Source: Salminus brasiliensis
Taxonomy: Eukaryota > Chordata > Actinopteri > Characiformes > Bryconidae
Assembly (NCBI RefSeq): GCF_030463535.1
Contig: NC_132892.1
Coordinates: 33,162,932 to 33,226,931, forward strand
Direction: 5' to 3'
DNA: 64,000 bases
The notes below the pieces were generated by a model. It searched no databases. It worked only from the letters and a program-made list of their open reading frames with translations, and was not told the DNA's origin. Positions within the stretch are counted from its first letter, which is position 1, and each line of letters starts with the position of its first letter. Both the position numbers and the translations under genes were made by a program. This document shows, piece after piece, positions 1 through 64,000 of this stretch.

Positions 1-409
1 CCAAATAATTGTATGAAAAAGAGTACATATAATTGACACATAGTCACATAATTTTTTTTTTTAAATACTGTGTTATACTGTGACAGAGCCTCATATATCA
101 AAAATACCATGACACCACACTGCCAAAAGAACAGGTACTGAACAGGTTACATGTTACAAATACAAAATATAGATATGACTGATGATTTTATACCTTGTAG
201 TGGTTAGATAAGTTACTATGTTACTAAGTTACCTTGTAGTTTTAGACAAGTTACTATTGCCTTAATAGTTATGTACCATAAACAACCATTACTTACTGAC
301 TATTTACTTATTACACACCCTGTATTTACTGTACCATAAATTACATGCAAATCAAAGATTCAATATTAGGTATTTTTATATTTTTTAATTATGCAGTTTT
401 TTTACTTAC
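1..409. other. intron of the left ADGRE-like gene, no exon seen
   Basis: AT-rich sequence to the left of the last exon recognised in the first receptor gene. No further exon with good splice sites is visible on the minus strand, so the rest of that gene (stalk, GAIN, seven-helix part) should lie beyond the window edge. Confidence 0.5.
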
Positions 410-3400
410 CTGGCATTTTTTTGGTTCTGTAACAGGAAAATCTGAAAACAAGGAGATACACTGATTTACATCTGCACAGCTAGCAAATTACCTCTCTAGG
501 GAAGAGTGGTAATGAGAACCAATGTGTATTTGAGTGATAATAAAAGTTAATCAAAATGTAATAATCCAGCCAATCACATAACAGTTTTATTTGAACATAT
601 TTGACCATATCTTTCAAGCAAGAAGCACAATCAGCACCTGTACATCCAAATGAGTCTCCACTGGGTTGGAAGCCAACAGGAATGGAAAGACCGGCATCAC
701 ACTCACAACTGCCGCGAACAACACTGCAATGAGCGTTTTCTCCACAGGATGATTTAATGCAAGATGAATGACCTTTGGAGAAAGATTTTACTTAGTTTAT
801 CTTGACAACAATTTTATATATAGCTCACTAGTGATGATCCAGTAAATTGAAATGGGGGAATAAATCTGGGAACACTGAGCCACACCAAGCTTCTAACAGA
901 GAAAACAATGATGTCTACAGTTTCACTGTTGGTTTACATATTCTACTATTCTACTGACGTACAATGATAGCAACATCAAGTTAGCATGAGCCAGAGATCA
1001 TCTATTCAAGTTCTACTTTCATAGATTTTTCTTATGGCAGTGCCAGAAATTCTCTTTCTGAACAAGAAAACAAACAATTTAGGATATCAATTACACATCA
1101 CTTGCATTTTATTTAAAAAAACTACTTGGTCAAATATTGTTGGAAATGCAAAGGCTCACAGAAAGTTCTGATTCTACACACTGATAAGTTTCCCAAATGT
1201 TCCCAAAGTTTTGAACGTTTATGAAGCTTTGCAACTTCTATAAACAAAACCCCAGGATATTGAAATGTACTCACGTGAGGCATACAGTCCATTGGTTGGA
1301 GTCAGATAGTAGAGGATCAGTCCTCCACCACAGTCACGAGTGTCAACACCTTTCTGAGCACACATGGTTTTGGAACTGCTGAAGACTGTATCACATGTAT
1401 ATAGCTTAATGTGTGTGGAACTGTTGTAACTGGAGAATTCAGAGGTCGGAGTAATTTTGGTGTCAGGACAGAATTGGACTATGCGATCTCCTCCAATGCC
1501 AGTGAAGTTGTACCACCCCTCTTTTAGGTTACTGTCACTCTTTGCTGCTCCAGAAAAGAAGAAGCCAACGTTCCTCCATGGATCACTCAGAGTTCTGAAA
1601 TTCTGGCAAGGATCTGGCAACCATACATATACTGATTGGTGAGCTCCATATGCAAGTAAAGTAATAAAGTACGGTTTTACAACTTAACTTTTAACTGTTG
1701 TGTATTTAAACATATTCAGTAGATGTTATTTCAGTAAATGCATTCTCCTTAATGCCCATCTCTAGCATGCTTTTTTTTTATCACAATGGCTGTTTGTGGT
1801 AAGTGTAAGTAGTAGTAGGTTTCTAGAATTAGTAGTTTGTGGTAAGGTAGTTTAGACCATGCCATCAGCATGTGATTATTTGAGGGAGGACTGTAAGAGA
1901 GATGAGAGAACTCTTAGCTTAGGTGGCTTCTGACTTGTGGTGGGAAGCTAGTCCCTCCTCTGATAGGTGTAGCCAGAAACGAGATATATGTCCAAGTCAA
2001 AGGGAGGAGACAGAGTGGTGGAAGACTTTGTCATAGACATGTGAACAAAGTAGAGATGGTTTTTATAGGACATTAGATTGGAAAAAGAGGCTTCAGGCAT
2101 GTTTCTCCTCCCAAAATGATGTTATTTCATAACACAACTCAAAACAATAAAAATAAAGTGCTAACTGTCAAACACACAGATCTGAAACACATAACACTAC
2201 CCTAGCAATAGCAATGTGACAGTGAACATATTTTCCATGTCGGTGAACTTTTTTTTTACTAAATATTTTAGGACACAAGTTCCATTATATCATTTTCCAT
2301 GGTATATGGAGTTTCTAGTGATATTTTAGAAAACCACAAAAGACAGCATAACAATCAATAACAGTATATTCAATTCAGTTGAATTCATTTAATCAACTGT
2401 ATGATTTTCTGTGTAATGGATATAAGGAACCAGAGAACTAGTATCACTAACATCAGTGCTGCCTAATAATTGGTGAATATAAGTATACTTACCATTAGTA
2501 GCACAGTGTGCCACTGTAGATAGCAGGAGTGCTGTGATCCCTGGTGGAAAGATATAATAATTACTATGCATTCCACACATAGTGTGTATAAGAAGATCTT
2601 ACTGAATACAGAAACAAACTGGGACTACTGTTTTGTTTGTGTTCTTGTCTCCTCTCTTGTCTTCACCCTAGTTCTGCCTAATTATTAATGTTCCCACCAG
2701 TGTATTCTGTTTAGCCCTGTTCCCCTTGTTATCCTCCCTAGGTGTTCCTGGTTGTGCTTTTTTACCCGTGTTTGCTCTGTTCCTGGTTGATGTTCATATC
2801 TATGTTGTTTGTTCGACATGTTTGTTCCCGTTATTTTGGTTTCCTTCTGCATTGTGTTTCTGACATTTTGTTTTTCTTGCTTTATTCTTTTTATTTTTTA
2901 TTATTATTTCTTTATTGTTCTTTTTTGTTGTTTGTTTTTGTGTTCCTGGCGTGGAAACAGTGACTCTTCTCAGTTCTGGAAGTTCAGTTTAAGTCTCTTA
3001 AATGGGTAAATAAAGTAAACTAGCACTTGCATCACCTGTTACACTTCTGAACTCTCACCTCAGAATGGAAACTCAACACCCTCTAGGTCCTGTCTTTTTG
3101 ACCCTCAGTAGAGAATCTCTCTAGATCTTATTGGTCATATTTTCTGAACTCTAGTCTAGGTACAATTTCTCTTCAGATTGTTCAGTTCTTCTGAACTCTT
3201 ATCTCAGTAAATAATCTCTCCAGATCCTCTGGGTCCTATCTTCTGAAATATCATCTTGCTTCTTAATATATTATTTTTGTATATCTACTCAAACTATATA
3301 TCTACTCTTTTCTTGAAAAGATTCTTTTATTTGTTTATAACTGTTTTTCAGCTACTCTGACATTTTTTTCCTTTGATATTACTTTGCACATAATATGTAT

Positions 3401-4229
3401 GGATATGTACATATTTCTCTGCTGCATTCGAAGATATATGTATACACAACACAACAGTTGCAAAACATCTTTGATCATACAATTTTTAACATCCAACAAG
3501 CCTTGTTTTAAATTATTTTGAGACAATTACATTTACATTTACATTGACAGCATTTCGCAGCTGCTCTTCTCCAGAGCGACTAACAGAAATGCTTTACTGT
3601 TCACTCAGAAAATACCCTTAGCTTCCAAAATGGACTAAGCTTAGATACTACTAAATACAGAAATCAGTATCGAGACCACAATACTTGACACTACACTTCA
3701 GCAAGTGACTCCATTCGGACACCCGGAGGAGGTTCATTCCACCACATCGGGGCAAGTTCAAGTGAAAAACATCTTTTAAGGTAGCAATTATATGAAAATA
3801 TCTCAAATAAAGCATTTCCGTCTCCAAATCATGAGTATATTAACACAATGTAAATGTCTCAGACCAGTAAAAAATCATGGGCAATAAAGGCCATAGCTTC
3901 TAGGAACTGATATAATGATCATTTCTGGACTCAAATCTCTCGAATTAGGTTGGGCTTGTTAATCAGATTTGGAAGTCATTGGCTAAAACTAGCCTTTATT
4001 GGTCCTTCTCTATCAAGCAAAGCATGTAAATCAAGACATTCATGAACCGTTTAAACCCTAAAAGCACAACACCTTAATTCCTCATACCAAAATTACAAGT
4101 TACTGAATATTTTATAGTAGTTAAAATATAATTGTTGCTGAAAAAGTACAGCATTGGCTTCAAGAGGTTAAGGAAATGATGTGATTAGATCAACAAAAGA
4201 GCATACTCACATGATAGAAGTGGACTCAT
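410..4229 (-). CDS. ADGRE-like adhesion GPCR, 5' part (SP, D8C, EGF), cut by window edge
   Basis: Five exons on the minus strand join in frame: 4211-4229 (start codon), 2493-2540, 1275-1631, 638-772 and a 17-nt microexon 410-426. All have GT-AG borders, in phase 1 until the microexon, which ends in phase 0. Exons 1-2 give a short hydrophobic signal peptide. Exon 3 encodes a D8C domain (eight-cysteine domain of GP2 and uromodulin): PDPCQNF, DPWRN, EGWYNFTG, IGGDR, CGGGLILYYL. Exon 4 is EGF-like (SSCGENAHC, GSCECDAG, GFQPSGDSFGC). The microexon gives EPKKCQ, the counterpart of the 29-nt exon in the neighbouring gene. Exon lengths and phases match the complete ADGRE-like gene to the right, so this is very probably a tandem paralogue whose GAIN and seven-helix exons lie off the left edge. 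The family works as cell-surface receptors, mostly on leukocytes. A GP2-like secreted protein is the alternative, but the shared architecture argues against it. Confidence 0.8.
3529..3795 (-). repeat. 3' end of L2-like LINE, minus orientation
   Basis: Starts with an ATTTACATTTACATT tail followed by GCATTTCGCAGCTGCTCTTCTCCAGAGCGAC, a decayed form of a common teleost LINE 3' end; related copies lie near 22.4 kb and 31.3-32.5 kb. It sits in intron 1 of the left ADGRE-like gene. Confidence 0.6.
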
Positions 4230-4304
4230 CTCTCCTCAGTGTGGTCTCAATAGAAGTAACCGAACAGAAAACAGTGAAGAAGCATCCAGCTCAGTGTAAC
4301 CGAC

Positions 4305-4328
4305 CAGCTAATGACATCCTCAACAGGG
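4305..4328 (-). promoter_or_regulatory. conserved upstream block of ADGRE-like gene 1
   Basis: On the minus strand TGTTGAGGATGTCATTA lies about 85 bp before the start codon. The right-hand paralogue has TGTTGATGATGTCATTA at the same place, and the sequence between block and ATG is also alignable. This is probably core promoter or 5' UTR kept after duplication; no function is shown. Confidence 0.5.
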
Positions 4329-4742
4329 CATTTGTTTTTTTTTCATTTCATAAACTGTAGATCTATTTCACTGTAAAATAACCTGCATATTTTGTGTGAC
4401 TGAAGCAGGCATCAGTCAAATATTGTGGCCTTCCTGCCTGTAAACATCCGTGTAGTTTGCATCTTCCTCCACAATGTTTGTTTAATGCCAAAGGTAAGAA
4501 ATGTTCATAGCATGCCACTCCATCCAATAGCATAAGCCATTACATTAGACTCCCTGATTAAAACTAATAAATGATACATCAATTCACAAAAAAAAAACAT
4601 GAACTTTACTGGAACTTAAGAAGGAAAATAAATCTTGACCTTTATTGGATTTTTATTGTTCTATTTATCATTAAAGAACTAATAGAACTCGTGTTGCAAG
4701 GTTTTAAAATGGGAGATGCAAGGTTTTAGTATGGCAACTGTC

Positions 4743-6209
<1,467 letters not shown>

Positions 6210-6266
<57 letters not shown>

Positions 6267-6281
6267 ATATATATATATATC
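6210..6281. repeat. (TG)n-(TATG)n-(TA)n microsatellite
   Basis: A compound simple repeat that begins within the right terminus of the Tc1-like element, probably seeded by its GTGTG end. Confidence 0.95.
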
Positions 6282-7352
6282 AGAATTTCATGATGTATGG
6301 ACTAATAGAAATTCTCCAAAATAACATGGAATAAAATGTATAACTGTTCCAAAAAAAAAAACTGTTTAGGCTTAGTCTCCTTCAAAGTTTAGCACTTCTT
6401 TTAAAATTACAATTTTAACAGATAAAACATAATGTGTTTATATTTGCAATGTCACATTTATTTATTGCTTTGCAATCTTTTAAATTCAGTAAATAAACAG
6501 TAATTATGCTTTAGCAAGTACAGAAGTGTATCTGTGTAGTGCATGTGAACTTATTTACATTCACTTCATCAACAGTACATGTCATTTTACTACAGTTGCC
6601 CAAACATTTACATATGACTGTGAAGTTCTTGGATTACACAGTTAGAAGTTGATTGTCCAGTCACCTTAAAAATGACTTCATGTAGTAGCAAGCAATTGAA
6701 TGGGGTTTGTTTAACTGAGATTATCATTTTGAAGCAAATAATGGTTCGTTCAAAGTAGAATAAAGACATTTACATACTTTACATAACATGGGTGTAATAG
6801 GTTATTTAAATGTTTTTTTTTTTTTTCAATGAAGATACAGCCCTGTGAAATGTTCTGTCAGATTCAGCAATGAGTTGCTAGTCTGAATATTATGTAAATA
6901 AGCAAGCTGAAAGAGCCACAGTATGGAAATGGAAAATACTGTAATAAATAAGTACTGTAAGTAAATATTTATTTATAAATAAAACACAAGACCTACTTGA
7001 TGTTTTGGAGAGCTGTTACTGACCCAGACGTCTAGAACAGTTTGGTTCTTGTCAAAGTGTTTCAGATTTTTATGCTTGTCAATTAATGTTGTGCTATATT
7101 AGCATAAGCACTCCAAAAAACAGGGGAATGGCCATGTGAATGTTTCATAATTCAGTAAATAATTATATGTCATGTGTTCAAATCCATGATTCTAGCAGCT
7201 CAGTTTTGGTAGATAAAATCAGAACTTTTGAACAGTGTGTCATTGTACTGTAGGGGTAGAGGTAAAATAAGTAAACAGAAATCAAAGTATTGTTGAGTCA
7301 TAAACCTCATCTACATTGCTATATCTACAAACAGTAGGTGGCAGTATTAAAA

Positions 7353-7650
7353 GGGGCAGTGGTGGCTCAGCGGTTAGAGCGCCGGGATATCGATAACAGG
7401 GTTGTGGGTTCGATTCCCGGGCTCGGCAAGCTGCCACTGTTGGGCCCTTGAGCAAGGCCCTTTACCCTCTCTGCTCCCCGGGCGCTGGAGTTGGCTGCCC
7501 ACCGCTCTGGGTGTGTGTGTGTACTCACTGCCCCTAACACGTGTGTGTGTGTGAGTGTGTGTTCACTACCAGATGGGTTAAATGCGGAGGACACATTTCG
7601 CTGTACAGTCCACACTGTACAGTGACGAATACGTGCACCTTTAAAAAACA
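7353..7650 (+). repeat. tRNA-derived SINE
   Basis: The head is tRNA-like, with an A box TGGCTCAGCGGT (7363-7374) and a perfect B box GGTTCGATTCC (7407-7417). It is followed by the body typical of otophysan SINEs (GGGCCCTTGAGCAAGGCCC, TGGCTGCCCACCGCTC) and the end ATGGGTTAAATGCGGAGG. Relatives lie near 8.45, 24.1, 54.7, 55.95 and 59.25 kb. It lies downstream of the right ADGRE-like gene. Confidence 0.85.
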
Positions 7651-7764
7651 AAAAAAGAGAAACCTTTAAAATAAATTATATTTTGACAGGACAGTGCTGA
7701 CTGTATGTTGTTATGGAACATCTATGTAGAAACTGGCCATTTTTATTCTTCTTGTTCTGTCAGT

Positions 7765-7925
7765 TAATGTTCTATCTTTTTTTTTTAATGGGATGTTTTT
7801 CCTTGCCACTTTCACCACTGGCTTGCTCAAAAAGGCTCTGACCTACATCTCTGTAAAGCTGCTTTGTGACAACATCCGTTGTGAAAAGTGCCATGTAAAT
7901 TAAATTTAATTCAATTGAGTTGAAT
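7765..7925 (-). repeat. dispersed teleost repeat, minus fragment
   Basis: On the minus strand this reads as the TTTACATGGCAC...AAGCAGCTTTAC...TGGCAAGGAAAAAC type of repeat, of which a longer plus-strand copy lies at 14518-15085. Confidence 0.55.
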
Positions 7926-8201
7926 GAAACTTCTATACAGAAATCTTTCTCACAATCAATCTGGTAGGTAATTGGAGGAAGCAAAAAAGGAGGAGCCAAA
8001 AGTATTTAAATATGCACATAAATATGTAAAAGTATGCCCATGTACTTCAAAAGGTACTCAAAGTATTATAAGCGTAACATTTCTATTCATTTTAAAACAC
8101 AAATGATCACACCACACCACTCTGGTCGTTTAACACAACTGTAACTTTTAATTCAAATACAAATGATTACATTAATAGAAAAATGGAAGTGGACCTCCTC
8201 C

Positions 8202-9457
8202 TCACTTCTTTTTGGTTGCTGTGGGGGTGATGGACTTGCAGCAAGAGCAAACCACACCCAGCCACTTTCTGTAATGCTGCCTCACCTGAAAGAAAAGTGT
8301 TGAGAAGACTAAACATTTTCCTTTCAAAGAACCCATTTTAGTGCTATATAGAACACATTTACTATATAGAATATATGTTCTTCTATAGAATAGACTATAT
8401 AAAATGTATAGACTTTATCAAGAACATATATTTCAGTTTGATTACAGGGTTGTGTGTCTCTAAGTTGCTACGGCTTGAGCAAGACCCTTAACCCGGGACT
8501 GCAGTATTGGCTGCCCACCGATCCAGGCATTTGTGCTTATAAGTGCAGCAAATCAACGTAAAGTGAGTATACGTATTCGTTTAACCCTTCATGGATATTT
8601 TGAACCCTGACTGTATAATTACACTGACCCTGTATTGATTTTAGAAATCCCCAAAAATATCAAACTTGTCCATTTTATGCATCTTATACTTCCTAAAATG
8701 AATTAATATCTATTTGACTCATCAAAACTAGTGGGATGTTGGGAGAATGTTAATGGACTGTTCTGTATAAACTGATTGGAAACATTAGAAATCCCAAAAG
8801 GTTCCGTAAGTGATGCATCACCTCTTCATTAAGAACACAGTGGACCAGAAAGATGAAGGTACCCTGCTGGGAGTTAAGGAACACGAAGACAATCTCCAGA
8901 ACATTGCTTCTATCTGTGAATAATCCCAGACTCCAGGTGCAGCCGAGGATGATGAACTGGAGCAAGGTTTTAAAGACAAGAATTCTAGAGGGAGAAAAAG
9001 AGAGAGAGCTTAATGATGCAATGATGGTAAATCAGGTGAGCTGCTGCTGCTGCTGCTGCTGCTACTGATGGAGCTGAACACATCCTCCACGCTGTGCTGG
9101 CTGGATTGGGGGGCGTCCAGGAGAAACCTGGAGGAACCGAGCTCTGTTCTTCAGACTAGCTCACCGACAAGATCTCACTACTTTCTTCAGAATGAGAAGC
9201 TCTAGTTTCTCCTTTTTACTGGATCTATGTTCACCTGCATCTGTCCTTATACAGGAAAATTACTAAAGGTATTATTTTTTCTTATTGCTGAGAGAATATA
9301 TAATAAATATATAAATGAAGGCATCAGTATGTGTGTGTGTTATGTGGTTACCGGGTCTCTCTGAATTGAGAGACCTCACACTTCAGGCTTGCCAGTGCGT
9401 ATTTGAGCATTATGATGATCACAATGAACAGGAAAAGGTTGGCCTGCAACATATGAA

Positions 9458-9491
<34 letters not shown>

Positions 9492-10469
9492 GTCATGAAA
9501 ATGAGAAATTGCATAGGAAGTAATCGAAACTAATCAAAAAATACAAATGTGTGAATTTCTGTCAATTTTGAAAATATAAACAAGTGATGAATCCTCTACA
9601 GAGACACAATTCAGCACAATTACTACTTATTTACTTTATTTAATACTAATTGTAATAAAGTCGGAAAATGTAAACATAAAATGAGTCCGCTAATGCACAT
9701 TTTACATGTTATCCTATATCAATAATTTAGTAAATGCATAGAAATTGCATGTGATGTATTTTCAGAAGACATCTACAGGAATAATGTCATAAGTTTCCTC
9801 TAGAGGATTTTTTCACTTATTTATACTTTAACAAATGACCTAAACATATGATTTAACAAGGTTGCCAAGATATTTGCACATGCATATGGTTGTACATAGC
9901 GTAGTTATCTCCAACCAGAATTATTATTAATAATAAGTTCACAAGAAGCTGTGTGAGACTGTACAGAATGATCTACCAGCCAGGATAGGACCTTGAGGAC
10001 ACTGTGAGATAGTGAGCAAACCTAGAGAGGTCTCAGGAAGTAGGACTTACCACCAGAATGACGCAAACAGGAGCCAGGAAACTCCAGATGAAGTTCTTGT
10101 CTGTCTTAAGCCAGCATCTACACAGAACAATGCCCAGAAAATACACAAGGAATTCAGATGTTCTTAGATGATCACATGTTCAGGTCTGAGAGATTAAACT
10201 AGAGGTTACAGCACACACTTTCTGCTCACACTCACTGTTCACTGCCGTATCCTTCAGGAAACAGTCCAACAGACACGCCCACCACAACCAGGGGAATAAT
10301 GTATCCAATCACGATCAGACATTTCCAGCCGAGAATCTCCTTCTGCTTGGATCTGATCTTTGTGAGGTTCTTCACTGAGATGAAGAGCAGCACAGCTTCA
10401 ATGAACATCCACACAAAAGCAGAGAGGAAGAGGAAGTGCAGAACACCTGCCAGCACTGCACACAACAAC

Positions 10470-10506
<37 letters not shown>

Positions 10507-13330
10507 TTGTGCTTTTAACATACAATATATAGACAAAAGTATTGGGACATTTGCTCATTCGTTTTTTTCTTCTGAATTAAGGGGTTAAAAAAGAGTTTAT
10601 CCTGCATTTCTGTACATTAGATTTTCTATAAGACTAGATATTGGAGGAGCATTGCTGTGAGGGTTTGATTGCATTGAGCGACAAGAGCATTACTGGGATT
10701 AGTCAGGATATTGGATGATCACAACCCCACCTCATCACCAACTCATTCCAAAAGTTATGGATTCTGCATCATAATTCCATAGAGAACAGTCCCACTGCTC
10801 CACTGCTCAATGCTGGGGGGGCTTTACATTTGGACATATATGTAGCTATAGTATGTCAGTTGATGCAATCTGATTGCACTTTAACTCTTAGTGTAATTAT
10901 GAGTGGGTTGAATAGGAGGTTTGAGTCACCACATGTGTGGTCACTGCTGTTCATTCTTGTTATATGCCACATTTGAGAGCCCAAATGCATCAAATGCTAT
11001 TTTCATTGTTAATATCCAGTAAAAAAATATTGTTGAGAGTGAGACATAAAGGATGTCTATGCTATATGATGACCCACTGAACCCCCGCGGCTGGGGATCA
11101 AAAAACCTTACTCCGGGAATAAGTTTGGAGGTTAGTTCCAGGTGCTATCACAGGATGGTCACTCCAATTCCTACTCAGCACCAATTGGCTCAATGGCTAA
11201 ACTGCACAGGGTGGTGGTCATCAGGAGGGTCAGTCCATTCTGTATCAGTGGGAGTACCAGGCTGTATCCTTTGTGCACCTCATAAGCCTAGATTGACTTA
11301 CTGTTAGTAACAGAAATTACAGTATAATCTTTACAAAAGCATGTCTCTAAATCTGACTTTCAGACCAAGTGCCAGCATGACAGCTGTCAGCTATAAAAAT
11401 TGAGCAGCACTTTTAGGATTATTTGAACTATTTGGAAATTTGTCATTTTACCATTGATAGATTTCTAGGTCCAACATTGAGCTATTTAAAGATACAATTT
11501 CAATGACACTTCCAGAACTCTTTTTCTATTGGGGCTTTAGGTGGTATTTTTGAGCAGATACCGCTAGAAAATGTCTACTAACTCTTTATGGAATGGGATA
11601 ATGAAGATGAAATGAACAGAATTTCATTTTGAACAGTGTCTACTGAGTTACATTCTTTCGATGAAGATGTACACAAGTGATTACACTCACCTTATGAGGT
11701 TTAATGTGCTGAATGAGATTCTGAGTGATCAGAAAGAGGAGGTGAGCTAGCAGCAGGCTTACACACAGGTTGATAAGAGCTGTGTTGGTCAACCTCGAGC
11801 CCCGCAGACAAAAGGCAATGGTCAACAAAGCCAAGCTCAGGAACACCAGACCAACTGCCACAGCTATTAAGCTGAGCAGCTCAGCAGCCCCGAATTGGTT
11901 TCTCTGCAAATCAACATACCTTCAGGAATTTAGCCATCAACAGTTATCCACTGGTTTACAGTCAGTCAGAATAGAGCATTAAAGAAAGTAATTTGTGTTG
12001 ATTATTAGTTCAAAATAGTTAATCTGGTTGATACAAGAAGTAGGTCTAGATCATCAATTTTGAAGAGGTGATTGAGTGGCACACACAATATTTTCATGTT
12101 CAGAGCATTAAAGGTTTTCATGGAACCTTCCTGACCTTACTGAGAACCTGCTGCTCTAGTTATCATAATCCCTCTTCCTCATCATTGTTTGCATCTGTGT
12201 ATTGTCTATTGTGTTTCTTAGTCAAACGCATAAAATAAATGCTGAGCAAAGTAAAATGATCAGCACCTGCCATCCTATGGTGGTGAAAAGCTCACCAGTC
12301 TCTCCTAATTTATACATGTTGTTGGTAAAAGCCAATCAAAACCTACATGTAAATAATATGCTACTTCATAATATCCATACATAATAGGAAAATCTGGTAA
12401 AATGGACTGACATGCTAAATATTTACACACATTTTTTAGGTTGGATTAATCACTTATAGCACTTGTATAGCAGACATTATGGCTCTGTCCTTCTTAATTG
12501 TTTGATTCCAATATTCCAATATTCACTTTTTCATTTTAGGATTGACTTATTAACATAACAGAATTACAACATTTGAACCATAAAAATACCTATTTGGTTT
12601 ACAGAATATAATTTCCATTTCAATCTATCGATGCATTGATTTACAAGTGAAGTAACTTATTAAATTACACTTTCAGAATATGTGAAAAGCACCAAATCAC
12701 AGTACTTAGTTTAGCTAGTCTGAAAAACAAAGCTTGGTTCCAGGTTTCTCCTAGCCGGCCCCAGTCCAGCCAGCACAGCGTGGATTTACCAAACCAGGTG
12801 TTGATAGGAGGAGAACTCTAAATAATACTATTTAATAATAATAATTTAGCAATACTACTCAATTGAGAGAGCTTGTGATATGTTTTAATGAACAAAGTGA
12901 TGGAAAACAATAACTTTTAGTGATAACACTTTTAGTGATAAACACTTACTGCCCTGTTAAAAAATTTATTCTAATTATTATTTAAATTTTCACAGGTTTC
13001 TAGAACTTTTGCACATTTCCCCCTAATATGTACCTGAGTTACTCCCTTCGTTTTCTATGCTGATCACTTACCTGAACTGGCTTAGACTGCATGATAATAG
13101 CATAGGTTGACAAATGAGCACAGGTGCATGTTGTGTAGTTTCTGTCCGTGTACGTGATGTTACATTCATCTATAACCCATTCTGTTTCATTCCAGTACAC
13201 ACAGGAAAGAACTCCATCTGGCTGTAACTCCTTTCCAAAAGAGACAGAAGAAAAAATCAGAAAATATGAATGTGGATTTACTTTCATCAGTTTGTATCTC
13301 CTAAACTTTGATTTGTTAATGAACTACTAC

Positions 13331-13365
<35 letters not shown>

Positions 13366-16300
13366 ATAATAATAATAATAATAATAATTCACTTGTAATT
13401 TAAGATGTTGGTAATAACAGTTTCAGTTACAGTATCTGTTTAAACATAAATAACTCACTGCAATGTGTTTCAGAGTGAAGTTGACTGGTTCAGTGAGCTG
13501 TGTGTTGGAAGTTTTGGGCAGTGTAGCCGACACCACAGTGGACATCATGGTTTTCACTGTGTTGCTAGTTGCGTTGAAGAGGTTGGGGCTTAGCATGCTG
13601 GCCATGTTAGTGTACTTAATAAAGGCCACGGCAGCTGATCCTGAAATTAAGTTAAAAAACATACAATTAACAAATCCTGTAATTCATTATAAATTATACA
13701 TTACAGCTTTCTAGATTATAACTAACATTGATACTTAGATTATAAACTAAGTCTTAGTTAGCAGCCACAGTGGAAGAATGCTAGTGTAGGGGTTGTGTGG
13801 CTCTAGAAAGGGGACAGTATGATCACATTAGGCAGTAGGTTTAGGGGTTGATGGGGCAGATTTATTCAATGCACCACTACATTCATTATGACTTTTAGAG
13901 CAAATTGCATCACAGTAAGAAGTTTGCAAATTCATTAATGACAATATGATAATTTGTACTGAATATCATGGCAAACATCACAACTGCAATTGAGAAAAAC
14001 TTGACTTGAATTTCTTGTAAAGGATTTCAGGGCATGTTAGTACAGAATTAGGTATGTTAAATGGATTCGCCAATCATAATAAATAACATATTTGGACAGA
14101 GAATAAAAATCTGCTATTCTGTCAGAACTTCAAATAATTAAGGTAATCCAATTTTTGTCTCTAAGCAGTTTGTGTCAAGCACTAAAACTCTCTGTATATC
14201 TGGACACTTTTTCTTTCATTTTTCTTGTGTTCGCAAAGGTTTATGTACAGTTGACGCCAATTGAAAACTATGGTTACAATTAATGATGTTTGTTTTTATT
14301 GTTATAAGATGGCACATGATTATGTCTATAAATAAATCCAAATACACAGCAAGTTGCGACAGAGTGCACATATATTACATATTTAGGAAAAAATGGAAGT
14401 TTCAAGACAATGGCAGTGTGTTTGTCTGAAAATGTAATTGCTCATGACAAATTTTGTGTTTGAAATTATAATGTTTGATATTAATATAACTTAGAGGAAG
14501 TAGCTGTTTTCCCTTTAGTCAAGTCAAGTCAAGTCAAATTTATTTGTATAGCGCTTTTTACAACTGTTGTCGTCACAAAGCAGCTTTACATAATTATTAC
14601 TTAATAAAGAACAGAGACAGAGAAGAAAGAAGAAATAACATGAAGCGTCAAAGACCACCGTGAGCAAGCCAACGGCGACAGTGGCAAGGAAAAACTCCCT
14701 CAGAGCTTGAGGAAGAAACCTTGGGAGGAACCAAGACTCACAAGGGGGACCCATCCTCCTCTGGCCAGACTGTTTTAAACATTAATGATAAAAATTACCA
14801 AACCAGGTACAACAGAAAGTTAATAGTTGTGATATTAATAGTGTCAGACAGGCACGAGTCCATCTAGGTTTCAGCACGGCCACCAAACAGGCAGCAGCGG
14901 CTGGTGGGTGAGCCATGGGTGGTGGCGGGTTGGGGGGGGGGACCCGCTGGCTGGACTGGTAGGTGGCAGCTGGTTAGATGCAGGTAGAGGGGACCTCAGC
15001 GGGCAATCTTCCTGCAGATCGGGCTGGGTGGCCATTTACTCGGGGAAGGTAAAGAGAGAGAAAGAAGCCAGACATAATGCTACACATGTGCAAAGTTAAT
15101 CTGTTCTACAGTTACCATTGTTGTTTTTTGAAATTCCAATGAGATCAATATCCATGGTAGCACTTTCTGATCCGAGCTGAGTGATGTTACTGAAGTTGGC
15201 ATTAGGTCCAACCACAAGGACTTGAACATCTGAAAAGACACAGCCCACAAGATGTTTCTATTTTTATTAAAAAAAGCAACATATCCCTAATATTGCTTTT
15301 CAATTAAAAATGAAGAATCCTTAATTGAGAACATTAAAAAGGAAAATAAACAGCATTTGAAGCCAAGAACATTATATATGTTCAAAGGACAGTAAAAGTA
15401 TAAATTATTTCTTCTTGCAAAACTATTTGATATTAAAATGGTCAGTTTAAAAATATTTTAGCGTATTTTAGCTCCACAAGGAATCTTCAAACAATCTCCA
15501 TCTGTACAGAACTGCTTTCCAACCTCTCTTTATCCTTTAAAATGATCAGGATGTTCTTTTGTTTCTGATATTTGTGCATGCCCTATGCTTTTATTTAATG
15601 TCTTGCACTGTTCCTCATTCAAGGAGCACATTCTATGCCAAGGATTCATGCTTAAAAATAATAGTGCTTCAAATGGCTTTTTGTGTGATGCCAAGAAAGA
15701 AACATTTTTGCTACCATAAAGAACCGTTATTGTAAAACAATTAAGGTGCAAAGAACTTTTTGAAGGTTCAATAAAGTGAGGATAAAGGTTCCTATTATTG
15801 ATTACATTATATTACTACCCAAAATTGTTCCTAGATTTACTTTTTTAAATTATGCTTTGTAGTTCTCTTATTTTTTAGAAGAGTATGTAAATGAATTCCA
15901 AATAATTTATATGTTTACTGTATGTACTGGTACATTTATAAACATATCATGTTAAAAACAGTTTTCATACCTAAAGTTTGAAGATCGATTCTTGTTGTGT
16001 TAAAGGTGTCTGTTTTCCTCACCAGTGTAGATGCTAGTTTCTCAACAGCATTCAGTACTGCATTACCATGTGCTGGGTTATCATCAGTTAAGCCTTCCAG
16101 AGTATTTGTATAATTCTGTATCCATTCCAAATATTTTTCCACACTCTAACCAGAAAGATAAATATTACTACTACTTCTACAAATTTACAAGCCATCAGTC
16201 CATCGAAGCACTTATACACACAATTAAGCAATAACTGTCCAAAATACCATCAATAATGTCTTACCTCTCGTGGTAATTCTTGGACTTTGATATTTTGAAG

Positions 16301-19300
16301 GTTTTTAAAGACTTCCTCAGCACAGCTTGGTGATGTCAGACTATCCTGAATTAAACATTAACAAATTGCTTTGAAATAATTATTTCTGTGCACACCACAA
16401 CATCATTACTGATGAAAAAGAGGGTTTTGTGTAGTTAGAAATAATTTAAACATACCTTGCATTCCTCTGTTTCAAGAACAAGTTCTGGAAATAGAATGTG
16501 AGAGTCACTTGACTTTTTACTTAAATCACCCAGATAAAAGTGCTAACTACTTCTGTCTAGTTTTAGCAGACCTTCTATACTCCTTTTAATAATGGCTGGT
16601 TCTACCATCCAAGGCCAAGCTAACTGTACTCTAGTCCAATAAAGCAGTGTATTGACAATAACCTGTTGATAAGCATATCATGACATACGGGTCACAAGTC
16701 AATAAATTGTGATACTGTAAGACAGGTGATTTTTAAAATCTAATTTTAGTTACACTGGCATAGTATAAAAACACCATCATATACATAAAATCTGAGTAAA
16801 TCAGAACAGTGAGATCTGAAGATAGAGTACCCTGCTATCAAGTGGTCAGGGTTTAAACACAACACTAAATGGGCAACTGTATGACACTTGCAGATCCATA
16901 CTGAGATGCAGTATTGTAAAACATTGCAGTACTACAATATTTTGATGTTTTCCTATACCGCTAAAATCCCGATAGCACTAACATTGCTGGGAACCAAATC
17001 CTTAAGCAAATGCAATAAATTTTTTAGTTTGTGCATCTGTCTTTAGACTTTTAATTGAGCAGAATATGCACCTAATCTAACAGAATGTTCTGTGGGCCAG
17101 ACTTCATCACGCATGGAGATCCCAGAGTCACATTCAGAGGAGGACGACTTCATGCTGGACGAAGGATCTACAAGTACAGTGGAGAACAGGTTGAACAAAT
17201 GTAGTTCATTTACTGAGAGTTTTCTAGATACTTTGATTGAGTCAAAAATACTACTAAAAAAGTTTAATAACATCATGAAAAAGAAGGATGCAAAGAAAAC
17301 AAATAAGGGGGTAAGGAAAGATTGGCATGTATAATACATGTGTGTCTCCTGAAGAACAAGTACAATAAATATTCCTACTACACCCCTAGCCTGAGACAAG
17401 TAGCGCCACCCAGCCTGACATGTAGATTTCTTGTTCCAAGAATAGTCAACATGGCACATAATGTTCTTAGGATGGAGTCATGTCATTACATAAAGTCATC
17501 TTTTGAGCTTCCAAGTAAATTCAGAGGATCATTCTGAATGAACTAATATTCAATTAACTAATATTCAACTTAAGTTTAATCTAAATGATTCTCTATTGAA
17601 CATAACCATACACCTTACCTGAACCATAACCTCAAGTCAACCCTAAAACTTTAACTCAAACCTTAACCCATTAAAAAAAATAATAAAAAATTACTTGCGT
17701 GGATATCCCAAAGATTCATTAACAGCTTAGAGGTTGGTATGACCTTAAAGTAAGATTTACTAAAAGTAAAGTTATGGATATTATTCAATATTTTGTGATT
17801 ATCTCCCACACTTTGGGTGCTGGGAATGGCATTTAGCAGTAACTTCCAACAAGCAACCATGCTAGCAAATACATAAATTAAAAAAGTGTTTACAAAGCTT
17901 AGGAGAACAGTACTTGAGTAATTTTAAGGACCCTAAGTGCTCCTCTGAGGTTTTTTGCTCTCCCTTACTATATTACTTGAAGACTTGCATACCTAAGCTT
18001 TATTAACTCCTGGAGGTTTAAGTTTTTGCTAACTCATGTATTTCAATGACTGATGAACAGCTTAGACGCTGGTATTGCTTTTGAAGAAAACAAAGAGTTC
18101 AGTTATGGCTGCTATCTAGCAGTTCAATGCTATTTATCATTAATATATATTTTTTCTTTTTTTTAATGCATTTACAATGCTTTTTAATACTTAATTATTA
18201 TTATAATCATATTATTCTTTGTCTTTATGTACAGCACTTGCCACTGTGTATAAAAGGTGCTATACAAATAAATGTGCCTTGCCTAAACATGTAAGGTTAG
18301 GGTTAAGATTAGTATTATGTGTCAGTAAGGTAGTGTAAAAATACTATTATGAGCATGAAGTGTAGAATAAAATTTACTATAAGACTATAAGACATTCTGA
18401 TTAAAGTTTGTCATAGTTTGTCAAAGGTGTACCATTATTTAGTTTTTACAAGAATAGCATACATTTTTTGATTATATGAATTAATATAACACCAAAAATA
18501 AAAATTACACAGAGCTACATTTTAAATATTGAACAGATTTGTCATAAACACTGTTGGTAGCAAATTTACAGAGCATGCATATACTGTAGTTGTATGCATA
18601 TTGTATGCATATGCGTATTGTTTCATGTCTAAAGCATTTGTAAACCTTAGTTCTGTCCCAATGTCAACTTGTGGATCCCCAATGGGAGCAAAAAAGGAAG
18701 ATAAGGGGTCAAGGATGGAAATATTTTTAAGAATTCCAGTTTAAAGCTCATCATGGTTATTCTTAGCTGTTACTTACATATGGTGTATGTTCTATTGAAT
18801 GGGATAAGGTAATAAAGAACCAGTCCTCCGCCACAGTCTAAATACCGTCCACTGTTGCTGACTACATCACAGGTGTTCAGGTCAAAGTCATTTTCACTGA
18901 TGTTATTCAGCATGAGGCTGTTATCTTTGGGAATGATGCTCAGGCAGTGGTAGACCATACGATCTCCTCCAATACCACTGAAGTTGTACCACCCTTCGGT
19001 CAAGTTGTGGTCATTATTTTTTTGGGAAAAAAAGTTACATCCAACATTTTGCCATGGCTCTGATAGTGTCCTATGAGACTGGCAAACATCTACAAAGAAG
19101 AGGATTACAATTAGATTTTAAACATTTCATGAGAAATGTCTCCATCTGAACACATCTGTCCAAAAACCCCTTAAAATCAATGCAATCAGCTACTTTAAGT
19201 TGCACCCATTGCTGGTGTGCATTTGCAGTGACATTGTAGCAAAGTCTTGCCAATAGAATAGGACTCTCTGGAGCAGATAATCATCATGAACCTATTGGCA

Positions 19301-21709
19301 CTATACTGCCTAATGCCAGCCGTGGGATAGAGGGGTACAAAGCCCCCTAGCATTGAGCTGTGGAGCAGTGGAAGAACTGTGTTCTCTGGAATGATGGATG
19401 GTGGTGCTCCATCCACGTTAAAAAAAATCTAGTTGGATTAAACATGAAATGGATCTCATCCAATTCAACCTGGATTTGGACGTTTTAATGCTTATTCTCA
19501 GTATGCCAACATTTTATGCAGAATTCATGAATACATTTAAAAATAAAATTATTATTTTTACCCCACTATACAGAATACAGAAATGACTTGAAATTAAACC
19601 TGGGCTCTGAAAAAGTATATTGTTTCTAAAAACAACAATTAATCATACAGTATATCATACATATAGTTTTTTTAATTAGTGTTTAAGTGTTATTAAAATG
19701 TGGAATTAATTGATCTTCACATGGTTCTTCAAATACTGCACAGAATGTAAAATAGATTAATAAACTAATTTAATTAGTTTATTAATCTTATTTAATTATT
19801 TAAATATTTTGACCAATGTTGGCAAAAAACTTTCACACTTTAGTATGTTTATAATTGTAATTATTAAGTGTGCAGATGGAGAACAAATGAACATTAAAAT
19901 AACAGAAAATCCAGATCTAGAAATCCTTATACTGTCTGAAAATGTTCTGAAAAACTGTCAAAATCTGTAAGATCATTAAGATTCTTGATAGGAAAAGGGA
20001 GAGGGGGTGATTGTCAAAATATTTAAATCCGGATTAAAAGCTTTGAAAAACAGCCTCTGAAGATGCAGGTGATATTACCATAATTAAGGCATTCTCCACG
20101 TTGTCCATCTCTGGTGTAGTTGTCAGTTGTGCTGCACCATGTACAGCTTGCATTGGAGTAAACACAACAGGTGTAAAAATATCCATTAAAATAGAATGGG
20201 AATACACATGGCACTCCTTTAGTAGTGACCCCATCTAGAAAACCAATAAACAGTCATTAGGAAATAAAATAAAGTGAGTAAATATTACAGACAGAGAACA
20301 CAAATAAACCCCAACAGCTGTAACTTAAAATGATATTGAACATTTTCGAACAACGATTTCAACAGAACTTCATGCGCTTGTTTAAATGAGATGCCATGTG
20401 AAGTTTGGCAGATATCAAAAGGGGGTGGAGCCAGCCCTAAATAACTGTTTCTCAGAAACCGTACATTTAATCAAGCTGCATTTTTGTTGGCAGATTCATT
20501 GGGTCAATTCAAACCACTTCAAACTTCCACCTAATTAGATGTTTTGCTAATTTGCATAATATGCAAAACCTACTTTTGTGAACTGGTACTAGGGGTTTTG
20601 ACCAATATTGATGTTTTGTATCAAAATACTCTGTAGAATGTAAACATCAATAATTATCACAAAATAACCTTATGCATTGTAAACAATATAGCCACCATGT
20701 AAATAAACATTTCATGTAAATTAATTTCTTCTGGCGCTATTAGTGTAAATATGGTAATTTCACAAGTGCACTGGCCACTCAGAAACCTGAATTTGCATGG
20801 TGTTGTGGGAACTATAGTGGTTTAAGAGTATTGCTATGTAATGGTAGTGTTCTTTGCAAACCACGGTACCACAGTACAAACCCAACTGTGACTTTATATC
20901 ACCAATTTCATGATCAGAATGTCATTCTGCCCGACATCAAATACCAAACCACAAAGTTCCAGGAACAGATGGATTCCCAAACACTGCTTACTCAACTAGA
21001 CAACTCTTGTATAGATTTAATATATATTAATAGATTTAAAATAATAAATAAATAGATTTTAAAATCACACAAATTCAAATAAAATGACATTACCCACAAA
21101 CATGAACATTTTACACTGCTCCTATACTGATACTGATCCCTATCACTTCTGAATACCAACAAGCAAGCCTCTAGCTCCCAATACACAAAACCTGCTCGTG
21201 TGGGCAGCAATGAAACCTCAACATATTGTGTAGGAACTATGTGCTGTATGAAAAATAAGCAAAATTTCAAAACTCAAAAACTGGTACTTTACTGGAGTCA
21301 TTGGTCTACGCTTCTCTTTACTCTTACTCTGTAATGGTTAGTAGGGTTCACTTACAGTAAGGCTTGCTAACAAGAACACCCATTGTTCCTATGGCGAATA
21401 GAAACACAGCAACCACTGTTGAGGAGATAAACAAACAAAGTTAAAATTCTATCATTCTACACCAAACTGAAACAGGCTTCAACTTGTTACAAGCATATAA
21501 CATATTTTAAAGCTTTTTAAAGCTATAAAGAATCATTCTGAAAGGTTCAGTAAAAAAACCTCTAATAAAGGTGTTTCACCATTTTATCCAGGCAAAGAAC
21601 CATTTAAGCAGCATGATTCTATATAAAATCATTAAAAATATATATTTAAAGAAATCTCTCTGTGATGAGATGTAAGGAGGACATGCTCACCTGGCAGATA
21701 GGAGCTCAT
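8202..21709 (-). CDS. ADGRE-like adhesion GPCR with FN2 and D8C domains
   Basis: Sixteen exons with GT-AG borders: 21691-21709, 21356-21415, 20079-20234, 18778-19089, 16456-16484, 16265-16345, 15971-16145, 15116-15229, 13459-13640, 13072-13230, 11691-11903, 10236-10468, 10051-10117, 9352-9443, 8822-8984, 8202-8285; about 712 codons if all are joined. Order of parts: signal peptide; fibronectin type II domain (GVPCVFPFYFNG, CTWCSTTDNY); D8C domain (EGWYNFSGIGGDR, LDCGGGLVLYYL); stalk; GAIN; GPS with CVYWNETEW and CTCAHLS, cleavage expected between Leu and Ser; TM1-2, TM3-4, TM5, TM6-7 (LGCTWSLGLF, FVFLNSQQGTFIFLV); short tail ending in ATKKK. The seven-helix part resembles EMR/CD97. Oddity: exon 4 ends in phase 1 with T and the next seen exon starts AA, giving TAA, and the EGF exon present in the left paralogue is not found. 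Either an exon was missed or the full receptor is no longer made. An ATTAAA-type signal lies about 50 bp past the stop. Confidence 0.85.
8445..8580 (+). repeat. decayed SINE fragment
   Basis: Contains GATTACAGGGTTGTG, GAGCAAGACCCTTAACCC and TTGGCTGCCCACCGATCC, the body of the same SINE family as the copy at 7353-7650. It is heavily mutated and lies in the last intron of the ADGRE-like gene. Confidence 0.6.
9038..9252 (+). repeat. (CTG)n plus dispersed repeat, copy 1
   Basis: A short CTG run followed by about 185 bp that recurs in inverted orientation at 22195-22400, at an estimated 90% identity by eye (shared strings ACACATCCTCCACGCTGTGC and TAGCTCACCGACAAGATCTC). A fragment of the same family lies at 12725-12815. 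The class is not recognised. Confidence 0.75.
9455..9492. repeat. (ATT)n microsatellite
   Basis: Trinucleotide run a few bases upstream (in transcript sense) of the TM5/6 exon of the minus-strand receptor. Confidence 0.95.
10471..10503. repeat. (AG)n forming the polypyrimidine tract of an exon
   Basis: On the minus strand this is a (CT)n run ending directly in the CAG acceptor of the TM3-4 exon, so a length-variable microsatellite serves as the polypyrimidine tract. Confidence 0.9.
10530..10850 (+). mobile_element. MITE with Tc1-type ends, copy 1
   Basis: Begins AGACAAAAGTATTGGGACAT and ends near TTTACATTTGGACATATA, with the internal strings ATTCCATAGAGAACAGT and CACTGCTCAATGCTGGGGG. At least five relatives occur in the window, near 19.2-19.4, 23.55-23.7, 35.45-35.8, 47.8-48.15 and 63.8-64.0 kb. 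No coding capacity is seen. Confidence 0.65.
12725..12815 (-). repeat. fragment of the dispersed repeat at 9.04 and 22.2 kb
   Basis: Shares CCCAGTCCAGCCAGCACAGC and TTTACCAAACCAGGTGTTGA with the 22.2-22.8 kb copy. Here the two parts are directly adjacent, which shows the undisturbed order of the repeat. Confidence 0.65.
13321..13388. repeat. (CTA)n-(AAT)n compound microsatellite
   Basis: Simple repeat in the intron between the GAIN and GPS exons of the ADGRE-like gene. Confidence 0.95.
14518..15085 (+). repeat. dispersed teleost repeat, long copy
   Basis: Starts with a (CAAGT)n-like run, then AAATTTATTTGTATAGCGCT, CACAAAGCAGCTTTACATAA, GGCAAGGAAAAACTCCCT and GGGGGACCCATCCTCCTCTG, followed by a GC-rich G-run section. 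Sequences of this style are abundant in fish genomes; I do not assign a class. It ends about 30 bp before a GAIN exon. Confidence 0.7.
17037..17470. other. intronic stretch with an unrecognised 80-codon open frame
   Basis: Lies in the long intron between the D8C exon and the microexon of the ADGRE-like gene. The plus strand has an open frame (17092-17334) with an acidic, serine-rich start and a lysine-rich end; the minus strand is also open. No family is recognised and no splice or poly(A) context supports it. It could be a decayed insertion or an old exon. Confidence 0.2.
17540..18770. other. AT-rich intron, no exon found
   Basis: Searched on the minus strand for the EGF-like exon expected from the left paralogue; no cysteine pattern with usable splice sites was found. 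The part near 18200-18285 (TACAGCACTTGCCACTG, TATACAAATAAATGTGCC) resembles the end of a fish retroposon. Confidence 0.5.
19190..19425 (-). mobile_element. MITE family copy 2 (partial)
   Basis: Minus-strand match to the family at 10.53 kb: CATTCCAGAGAACACAGTTC, TTCCACTGCTCCACAGCTCA, CAATAGGTTCATGATG. Intronic in the ADGRE-like gene. Confidence 0.6.
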
Positions 21710-21773
21710 GTCTTCAGTGTGGTCTGAGCAGAGAAGACAGTGGCAGTACAAGTACATCCATCTGCAGGACACT

Positions 21774-21800
21774 TTTAATGACATCATCAACAGCATGACC
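21774..21800 (-). promoter_or_regulatory. conserved upstream block of ADGRE-like gene 2
   Basis: On the minus strand TGTTGATGATGTCATTA, about 70-85 bp before the start codon, matches the block upstream of the left paralogue. Probably core promoter retained after tandem duplication. Confidence 0.5.
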
Positions 21801-22194
21801 AATAGGAAAGCAGGCTGTTTGTAGTCCATCCAGTTAGCTCATGATAGCTGTTATGGTGGTCCACAAAATAACAGTTTTTATAACTGTGTCTAATCTGCGT
21901 AAACAAAGGCTTTTACAACTATATCTGATCTGCATATATTCCTGGAAGCCCTCATAAGAGAATCAAATGATGTGGCTAAGATGTATGCTGGGGTCTCTCT
22001 CTCTTTTGTCTCAGCATGATGGTAGTTTCTCACATTTTTCCATAGTGTGAATCTGGCAGTTGATCTTTACATTGTATCATAATTTCATGATGAATGGACC
22101 AATAGAAATGCTCCAACATGTTGTGAAATAAAATCTTTTTACTTTGAGGTCCATTAAAGGCATTTTGGAGATACAATATTTTTTTGCTGTAGAA

Positions 22195-22436
22195 GCTTCA
22201 GATCTCATCAGAACAGATACAGGTGAACATAAATCCAGTAAAAAGGAGAAGCAAGAGCTTCTCATTCTGAAGAAAGAAAGTAGTGAGATCTTGTCGGTGA
22301 GCTAGCCTGAAGAACAGAGCTCGGTTCCTCCAGGGTTCTCCTGGACCCCCCCAGTCCAGCCAGCACAGCGTGGAGGATGTGTTTAACTCCATCAGCAGCA
22401 GCAGCTTCCACCTGATTTACCATCATTAAGCCCTGG
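22195..22436 (-). repeat. dispersed repeat, copy 2 (inverted relative to copy 1), left part
   Basis: Reverse-complement match of 9060-9250, preceded by a (CAG)-rich run at about 22386-22402. The repeat is interrupted at about 22437 by a LINE fragment and resumes at about 22788. Confidence 0.75.
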
Positions 22437-22787
22437 TTTACATTTACATTTACATTTAAAGCATTTAGCAGACACTCTTATCCAGAGCAACTTACAAAAG
22501 TGCTTTGCCATTTACCCAAGAAAAACCTTAGCTAGTTAGAATAGACTAATAGTTCAAAGATACCTCTAAGCTTTAGACATTACTAAGCACAAGACAATAA
22601 GGTGACCATAGTACTCTGCTGTTCGTCCAAGTATTCTCTGAAGAGGTGGGTCTTTAGTCTTTGAAGACAGCGAGCGACTCAGCCGTTCGGACATCCAGGG
22701 GAAGCTTGTTCCACCACTTTGGTGCCAGAACAGAAAAGAGCCTGGATGCTTGTCTTCTGCGGATTTTGAGGAATGGCGGGTCAATTT
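22437..22787 (-). mobile_element. L2-like LINE 3' end inserted in another repeat
   Basis: On the minus strand the sequence encodes a decayed C-terminal end of a reverse transcriptase polyprotein (RLFSVLAPKWWN, LPLDVRTAESLAVFK) and continues through AGCTTAGAGGTATCTTTGAA and AGCAACTTACAA-type sequence to a repeated TAAATGTAAATG tail. This links the abundant ATTTACATTTAC-tailed repeats in the window to a LINE 3' end. Confidence 0.75.
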
Positions 22788-22835
22788 ACCAAACCAGGTG
22801 TTGATTACTAGACTTCCTGCTAGACACAGTGATGT
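22788..22835 (-). repeat. dispersed repeat, copy 2, right part
   Basis: TTTACCAAACCAGGTGTTGAT continues the repeat interrupted by the LINE fragment, as shown by the uninterrupted order at 12725-12815. Confidence 0.6.
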
Positions 22836-23544
22836 GTTGTTTATCTAAGAAACAGACACACTGAAAATCTTCAGGCTGCCATGATTACACAGCTTGCCCA
22901 TATTTAACGAAGCCATGTGCAACAGAGCTTCAGCAGTTATTCATTAATGAAAAAGCAGCACAATGAGGAGGATGGAGAGCAGTCAAATTCATATTTTCAT
23001 ATACCCTTCAAAAATCATAAAATGTTAATCATTAAAAATGTGAGTGAAGAGAGAGAAAGAGAGACAGAGCACATGCAAATCATGGAACAGAGCTCACCAT
23101 AACAGATGTAGGTCAGGTAGGTCTCATCAGAAATGTCTACACTGGCAGATGTTCATCAGCCTTGCTCTACATTGTCTAAGACCACGATTGTACCATTAAA
23201 GGCCAGATGTTCTTCAGATGGTGGGCTAGTTTCAGCAAAGCAGCGACACTGACTTAGTTGTGGATGTGGTCGCGTGGTGGTATCAGGTTGCATACATTAG
23301 CTAAACACTTTACTAGACATACCTACATGACCAGTCAAAAGTATAGATACATTAACCCTTCCATGGCAGTGAAGCTGTAGTGGGTGGGAATGAAAGCCTG
23401 ATCAAGAGAACTACTTACATCTATGGGATGTGCATGTGGATGTGGCTTATTTTGGGTTTACAGCCTGTTTTCTTATGTTAATTTGGTGATTATGCTGCAG
23501 TTTCATTTGGTTTCTTTCTTTTTTTTTAAACCTATTGCCACCAT

Positions 23545-23725
23545 GGCTAATGCCAGGGCTAGAGGGATATATATCCCCCAACCCCTGCACTATTGTGCTG
23601 TGGAGCCATGGAACTGTGGTCTCTGGAATGATGGATGGTGCTCCATCCAGTACTTTTAAGATAAGTTGGGGAGTTGGGGATGAGTTGGGGTGGTGATCAT
23701 CCAATGCTTTAAACTGAATGCTAAA
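23545..23725 (-). mobile_element. MITE family copy 3 (partial)
   Basis: Contains CATGGCTAATGCCAGGGCTA, ACCACAGTTCCATGG on the complement and AAGTACTGGATGGAGCACC, in minus orientation. Intergenic between the ADGRE-like and CD300-like clusters. Confidence 0.55.
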
Positions 23726-24057
23726 GAAGGAGAAAGCACTGCTCCTTCCCTCCCCACCTGTCATCACCTGTCAGCCCATTTCTTTAATCTACAGGCCATG
23801 GCTGCTGGCCTAAGTTAAGAAATCAACCTGTCCAAAAACAGCAGGCGATAATGACTTCCAAACCTGATTTAGCCTACAGTAAACTCAACAAACATCAACA
23901 TGTTCACAAGCTAGCACCACAAAGAAACTTGTTAAACATCAACACAAAAAGAGCAACATCGTTTGAGTTCTAAATACAGGGTTGTTTGTATGCAAGTATC
24001 TAAAAAAATGCAAGCACATAAAGCTTTATTTTCTTTGAGGGCTTCTGTATCATTGGT

Positions 24058-24335
24058 GTAGTGCTCCCTCTAGGGTGCTTAGCCAAGTAAATGTTAGAGA
24101 AGAGGGTCAGGTACCAGATAGTTGCTGGTTCTATACCCAGGTTTGATTTCCAGGAACAGCATTTGTGGCTGAGTTGCCATTGAACAAGGTACCTTTAAAG
24201 GTGTTGAGGTGGATGTCTAGCACTCCAGATGTGTGTTTTCACTGCCCTAATGACTAGTGTGAGGTTGTTCACTACCATGGTGGGTTAAATGCAGAGGTTG
24301 AATTATTTTGTACTGCTGTGCAATGGAGGTAAAGA
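24058..24335 (+). repeat. decayed tRNA-SINE
   Basis: Shows GGTTTGATTTCC as a mutated B box, GAACAAGGTACCTTTAAAGG, CACTGCCCTAATGACTAG and ATGGTGGGTTAAATGCAGAGG, matching the SINE at 7353-7650 in order. Confidence 0.6.
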
Positions 24336-26100
24336 TGCTTACTCATAGTCTAGGAGTCTTAATAGTCATTGCTTTACTCAGTTTCTTCACCTCAAGACAA
24401 TTTTCACACTGCTGCTAATACTAAACCTTTTTTAACTCAGGAAGTCCAACCTCACACTCTCTATACATGACATCACAGAGAGGGGTGGTGGACGCAAACA
24501 ACAGGAACTCACCCACAGAAAGAGGTACCATTCATCTTGCCTTCAACATCTGTAGTGCAGTAGTAAAGCAAGCCTACTCAGTCTTTTGGAAACCTGAACA
24601 GGGTTTGGAGGGATGGCTTTGCTGTAAAAAAAGCTTTAGTCTTTACTGTGTTTAGTAAGAAAGTAAGCGAAGGCACCAACACATGAGCCGGTTTCGTTCA
24701 TATTGAGATGCTTTCTCAAGTAAGGCATGTATTTGTCATTTATTTTATTATTTATTTATTTATTTTAACACCATGATACACTATATGTCCAAATGTTTGT
24801 GGACAGCCTTAATCTCCTTCACAACATTAAAGATTCTGACTCATACTTCCTCTACCACATGACCTTCCTGCTTTGTTGTGCTAAGACAACAGCATACTGC
24901 CAAGACCAAAATTAATCTACAAATCTAACAAAATGAAATCAAAGTGGAATTTTTTTTTTCTGATGATTTCTGATGATACACTAAGTTATGGAAGTGCTGT
25001 ATAGGCTGATGTAGCCGTTCCCCTTTACCCCTGTAAAATGTGATACATTTGGCAGTGAAATTAAAGAAGGATATACCTGATGTTCTTCTATACGACCATT
25101 TTACTTTTTTTTAATTTAGCAAAGAAAATGCAGGCTGGGTATGCTCTGCACCTCCATTCTTTCAACTTTTGTAATAATAATTGGAAATAATACATCCTAC
25201 ACAGATACAAATATGGAAATAAACAGAGGTACTATTAGTGTTTTTATTTATTTATTTATTTATTTATTACTAGTGAAAGTTAGATTTGGCCAGTTTTCAG
25301 AACAACATAACATCTCTGCTTACTTGTTAAGCTCTGCTCACTCCAGTATATTGGTGGCTTATAGTCACATATTTACTGGCTGAGATATGATTTCAGTTTA
25401 ACCCCTTAAACAGACTATGGACTTACAGTGGGCTAAAAATGTTATTACAAACTTCTATTAGCAGAAAATAGCCCAACATTTTGTAAAAAGGTCCCTGCTG
25501 ATAGTGAATAACAGCCTTTCTGTATTAAGGGGTTAACACACAATCAGATACAATACAGTTTATTTACTTTTTATAGGTCCTCCTATTACTTCAGCATAGT
25601 TGCTGCCCCATATAGGCATTGACCTGAGCATAGGACAAAAAATCTTCAGGTTAGAGTGCCCCCCATCACATGGGAAAAGGCCTTGGAAGGCTGTGGTGTT
25701 AATGGGATTTGAATGTATGATATCCTGACTCTTCAGGCAGTTTGTACTTTGTACTACTTGAGGCCACTTAACCATTGTAAGTCGACTTAAATGAATGAAG
25801 GTAGTGTAAACATACTTTCATACTTTCAGTAATTCATGTGCTGCAACACAATAACAGCCTGTTTTCTTCTTTCTGTTTGTAAAGCGTCATCAGTTGTCTC
25901 CTCTGTTGCCACTAATTCAGTCATAACCTTTCTGAGTCCAATGTTGTGGACTGATTTCCCTCATTTTCTGGTAGAAAGCATGAGATTTATGGTTACGTGG
26001 CCCAGGCCCTGAGGCTGCAAAGCATCACCCACACTGATACACTGCCACGTTTTTATTTTGGAACGCTCTGTTAGCTTTATGCTACATAAAACAAAACTTC
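24336..26100. other. intergenic, no gene recognised
   Basis: Contains a TATATGTCCAAATGTTTGTGG transposon-like end near 24782, a (TTTA)n run near 25242-25270, and at 25560-25780 a minus-strand stretch with weak A- and B-box-like strings that may be an old SINE. Open frames here are short and unconvincing. Confidence 0.4.
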
Positions 26101-26112
26101 TGTCTTCCAAAA

Positions 26113-26400
26113 AGTGCCCCCTTGTGACAATGCTGGCCCAGACAGGTTTGTAGGATCCATATGCAGGCTTTATTAACGGAAGGCAAAAAGGCACAAAAAT
26201 ACAGACCAAGAAATTGTAGTCAAAGGCAGGGCAAAAAGTGAGCAGCAATAATTCCAGAGCAGAAAGTCCACAAAACACAGGACAAAAATAAACAGTCACA
26301 GGGCAAGCAGAGATTAACAAGTATCTGTAGTATATGTAGAGGCACTAATTAGGGTATGGCAGCCAGGTGGGTGCGAGTGATGCCAGACTCTAAACTCCAT
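26113..26400 (-). mobile_element. probable LTR fragment, minus orientation
   Basis: On the minus strand it contains GTTAATAAAGCCTGCATATG (a poly(A) signal) and ends ATTGTCACA, the same style of end as the minus-strand LTR at 63310-63589 (TTTGTCACA). The left end is not resolved and no coding part is seen. Confidence 0.4.
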
Positions 26401-26900
26401 CACCAACCAACCAGCTTCTGTCTGAAAATTTGAGACATGGGAAACACTATGGCATTATGTTTTGTTAGGAGCATGGACAATTCAGAACCACGGGACTGCA
26501 AGTGTACCCACAGGAACATGGCTTATATTAAGACTCACTTGCTGTTGGACACCCACTCCATAATAATCTTTTTGTCTGGCCATCTGTGTGGACATGGAAA
26601 CAGAGGCAGAGTGGACAGGATGGGGAAGTAGAAGCCGGAATAAGACTGGAGGAGAAAGAAAGACACATTGACCTTTATCAATAAAGGTCTCTTTTCTATA
26701 TTTACTCCAATGGGGTCTGGCTTTCAGCTTCAGTGAGGCAGCTAAAAACACTCTGTGGAACTGCTGACAAAAATGTGGTTCTGCTAGAAGATCTGCAAAA
26801 ACAGTTTAAGCCTAATTTTGAATTTGTGTCCTACAAGTGCAAATTGCATCAAACTGCACAGCTTGCAAAATGAGTTGAGAAACAGCAAATCCACTAAAAA

Positions 26901-26914
26901 AGGAAGTGGTTGAC
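26901..26914 (+). promoter_or_regulatory. ETS:RUNX-like element upstream of CD300-like gene A
   Basis: AGGAAGTGGTTGAC lies 164 bp before the start codon. Near-identical elements occur before genes B and C. The string fits the ETS core GGAA joined to a RUNX-type GTGGTT, a combination known from leukocyte promoters; binding is inferred. Confidence 0.5.
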
Positions 26915-27064
26915 TATATAGTGTGATGCATGTCTGGGTATTGCAAAACAAATGGGGGGGTGTGGAGCTGAGGTCAATGCAAGGGAAGTTTAAAACGTTT
27001 TCACAAAAACCTAAATGCTTTGTAAGGAAACTAATCTGTCATGTTAATATGGACATTTTTAAAG

Positions 27065-29276
27065 ATGATCATCATCATTGTTATCATTCTTTTGCCGGGT
27101 GAGTTTTATCTCTAATATCTATGACGAGTGTAAGTAAATGTGAATTAAACAGCATTATATAAATGTGTTAAACTATATTTGAATAGAATATTACTTCTTA
27201 TCCTGGTTATTCATCAGTATTATTATTTCTATATGTTTGTATATGGTATGTCAGTCACTCACAATGTGAAACTTTTTTCCCAGTAAAAATCAATTTCTTA
27301 GTTGGGTTAAAATTAATCCTCATTGTATATGACTGTCTAATGCTGCATATTTTTGTGTTAAAGCTGGAATCAGTACGGTCTCTGTCATAAACGGGCACAG
27401 AGGACATTCAGTTCAGATAAATTGCTCCTACAAGTCTGGATATGAGACCAACATGAAGTATCTCTGCAGAGGTGAATGTTCCCCTCGGGGAATTAAAGAC
27501 ATCCCTGTTCAGTCTGGATCTGCTGCCAAAGATCAGAGATTCTCTCTGATGGATGATGTAGCAGCCAGAGTCTTCACCATTACCATCACTGATCTGAGAA
27601 AAGAAGATGGAGGAAGATACTGGTGTGGGGTAAAGAGGACTGGTCCTGATGTTTACACAGAGGTTCTGTTACTGGTTAAAACAGGTAAGTGTCCAGACAG
27701 TTGTCATTTTTGTTTCCAAGAGTAAACGTTTATACTGGCTTTTTTTTTTCTTCTACTGCTAAGATGACTCAAAACCAACAATTACCTGTTCAATGTATTT
27801 ACCACCACCAGTGCAGACACAACCTACATTCCTTTCTCCTTACCCAACTGCAGGTATGTGTTTTTTTTAGATCCATTAAATCATAAATGGTTGTTGGTTA
27901 ATTATTTATTATACATTTTGCCTAGAAAAAACAACAGGGTAAAAAAACTTTGGTGGCTTTGGAGGCTTTGGTGTTATTTTTTTTTTATTATTTTGTCAAC
28001 AACTTAAAACCTGTGGATTTCCCCTTTGATTTAATTGCATATAGTTTACCTTTCACTTAATTCACAGTGAGTTTGATGTGACATGATTCATTGCAGAGTA
28101 ACTTATCTGACAGGAAACAGGAATGCAAACATAAATTTGTTGTTAATTGCCATTAACTTGGTAAACTAGTCCTGCTGAATTAACCTAGTGTTCAATATTT
28201 TGTGTGTAGTGTGTGTAGTTCTTCAAATTTCCTTTCAAGTTTCCTGATTAACCCATACAAAGGGAAATTCTAGTTTGGAATGGTCCCAGCACTGTGAACT
28301 GATTGAATAAAGATTATTACTTGAAATGGGTGTTGAACAGTTGAGGCTAGACAGGTAGGACTAATTTAATTGGTATTCATTACAGCAGAGAGTAATGTAG
28401 AATTTTCTTTAGCTGTAAAGTACACGTGGGATTCAGAATACCATCATTGCACTTTCCTCAGACTGCTCTGGTGACAATGTTATCTATAATTCAACTCCAT
28501 AACCCCTCATTGGCACATTCATGCATTTAAAGTCCACACTACTGTCTCTTATTCCTTATATTCCTCTTATTTATTTACTGATTATAAATGAAGAAGATCA
28601 AGAGTTTGAGTCATGCCAATGTCATGGTCATCCATGGCTAGTCGACTAGTCATTGAGTAAAAATGACCTTTTCATTCTCTGGGTGAGTTGGCCTCCGTAC
28701 CACTGTATGTAATTCCTGATTCTGTGATTCCAGGTTTCATCATTCTGTATGTGTGTATTCCACTGCTAGTCTCAGGAATCACCATCAGTGCTGTAGTCAT
28801 TTTCTGCAAATGGAGGAAAACTAGAGGTACATTACCAGCAGTACCACCATATAAATCAAGCAAACACCACAAATCAAAACAAAACAAATGCTTTTTTTGT
28901 GTTCCTCCAGATGTTCAAAGTTCATCTATTCTACGGAGAGCTGTAGGAACTGATGGGGTAAATAAACAAATGCAAACATTCTGAATTGCTTTGTAAATAA
29001 CACATTGTCATAATTACTCTATATTTGCTATTGTGTTTATTTTTACAGGGTGGAACTGATCATGAATATAATCCACCTGGAAAACAGCACCACATAGTAA
29101 TGAGCCATGGCTACCAGAGCCTGCATTTCAATGATAACCAATCAGATTCAGTCTACCAGACTCTAAAACCCAATTCTAATCAATTAAATTCTGTCTACCA
29201 AAGCCTACACCCCAACACAAACCAATCAGACTCGGCCTATGAGACTCTAAACCACAATACCAACCAATCACTTTGA
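27065..29276 (+). CDS. CD300/pIgR-like receptor A, truncated repeat tail
   Basis: Six exons: 27065-27098, 27364-27684, 27764-27853, 28734-28826, 28911-28957, 29049-29276; phases are consistent and give 270 residues. A short isoleucine-rich signal peptide is followed by one V-type Ig domain of the CMRF35/CD300/pIgR kind (INCSYKSGYE, KYLCRGEC, GSAAKDQRFS, GGRYWCGVKR), a proline- and threonine-rich stalk, a TM helix (FIILYVCIPLLVSGIT), a juxtamembrane exon and a repeat tail. The tail has YQSL, YQTL, YQSL and YETL 14 residues apart, each fitting S/V-x-Y-x-x-L. Such receptors bind lipids, immunoglobulin or other ligands on myeloid and lymphoid cells. The tail ends early at TGA 29274-29276, where neighbouring repeat units have TCA; the array stays open afterwards. 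Ligand and sign of signalling cannot be read. Confidence 0.87.
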
Positions 29277-29700
29277 GTCTACCAGAGTCTACACCCCAAC
29301 ACAAACCAATCAGATTTGGTCTACGAGACTCTAAACCCCAATACCATCCATTTATATTCAGCCTACCAGAGCCTAAATTCTAATACAACCAGTCCAATTC
29401 AATCTATTGGAGTGTGCACCTCAATACCAAACATTTAGATACAGTCTACCAGAGTCTAAACGCCAACCAATCAAAGTCAGTCTACCAAACTTGAACGCAA
29501 ACATCAAGCATTCAGACAATCAGAGCCTAATTTCAAAAACAACAAACCAAAGAGCCTAAAACTAAATACAACCAGTCAGATTCAGTCAGAGCCTGACCCC
29601 TTAAGACTAATTTATTAGATTCAATCTACCAGGGACTAAATCTCAACACCAATCATATATAGCCTGAACCACAAATCCAACCATAACAATTTGGTCTACC
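29277..29700 (+). pseudogene. former tail repeats downstream of receptor A stop
   Basis: The same frame stays open for 53 codons after the stop (to TAG 29436-29438) and holds three more tyrosine motifs (VYQSL, VYETL, AYQSL). Decayed 42-nt units continue to about 29700 with frameshifts. These look like former tail-coding repeats turned into 3' UTR by one base change. Confidence 0.75.
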
Positions 29701-29724
29701 AAAGTCTGCAAATATACTGTACAT

Positions 29725-30260
29725 AATATAAGATAAGATAGCACTTTATTGATCCCGAAGGAAATTGCAGTGTCACGGGACAGTACATAATGCGCATGGG
29801 AACAGACATACATTATTAGAATAAAAACAATAAAAGTTACAGACAAGCTATTTACAACAAACAATAAATAAAAGTAAGCAGGGCTGATGTGGATGTATGG
29901 ACTATGTACAAGAGCAGCATATGTATCATTGCACTATAGAGATATAAGGAAGCAAGACTACAGAAAAAAATATTATTACTAGAAGCCACAGTAACAGGAG
30001 AGTGAAACTTTAGTAACAGCAACAGGTCAGGTACAAATGACAGTGCAATACGTGCATTAAGTAATACTACTACTACTACTAATAATAATAACGATAATAA
30101 TAAACTAAACTAACATGTAGCAGTGGGCTTAACTCAGCATAGTTTAGACAGCAGGAGATGACTAGTGTTCCTGCAGGAAAGATACCCATTATAAAGTCCT
30201 ATTGTAGTGGAACTGCTGTAGCAGTCCACCACTGAACAGGCGAAAGTTTACATCTGCTCA
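29725..30260 (+). repeat. dispersed repeat starting CACTTTATTGATCCC
   Basis: Begins AGCACTTTATTGATCCCGAAGG, a string common at the ends of fish retroposons, and contains a (CTA)/(AAT) microsatellite near 30066-30105. No reading frame; class not assigned. Confidence 0.5.
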
Positions 30261-30884
30261 TGTTGATCATTGTTATGTTGTGAAAGGGGTCAGTGGTTGT
30301 GGCTTGCAGAATCTAATAGTTAATCTAGAGGTTCATGGTCAGACAATGGTTGAAACTGAGAATTTTACACAAAGCACTTAACCATAGACTTCTCTGAGAC
30401 CAATCTTATACTGTACATCACTTCCTGTTTCTCACAGCGAATCTGAACTCCAATTCCTCTAGTGCATTTGCCACTTACATGACTAACACATGCTCACCAC
30501 CCACCAATAAGCAACTGTTTTCTTAAGATTTGTTCTGACAACCTGCCTCTTTTGGGTTGACCTTTTTCTGAATAAAACTACCATTTGGTTTTGTATTTCT
30601 GAGTGCAGTTCATTTACCCAGCGTTTCAAAGACCTTCATTATAATGTAATATGACTGAAAACTGTACAGGTTGAATGTACATAGCTAAAAACATGAGTCT
30701 TAATTCAGGAGAATAAATCTGGCTTCATAAAACATCTGTGTTCAAAAATATACTAATTATCAAAAACTTTGATTTGATCTTACTTCTGTAAGCTGGACAA
30801 ATGAAATATAACTTGAGCTAAATATTATATAAATTACATATCCCATCTAGAACATTCCATCTACATATTTCTCCCTTTTTTGTT

Positions 30885-31128
30885 TATTAATTTAATTTCC
30901 AAACAACCTCTTACCAGATCTCTCTCTGTCTCTCTCTCACTCTCAAATTCTTTTTGGTGTGATCCTGCCCTCTAGAGGAAGAGATTTTTAATAATGTGAA
31001 TCAGTACTCTCAGACAGAGAGGAAAATATGGTAGAAACTGAATCTGTTCTTAAAATTATCCAGTAGATGGCAGCATACTGAAAGAAATAAGGAAATCTGC
31101 ATTTAAACAATTACTTTGAGAACTGGCT

Positions 31129-31166
<38 letters not shown>

Positions 31167-31265
31167 CCGACACCAATGACTTACGCTTACCAAAGCCTGA
31201 ACCCCAACACCAATCACTCAGATTCAGTTTACCACAGTAAACCCCAATACCAACTACCAAGATTT
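30885..31265 (+). pseudogene. remnant of a fourth CD300-like gene
   Basis: 30990-31165 aligns with the intron before the TM exon of gene C (shared AATCAGTACTCTCAGACAGA, GGTGGCAGCATACTGAAA-type and AAT-run sequence), but it then jumps straight into tail-exon sequence (ACACCAATGACT, TACCAAAGCCTGAACCCC, TCAGATTCAGTTTACCAC). The TM and juxtamembrane exons are missing, so this is a deletion remnant of a duplicated receptor. Its flank GCCCTCTAGAGGAAGAGATT recurs near 31690. Confidence 0.7.
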
Positions 31266-31317
31266 TAAATACCTTCATCTAAATTTTCATATAAATAAAA
31301 ACCATAAAGGTTGATGA

Positions 31318-31460
31318 ATTTAGTAATGTCTAAAGCTTAGAGGTATCTTTGAACTATTAGTCTATTCTAACTAGCTAAAGTCTTTCTTGGATAAATAACA
31401 AATCACTTTTGTCACTCTGGATAAGAGCGTCTGCTAAATGCCTTAAATGTAAATTAATTT
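31318..31460 (+). repeat. L2-like LINE 3' terminal fragment
   Basis: AGCTTAGAGGTATCTTTGAA through GATAAGAGCGTCTGCTAAAT to TAAATGTAAATT: the 3' end only, plus orientation. Confidence 0.65.
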
Positions 31461-31879
31461 ATACAGCTAAAAATATGAGATTTAAATCACTGTTCATCCA
31501 AGAGACCACAAGTTTGGTTCATTAAAAACACCTTACTGTGTTCAAAATAAATGATAATCAAAAACCTTTATATAAAACTTTTAAATGTATATATATACAC
31601 ATATATCTTTATTTATTTATTTGATTTCCATACAGCCTCTTGTCAGATTCACTCTTGCTTTGCTCTCTCTATGCCACATTCTTTTTAGTGTGGTTCTGCC
31701 CTCTAGAGGTAGAGATTTATAATGGCAAGGGAGTGGAAAGATCACAGCTACAACAGGTTTAGAGTTTTGATTAAAGGGCAACTGAAGAGAACACTGTAAT
31801 TCTAAACCCCAACAACTTTCAGGATATCACAGATGTGAACAAACTGACCTTTCAGTGCACTGAAAAAAACAGAGCTTTA

Positions 31880-32470
31880 TGCTGGTTTACATTTTTTATT
31901 ATTGCAACTCTCTTCTGTCTGGTTCTCTTTTCTGGCTCCCTTTGCATCAGGCCTCTGCAACGTATTCAGAATGCAGCTACACAAGTCGTCTTCAACGTTT
32001 CTAAGTACAGCCATTTCACTCCACTGCTGCGTTCTCTCTTCACTGGCTTCCTGTAACTGCTGCCCACATCATGTTCAGACCCCTGACTCTGGCCTACAAA
32101 GCCAAGACTGGTACCAGCCAGCCCCTCCGTACTTGATGGCGATGGTCAATCAAAAGCCAATCTGCACCAAGAGCCCTTCCAGCTTCAAGTACAGCTTGGC
32201 TCGACCCGCCATCCTTTAAGATCCACAGAAGATGAGCGTCCAGACTTTTTTCTGAGTCCAACGCTCGCTGTCTTCAAACCCAGACTGAAGACCCTCCTTC
32301 TTCTTCTGAGAGGACTTGGGTGAAGAGTAAAGTATTATTCCTTGTCATTGACTTGTGTTGAGTCTAAGATTAGAGGTATCTTTGAATTTTTTGTCTATTC
32401 AAACTAGCTGAGGTTTTTCTATTTGTTGCTCTGGGTAAGAGTGTCTGTTAAATGCTGTAAATATAAATGA
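31880..32470 (+). mobile_element. L2-like LINE 3' end with reverse transcriptase remnant
   Basis: Frames carry a recognisable but broken C-terminal RT region (RPLQRIQNAATQVVFN, YSHFTPLLRSL, then in another frame SLRSTEDERPD-like and LAVFKPRLKTLLL), ending in AGAGGTATCTTTGAA, GAGTGTCTGTTAAATGC and TAAATATAAATG. Stops and frameshifts are frequent. Confidence 0.75.
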
Positions 32471-32560
32471 AATGAAATTTCCCATTACATTACTCATACA
32501 TACATAGTTTGAGGAAGTGTTTCTGTTCATCAGTGTCTGATGAACCCTGTCTAAGTAATC

Positions 32561-32742
32561 TCAGTAGTCTTTACTCAGATCAGTTGGCACCACAGCCTCA
32601 ACTGGTTTTATGACCCAGAAAGTCTTGGTCACAGTAAGAACTTCTGGGAGTGTAAAAGTGCCATTCATAAACACTGTGGATCCTTTCAAAGCACAGATTT
32701 TCTGCTGGTTGTATTTCACACTCCACTCTAATCCAGAAGCTC
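32561..32742 (-). pseudogene. CD22-like V-domain exon with stop
   Basis: After the acceptor CATATGTTTCAG the frame reads LEWSVKYNQQKICALKGSTV, then TKTFWVIKPVE and TDLSKDY followed by TGA. It matches the V exon of the plus-strand CD22-like gene at 45127-45471 (VCALKGSTV-type, DKFWVKNPV, TDLKK). Similarity fades after the stop, and no signal-peptide or later Ig exon is found nearby. A relic of an inverted, deleted copy. Confidence 0.75.
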
Positions 32743-33046
32743 CTGAAACATATGATGCAGTAAAGATCTGATTACAGAGGCTGGAGCCCATCAGACAGTC
32801 AGAGTTACTGTAGCTTACAGCTTCATAGCTTCTCTCCTCTCAACTCTAGCAGCCACTAAACTGACAGCATATGAGTCTTGCAACAGGGTGAGAGAGGAGG
32901 TTGGTGGGAAAGTCCCAACAGACAGTGATATATAAAAAACATAGCTGTTGAATAAAAATACTAAATCATCTCATAAATGTAGCTTGTGGACTGCAGCATT
33001 TCCTAAAAATTATCCCGAGCCAAAGAGCCAAACTCCAAATGTATTG

Positions 33047-33048
<2 letters not shown>

Positions 33049-33089
<41 letters not shown>

Positions 33090-33254
33090 CACTGGATAGA
33101 GATTAATAAACTTAAACCCAATTGAAAAAAACAAAACTCTGAACCGATACAATGAATCAAAACATGAACGGAAACCCAACAAAAGTCCTTAAGGGAGCCT
33201 GCGGGCCGCGGCTCGAGTCCGTCCCGGGGAGGGCGTGATGACGTGGACCTGACA
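33049..33254 (+). mobile_element. (AAT)n and LTR 3' fragment
   Basis: An AAT run (33049-33088) is followed by about 150 bp whose end (AAAAGTCCTTAAGGGAGCCT, GGCCGCGG, CCTGACA) matches the last part of the solo LTR at 42092-42861 (AAAAGTCCCAAGGAGCCT, GACCGCGGCC, GCTGACA). Confidence 0.55.
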
Positions 33255-33419
33255 ATCTGGTAACAGTTTATTTGAAAGGTCAATTATATATGCATTGTAA
33301 ATGCTTACCTGACATTCAACTAACATTTAACTGAATGCAAATGGACTATAAGATGAATGTAAATGGTCTATAGAACCTTACACTTAATTCTAACCCTGCA
33401 GTCAGACACACATTGATTA

Positions 33420-34090
33420 GCAGTACTAATACTTTATTGCATTGATCAATTTAAAAGGGGAAAAACTAATTTTGTACCACCTACAGCCATCAAATTGGGG
33501 ACCAGCATCCAGTGATGTATTGTATTGTCAGTGATGTATTTTTTAAAGCCCACCCCCTCCTCCACCAATTTTATCCAAATGCATTAAGAAACATTACCTA
33601 TTAAATCTTTAATGTATCTTAAACATAACGTATGCTTTGCAGGTTGTACAATCACATCATTCATTAAGAGACCATTCATTATGACCACACTTAAAATTTG
33701 CTGCAGGAGCTCCTTAACTGCTTCATATGTGTGATTATGAGCACTGACTATTTTAACCATGAGGGAACTTTTTGTACAAGTTCCTAAAAAGTTGATTCTG
33801 AGAAGCTTGCTGACTACAGCCCTTGGATATATTTTCTGAAAGCCTATCAACAGTAGCCTTGTCATTGGAACTCCCCCATTCTCCCTCTCAAGCAAAACAT
33901 TACATTAACTATTTCATCTAATTATTGATTTTTATTAAAGATTGATCACTAAGCTTCTGTCAGCATTTTAACACACATTCTCACCAGTCTAAATCAGAAT
34001 CAGTAATCAACACTAATACCAACTTTAACGAATAACTGAGAAACAGCAAAACTGATCTCAGACCATCTTCTGCTCAGGGCAGATCACTCA
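33420..34090. other. upstream region of receptor B, duplicated before receptor C
   Basis: Alignable with about 36990-37480 (shared strings such as GAAAGCCTATCA, AGAAGCTTG, TGAGAAACA, GATCTCAGACAT/CC). A 103-codon minus-strand open frame here is not kept in the other copy, so I treat the whole as duplicated flank. Confidence 0.55.
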
Positions 34091-34092
34091 GG

Positions 34093-34106
34093 AGGAAGTG
34101 GTTGAG
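34093..34106 (+). promoter_or_regulatory. ETS:RUNX-like element upstream of receptor B
   Basis: AGGAAGTGGTTGAG, 186 bp before the start codon, preceded by CTCAGGAGG as in gene C. Confidence 0.5.
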
Positions 34107-34134
34107 TGGTCATTACTGTGCACTGTGACATAGG

Positions 34135-34142
34135 CGAGAGAG

Positions 34143-34202
<60 letters not shown>
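34135..34202. repeat. (AG)n in promoter region of receptor B
   Basis: Near-perfect AG run about 77 bp before the start codon, at the same position as a longer AG run before receptor C. Confidence 0.95.
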
Positions 34203-34204
<2 letters not shown>

Positions 34205-34278
34205 CATTGACTAGAGGAAGTATTAAACTTAAGAGTGGCGTGTGAGAAAACTTTTTGTTGTTCCTGGTGTTTTTAAAC

Positions 34279-36483
34279 ATGACCAACATCTCCATCATCA
34301 CCATCTCCATCACCATTGTTGTTATTCCTGGTAAGTTTATCCTCTTTCATCTGTTCAAGATCGTGCATTATGAGCTTAGCTTCACACACCAATGAGTAGT
34401 TAGTCTAGCAGTTAATCTCTGATAAAGACAGAACGGTTGAAAACAGAAGTGTTTGCTCTGATACTCCATGTTCTCTATTGGGTGTTTCTATAGTATTTGT
34501 ATCATTATGCCATGAAAGAGTGCATGGATGTTTGCATGTCATTCATTTCTATAAGAAAAAACCCTGTAAAAATCTGTTATGAGGAAAACCTGCATTCGTT
34601 CATAAAATTGTATACAGGCTTGTATTGTAGAGCGACCTGTCTGGATTTGAAACTGATTTTAAGTTCATCTTAAAAACTGAGATAGTAATAAAAATAAAAA
34701 TAACAAGAAGAAGAAGAAGTCTCAGTGTTTATAATGCTCTAATGTTATGTGTTTTGCATTACAGCTGGAATCAGTGCTGTACTGACTTTTACTGGACTCA
34801 AAGGACATTCAGTTCAGATTAAGTGTCCATATAACTCTAGATATGCTAACAGCAAAAAGTATCTCTGCAGAGGTGAATGTCTACCAACAGGAACTAGAGA
34901 CATCCCAGTTCATTCTGGATCTGCTGCTGGAGATCAGAGATTCTCTCTGGAGGATGACACCACAGCCAAAGTCTTCACCATCACCATCACTAATCTAAGA
35001 ACAGAGGATGGAGGAAAATACTGGTGTGTGGCAGAGAGACTCTATCTATTTGCTCCTGCTTACACAGAGGTTCTATTACAGGTCAATACTGGTGAGTGAG
35101 CAGACAGCTGAGAGCGGTTTCTGCGGTTTGGGAATTCTTAAACTAAATTAATGTTGTGCTTTTATTTTTATTTTTGTCTAGGTGCACTGATATCTACTGC
35201 TGACCCCCTTTTTGTATTTACATTCACTTCTACACAAGTGCAGAAATCACCCATATTCCCTACCCTTACTGCATCTGTAGGTATGTTGACTCTACTCTCC
35301 ATCAATCCTGGAATACCTGCAGTGTAGGAAATGTGAGTGTCAATAACCTTTACATTGGCAAAGAACCTTTATATACATTTCTTTAAAAAAAGGTTCTTCA
35401 CATACTTAAAGAGCCCCTTATAGCATATTTAGTTTTATTAAATATGTATTAAAATAGCTGGTCCTGCTTTTGTTGGAGTAACTGTCTCTACTGTCCTGAG
35501 AAGAAGACTTTCTACTAGATTTTGATTGCATTCAGTGACAAAAGCATTAGCGAGGTCAGGATGTTGGATGATCTCCACCATACTCAAAAGTACTGGTTGA
35601 GCTCCATCACCATCATTCCAGAGAGCACATTTCTTCCGCTGCTTCACAGTTCCTCAATGCTGGGGGGCTTTATATACATCCCTTTAGTCCACGCCTGGTA
35701 TTAGGCAGCATGGTGCCAATAGGTTCATGATGTTTATCTGCTACAGAGAGTCCTATTCTATTGGCAATACTTTGCTACATGGACTAGACAAGCAGTGTGT
35801 GTGTGCAGTTTCACACCTGTGTCAGCAATGGGTGTATTCAATAATAAAGATAATAATCTTTCTTATAAACTCTGTAGACACTAAAGCCAAAAGTGTCTTC
35901 ACTGATTTCAGGGTTCATCTGTGCATCACTGCTGATCTCAGGAATAGCTGTGGGTGTTATTGTCTTATTCTTGAAAAGGAGAAAAACTAGAGGTACATTA
36001 AATGCTCTCTCTCTCACTCTCGCACTCTCTCTCTTTCACTGTCTTTCTCTCTCGCCATCGCTCCAAGATTTACACAGAAAGAAATCACACCAACATCATC
36101 AACACAACTAGTGCATTTCTTGTTTTCCTTACAGATGTCGTGATCTCTGCTAGGCCACAGACAGATGTGGGAGGATTCGGGGTGAGTGAACAGTAAATAT
36201 TGAGGCTATAGATTTATGATTGGAGGAACACCATCATCATTTCTCTGTAACTGATTGGGACTCTGGTTTATTTCCACAGGATGGAGCTGATTATGAAAAT
36301 GATTTACATCAAAGCCAAAACACCACGCCAGTTTACCAGAGCCTAAATCCCAAAACCAACCGCTCAGATTCAATCTACCAGAGTATAAACCCTCAAACCA
36401 TCCAATCAGATTCAATCTACCAAAGTATAGATCCCAACACCAATAAATCAGAATCATTTTACAAGAGCCTAAATGTCCAATGA
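34279..36483 (+). CDS. CD300/pIgR-like receptor B
   Basis: Six exons: 34279-34330, 34765-35091, 35182-35280, 35912-35992, 36135-36181, 36280-36483; 269 residues. Signal peptide, V-type Ig domain (IKCPYNSRYA, KKYLCRGEC, GSAAGDQRFS, GGKYWCVAER), Thr/Ser-rich stalk, TM helix followed by FLKRRKTR, the juxtamembrane exon DVVISARPQTDVG (nearly identical in gene C), then a tail with VYQSL, two IYQSI and FYKSL at 14-residue spacing, plus DYENDL at its start. All four spaced motifs keep the +3 hydrophobic residue, so this is the best preserved tail of the three for SH2-domain partners such as SHP-type phosphatases or, given ITAM-like spacing, Syk-type kinases; which one is not decided by sequence. A MITE lies in intron 3. 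Poly(A) signals at 36642-36647 and 36654-36659. Confidence 0.87.
35455..35800 (+). mobile_element. MITE family copy 4 in intron of receptor B
   Basis: Shows TGATTGCATTCAGTGACAAA, GGATGTTGGATGATCTCCAC, CATTCCAGAGAGCACATTTC, CAATGCTGGGGGGCTTTATA and CAATAGGTTCATGATGTTTA, the fullest version of this family here. Confidence 0.65.
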
Positions 36484-36639
36484 GCCAATCAGATTCAGTA
36501 TGCTGTTATTATTGCTAAAATATATTTTGTATGTTTTGTTGTTGTTGATTTGTTGAAGTGTTTTTGATGGTAAACCTACTAAATGCAGGAACTCACAGGC
36601 TTTGCCATCTCATGATTAACTGCTGTGTTTAGTACAGCT

Positions 36640-36660
36640 GAAATAAACTGTCAAATAAAC
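36640..36660 (+). terminator. poly(A) signals of receptor B
   Basis: Two AATAAA hexamers 160-175 bp after the stop codon; the counterpart in gene C is at 40878-40895. Confidence 0.7.
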
Positions 36661-36704
36661 TGTTTACTGTTTCTGATACCTTTACTATGAAATGCATACT
36701 CATG

Positions 36705-36850
36705 TAGCTACTTTAGGCCACAGTAAGAGAGGTTTGTAAAGTTCTAGGTCACCATAAAGAGGAATGTAAAGTTCTAGGCCACAAAATGGGGGGTTATAAA
36801 GTTCTGGGCAAAGTAAAGGAGGTTGTAGAATTCTTAGTAACAGGGTGGTA
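36705..36850 (+). repeat. decayed ~31-bp minisatellite
   Basis: Repeats of the form TTGTAAAGTTCTAGGCCACAG with AGAGG spacers, about four to five imperfect units, just past the receptor B poly(A) signals. Confidence 0.7.
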
Positions 36851-37484
36851 AATATACTTGTAACATCACATCTGAGCATTTTCACCCCAGCCAAAGTCAG
36901 GCCCTTAATGTATATACATCAAACAACTTAAAATGCTAGAGAATGCTTTCTTTTGGAGCTTAGATCATATAAATAAGCTGTAATAAGCTGACAGCAAAGT
37001 TATTATTTTAAGCTCACCCCCTCTACATGCCATTTTACCCACATGCATTTATATAGACCAAACATTGTATACTGGCCAACTACGAGATTACATCCATAAA
37101 AGGTCAATTTCAAACTTTTTCACCCTTATGTATGATTTGCCAGCAGTAAAATGATGCTATAATTTATTAAGAGAATGTTTAGTTCTATAATTAGTTCTAA
37201 CTCGAAATTCTGTGGGAAGGCTCAGTAACTGCCTCAACTAAGTGAAGTTTAAGTGTAGTACCTTATAAAGAGATTCTTAGAAGCTTGATGACTATAGGCC
37301 CTGGACCTGCTATTTGAAAGCCTATCAGCAGCAGCAGCAGTCTTGGGTACTCCTCCACCACCCACTCACCCAAAACAAAACTGATTCAGAGCCAGTGTCC
37401 AACACTCTAATACAACTTTAAGTATTAAATGAGAAACATCAGACATGATCTCAGACATTTTCTGGTCAGGGCAGACCACTCAGG

Positions 37485-37498
37485 AGGAAGTGGTTGAG
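37485..37498 (+). promoter_or_regulatory. ETS:RUNX-like element upstream of receptor C
   Basis: AGGAAGTGGTTGAG, 183 bp before the start codon, in the same context as in gene B (CACTCAGGAGGAAG). Confidence 0.5.
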
Positions 37499-37510
37499 AG
37501 TATGACGTAG

Positions 37511-37512
<2 letters not shown>

Positions 37513-37590
<78 letters not shown>
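37513..37590. repeat. (AG)n in promoter region of receptor C
   Basis: Uninterrupted AG run about 78 bp before the start codon; longer than its counterpart before receptor B, so its length has changed since duplication. Confidence 0.95.
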
Positions 37591-37593
<3 letters not shown>

Positions 37594-37667
37594 CTCACCC
37601 AAAGAAGTGTTAAACCGAAGGACGGTTTGTAAGGAAAACTACCTAATCTTGTGTAGATGTTTAGAAC

Positions 37668-39954
37668 ATGACCTTTATCTCCATCACCACCATCACCATA
37701 ATCCTTCTCATTCCTGGTGAGTTTAAGATCATGCATTAGAAACTCAGCATCACACAGCAGTGAGTTACTGTAGTTCATCTCTGATGTAGACAGACTGGTT
37801 CCTCTTTCTTCTCTGTTTTTAACACTGTTTCTATCTCAGGAAGAAGCTTCTGGTTGTGTTTGAGTCTCTTGTTTTCTGCATCATTTTTTTTTTTTTTTAC
37901 AGTTTGTAGAAGGTTTGTAAACCTCAAGTGCTTACCATTTCCAGGAATTTGCTAGTGATTGCTATAGTATTCCAGGTGGTTTCTATGGTATTGCTAAGTC
38001 ATTGCTATGGTATTCTAGTTGTTTGATATGGTATCCCAGGCAGTTGCTATAGTTTTGCTAGGTGACTGATGTTGTTACGGTATTGATGCATAGTTACTAT
38101 TGTGTTGCTAGGTGGGTGATATGGTTTTGCTTGGTGGGTGCTACAGTGCTGCAAAATGGTTGCTATGGTGTCCCAGGTGGAGTGACTGCTATGATGTTTC
38201 TATGTGAATGCTAGACAATCTACAGTGCTGAATGGGATTTGCTATAGTATTGGTGGCTATGGTTTTGCAAGGCAGTTGCTATGCTCAAGTGACTGATAGT
38301 TGTTGGCCAGTGGCTGTTGCGATGCTTCTAGGCTGTTGTTTCTAGTGTATTTGTATCATCATGACATGAAAGGGTGCATCTAATTAAACAGCTGTGAACA
38401 AGCCTGATCTGCACAACCAGACCCAACAACCTGGAGTTGGAATGGTGTCGACATCTCAAAACTGAAAAAAAAATTGGATATAAATATAGTTATTCATGAC
38501 CGCTACCTTCTCAGCTCTCTGGTTCTGTATCTCTTTACTGGGGGAATACATTCTCCCTTATTCTGTACTTTTGTTTTACAGCTGGAATCAGTGCTGTAAC
38601 TACCATAACTGGACACAGAGGTCAGTCAGTTCAGATTAAATGCTCCTACAAGTCTGGATATGAGACCAACATAAAGTATCTCTGCAGAGGTGAATGTCCT
38701 TACCTGGGAAATAGAGACATCCCTGTTCAGTCTGGATCTGCTGCTAAAGATCGGAGATTCGCTCTGAAGGACGACACAGCAGCTAGAGTCTTCACCATCA
38801 CCATCACTGATCTGAGAACAGAGGATGAAGGAACATACTGGTGTGGGGTGAAGAGGAATGGCCCTGATGCTTACACAGAGATTCTGCTATTGGTTAGAAC
38901 TGGTGAGTGACGGCTGGTTTGGAAATGAAAATGCTTAAACTAAATTAATGTTATGTTGACTTTTTTCTTTTGTTTAGATCTTCCAGAGTCTACTACTGTC
39001 TCCCTCTTCACATTTACACCTTCACCAGTGCGGAAACCATCCACAAACCTGTCTCCTCCTGCATCTACAGGTGTGTTTGCTCTCATATGTCCCATCAAAC
39101 CAGTAGTACCTGCAGGTTTATTGTGAACTTTCATTTCACTGTACATGAAATGTAAATGTTTTGTTTGTAAATACATAAAATGTAATGTTTTGTTCAGTAA
39201 TTGCCAAAAGGTTACATTTGTGCTACCAATTAATGAAACACTTATAGACACTATACTGTATCATTACTGTACAGTAAAAATAACAGAAAATAACAAGATA
39301 TGACCGGGCAGAGACCTTAAGGGGTTACAGTTCTAACATTTATCTCCATTTTTGACCCAATTGGATTTAAATTTATATAATTTTCCTAGACTGCCTTTCT
39401 GCCTACAGATTTAAAACATAACTCTTAGTGAAGCTCCCTCTGTTTCTTAGCAGATAGTGTTTTGAGCTGTCCATGATGCCACATTAGCAGTAGTTTAAAA
39501 AGAAGCAGTGACTGGTCTCATCATCTCACCTTCACCCTTCCAGTCTGGAAGGAAAACAATTAGTAGAAGCTTGATTAACAATTCTAATAATGTTTCTACT
39601 GTTCTCACAGTGGATTTCTACAGACCAGAATTCTGAATACAGAATCAGATTAACGTAAATCAGTACTCTCAGACAGATATGATGAACATGTACTCAAAAA
39701 CAACCAGTAGGTGGCAGCATACTGAAAAAAAGAACAAGAGAATTTGTTTTTCAACAATGACTATAATAATAATAATAATCATAATTATAATCATAATCAT
39801 CATTATACTGTTATTTCTGTTGCCAGGTACGATTATTCCATATGTGCTGGTTTCGCTGCTGGTCTTGGGAATTCCGGGTATTATAGTCTTAATCTGCAAG
39901 AGGAGGAAACCTAGAGGTACATCAACAGGTCTCTGTGTCTGTCTGTGTCTGTCT

Positions 39955-39993
<39 letters not shown>

Positions 39994-40525
39994 AGATATA
40001 CTTTTCCACACACACACACACAAATCACACACAGCTATTTTTTTTTCCTTCCAGATGTTGTAATCTCTGCTAGGCCACAAACAGATGTGGGAGCAGTTGA
40101 GGTGAGTAAACAGTGAATATTGAGGCTAGAGTGTTATTATTGGAGGAACACTGGCATCATTTCTCTGGTACTGATGTGACTCTGGTTTATTTTCACAGGA
40201 CAGAGCTCATTTAAAAAATGATCCACATGAAAGCCAAAACCCCACACCAATGACCCCAGTTTATGAGAGCTTAAACCTCAACACCAACAAATCAGATTCA
40301 GTCTACCAGACCCTTAACCCTAAAAACATTCAATCAGATTCAGTCTACCAGTGCCTATACCCCAAGATCAACCAATCAAATTTACTTTACCAGAGCTCAA
40401 ATCCCAAAACCAACATCAACCAGTCAGATTTAGACTACCAGAGCCCAAACACCAATCAGTTGGATTCAGTCTACCAGATCCCAAACCCCAACACCAACAA
40501 ATTGCGTTCAGTCTACTACAGTTAG
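37668..40525 (+). CDS. CD300/pIgR-like receptor C, long decaying tail
   Basis: Six exons: 37668-37716, 38582-38902, 38978-39070, 39827-39916, 40055-40101, 40199-40525; 308 residues. Same layout as receptor B: signal peptide, V-type Ig domain (IKCSYKSGYE, KYLCRGEC, GSAAKDRRFA, GTYWCGVKR), stalk, TM helix with CKRRKPR after it, DVVISARPQTDVG, repeat tail. The Ig domain is closest to that of receptor A, while the juxtamembrane exon is closest to receptor B, which suggests exon exchange between copies. The tail has seven tyrosine sites: VYESL, VYQTL and VYQCL are intact, but LYQSS, DYQSP, VYQIP and VYYS have lost the +3 Leu/Ile. A TTGCTATGG-type minisatellite lies in intron 1 and a (CT)n run in intron 4. 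Poly(A) signals at 40878 and 40890. Confidence 0.87.
37950..38345 (+). repeat. TTGCTATGGT / TTGCTAGGTGG minisatellite
   Basis: Many imperfect units of about 20-22 bp built from TTGCTATGGTATT and GCTAGGTGG words in intron 1 of receptor C. Similar tandem repeats are frequent in fish genomes. Confidence 0.8.
39764..39812. repeat. (AAT/ATC)n before the TM exon of receptor C
   Basis: Imperfect trinucleotide run ending about 15 bp before the TM exon; its paralogous counterpart is the AAT run in the broken copy near 31.1 kb. Confidence 0.85.
39950..39992. repeat. (CT)n in intron 4 of receptor C
   Basis: Simple CT run after GTCTGTGTCTGTCTGTGTCT. Receptor B has a shorter CT-rich stretch at the same place. 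Confidence 0.9.
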
Positions 40526-40877
40526 ACCCCAATCCTGTCCAAGCATATTCAAATCAAGAAGTTACACCCAAACCCAACCAATATGTGTCCCATAGATTTA
40601 ATTAACATACTATATAAGACAAACTTAATATACGTTCCCATTAAGTTTGTCTTTTTTCTCTTTTATTCTCTTTAAGATGTTGTACTTCAAGTAGTAAAAT
40701 GAACAAAATATAGTTTGAGTTAAAAGTCTTTTATATAGAATGTTCCCTGTGCTTGAAATTACATATCTCATTATTTTTGCTAGAAATGTCATTCATTATT
40801 TTTTTTAGTGTTTGTGCTAGTGAACTTACTGACTGAATCTCAGAGGACATAGAACTCAACTGTTACAAATGCTATTT

Positions 40878-40895
40878 AATAAAGCTTCTAATAAA
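40878..40895 (+). terminator. poly(A) signals of receptor C
   Basis: AATAAA at 40878-40883 and 40890-40895, about 350 bp after the stop codon. Confidence 0.65.
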
Positions 40896-42009
40896 ATGTT
40901 TGTGCTTCTTGATATCTTTACTACAAAATGCACATACTTCCAGCTACTATTACTACAAGAGCAAAATTTATAATGACCGGGACTCCTGTAATGGCTCTAA
41001 GCTGCCAGAAGATGCTTGTATTGAGACAGCAAATTTCAAAACACACATTTCATAATAGAGCTGCAGTACCACAGAGTGGCATAATAGCAAATTGCTTCAC
41101 CCAGTTGCTCATTCATTGCTTAGCTGATGTAACTATACTGAAAAAAAAATGTGATTTGTAATTCTGACCTTTTTAATAATAATGCAAGAAACTATGTTAT
41201 CATGTGTTCACAGTCCAAATGTTTAAGTTAAAAAAAAAAAAAATAGAAATCTGTACTGAATGGCCATGTGGGCTGGAAATTAATGAAGGGTGCTTTCTTC
41301 TTTCCACTTCAAATTATATTCCACTGCAAATTATAAATCCAGCACTTTGCACATTTCAGATGTATATGTTGTTAGTATTTTCAATATAAATAATATAAGT
41401 GGCCAAGAATCACTACAGAAATGATTGAAAACAACAAAATAAATAGCCAAAAATGACATTGAACAGAAAACATTATATTAAAATTATAAATACTTTGTCC
41501 TACTTCTATAACATTATTGTTGCAGAAATATTAAGTTTTACTTAAACAATGAGAACATCTAATCTGCATTTTGTTTATGTGCATTTCTATTTAAATGTTC
41601 TAAGAATATACATGTGTGTGTTTTTTTATGTGCGAAACTTCAGAGAGATGTCTGATGAGAACCATATTGAGTAATCTTGTGGTGTGATGCAGACATTTTT
41701 CTGGCAAGAAATTATGTTGCAAAACAATTGCATAACTTTTTCCTCTCAGACAAAAAGGGAAAACCCTTGGTCAGTTGTAATATGCAGGATTTAACCAAAG
41801 TTAAAGCCTATTGGAGCAGGTCTGATTCAATCAATCTTTGCTGTTCCATTGTCTGTGATGACTACAAATTGTCCTCTGTTTTGGATGCTGTTAATGTAAT
41901 ATTCTACACCATGGTATGTTATTATCTTACATGATTCATATTTTGATATGATAGAAATATGTCTACGTTTATCTGTCTAGCTCTCTGGCTGTCTGTCTAG
42001 TCACTGGTT

Positions 42010-42076
42010 GGAAGGAAGGAAGAAAGAAAAAAAACAAACAAACAAACAAACAAACAAACAAACAAAAAAAAAAAAA
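42010..42076. repeat. (GGAA)/(CAAA)n microsatellite
   Basis: AAGGAAGGAAGAAAG followed by a CAAA run and poly-A, directly left of the solo LTR. Confidence 0.9.
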
Positions 42077-42091
42077 CTCTTATCTCCAAAA

Positions 42092-42861
42092 TGTCATGCT
42101 GGCTAGGCGAGACAAGGGAACACTGGCAGGGACAGAGCAAAGCAAGAAAATGGTCTTTAATGATAAAACCAAACAAACAAACACAAAACGAGGCAGCAAA
42201 GTACAGGGTCCAAAAACCAGAAACAGAAAACAAACAGGTGACAACAGAATTGGGGCTAAACCTGGGAAGACCACCTGAGGCTGGAGTGTAGCCCGGGAGC
42301 AAAGTGAGAATGGGCAAATCAAACAAAGGGAGGAAGGCTAGAACTCAAAGAAACCAATGAAACCGGCAAAACAAAACCTCACCACAAAACCGCGCTCGTC
42401 AGGCGCTGATAAACTTACTGGACTAGAGTGCCAGGGAACCGGACGCCAAATCCCAGTGGCGACCAACCGGTGACCCAGACAGCAATCTCCTTCTGAACGT
42501 GAAACTGCTCCGATAGAGCATCCACTACCGAAACCTGTAGACTCTCCTAGAAGTCTCATAAACGCGAAGCCAACCTTACAGCTTGGCATCGCAAGAGTAA
42601 TTCTCAGCGATGAGCCATCTGCGTTTGCTCCCTTTGTACCCCAGCACTCAGGTGAAACTAATCAGAACTAAACAGAAAACATGGCATCTTACTTCAACCT
42701 TACTTACGTCAACATAAAAGTCCTTAGTGAGTAAACCCACAGGAGGAACAGAAATTACATGAACATTGAAATCAACCCAACATCCACTGAAAAGTCCCAA
42801 GGAGCCTGTGGACCGCGGCCCAAAACCGCCCCTGGGGGGGTGCGGCGCCGCTGGGCTGACA
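42092..42861 (+). mobile_element. solo LTR with 5-bp target-site duplication
   Basis: 770 bp beginning TGTCATGCTGG and ending GGGCTGACA, so it has TG...CA ends with the 5-bp inverted terminus TGTCA/TGACA. It is flanked by CAAAA at 42087-42091 and 42862-42866. The paralogous site at 44045-44060 reads CTCCAAAACAGC with a single CAAAA and no insert, which is the empty site. No coding sequence lies inside, so this is the product of LTR-LTR recombination. Superfamily is not certain; 5-bp duplications are usual for Ty3/gypsy-type elements. Confidence 0.88.
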
Positions 42862-43002
42862 CAAAACAGCTTTCAATGGAGGTCACTGAGCAAACATAAA
42901 ATGCAAAAAGACTTTATTCTATTATTTTGAAGCATTTCCATCAGTCCATTTATGCAATTGTAAAAATGTGATGAATGCCTTTATATTTATTTCTTTATTT
43001 GA

Positions 43003-43005
43003 TTA

Positions 43006-43038
<33 letters not shown>
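43003..43038. repeat. (GATT)n microsatellite
   Basis: Tetranucleotide run at the place where the TTTA/TTTG run precedes exon 1 in the functional copy. Confidence 0.9.
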
Positions 43039-43040
<2 letters not shown>

Positions 43041-43148
43041 TCACTCACATTCTCCCAGTTGCTCATCATATTTGCTTAGCTGATGTAACTATGCTGAAAA
43101 AGAAACATTTTTCACTCAGAATTGTGTAATTTGCAATTCTGGCCTATT

Positions 43149-43151
43149 TAA

Positions 43152-43217
<66 letters not shown>
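43149..43217. repeat. (AAT)n microsatellite
   Basis: Long AAT run in block Y of the second copy; in copy 1 only AATAATAA is present. Confidence 0.95.
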
Positions 43218-43218
<1 letters not shown>

Positions 43219-44170
43219 CAAGAAACTATGTTCTCATGCATTCACAGTCCAAATGTTTTTCTAAAAGAAATTAGAAATCTGTACTGAATAGCCATGTGGG
43301 CTGGAAATTAATGAAGGGTGCTTTCTTCTTTCGACTTTTGCAAATTATAAATCCAGCACTTTGCACATTTCAGATGTATTTGTTGTTAGCATTTTCAATA
43401 TAAATAATATAAGTGGCCAAGAATCACTACAGAAATGATTTAAAAAAACAACAAAATAAATAGTCAAAAATCACATTAAACAGAAAACATTATATTAAAA
43501 TTATAAATACTTTGTCCTACTTCTATAACATTTAAGTTTTGCTTAAACAATGAGAACATCTAATCTGCATTTTGTTTATGTGCATTTCTATTTAAATGTT
43601 CTAAGAATATACATGTGTGTGTTTTTTATGTGCAAAACTTCAAAGAGATGTCTGATGAGAACCATATTGAGTAATCTTGTGGTGTGATGCAGACATTTTT
43701 CTGGAAGGAAATTATGTTGCAAAACAATTGCATAACTTTTTCCTCTAAGACAAAAAGGGAAAACCTACTTGGTCAGTTGTAATATGCAGGATTTAACCAA
43801 AGTTAAAGCCTATTGGAGCAGGTCTGATTCAATCAATCTTTGCTGTTCCATTGTCTGTGATGACTACAAATTGTCCTCTGTTTTGGATGCTGTTAATGTA
43901 ATATTCTACGCCATGGTATGTTATTATCTTACATGATTCATATTTTGATATGATAAAAATCTATCTATGTTTATCTGTCTATCTCTCTGCCCGTCTAGTC
44001 ACTGGTTGGAAGAAAAAAACAAACGAAACAAAACAAAAAAACTCTTATCTCCAAAACAGCTTTCAATGGAGGTCACTGAGCAAACATAAAATGCAAAAGG
44101 ACTTTATTCTAAGTAATTTTGAAGCATTTCCATCAGTCCATTTATGCAATTGTCAAAAAGTGATGAATGC

Positions 44171-44283
<113 letters not shown>

Positions 44284-44922
44284 AATAATAACAAACTATG
44301 TTCTCATGTGTTCACAGTCCAAATGTTTAAGGCTTTTCTAAAGAAAAAATAGAAATCTGTACTGAATGGCCATGTGGGCTGGAAATTAATATAGGGTGCT
44401 TTCTGACTTTTACAAAGTATAAATCCAGCACTCCGCACACTTTAGATGTTTATGTTTTTAGCATTTCCAATATAAATAATAGAAGTAGTCAGGAATCACT
44501 ACAGAAATGATTAAAAACAACAAAAGAAATAGTCAAAAAATACATGGAACAGAAAACATTATATGAAAATTATAAATACTTTTTCCTACTTCTAAAACAT
44601 TATTGTAACATCGAATCTGCATTTTGTCTATGTGCATTTCTATTTAAATGTTCTAAGAATGTAATTGTGTGTGTTTTGTAATGGGCAAAACTTCAGAGAG
44701 AGAACTATATTGAGTAATCTTCTGGTGTGATGAAGACATTTCTCTGGCAGGGGAAATTACGTTGCAAAACAATTGCATAATTGGCAAAAACTAATCTCCA
44801 AAATAGCTTTCAATGGAGGTCACTTTGAAAACATATAATATGTAAAAAGATTCTTAGTCATTTTGAAGCATTTCCATCAGTCCATTTATGCAATTGTCAA
44901 AAAAAAGATGAATGGCTTTATC

Positions 44923-44927
<5 letters not shown>

Positions 44928-44953
<26 letters not shown>

Positions 44954-44985
44954 TTTGTTTGTTTGTTTGTTTGTTTATGTATTTA
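44928..44985. repeat. (TTTA)n-(TTTG)n abutting the start codon
   Basis: Tetranucleotide run that ends in TTTATGTATTTATTGCAG, supplying the sequence context of the chosen ATG at 44977. Confidence 0.9.
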
Positions 44986-47739
44986 TTGCAGTCACTCACA
45001 TTCTCCTACCAGCTGCTGCTAATCTTTCATCTGGTGGTTCTGGGTAAGTGCAGTTTCATTCAGTTTCATATACTCTAAAGGCTCTTCTTCATGATTCTCT
45101 AACATATATCATGTCATATGTTTCAGGGGCTTTTGGACAAATCTGGAAAGTGGAGTACAGGCATAATGCAATGTGTGCTTTAAAAGGGTCCACAGTGTTC
45201 ATAAACAGCTTTTATAAACATCCTTCAGGTTTCACAACGATAGATAAGTTCTGGGTCAAAAATCCAGTTAAAGATCAGGAACCGACTGACCTGAAAAAAG
45301 TTCCAGATTTTTCAGGTCGGGTTGAGTATTTAGAGAGTCAAAGACATAATTTCTCCTTCATACTTAGCAATGTGACAAAGAGGGACAAGGGCATGTACTG
45401 CCTTGAAATCACAACAAACATACAAGCGGAAAGATATTTGGGTTATCCTGGAGTGATCCTCAATGTAACAGGTCAGTTACTGTATTTCAGTATGGAATGG
45501 ACCTTGTTGTGTTGTCTTTCCTGATGTTCCCTAAATATCTTCTATCCTCTTAGATCTCAGAGTGGAGATTCCTGAACAGGTTTTGGAGGGAAATGCAACA
45601 CTTCTAAAGTGTGTGACCTCCTGCAATCTGACAGACAGATCAACGTTCATCTGGTATAAAAATGGGAAGCGTATAGGAACTCACAACCAAGAAACAAACA
45701 CCCTCTACCTCCAGCCGACTAGAATAGACGACACTGGCAGCTACAGATGTGCTGTAGGAGGATATGAACATCTTTCTTCTCCAGCGGTTTCTCTCAATGT
45801 CAGATGTGAGTAAATGCTGTAAGATACAGGATCAGTTTCCAATCAGGATCAGTTTGTGGAAAATACATTAGCCATAACATTAAAACCACCAGCCTAATAC
45901 TGAGTAGCTCCCCCTTGGGCCGCCAGAACATCTCTGACTCATTAAGGCATGGGCTCCACAAGACCTATAAAGATATTCTGTGGTATCTGGCACTGTAAGT
46001 TGTAAGAAGAGCATCAATGAGCCTTGGGTGCCCATGACCCTGTTGATGGTTCACTAGCTTTCCTTCCTTGAAGCATTTTCGCTAAGCTGAAGATCACCCC
46101 ACAGGACCTGACTGATGTTTTGGAGATGGTTTGACCCAGAAGCCGTCTAATCATCACAGTTTGGTTCTCAAAATATCTCAGATTCTTATGCATTTCTCCT
46201 GCTTCAACACGTTCATCGCCTTCAAGAACTGATTGTTCACTCGCTGCCTAACATTTCTACCCCTTGACAGGAGCCACTGGAACCAAATCATTGATGTCAT
46301 TTACTTTAGTGATTTTAATGTTATGGCTAAAAAAATAGCAAAAATGATATTGAGAATTTGTAGATCCTCCAAGGAATGTGTTAGTGTCCATCAGCCCTTC
46401 TGGTGAAATAGTGGGGGGCAGTTCAGTGACTCTGACCTGCAGCAGTGATGCAAACCCACCTGTGAAGAAGTACACCTGGTTTAAAGATTCAACACTGGTT
46501 GAAAAAGGTAGAACTGACACCATCTCTGAGTTTCGCTCTGAGGATGGTGGAAAGTACAAGTGCAAGGCCAGCAATGCGGAGAGTGTTATGTACTCTGCAA
46601 GTGTATCTCTGAATGTAGTTGGTAAGTTTTACTGCATTGACCCACTGGATGTCATAAAATTGAAGAACTGCACTATAAAAAAATATTTATAGTTGTTTTA
46701 CTTCAAGAACAGTGAATTACTCTGAAAGCACCATCATAAAACAATAATCAGTGGTTTTACTGTAATTTATTATTTTTAAAAAATGTTTTTTTTATATATA
46801 TATGTTTTTATAAATGTTTTAAATGTTTTAAATGTTTTTCTCTCTCAGTAGGCCACTCCATGGTTATCTATATTGCTGTTGGGGCTGCTGTTTTTGGGCT
46901 GGTATCTCTTCTTGCTGTGATAATCTGGTAGGATATTATATTTGAATCTCAAAAGCTGTGAAAGCATACTGTTGAAGTATATTTTTGGACGAATTCTGAT
47001 ATCTGTTTTCCGAGACCAGGAGAAGGAGGAGGCAGAAGAAAAAGACCAGAGTGAATGAACCTGACTATCAGGTAAACTGACATCTGCCTGATGTGATTAC
47101 CAATCCCTGCCACTAGATGGCAGAGCAGAATAAAGTATGTCAAATACACCTTATTACAGCACATGTCATAGGTATACATGACGCTGTCCAAGGTGCTGAT
47201 TCTGAGGTTCTGGGATTTCTTCAGACTTCCTGTGTTTTCTCTCCCCCTGTGCAGAATGTTACCACTAATGATGACATGCACACAGCTCTTCAGCTCTCAG
47301 CGAGATCCTCTAGTGATGTGCACCACACTCTCGCAGTGAGTGTCTTCATAAACCCTCCCTCTAGATCAATGGTTCCCAACCCTGGTCCCGGAGGATCCCC
47401 TGCCCTGCACACTTTAGTGGTTTCCTGCTCTAACACACTATTTTCAACGGAGGATGGGCTTGTTAGTTAGGTGGATCATATGTTTTGGGGAGGAGGAAGA
47501 ACTCTAGAATGTGCATGACAGGGGGTCCTCTAGGAACATATATCTATAAAGATACAAAAGACAGTGGAGATCTTCATTTCTGCTCCTATGCTTAATTTAG
47601 TCTTTTTCTCACACAGGCTGGTCGGTCCATGCCATCTGATGACACATACACAGCTCTCGACCCTAAGTCCAGGTCTTATAATGACACCTATACAGCTCTG
47701 GACCCTCATTCTATGAATCCTAAATACAGCAATATTTGA
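44977..47739 (+). CDS. CD22/Siglec-like Ig receptor
   Basis: Eight exons: 44977-45043, 45127-45471, 45554-45805, 46364-46621, 46852-46927 (or from 46849), 47020-47071, 47255-47335, 47617-47739; about 417 residues. Signal peptide (TFSYQLLLIFHLVVLG), V-type domain of the fish CD22-like family (CALKGSTV, KFWVKNPV), two Ig domains (CVTSCNLTDRSTFIWYKNG; SVTLTCSSDANPPVKKY, GGKYKCKAS), TM (VIYIAVGAAVFGLVSLLAVI), basic RRRRQKKKTR, and a tail with DYQ and two DTYTALDP motifs. In the V domain the expected B-strand Cys is Ser (FINSFY) and the Cys expected in the NCTLRL-type strand is Phe (HNFSFIL). In the tail DMHTAL and DVHHTL carry His where family members normally have Tyr. It is probably a B- or myeloid-cell lectin-type receptor. 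The start codon lies just after a TTTA/TTTG microsatellite, with further in-frame ATGs upstream, so the N-terminus is uncertain. AATAAA at 48310. Confidence 0.83.
45869..46329. mobile_element. MITE in an intron of the CD22-like gene
   Basis: Terminal inverted repeats TAGCCATAACATTAAAACCA (left) and TGATTTTAATGTTATGGCTA (right) match at 18 of the outer 20 positions or better. 461 bp, no coding capacity, lying between the second and third Ig exons and ending 34 bp before the third. Confidence 0.85.
47360..47535 (+). repeat. dispersed repeat TGGTTCCCAACCCTGGTCC
   Basis: Starts AATGGTTCCCAACCCTGGTC, GGAGGATCCCCTGCCCTGCA, a string very common in fish genomes; class not assigned. Intronic, directly after the exon ending at 47335. 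Confidence 0.55.
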
Positions 47740-47789
47740 TCATATGAGGTCCAAACTTTAAAGCCTAAAAAAGGTAATTCATTAAAAAA

Positions 47790-48150
47790 ATAGTTTTTCC
47801 TGCTTTTGTTGGAGTATCTGTCTCTGCTGTCCAGATAAGAAGGTTTTCTACTAGATTTTGAAGCATAGTTGTAAAGATTTGATTGCACTTGCAACAAGAA
47901 TGTTAGTAAGGTCCGGATGTTGGATAATCCCCACCCCATCACTTCCCCAACTTCCCAACTAATCCCAAAAGTATTGGATGGCGAACCAACATCATTCTAG
48001 AGAACACAGTTCGTCCACTGCTCCACAGCTCCTCAATGCTGGGGGCTTTATACCCTACTCCTGGCATTAAGGAGCATGGTGTCAATAGGTTCATGATGTT
48101 AATCTGCTCCAGAAAGTCTGCTACAAGGACTAGACAATGAATGCATTTAT
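47790..48150 (+). mobile_element. MITE family copy 5
   Basis: GGATGTTGGATAATCCCCAC, CAAAAGTATTGGATGG, GAGAACACAGTTCGTCCACT, CAATGCTGGGGGCTTTATAC, CAATAGGTTCATGATG. Lies in the 3' UTR or just downstream of the CD22-like gene. Confidence 0.65.
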
Positions 48151-50220
48151 TATAAGAGTTGTTATAAAAACATCCGGACATACGGTGTATGTGACTTTGG
48201 TCGGGGTGAAAATGCTTGAATGATTAGATTTGATCAGAAGTAAATCAGTTTTCTTACATTTTAAAATCATTATCTTTCTGAACATTGTTGCCAAAACAAG
48301 GATCAGTAAAATAAACTGAACAATTTAAATGACTGTAAAAATAAATTTGACTGTTCTCTCAGACTGTGTTTGTTGTGGTAGTTTCTGTTTTGTTTTTGTT
48401 TGTTGTTTTCTGTTTAATTCTGTTTATGCAGTAGTAAAGTAAAATAAAGAATAGGGGGTAATTTGGGCCAACATTCTGAATGAGAGAGAGTTGGAAATCA
48501 TGAGAATATCAGACAATTAAAGAGCTTCACCATCCATGTTTTAATGAAAAGAACCACGGGACATTCCACATGATTCTATTTTAAAGGGCATCCCTGCGTA
48601 GACTTGCATTTTGAAAGCCTGCAGTTGTCAATCAATCAATTGAAAAATAACTAACTAAATAAATAAGTAAACATGTAAATAAACAAATGGCTGCAATTTA
48701 AAATATAGTCCATTTTCAATTCTTATCATACAGTATGCTTATTGCATATTGTCGCTGTCACACTAGAACCATGTTTCTTCAAAACAGCAACTTGACAGGG
48801 GAAAAAAGTAGAAAAAAACCTAGTGAGACATCATGGCATGTTTATGCTGCCAGCAAGTGTTTGTTATAGAAGTTAATGGGCCACTATGGTGTGTTGAGTG
48901 CTCTGAACCACTTTCCAGAGACGACACTCCCCTCTGGCATCAGTGGCCCCTGGGGCACCACTGTTACGCCACTGGGAGACACTTAATGTGTGAGAAGTTC
49001 ATTCATATGTATTTCATTGGACCAAATCTGTCGTTATGTGCTTCACTGCTTCTATTATTTAATACATGATAAAAACCTGCTTCAACTTCCTATAATCAGT
49101 CCAAAAGTCCAAAATAATATTTTTACACTGAAAATGATTTCAGAAAGTTCATAACAGTAGAAAAGCTTAAATTACAAGTGGAACACACAAATCTAAATGT
49201 AAAAAAATCCAAATGTCAAAATGTCATTATAAATATAAATATATATATATATTTTTTTTCTGTGGGCACATTCAAACATATGTCTGTATGAACAAATGCT
49301 CAGTTTTCCACAGCTACAGTAACTTGTTGAGAAAACTTTTGATACTCAAAACTTGAGATGTTTTTATTGTTTAGATAGTTAAGTATTTAGGTTTTGCCAA
49401 ACGAATCTGAAAAATAGTTTGTTGTTAGGCTTAACCATCAGTAAAATGCTATTAAAAGCCAAATCTGTATTAAGTAAAGACAGTCAAGGTGACTTATTTT
49501 CAATATGTTAAACATTTACTGCAAATGCCCAATGTAACATATATGCAACATACAGGTACAGGTATATAAAAAAAAATGTGTTCTGTGTGATGTGCTGTGT
49601 TATATTCCTATAAATGTCCTTTGAGGTCAAGAGAGACTGGGCTCTAATTGGTTCATTTTAAGTTACTGTTCAATAAATAAAACCTGTATACTTCATTTGT
49701 TTCTTTTAAGATTTTAATTAAAAACATTAAGCATGAAATACATGAACATGTGTATATAATAATAAAAAAAACTTCAAATAAAAGGTTTAAACTGAAAAAA
49801 AATACTGTTGCTTTTTTATTGTTGAAAGACAATCAATTAAAAGATAGATTAAAAAATGCAACATTGCAAGTGCCATACATCCTCAGTGGAAATGCTATAA
49901 AGCCAAATAAATGTTCTACTTGTGCTTTTTCACACTGCTGTAGATCACAGAATGATCCTTTGCATCTCCTGCACCCAATCTGAGAGAAAAGATAAAACAA
50001 CATGCATGATGTACAGCCTTGTACAAATGCACATCTGTATGATGACAGAGACTAATGGAAAACATGCATTTGCCAACTAAAGTATAGTTTAATTTCAGAA
50101 AATCCTGTTTTTTTTTTTTTTTTAAAGGATTAATAGATTGGAGGAGAAAAACCAATGAACTATGCTATTGAGCTCCAGGACCAGTTAAGATTCCAGGACA
50201 AGATTCAATTCCTTACATCC
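48151..50220. other. AT-rich spacer between the two tail-to-tail receptors
   Basis: Apart from poly(A)-like AATAAA strings at 48310 and near 48445 and a short (AT)n near 49238-49252, nothing is recognised. The 78-codon frame at 48833-49069 is rich in His, Trp and Cys but has no splice or homology support. Confidence 0.5.
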
Positions 50221-50401
50221 TGTTTTATTTCTTAAACTAGTTGAAAATAAATGTTTACTGTTTGAATGATTGACATGATCTGCATAATTGATTTACATTT
50301 TCTTTAATTTCTTACTTTTTTTAATCACTTTTTTATCACAATGCATCAGACCTCTCCGCCAAACATCAACAAGAGTAAGATGTGAGATGAAGTGCTTGAA
50401 C

Positions 50402-51466
50402 TCACTGGCTGCAGGGAGCATGGTCATTTCCTGATTTTTTTGTGCCATCAGTGTCCTGATGAAACTTGATGCTGGCATACTGTGTATGTTCCTCAGTGCT
50501 GGAGACCGATGGCTGGCCAGGTGAGACATTCAAAGAAGCTTGAAGTGAAACAGTGGTATACAGGACATCATCTTGATTGTCTGCATCAGAGTCATTTGAT
50601 GGATCAGCTGCAATGTCTTTCAACTGATCGTGGCTATTTATGTCCTGCTGACAAATAAAAGGAAAGTAACCTTTACATATGAAAGTATGCAGGTGCCAGG
50701 TAACCCTATCAATACTCCCCTGTAAAAAGAAAAAGTATGATCACATTTGCTTTACCTTGTTAAATCCTTCTCTTTGTTTGAATCTGAAACTGGGGAAAAG
50801 AAAATGAAATGTCAAATTTATTGAATTGCAAATGCATTTCAAAAACAAAACAAAAAAATGTTTTGTATGACTAGTGAATCATCAAGTCCTTACGTGTTTT
50901 ACAACCATTCAAATTTAGCTCAAGAGCAGGCCGCAAAATGAGTAACATCATTACACTTGATGTTAAAGTGCAGCATGTACCATCAGAAAGAGACCTAACA
51001 AGTTTGATCTTCACAGGAGGTGAGCAAGGAGGAAACACTTACTGTAAAATAACATGATCATGGCAAGATCCTCTTAAACCTTTTTCTAATTTCTTATTCG
51101 ACACCATTTGAAGTTGTAAAAAGTGTGTTTTTCACAAGAAAATTCGATTTATATTAATTACATTTTATAGATGATGATTAAAGAATTTCTTCTGTTGTAT
51201 GAGTTTAGTTAGATCACTTCCATTCCTCAGCATTGATCGTATGAAGATTAAATGTCCAGGTGTTTTTCATGGGGTGTACTAACTTTTTCCACATGATTTT
51301 AAGTAACAATTTATTTAGATGACAAATGGTCCTGAACTTAACCAAAAATCCCTAAACTTACCATATCCACAAGGTGACCAACAGAAAAAAGCCTCCACAA
51401 ACTGCTAACCCGGTAAGAGCATACATAAGAGTGTTAGAATGTCCTGAAATTGATACAAACAATTAG

Positions 51467-51536
<70 letters not shown>

Positions 51537-53664
51537 CTGAAAATTTAAACAACATTAACACTTCAGAATGGAGAGACATTATAATGTCCTTGTAAAATCC
51601 ATATGAAGCATTATCAAGTCAGTAGTTGTAATTAACTAGTTGCTCATTAGTATCATTATTAACCCTCAGCAGGCTGAAAGTGTTACTACAATCTTCTATT
51701 ACCAAAGTTTGTACAAAAGTCCCTGTAGTTACTGAGCATCACACCTTAGTGTGTAATAAGCCTTTCTGTGTTAAGGTAAACAGGAACTACAGGAACTACA
51801 ATGAAATGCTATTATTGCAGAAAACACAAATAAATGTGGTCTTGTTGCTATAGTTTCTGCTTAATGATGTAGAAATTAGCAGTATTTAATTTTTTGTTTT
51901 TGACCTGTCATTCTTTATTAACCATTTCACTAATAATTCTTATTATGATCATAATAATTGCACCTCAAATGTTAAGTAAAAGAATTGTACAAGGGCATAT
52001 CAATGCATCCCTAAACTGAAGTGTTATTAACAAAATCTGCAAGTATATATTACATACTGGGCTCCAAAACTGAAACTGCCGAAGATGTCTGAGATCCAAT
52101 TTTGTTCTGAGCTTTGCAGTAGAATCGCCTTTTGTCCTCCATGGTGATGTTGATGATGCTGTAAGTGTTTCCAGATCCTACAGGTGAGCTTCCACCTTCT
52201 TCAAACCAGGTGTAGTTCTTCACAGGTGGGTTTGAATCACTGCTGCAGGTCAGAGTCACTGAACTGCCCTCCACTATTTGGGTGATGGACACTGAGACAC
52301 TCTTTGGAGGATCTAAAATAAGCAAGTTGCATTAGAATTTAAATTAGATTTTAGCTTTTAAATCATCGTAAAATGCCAGGTATGACTGTATCTACTGACA
52401 TAACACATCCAGGCAAACCGCTGGAGACTGGTCATTCCCATATTTATTAGTGGAGATACATTTATATTCTCCTCTGTCTTCAGAACGGATTTTCGGAATG
52501 TAGACATTCTGTCCTTTTCCAGCTATTTCTTTGCTTTTCTTAAACCAGTTGTAGATCTTCACAGGTGGGTTTGCATCACTGCTACAGGTCAGAGTCACTG
52601 AACTGCCCTCCACTATTTCACCAGAGGGACTGATGGACACCGAGACATGCCGAGGTTGGTCTGGTAAGAAAAAAAATATTATTTAAGAATACTAGATTGA
52701 TTGATATATGCTAATACTGCAATTGTAGCCGTACCATTTGCTCACATAACCATGGAATCTCCATAAAAGTAGATTAGAGAGTAAAATGAGGTGCTCTGGG
52801 AAACTACATTTAATTTTGACACCTTCAAAGGATGAATCATCATATTTGGCAAATTTGTGTAGTGTCACAATTGCCCCAGCTGACTGTAAGTGAAATTTTT
52901 GCAATTTGTGCAACAAACAATAGCAATAAGGATCATTACAGCAAGCCAAATAAACTCTCAGAATGGTAGAGCGTGTAAGTCTTTAAAAGCCTTGCAAATC
53001 ATCCAAACATGGATTACAGCAGTGTAAAGTTCCCTACCGCTGGACTTTAGATCTTGGGAAACTATACTCAGTACATTTACAGCCAAGTAAATTTGCTTTT
53101 GAGAATCTAAATCACTGATCTTTAACCACAATGAACACCTTTGATGCTGTTGGACATGCTGTTTGTCAGCTAGACCAAGTAGCCTAAAATCAGAACTTAA
53201 CTACATGCATAGATAAATGTGTTTAATACTCACATAAAACATTTAGTACCACTATGTCAGACTCCAAAGCACTGTTTTGAGGTAAACATCTGTACCCTCC
53301 ACTATCATTGGCACTGACATTGCTGATTGTGTATACTCGTGTTGTTTTATTTGTGATGCGTGTCATGCTGGTTTGTTTTTTTGGTCCTTCATAATGTCCA
53401 TCTGTCTTAAACCAAAAGTATTTCTCTTCAGGTGAGTTTACATCACTGTTGCAGATTAGATTTACTGTACTACCCTCCACTATTTCACCAGAGGGACTGA
53501 TGGACACCAATGTTTTCCCAGTGTGCTGATGTAGAGAGGATGATGTTACAGAAGGATCTACTGATTCAGCCAAAATCATAAGCAGGAAAACCAGAGGAAG
53601 AGGAGGAGTCATTCCGGGGGACATTGTTACCATTGTTGCCTCTGCAATTTCAGTATGCCAGTTC
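50402..53664 (-). CDS. CD22/Siglec-like ITIM receptor with a frame break in the TM exon
   Basis: Exons: 53234-53664 (leader plus Ig 1), 52400-52660 (Ig 2), 52058-52312 (Ig 3), 51362-51444 (TM), 50756-50789, 50402-50647. The start is probably ATG 53631-53633 (leader PPLPLVFLLMILAES), or an ATG in an upstream exon, which would be in frame. Ig domains show NLICNSD, YRCLPQN; VTLTCSSDANPPVKIYNWF; VTLTCSSDSNPPVKNYTWF. The tail has VLYTTVSL and TQYASIKF, two ITIM-type motifs, so the ancestral protein was inhibitory, without the family's V domain. The Ig 3 exon ends in phase 1, which opens the TM exon as HSNTLMYG and then loses the helix; the helix (ALTGLAVCGGFFLLVTLWI) is read one base over. One extra base near 51420 explains this; unrepaired, reading stops in the next exon. 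Poly(A)-type TTTATT on the plus strand at 50224. Confidence 0.78.
51466..51535. repeat. (AT)n microsatellite
   Basis: AT run 22 bp upstream (transcript sense) of the TM exon of the minus-strand receptor. Confidence 0.95.
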
Positions 53665-53699
53665 CTTGAAAAAGAAATACACAAGTTAGTTTTACAGCT

Positions 53700-54620
53700 A
53701 TTGGAATTTATAATCTAAAGCCAACATCAGCATCACAGTTGTAGAAGGACACATGGTAGACGTGGATGCCCAGCCTTTGGTAGGATATTGTTTGAGCTTT
53801 ATCATGACTTAAAGCATTACAAACAGACAATTAGGTAGCCCTTCTTGTGATATCTGGCTCAGAAACAGGCCTCTCAGAATTGATTGCTTTGCAAAGAGGA
53901 TTTAAAAGCATAATTCTAGGTCAAAGGAATGAGTTGGTAGACCTACTTTACCAAACCAGTACCAGGGACAAATGTGGATACAACTAAGCCTTGCCTGCCC
54001 CATATGCTGATTCTTCTTAACAGGAAACTGAATCTTTCCAAGAGTTGACTTTACCTCTGACCAGGGGTAAGTTCTCTCTCTGCTCTGCACTTTAATGTTA
54101 CATTAATATGATACATATGCTGCTGTTGTACATTTTGCATGTTAAAACTGTAACTCTGAACTGGGAGATGTCAGTCTGACAGGATTGGCAACAACATCTT
54201 CAGAACTACCATGGCCTTTATTATTATAATTATTCATAATTGTTCTAACTGCTAGGACATAATCATTAACTGTAAAATCAAAACATTAATAAACATTATT
54301 TTAAAATTACCTTTGAAATAATTACAGTAGTTCATCATGTAAATGTTTTAGGTCTACAGTTTTAGTTCCCTCCTGGCAGCAAGGGAAATAACCTCCTGTC
54401 TACCTTCAGGAGAATACTCTGAATTTACAGAATATTTTACAGTAATGCAAACAGCAATACTTTTTTTTAACTTGCCAAAAAAAAACAATAAGTGATATAT
54501 GATTAATTGTAGGTCGTGACACTGGGTGATCAGAATTCAGTGTTAGGACAATGTCTAATGCCAATGTCAATTTGACATTTCGTTGGTTTTAAGTTAAGAT
54601 TCAGAAACATGCAAGACAAG
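53700..54620. other. intron upstream of the leader exon, nothing recognised
   Basis: Sequence between the leader/Ig1 exon and the first candidate upstream exon. No repeat family or exon is identified. Confidence 0.4.
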
Positions 54621-54624
54621 ATAA

Positions 54625-54838
54625 AACCATGTTCAGCATTTGTGTTGGACACAGACTGAATTTGGCCTTTAACCCATCCATGCAGTCAACACACTCATAT
54701 ACACCCACCCACACAGTGATGGTGTGGTGGCAGCCATTGCTGTGTCACCTAAGGGGTGTGCTCAAAGGCCCCAACAGTGGCAGCTTGCCAAGCCTGAGTA
54801 TCGAGTCCACAACCCTGTCGTCAATAGGTGCTCTAACC
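54625..54838 (-). repeat. tRNA-SINE, minus orientation
   Basis: On the minus strand: GGTTAGAGCACCTATTGACG, GGTTGTGGACTCGATACTC (B-box-like), GGCTTGGCAAGCTGCCACTG, GTTGGGGCCTTTGAGCAC. Same family as the copy at 7353-7650. Confidence 0.7.
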
Positions 54839-54943
54839 TCTGCCCCCAAAATCATATTGGCGTAGTAGTACACATACTTTTCTTATGAGGTATTGGGACC
54901 GAAATCCAATGGCTACTAAACTTCATAATTTTAAAGTCTACAC

Positions 54944-54952
54944 TATAATAAC

Positions 54953-54994
<42 letters not shown>

Positions 54995-55075
54995 TATTAT
55001 TATTATTATTATTATTATTAGTAGTAGTAGTAGTAGTATTATATAACACACTAATAAATATTATTATTAATAATA
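54944..55075. repeat. (AAT)n-(ATT)n-(AGT)n compound microsatellite
   Basis: An AAT run meets an ATT run at about 54993, so it could fold as a hairpin; followed by GTA repeats. Confidence 0.95.
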
Positions 55076-55584
55076 ATACACTATGAAATTCTAACATTAT
55101 TAAACATTTATATGTTGTTGGCTTTTAGTCACAATGTTAAGTAACCAAATATTCAATATTTCTGCAACCTTTTGGACATAGATATGACATGTGAAGTCAA
55201 CCCAATTTTCAATTATTATAAATAATTGCATTTCAGCATCTGTTTGACATTAGTGCTTTCTGATGTCGAATTGGCTTCAGGGCCAGCTGGTTTAGTTTGG
55301 TTTAGGCAAAGCACACAAAACAGATTAATCCTAAAGTTGTGATCTTGAAAACAAAGAAATTGACCATACAGAAATGTACAATGAACTCACGGCCTGCTGG
55401 ACTTCTGTTAGAGTCATGTATATATTGCATTCTTTGTCCCCTGTGTTTTAACAGTTCTGTGCGTACACTCATGTGTTGCGTATTTATGTGCTGCTGTTGT
55501 GTGTTGCACCATGGGCCTGACGTACATTTAGTTTGGTTTTGAATTAACTTGACTTTACAGGCTTTGAGAACCATCTTGCTGTAC

Positions 55585-55619
55585 CAGGTGTTACCAACAG
55601 TAGACACAGACAGAGACAT
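55585..55619 (-). promoter_or_regulatory. candidate alternative first exon 1 (minus-strand CD22-like gene)
   Basis: On the minus strand ATGTCTCTGTCTGTG opens a 35-nt segment ending CACCTG before GTACAG, a phase that fits the leader exon at 53664. A RUNX-type TGCGGTTA (plus-strand reading, 55652-55659) followed by AAGGGCAGTCTG lies 33 bp upstream. Inferred from resemblance to the units at 57.0 and 58.3 kb. Confidence 0.35.
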
Positions 55620-55854
55620 GCAGCTTTGAAGTTAAAGTGCACAAAGGTCTTTGCGGTTAAAGGGCAGTCTGGTTGTTTTTGCTAGCTGGGCTTTGAAAAC
55701 AACTGTGGCTTAACAGACCTATATTTCTATATTGCTATATTTCCTCATCTATTCATCAACTATTGTTTGTTTAAAAAGCTTTAAAATGCAATGTGTGATA
55801 AAGTTGTGAATGCTCCAATGGAAAATCCATGAAACAAATCTATGAGAATAAATT

Positions 55855-55859
55855 CATAA

Positions 55860-55910
<51 letters not shown>
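55855..55910. repeat. (AAAT)n microsatellite at the left edge of the tandem duplication
   Basis: Tetranucleotide run; a shorter version (59182-59208) sits at the junction between the two 3.3-kb copies. Confidence 0.95.
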
Positions 55911-55912
<2 letters not shown>

Positions 55913-55950
55913 ATCATCACCCAACTTTACTGATCTGAGACCCACTCCAT

Positions 55951-56125
55951 AGTGGCAGTGGTGGCTCAGCAGTAAGAACACTGGGTTATGAATGATTAGG
56001 TTGTGGGTTCAATACCCGATAAGTTGCCACTGTTCGGCTCTTCGGGCCCTTCACCCTCTCCTCAGGTACTTCTCTGGGCACATGTGCTCACTGTCACTTG
56101 GGTGTGTGTTTACTGCATGGATGGT
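55951..56125 (+). repeat. tRNA-SINE inside duplication copy 1
   Basis: AGTGGCAGTGGTGGCTCAGC (A box), TTGTGGGTTCAATACCCG (B box), GTTGCCACTGTTCGGC, GGGCCCTTCACCCTCTC. Its twin is at 59249-59423. Confidence 0.8.
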
Positions 56126-57026
56126 GTCGGACATCTGTTCCAAATTATCGTCATGAGAAAAAAGGATTTGCAGTCTATTAAAAAAAAGGCTTCAAGTATA
56201 TTTAATTTGATCACACAGGTCTTTCAATTCATGTTCTGTATTTGCTGCACACCCAGTCATACATCTTAATCGATTGTTAGTTTATCATTATTGGAACATC
56301 TAACAACTTTATCATACATCACATTTCATGTGCAAATACAAATCTAATTTATACTAAATATATCGACATATCTTTATGCATAGAGTAGTGTAAACATTTA
56401 TAGTGTTATAGTCTGTCACCACTCCACCCACTCACTTGTGAAACTGGCCTAGTGTTAATACAAGTCGTTCTGTGCGAAGTGGCAAGACAGCAAATGCACC
56501 CAACAGAAGCTGACCGACAGAAATGCTTGTAAGCAATTGTGCTGCAAAGAAAGCTGTTTTCAACATTTAGCAAACAGTTGAAACAACCAGACTCACTTTA
56601 ACCGCAGAAACCTGAAAGCACTCTAATCAGCTCTAGAGATTCCAATGATAACGGCCAGCAGAAGTAGTGTGATTCTTTCTACCCGTCTTAAAAGTGAGGC
56701 TTTGCAGGATTTACTGCATGTATAGTGGCAGTGCTAATCACTTTATACTCTTGATTTACTCTTTATACTCTTGAGTCGCACAGCACATTTGCCAGTATTA
56801 GTTTTTAATTCAAGTGTAACACATTTACCACTGAAACATTTGCTATCATTTAATATCACAAAATGCAAAGACATTTCAGACAAGCCATTCAGACTCTTAG
56901 TCAGAACTGTGGCTACTAAGACTGTTGAGATTTTCAAAGCATTTCACTGCTAGTTGAATTGGGTTTGACTATGAATGTGATCAATAAAACTTTGAACTCT
57001 GACTTCCATTTAAAATTTACACTTAC

Positions 57027-57043
57027 CATGTACCAAGTCTCAT
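57027..57043 (-). promoter_or_regulatory. candidate alternative first exon 2
   Basis: Minus strand ATGAGACTTGGTACATG followed by the strong donor GTAAGT. Spliced to 53664 it stays in frame. A RUNX-type TGTGGTTA (57097-57104) followed by AAGGGCAGT lies 54 bp upstream. Confidence 0.4.
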
Positions 57044-58334
57044 GGACAGAATGCTTAACGTAGATACAGGGAGGCTTTAAAGTGCTTAAAGTTATTTGTG
57101 GTTAAAGGGCAGTTGCTGGTTATTTTGAATAGCTGGGCTTTGGGAAAAAGACAAAAAAAAAACATTAAAGACAACTGGCCTTAAACCTAGAGGTTTAAAT
57201 ATATAATAATTTGCAGCATAATCTTAAGCATTCTGTCGGTTATTAGGGCTCACTTGCAGTTTTGCTACTTAAACCACAGAGTGCAAAGAGCTGGTTGAGC
57301 TTCATAAGTGAGTGGGCTGAGAGGTGACAACTGTTAAAACATTACATGTTTACAACACTATAAACAGGACAATAAAAATGAATTAGAGTTACATTTAAAC
57401 ATGACATTCAATGTATAATAAGGTTGCTAGATGTCCCAATGATGGGTGACCATTGGGTCACCGTGGGGTAAATATTAATAATAATAATTAAATCATTACT
57501 ATACAATTTCGGCATATATGACTGGGTTTGCAGCAAATATAGAACCTTAAATGAAAGTGATTGTAGGTGATTAAACCAAAAACTTTTTTAAAGTTTATAT
57601 TTTATATCAATTTCTGAAAAGTCCAGTAAACTGCAATTCCTTTTTTTCAGTTTGCATATTAACATTAGTCATATTTTATGACATTGGTCCGGAGCCATAC
57701 TGTAATGCAGCCTTGCTCAATGTGCCAATGCTTACACTGTATTGTAATAGACAACCATAGCAAAAAAATATCCTATCATCAACAAAGAAAATGCAGGATT
57801 CATATAATAAAACCCAACCAAAATTGTGAAAACACAAAAAAGATTCACAAAAAAAAAAAAAAAAAAAACAACCAAGAGCTTTCCCCAGGGATGAATCTGC
57901 TTGTGACACATGGCACTCAAATCAGACAGTAGTAGAGTCAAAATAGGAAAAGGAACACAGCAAACATGAAAACTGAACCGTCAAGCATCCTAGGCTAAAG
58001 TATGGCAAACCTACAACCACAGCATTCAGGCAAAGTGTTTAAAAAACATGTATACTCAGTAAAATGTGATTTTGGCTTTTTGGCTGCTGATTGGATCCCA
58101 AGACTGGCATACATACACTCATGTCTTTCAAGGTGACAATAACACATCATCAAACTATGACAGGATGCTCGTGAGTAGTATATATTTAGTACAAAACTCA
58201 TATTTATTTATTCCCAATCTAAGTTAGACTGTCTAGCATGATTTGGAGAGTTCAATAACAGCACATCATTTGCCACCAGAACAGTTAGGAATATATATAT
58301 ATATATAGAAAGGAAACGTTGAAAGGAAACTTAC

Positions 58335-58354
58335 CTTGATGTACTGAGTCTCAT
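58335..58354 (-). promoter_or_regulatory. candidate alternative first exon 3
   Basis: Minus strand ATGAGACTCAGTACATCAAG followed by the donor GTAAGT; in frame with the leader exon at 53664. TGTGGTTA (58395-58402) followed by AAATGCAGTCTG lies 41 bp upstream. The strongest of the candidates by donor and context. Confidence 0.45.
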
Positions 58355-59248
58355 CAACTTAGTGGATACACCCAGTGAAGGCAGAAGCTTCACTTGTGGT
58401 TAAAATGCAGTCTGAACTGGTTTCAACCAGCTCACGATAGACTTTGCTATGAAATCAACTGCTCTCTTTTAAGGCTAAATGACCTGCTGGTTTTTCTTCC
58501 TACTTGAAAGTTGCTTACTCTTTCTTATAACATGTTTATTGTACGAATTAGAAAAATGAATAAAAAGATTAACTAACAATTTTTGGTCAACAAGACAGAC
58601 TTTTCCTGTTTAATTATTTGTACATCAAATTAAGGTAGAACTCTTAAACCCTATAAAGTCACTGGACACCACACATTCCTACCCATTTACTTACTTAATT
58701 TATAAATGTTTATTTATTTGATAAGATCATTTCTATCCAGCCAATTAAGGTGGACAGGACTTAATCATTGAAATATCATCATCATAATCAACACATTATT
58801 AAAAGGCACTCTCAGAGGGATGGTGAATATAGAGGTTTTTATTCTGTGAAAGGAAAAATCCCACACCATCTGGATCTCATAAATAGGCATGCTTTGTAAT
58901 GTTTTGTCATTATTTAACCAGATGATTCACCACTGCCCTGACCTACACGATCCAAACATTTTGGCACCATGAAAACAAATTATTGGTTCAATTGTTCCCT
59001 ACCATTGTTGAGATATACATGGATTTATTTCCGCACTGGTCTCTATAAGCTTTTTTACTAAATGAAAAATTGTAAAATGCAATGCTCAAACATAAAATGG
59101 AAGTTTTCTAACTGTGGGTGTGCAAAGTGTGATACAGATAGTAAAATTAAGTGGAATAAGATTTTGGTTTTGTAGTCTTTGTAAATAAATAAATAAATAA
59201 ATAAATAATTATCATCACCCAACTTTACTGATCTGAGACCCACTCCAT

Positions 59249-59423
59249 AGTGGCAGTGGTGGCTCAGCAGTAAGAACACTGGGTTATGAATGATTAGGTT
59301 GTGGGTTCAATACCCGATAAGTTGCCACTGTTCGGCTCTTCGGGCCCTTCACCCTCTCCTCAGGTACTTCTCTGGGCACATGTGCTCACTGTCACTTGGG
59401 TGTGTGTTTACTGCATGGATGGT
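59249..59423 (+). repeat. tRNA-SINE inside duplication copy 2
   Basis: Identical in layout to 55951-56125; carried along by the duplication rather than inserted separately. Confidence 0.8.
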
Positions 59424-60324
59424 GTCGGACATCTGTTCCAAATTATCGTCATGAGAAAAAAGGATTTGCAGTCTATTAAAAAAAAGGCTTCAAGTATATT
59501 TAATTTGATCACACAGGTCTTTCAATTCATGTTCTGTATTTGCTGCACACCCAGTCATACATCTTAATCGATTGTTAGTTTATCATTATTGGAACATCTA
59601 ACAACTTTATCATACATCACATTTCATGTGCAAATACAAATCTAATTTATACTAAATATATCGACATATCTTTATGCATAGAGTAGTGTAAACATTTATA
59701 GTGTTATAGTCTGTCACCACTCCACCCACTCACTTGTGAAACTGGCCTAGTGTTAATACAAGTCGTTCTGTGCGAAGTGGCAAGACAGCAAATGCACCCA
59801 ACAGAAGCTGACCGACAGAAATGCTTGTAAGCAATTGTGCTGCAAAGAAAGCTGTTTTCAACATTTAGCAAACAGTTGAAACAACCAGACTCACTTTAAC
59901 CGCAGAAACCTGAAAGCACTCTAATCAGCTCTAGAGATTCCAATGATAACGGCCAGCAGAAGTAGTGTGATTCTTTCTACCCGTCTTAAAAGTGAGGCTT
60001 TGCAGGATTTACTGCATGTATAGTGGCAGTGCTAATCACTTTATACTCTTGATTTACTCTTTATACTCTTGAGTCGCACAGCACATTTGCCAGTATTAGT
60101 TTTTAATTCAAGTGTAACACATTTACCACTGAAACATTTGCTATCATTTAATATCACAAAATGCAAAGACATTTCAGACAAGCCATTCAGACTCTTAGTC
60201 AGAACTGTGGCTACTAAGACTGTTGAGATTTTCAAAGCATTTCACTGCTAGTTGAATTGGGTTTGACTATGAATGTGATCAATAAAACTTTGAACTCTGA
60301 CTTCCATTTAAAATTTACACTTAC

Positions 60325-60341
60325 CATGTACCAAGTCTCAT
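60325..60341 (-). promoter_or_regulatory. candidate alternative first exon 4 (copy of exon 2)
   Basis: Duplicate of 57027-57043 with the same ATG, donor and upstream RUNX-type element. Confidence 0.35.
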
Positions 60342-61586
60342 GGACAGAATGCTTAACGTAGATACAGGGAGGCTTTAAAGTGCTTAAAGTTATTTGTGGT
60401 TAAAGGGCAGTTGCTGGTTATTTTGAATAGCTGGGCTTTGGGAAAAAGACAAAAAAAAAACATTAAAGACAACTGGCCTTAAACCTAGAGGTTTAAATAT
60501 ATAATAATTTGCAGCATAATCTTAAGCATTCTGTCGGTTATTAGGGCTCACTTGCAGTTTTGCTACTTAAACCACAGAGTGCAAAGAGCTGGTTGAGCTT
60601 CATAAGTGAGTGGGCTGAGAGGTGACAACTGTTAAAACATTACATGTTTACAACACTATAAACAGGACAATAAAAATGAATTAGAGTTACATTTAAACAT
60701 GACATTCAATGTATAATAAGGTTGCTAGATGTCCCAATGATGGGTGACCATTGGGTCACCGTGGGGTAAATATTAATAATAATAATTAAATCATTACTAT
60801 ACAATTTCGGCATATATGACTGGGTTTGCAGCAAATATAGAACCTTAAATGAAAGTGATTGTAGGTGATTAAACCAAAAACTTTTTTAAAGTTTATATTT
60901 TATATCAATTTCTGAAAAGTCCAGTAAACTGCAATTCCTTTTTTTCAGTTTGCATATTAACATTAGTCATATTTTATGACATTGGTCCGGAGCCATACTG
61001 TAATGCAGCCTTGCTCAATGTGCCAATGCTTACACTGTATTGTAATAGACAACCATAGCAAAAAAATATCCTATCATCAACAAAGAAAATGCAGGATTCA
61101 TATAATAAAACCCAACCAAAATTGTGAAAACACAAAAAAGATTCACAAAAAAAAAAAAAAAAAAACAACCAAGAGCTTTCCCCAGGGATGAATCTGCTTG
61201 TGACACATGGCACTCAAATCAGACAGTAGTAGAGTCAAAATAGGAAAAGGAACACAGCAAACATGAAAACTGAACCGTCAAGCATCCTAGGCTAAAGTAT
61301 GGCAAACTTACAACCACAGCATTCATGCAAAGTGTTTAAAAAACATGTATACTCAGTAAAATGTGATTTGGGCTTTTTGGCTGCTGATTGGATCCCCAAG
61401 ACTGGCATACATACACTCATGTCTTTCAAGGTGACAATAACACATCATCAAACTATGACAGGATGCTCGTGAGTAGTATAGATTTAGTACAAAACTCATA
61501 TTTATTTATTCCCAATCTAAGTTAGACTGTCTAGCATGATTTGGAGAGTTCAATAACAGCACATCATTTGCCACCAGAACAGTTAG

Positions 61587-61588
<2 letters not shown>

Positions 61589-61649
<61 letters not shown>
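61589..61649. repeat. (AT)n microsatellite, expanded in copy 2
   Basis: About 61 bp of AT against about 16 bp at 58291-58306 in copy 1: the main length difference between the two copies. Confidence 0.95.
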
Positions 61650-61652
<3 letters not shown>

Positions 61653-61676
61653 AGGAAACGTTGAAAGGAAACTTAC

Positions 61677-61696
61677 TTTGATGTACTGAGTCTCAT
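61677..61696 (-). promoter_or_regulatory. candidate alternative first exon 5 (copy of exon 3)
   Basis: Duplicate of 58335-58354, but the last exon base before the GTAAGT donor is A instead of G, which weakens the splice site and would change one codon. Confidence 0.35.
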
Positions 61697-62523
61697 CAAC
61701 TTAGTGGATACACCCAGTGAAGGCAGAAGCTTCACTTGTGGTTAAAATGCAGTCTGAACTGGTTTCAACCAGCTCACGATAGACTTTGCTATGAAATCAA
61801 CTGCTCTCTTTTAAGGCTAAATGACCTGCTGGTTTTTCTTCCTACTTGAAAGTTGCTTACTCTTTCTTATAACATGTTTATTGTACAAATTAGAAAAATG
61901 AATAAAAAGATTAACTAACAATTTTTGGTCAACAAGACAGACTTTTCCTGTTTAATTATTTGTACATCAAATTAAGGTAGAACTCTTAAACCCTATAAAG
62001 TCACTGGACACCACACATTCCCACCCATTTACTTACTTAATTTATAAATGTTTATTTATTTGATAAGATCATTTCTATCCAGCCAATTAAGGTGGACAGG
62101 ACTTAATCATTGAAATATCATCATCATAATCAACACATTATTAAAAGGCACTCTCAGAGGGATGGTGAATATAGAGGTTTTTATTCTGTGAAAGGGAAAA
62201 TCCCACACCAGCTGGATCTCATAAATAGGCATGCTTTGTAATGTTTTGTCATTATTTAACCAGATGATTCACCACTGCCCTGACCTACACGATCCAAACA
62301 TTTTGGCACCATGAAAACAAATTATTGGTTCAATTGTTCCCTACCATTGTTGAGATATACATGGATTTATTTCCGCACTGGTCTCTATAAGCTTTTTTAC
62401 TAAATGAAAAATTGTAAAATGCAATGCTCAAACATAAAATGGGAGTTTTCTAACTGTGGGTGTGCAAAGTGTGATACATATAGTAAAATTAAGTGGAATA
62501 AGATTTTGGTTTTGTAGTCTTTG

Positions 62524-62825
62524 ATAATTATCCACTGTACGTGAAAATAATGCTGACACATTTGTGCCATGCCTGGTTCTAAAGTTACAATGCAAGGTAA
62601 GCAAAAGTGAAAGCAAAGTTACAAGAAGTGATAAAAGAAGAAAAAACTTTGAAGCTTATGTTGTTAAGTGTACTCTGACCCCCCTAAAGGTGCATCAACC
62701 AAATGCACCAAAACAAGGGGAAAAAAAAAAAAAAAAAACATCACCCTCAGGGGCTCAGGGCTCTAAAGCCTAACCCAGCCTGAAAGGAGTCCCATAAGAG
62801 GCTAGGGCTCCCCAGGAAGATCCAA
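62524..62825. other. short spacer, nothing recognised
   Basis: Contains a poly-A stretch near 62720-62738 followed by GC-richer sequence leading into the gag remnant. The plus-strand open frame here is not convincing. Confidence 0.4.
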
Positions 62826-62829
62826 AGCT

Positions 62830-63309
62830 CCAGCCTAGTCCAGAGCATCTATAAATGAGTCTGGAGCAGGCGACCTGGGAGCCATAACTGGAGCAGGAAC
62901 CTTGGACTTCTTATCCGGCCTGCAGACCTCCTGCTGGGCACTTGGTGGCACTGTGGACTTCCTATTCTCTATCTCCCTGGTGACCCAGGGCCTGGCCTGA
63001 GAGTGGTACAACCCCCTTCCTTGGAAAGTCTCCTCTGGATTAAACACAGACTCAAAGAGGTCCCAAAACAGGCTAAAGATGTGAGCAGCCTAGCTATGGT
63101 GACCATATACCTGAACCGCCCAGTCCAAGGCAGACCCTTGTAGAAGTAGGACTATAAAACCTACTTTGCCTTCCTCTGACTGGAACAACCCAGACATGTG
63201 GGCCAGATAGCTCAGGCACTCACCTCTAAACACTCACTGCTGCGGGTCCCCACTGAAAAAGCAAGGGTACACAGGTGGTGAAGAGATGGACTTTGTAGGT
63301 GGAGTCTTC
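62830..63309 (-). pseudogene. Ty3/gypsy-type gag remnant
   Basis: On the minus strand broken frames resemble fish LTR-retrotransposon gag: a GTRSSECLEV start, then LSYLAHMSGLFQSEEGKV, VLLLQGSALDWAV, FSLFWDLFESVFNPEE and a basic, proline-rich end with a stop near 62835. Stops and a frameshift lie between the segments. It follows an LTR directly, as gag should. Not functional. Confidence 0.65.
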
Positions 63310-63589
63310 TGTGACAAAGAGATTGAGGCAGACCACATGTGCAAAAGGACTTTATTAGGGCTAAGGCAAAACTCATGGTCAGGGGTCAAAACACAGGCAG
63401 GCAAGTATCATCAATGGCAAATCTATACTCCAGTAGCACAAAAAAAGCACACAAAACAGGGGAGCTTAAGTGGAGTCCTAATCAGTCCAGTAAATGGACT
63501 ACACCCTGTGTGCCTGGAACTGGTGAGAGGCAGAGCCCATCCCCTTTTGCATGGACTCCCCCCTGAGGCCAGCAGAGGGAGACATTACA
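63310..63589 (-). mobile_element. LTR of the gag-bearing retroelement, minus orientation
   Basis: On the minus strand it begins TGTAATGTCTCCCTCTGCTG and ends CTCTTTGTCACA, so it has TG...CA ends. An AATAAA with GTCCTTTTGC after it lies near the end. The gag remnant lies on its 3' side, so this is the 5' LTR of a truncated element. Confidence 0.65.
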
Positions 63590-63784
63590 GCTATGAATAA
63601 ACTGCGTTTATGCAGGCCAGTTTGCCTGCTTTTTTTTCCCCCTAACCTAATTAGTCTTTCATAATAAGACTTGTTTGTTACTAGGCATAGCAAAAATAAC
63701 TAGATCGAAAATGACAGAATTTAATAATTCCAAAAATAATTGTTGAATAGTTGCATGTTGAACACCCTGAGCATGAGGAGCTGC

Positions 63785-64000
63785 TAAATTGCAACAAAAG
63801 AGACAAATGTATTGGGACATCAAATCATTCAGTTTTTCTTCTTAAATAAAGGGTATTAAAAAGTTGACAAGAGCTTTAGTAAGTCAGGATGTATGATGAT
63901 CATCACCACCCCACCTCATCCCCAACTCACCAACTCATCCCAAAAGTATTGGATGAAGCTCCACCACCGTCATTCCAGAGAACACAGTTCTTCCACTGCT
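63785..64000 (+). mobile_element. MITE family copy 6, cut by the window edge
   Basis: GTATTGGGACATCAAATCAT, TCAGGATGTATGATGATCAT, CAAAAGTATTGGATGAAGCT, CATTCCAGAGAACACAGTTC, TTCCACTGCT; runs off the right edge. Confidence 0.65.

What the first reader, a model, noticed from the sequence alone, without database searches (positions are those of the whole stretch)
29049..40525. Signalling tails made of a 42-nt repeat giving one YxxL motif every 14 residues
In receptors A, B and C the last exon is a tandem repeat in which each unit supplies S/D-S-V/I-Y-Q-x-L/I. Neighbouring motifs are separated by ten residues, which satisfies both ITIM (single) and ITAM (paired, 6-12 spacer) rules. Copy numbers differ between genes, so repeat expansion and contraction directly tunes the number of docking sites. 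This looks like a DNA mechanism for fast evolution of receptor signal strength or sign.
Basis: partly seen in the sequence, partly recalled or inferred. Interest (0 to 1): 0.8.

Follow-up and report, generated by a model that had tools for sequence, protein, structure and literature searches.

The report
Repeat-built inhibitory tails on fish receptors
In what looks like a fish genome, a family of immune receptors carries a short in-frame DNA repeat that adds about one likely 'off-switch' docking site per copy to the inner tail, and related genes encode from about 1 to 13 such sites; whether this tunes signalling, or varies between individuals, is untested.

Summary
A, B and C are intact six-exon models of single-V-domain CD300/pIgR-like receptors. 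Their last exons are 42-nt tandem repeats, mostly one Tyr per 14 residues. YxxL/I is present in 11 of 15 translated units (A 4/4, B 4/4, C 3/7).

No tail of the three meets canonical ITAM spacing (x6-8). ITIM matches number 3, 3 and 2. Intact motif number is nearly flat, and each stop codon lies inside the array, with repeat sequence continuing past it.

The window's own genome widens the finding. The unit core gives 158 hits against 3 for the reversed pattern; 54 of the 74 hits with 0-2 mismatches lie in C15 33.19-34.44 Mb, amid about 90 V exons. Thirteen tails with an exon-start signature, each with a V exon upstream, encode 1-13 ITIM-like motifs. Units resemble their own array more than chance (38.3 of 110 against 8.1); one array is an 84-nt dimer at 97% match.

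So array turnover does change docking-site number between genes. Inhibition is likelier than a sign switch. Expression, phosphorylation and polymorphism are untested.

The parts
27041..27098 (+). Gene A exon 1, signal peptide
   Evidence: ORF with GT donor, frame continues into V exon
27364..27684 (+). Gene A exon 2, V-set domain with four Cys
   Evidence: Pfam V-set E=1.7e-11; splice sites
27764..27853 (+). Gene A exon 3, stalk
28734..28826 (+). Gene A exon 4, uncharged transmembrane segment
28911..28957 (+). Gene A exon 5, juxtamembrane
29049..29276 (+). Gene A exon 6, tail: 4 YxxL motifs (GYQSL, VYQTL, VYQSL, AYETL), TGA inside the next unit
29277..29707 (+). Repeat past A's stop: three more motifs in the same frame to about 29387, then frameshifted and decayed units
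   Evidence: nhmmer hits; 0 of 500 shuffles
30992..31254 (+). Relic D: C-type intron 3 joined at a (TAA)n run to one to two tail units; no V exon found between 29.7 and 34.7 kb
   Evidence: blastn to C 39651-39803 and 40238-40308; V scan
34279..34330 (+). Gene B exon 1, signal peptide
34765..35091 (+). Gene B exon 2, V-set domain
   Evidence: Pfam V-set E=7.6e-10
35182..35280 (+). Gene B exon 3, stalk
35912..35992 (+). Gene B exon 4, uncharged transmembrane segment
36135..36181 (+). Gene B exon 5, juxtamembrane
36280..36483 (+). Gene B exon 6, tail: 4 units (VYQSL, IYQSI, IYQSI, FYKSL), TGA at the unit end; 15 nt identical to the consensus unit follow (36485-36499)
37668..37716 (+). Gene C exon 1, signal peptide
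38582..38902 (+). Gene C exon 2, V-set domain
   Evidence: Pfam V-set E=1.4e-12; CD300-like model
38978..39070 (+). Gene C exon 3, stalk
39827..39916 (+). Gene C exon 4, uncharged transmembrane segment
40055..40101 (+). Gene C exon 5, juxtamembrane
40199..40525 (+). Gene C exon 6, tail: 7 Tyr units, 3 with YxxL (VYESL, VYQTL, VYQCL); TAG inside unit 7, repeat similarity to about 40582

Best explanation
A, B and C belong to a large cluster of CD300/CMRF35- and pIgR-like immune receptors in what is most likely a teleost genome. Their last exon is a coding minisatellite. Each 42-nt unit adds 14 residues (about N-Q-S-D-S-V-Y-Q-S-L-N-P-N-T) and so adds one ITIM-like tyrosine without changing the frame. 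Unequal exchange or slippage within arrays, plus stop codons arising inside arrays, makes related genes differ in the number of sites. Most likely Src-family kinases phosphorylate the ladder and it recruits the tandem-SH2 phosphatases SHP-1/SHP-2, so the receptors mainly inhibit, with avidity that rises from one to a few sites and then saturates. Shown here: exons, repeat, frame, motif counts, variation among genes, within-array homogenisation. Inferred: splicing and expression, phosphorylation, SHP recruitment, effect on signal strength, the exchange mechanism.
For: Complete in-frame GT-AG models. V-set domain; pIgR and CD300 head the PDB sequence hits, and the top nine Foldseek hits are chains of CD300 entries. 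Uncharged TM in A, B, C and in 8 of the 9 TMs found among 13 genes. ITIM consensus 3/3/2 in A/B/C and 1-13 over 13 tails. Tyr kept in 45 of 46 translated unit hits against 21 of 25 after stops (Fisher p=0.049). pN/pS among 11 full translated units of A-C 0.45, bootstrap 0.35-0.58. Nearest neighbour in the same array for 38.3 of 110 units against 8.1 expected. 84-nt dimer array at 97% match in L046. [quoted passage not shown]
Against: No transcript, protein or phosphorylation data. In A-C the intact motif number is nearly constant (4, 4, 3) and full units are old (57-88% identical within a gene, the more divergent first units left out). Positions 1+2 against position 3 differ only marginally between translated and post-stop units (ratio 0.39 against 0.63, p=0.06); arrays without exon signature, a mixed set, score 0.37; post-stop units keep L/I/V in 25 of 25 against 43 of 46 translated. 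So selection for the motif is weakly shown. Median bootstrap pN/pS is not lower in the motif core than in the spacer (0.51 against 0.42); in the 8 motif-intact units it is (0.35 against 0.53). The TM scan asks for high hydropathy, so TMs with a charged residue would tend to be missed; 4 of 13 were not found, and L043 has a Lys at the TM edge. One tail without exon signature (L040) has an x6-8 spacing. By my reading of the ~40 A linker rule (PMC10231330), neighbouring motifs 14 apart may be too close for one SHP2; every second motif (28) would fit better.
Confidence: 0.6

Rival explanations
1. The ladder is mainly activating or dual: paired YxxL motifs act as a loose ITAM and recruit Syk, so repeat number sets the sign as well as the strength.
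For: D at Y-3 (D-x-x-Y-x-x-L) occurs in many units. A review of catfish IpLITR1.1b proposes Syk binding to tandem ITIMs 22 residues apart, as reported for PECAM-1, and describes both inhibition and phagocytosis (PMC4810170 passages). L040 has one x6-8 pair.
Against: ITAM consensus is x6-8; 0 of 13 signature tails and 1 of 21 array tails fit it. Motifs fit ITIM, and the TMs found are mostly uncharged.
Confidence: 0.2
2. Array length is mostly neutral minisatellite drift. Receptors need only two to four membrane-proximal motifs, and extra units and stop positions are tolerated noise.
For: A, B and C keep 4/4/3 intact motifs whatever the array length. C's distal units lose L/I. Arrays run past stops in 5 of 13 genes by unit hits and in B and C by alignment. 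In the bacterial precedent the large step in SHP2 binding is between one and two or more sites (abstract). Codon tests for constraint are weak.
Against: Genes E, L045 and L046 encode 13, 8 and 8 ITIM-like motifs in one open frame. Tyr is kept better in translated units.
Confidence: 0.35
3. The tail is a structural spacer or endocytic element: YxxL as AP-2 sorting signals controlling receptor surface level.
For: YxxPhi is also the AP-2 sorting consensus (recalled); pIgR, a relative, is a trafficking receptor (general knowledge).
Against: Ser at Y-2 and the ITIM-type context are not needed for AP-2; multi-site ladders are not typical for it (both recalled).
Confidence: 0.1

Closest known systems
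CD300 / CMRF35-like molecules (CLM), mammals
   Same: Single V-set domain with a second Cys pair, one TM, inhibitory members with ITIM tails; top fold match and strong sequence match
   Different: Not known to me to have a tail encoded by a tandem DNA repeat; here 1-13 ITIM-like motifs per gene. Strand-C motif is YLCR, not the YWCR given for CD300
Teleost pIgR / pIgR-like (PIGRL) multigene families
   Same: pIgR gives the best PDB E-values by summed score; zebrafish has at least 25 PIGR copies (PMC4016189 passages)
   Different: Those zebrafish copies are described with two or three Ig domains; A-C have one V exon and a repeat tail
Chicken BG genes
   Same: Ig V-like receptor multigene family whose cytoplasmic tail is built of 21-nt repeat exons; size polymorphism from tail length is in a cited title; some encode ITIMs (PMC4046983 passages)
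   Different: BG repeats are separate exons for heptad repeats, and the ITIMs lie in translated intron sequence; here each repeat unit itself holds the motif, in one exon
Catfish leukocyte immune-type receptors (IpLITR)
   Same: Teleost IgSF receptors with multi-tyrosine tails and SHP-binding ITIMs (PMC4810170 passages)
   Different: In the passages seen the tail tyrosines are not described as a tandem DNA repeat
Helicobacter CagA EPIYA-C segments
   Same: Variable tandem duplication of a tyrosine docking segment changes SHP2 binding (PMC4623810 abstract and opening text)
   Different: Bacterial effector, unrelated; named only as a mechanistic precedent

Membership tests
CD300/pIgR-like V-domain receptors | V-set domain | tested here: met
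   Pfam PF07686 over cut-off in A, B, C and E
CD300/pIgR-like V-domain receptors | Closest solved relatives are CD300/pIgR | tested here: met
   Sequence; Foldseek ranks 1-9 are chains of CD300 entries, rank 10 NKp44; model mean pLDDT 75.5, from a 3-row alignment
CD300/pIgR-like V-domain receptors | Two Cys pairs in the V domain | tested here: met
   C21, C35, C39, C88 invariant in A-C; pairing itself not tested
CD300/pIgR-like V-domain receptors | YWCR motif in strand C (as given for CD300 in PMC3031540) | tested here: inconclusive
   A-C have YLCR, three of four residues
CD300/pIgR-like V-domain receptors | Ligand (lipid or Ig) binding | not testable with these tools
   No binding data
ITIM-bearing inhibitory receptor | S/I/V/LxYxxI/V/L in the cytoplasmic tail | tested here: met
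   3, 3, 2 in A, B, C; 1-13 in 13 tails; consensus from PMC9231431
ITIM-bearing inhibitory receptor | No charged residue in TM for adaptor pairing | tested here: met
   A, B, C uncharged; 8 of 9 TMs found among 13 genes, L043 has a Lys at the edge, 4 not found by a scan biased to uncharged TMs
ITIM-bearing inhibitory receptor | Phosphorylation and SHP-1/2 recruitment | not testable with these tools
   Needs wet experiment
ITAM-bearing receptor | YxxL/I-x6-8-YxxL/I | tested here: not met
   0 of 13 signature tails; 1 (L040) of 21 array tails
Coding VNTR (polymorphic) | Tandem in-frame repeat | tested here: met
   42-nt, 14-codon units
Coding VNTR (polymorphic) | Copy number differs between individuals | not tested
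   One assembly only; differences between paralogues shown

The most novel reading that the evidence does not exclude
A whole vertebrate immune-receptor cluster uses one in-frame minisatellite as a dial. Array expansion adds ITIMs and mutation to stop inside the array removes them, giving paralogues with about 1 to 13 inhibitory docking sites and probably length alleles within the species, so that inhibitory strength evolves at minisatellite rate rather than point-mutation rate.
Probability: 0.35. Interest if true: 0.8.

Novelty: new variant of a known kind. Interest (0 to 1): 0.62.

Why it matters
Inhibitory immune receptors usually have one to a few ITIMs (general knowledge), and how ITIM number maps to strength is a quantitative question. 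Here nature supplies a series of similar 14-residue units in related receptors, in numbers from few to many, made by a DNA process that can be genotyped by PCR or long reads. That makes dose-response of tandem-SH2 recruitment, and selection on it in wild fish, directly testable. My ten text searches of the open-access library, of which searches were aimed at this, listed no paper on such tails; two searches showed only the top 15 of 119 and 10 of 95 papers, and subscription papers and protein databases were not searchable here.

Tried and rejected
Rejected: that the arrays are chance or plainly non-coding. That repeat number in A-C itself explains differences in motif number (stops and motif loss do). 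My own interim view that the tails are a static 3-4 motif design: the own-genome search showed up to 13 ITIM-like motifs. Relatives in viral contigs: none for the V domain or the tail. Motif strings in papers: the only hit is an unrelated paper. Pfam for the tail: C's tail none; L046's tail gave only weak hits, none above its cut-off by the table (PF09341 equals it at 20.9), no matched stretch, read as low-complexity chance. L058 and L059, two further close V-exon relatives (79% and 71%), show no tail within the roughly 3.7 and 4.0 kb fetched downstream of V (transposase-type Pfam hits in L059), so they add nothing to the count.

Rows dropped before counts: of the 21 arrays, eight lack the exon-start signature and for some the script chose a wrong frame; they were not used for coded counts. 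The signature was a set of patterns I wrote after seeing the tails, three of them made for A, C and E. The C27 array (L057, 13 ITIM-like motifs in one frame) has no V exon in the fetched 9.9 kb and no signature, and is among the eight. Arrays of L041, L053, L054, the first of L050, and relic D, seen, fell below the stricter threshold, so its unit and after-stop numbers are lower bounds. Unit comparisons leave out the first unit of each gene and C's unit 7. One search missed minus-strand arrays by its filter and was completed.
Full report
1. What is there. Genes A (27041-29276), B (34279-36483) and C (37668-40525) each assemble from six exons with GT-AG junctions into open proteins of 278, 269 and 308 residues: signal peptide, one V-set domain, stalk, uncharged transmembrane segment, a 47-nt juxtamembrane exon, and the repeat tail. 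B and C are a tandem gene duplication, colinear in pieces from upstream of exon 1 to the tail. A shares its V exon most with C (86%), but its juxtamembrane exon is only 55-62% identical to those of B and C, which share 85%, so the parts may have different histories. Relic D at 30992-31254 is a remnant of a further copy: C-type intron 3 fused at a (TAA)n run to one to two tail units.

2. The repeat. The 42-nt unit codes about NQSDSVYQSLNPNT. TRF scores were 328, 142 and 132, with no period >=30 array in 300 shuffles each. Translated tails have 4, 4 and 7 Tyr units; all 15 keep Tyr and 11 keep L/I at Y+3. The script's count of four YxxL/I in C includes an off-register YPKI. The spacer between complete neighbouring motifs is ten residues. 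That is outside the x6-8 ITAM consensus given in two reviews (passages seen), and A-C contain no x6-8 pair. ITIM consensus matches number 3, 3 and 2. Shuffling residues rarely reaches these counts in A (1 of 10,000) and B (4 of 10,000) but often in C (748 of 10,000).

3. Stops inside arrays. A ends at a TGA within a unit; three more motifs follow in the same frame before a frameshift, with decayed units to about 29707. B and C end by stops in units whose alignment to the consensus needs a one-base gap, and repeat sequence follows (15 nt exact in B; to about 40582 in C). Post-stop similarity exceeds all 500 composition shuffles in each case. So DNA copy number and motif number are not the same quantity. 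I cannot exclude that a stop is an assembly error or a rare allele.

4. Age within the window. Full units of one gene are 57-88% identical, with mean 0.733 within against 0.696 between genes over 14 units (permutation p=0.0034). The three tails align in register from the exon start. A shows an 84-nt duplication (units 2-3 into 4-5; 81% and 88%). In A-C, expansion is therefore old, and intact motif number is nearly flat (4, 4, 3).

5. The own genome. After busy replies the genome answered: 1.07 Gb, window = C15:33162932-33226931. The 22-nt core of the unit with up to 3 mismatches gave 158 hits against 3 for the reversed pattern. The list is complete to 2 mismatches: 74 hits, on C15 (56, of which 54 in 33.19-34.44 Mb), C27 (16) and C11 (2), by my count; only part of the 3-mismatch hits is listed, some on other contigs. 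C's V domain finds 136 V exons at E<=0.001 (150 candidates scored, a lower bound): by my count 92 on C15, 89 of them between 33.19 and 34.43 Mb, and 44 on other contigs. I fetched 19 stretches around arrays and two V-exon neighbours. Of 21 arrays analysed, A-C included, 13 have a tail ORF with an exon-start signature (DYENDPP-like, with patterns of its own for A, C and E), and each of the 13 has a V exon upstream on the same strand (for L046 it is about 6.4 kb away, and for the ten genes outside the window splicing was not modelled). ITIM-consensus counts: E/L039 13, L042 2, L043 3, L044 3, L045 8, L046 8, L048 1, L052 2, L055 2, L056 2, A 3, B 3, C 2. Gene E lies 24 kb beyond the window on the other strand; its V exon is 75% identical to C's, and its tail has 15 Tyr, six YxxL/I and nine YxxV.

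6. Turnover. Over 110 units from the 21 arrays, the nearest neighbour is in the same array for 38.3 (chance 8.1). Identical pairs are 32 of 425 within arrays and 48 of 5378 between arrays. L046 is a 3.4-copy 84-nt dimer at 97% match; L042 and L043 arrays match at 94%, 88% and 90%. Some arrays thus expanded locally and recently. Repeat units after the stop occur in 5 of 13 genes by unit hits, plus B and C by alignment.

7. Selection. pN/pS among 11 full translated units of A-C is 0.45 (0.35-0.58). Core and spacer do not differ clearly: bootstrap medians 0.51 and 0.42, while in the 8 motif-intact units 0.35 and 0.53. Genome-wide, Tyr is kept in 45 of 46 translated units against 21 of 25 post-stop units (p=0.049). 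The position 1+2 to position 3 mismatch ratio is 0.39 against 0.63 (p=0.06), and 0.37 in the mixed arrays without signature, where Tyr is kept in 32 of 40. L/I/V at Y+3 is not better kept in translated units (43/46 against 25/25). This is weak support for constraint on the translated tail, not proof of a docking function.

8. Mechanism (inference). ITIM-type motifs and uncharged TMs (8 of 9 found among 13 genes, by a scan biased to uncharged TMs) point to SHP-type inhibition. SHP2 works best with about a 40 A linker between its two sites (PMC10231330 passages), and in a PD-1 study shorter linkers cut SHP-2 activation (PMC7078208 passages). By my arithmetic, Tyr 14 apart leaves too short a linker and Tyr 28 apart suits, so three or more units would be needed for one well-placed pair. 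In the bacterial precedent, two or more docking segments bind SHP2 over a hundredfold better than one (PMC4623810 abstract), so strong effects are expected at low copy number; saturation later is my guess. Syk binding to 22-residue-spaced ITIMs is proposed for a catfish receptor (PMC4810170 passages), so a dual role is not excluded.

9. Known or new. The V domain places the genes with CD300 and pIgR-like receptors. Repeat-built tails exist in chicken BG (PMC4046983 passages), with a different unit and logic. Expansion of zebrafish PIGR genes (PMC4016189 passages) and copy number variation in a herring CLM2 region (PMC11088111 passages) are published. No paper listed in my ten full-text searches describes ITIM units as a tandem DNA repeat, as far as titles, abstracts and the passages I read show.

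Noticed in passing
window 55884-58900 and 59182-62242: Tandem duplication of about 3.1 kb at 98% identity with no ORF over 89 aa listed; looks recent.
   Followed up: partly
window 45048-46689 (+) and 50405-53714 (-): CD22-like multi-Ig gene pieces on opposite strands (arms 46362-46484/52540-52662 87% complementary); the minus-strand ORF at 50405-50740 reads VLYTTV and TQYASI, ITIM/ITSM-like.
   Followed up: partly
window 41170-44976: Three-fold direct repeats (79-93% identical), probably a transposable element or tandem duplication.
   Followed up: no
window 4991-5320: Transposase fragment with Sleeping Beauty HTH domain (Pfam PF25787, E=7.5e-19).
   Followed up: no
window 10235-10576 (-): Secretin-family 7TM exon, PF00002 E=1.5e-13, upstream of the receptors.
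   Followed up: no
L057:6360-7303 (C27): Isolated array of 23 unit hits, 13 ITIM-like motifs in one open frame, but no V exon or exon signature within 9.9 kb; could be another gene or a stray minisatellite.
   Followed up: partly
L045:3567-4225: Array of 16 unit hits in which the segment ending in the stop codon (GLNPYKQL-D/E-stop) appears twice, as if the stop was duplicated with the repeat.
   Followed up: partly
window 36280-36320, and L042, L045, L052, L055, L056 tail starts: Tail exons begin with DYEND, a YxN motif of the Grb2-SH2 type (recalled); A has EYNPP and C has LKND there.
   Followed up: no
G000:C70:20161-36066 and C15:33857672-33873826: Three V exons with identical scores on C70 and C15, as if C70 were an alternative haplotype; might allow an allelic comparison.
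   Followed up: no
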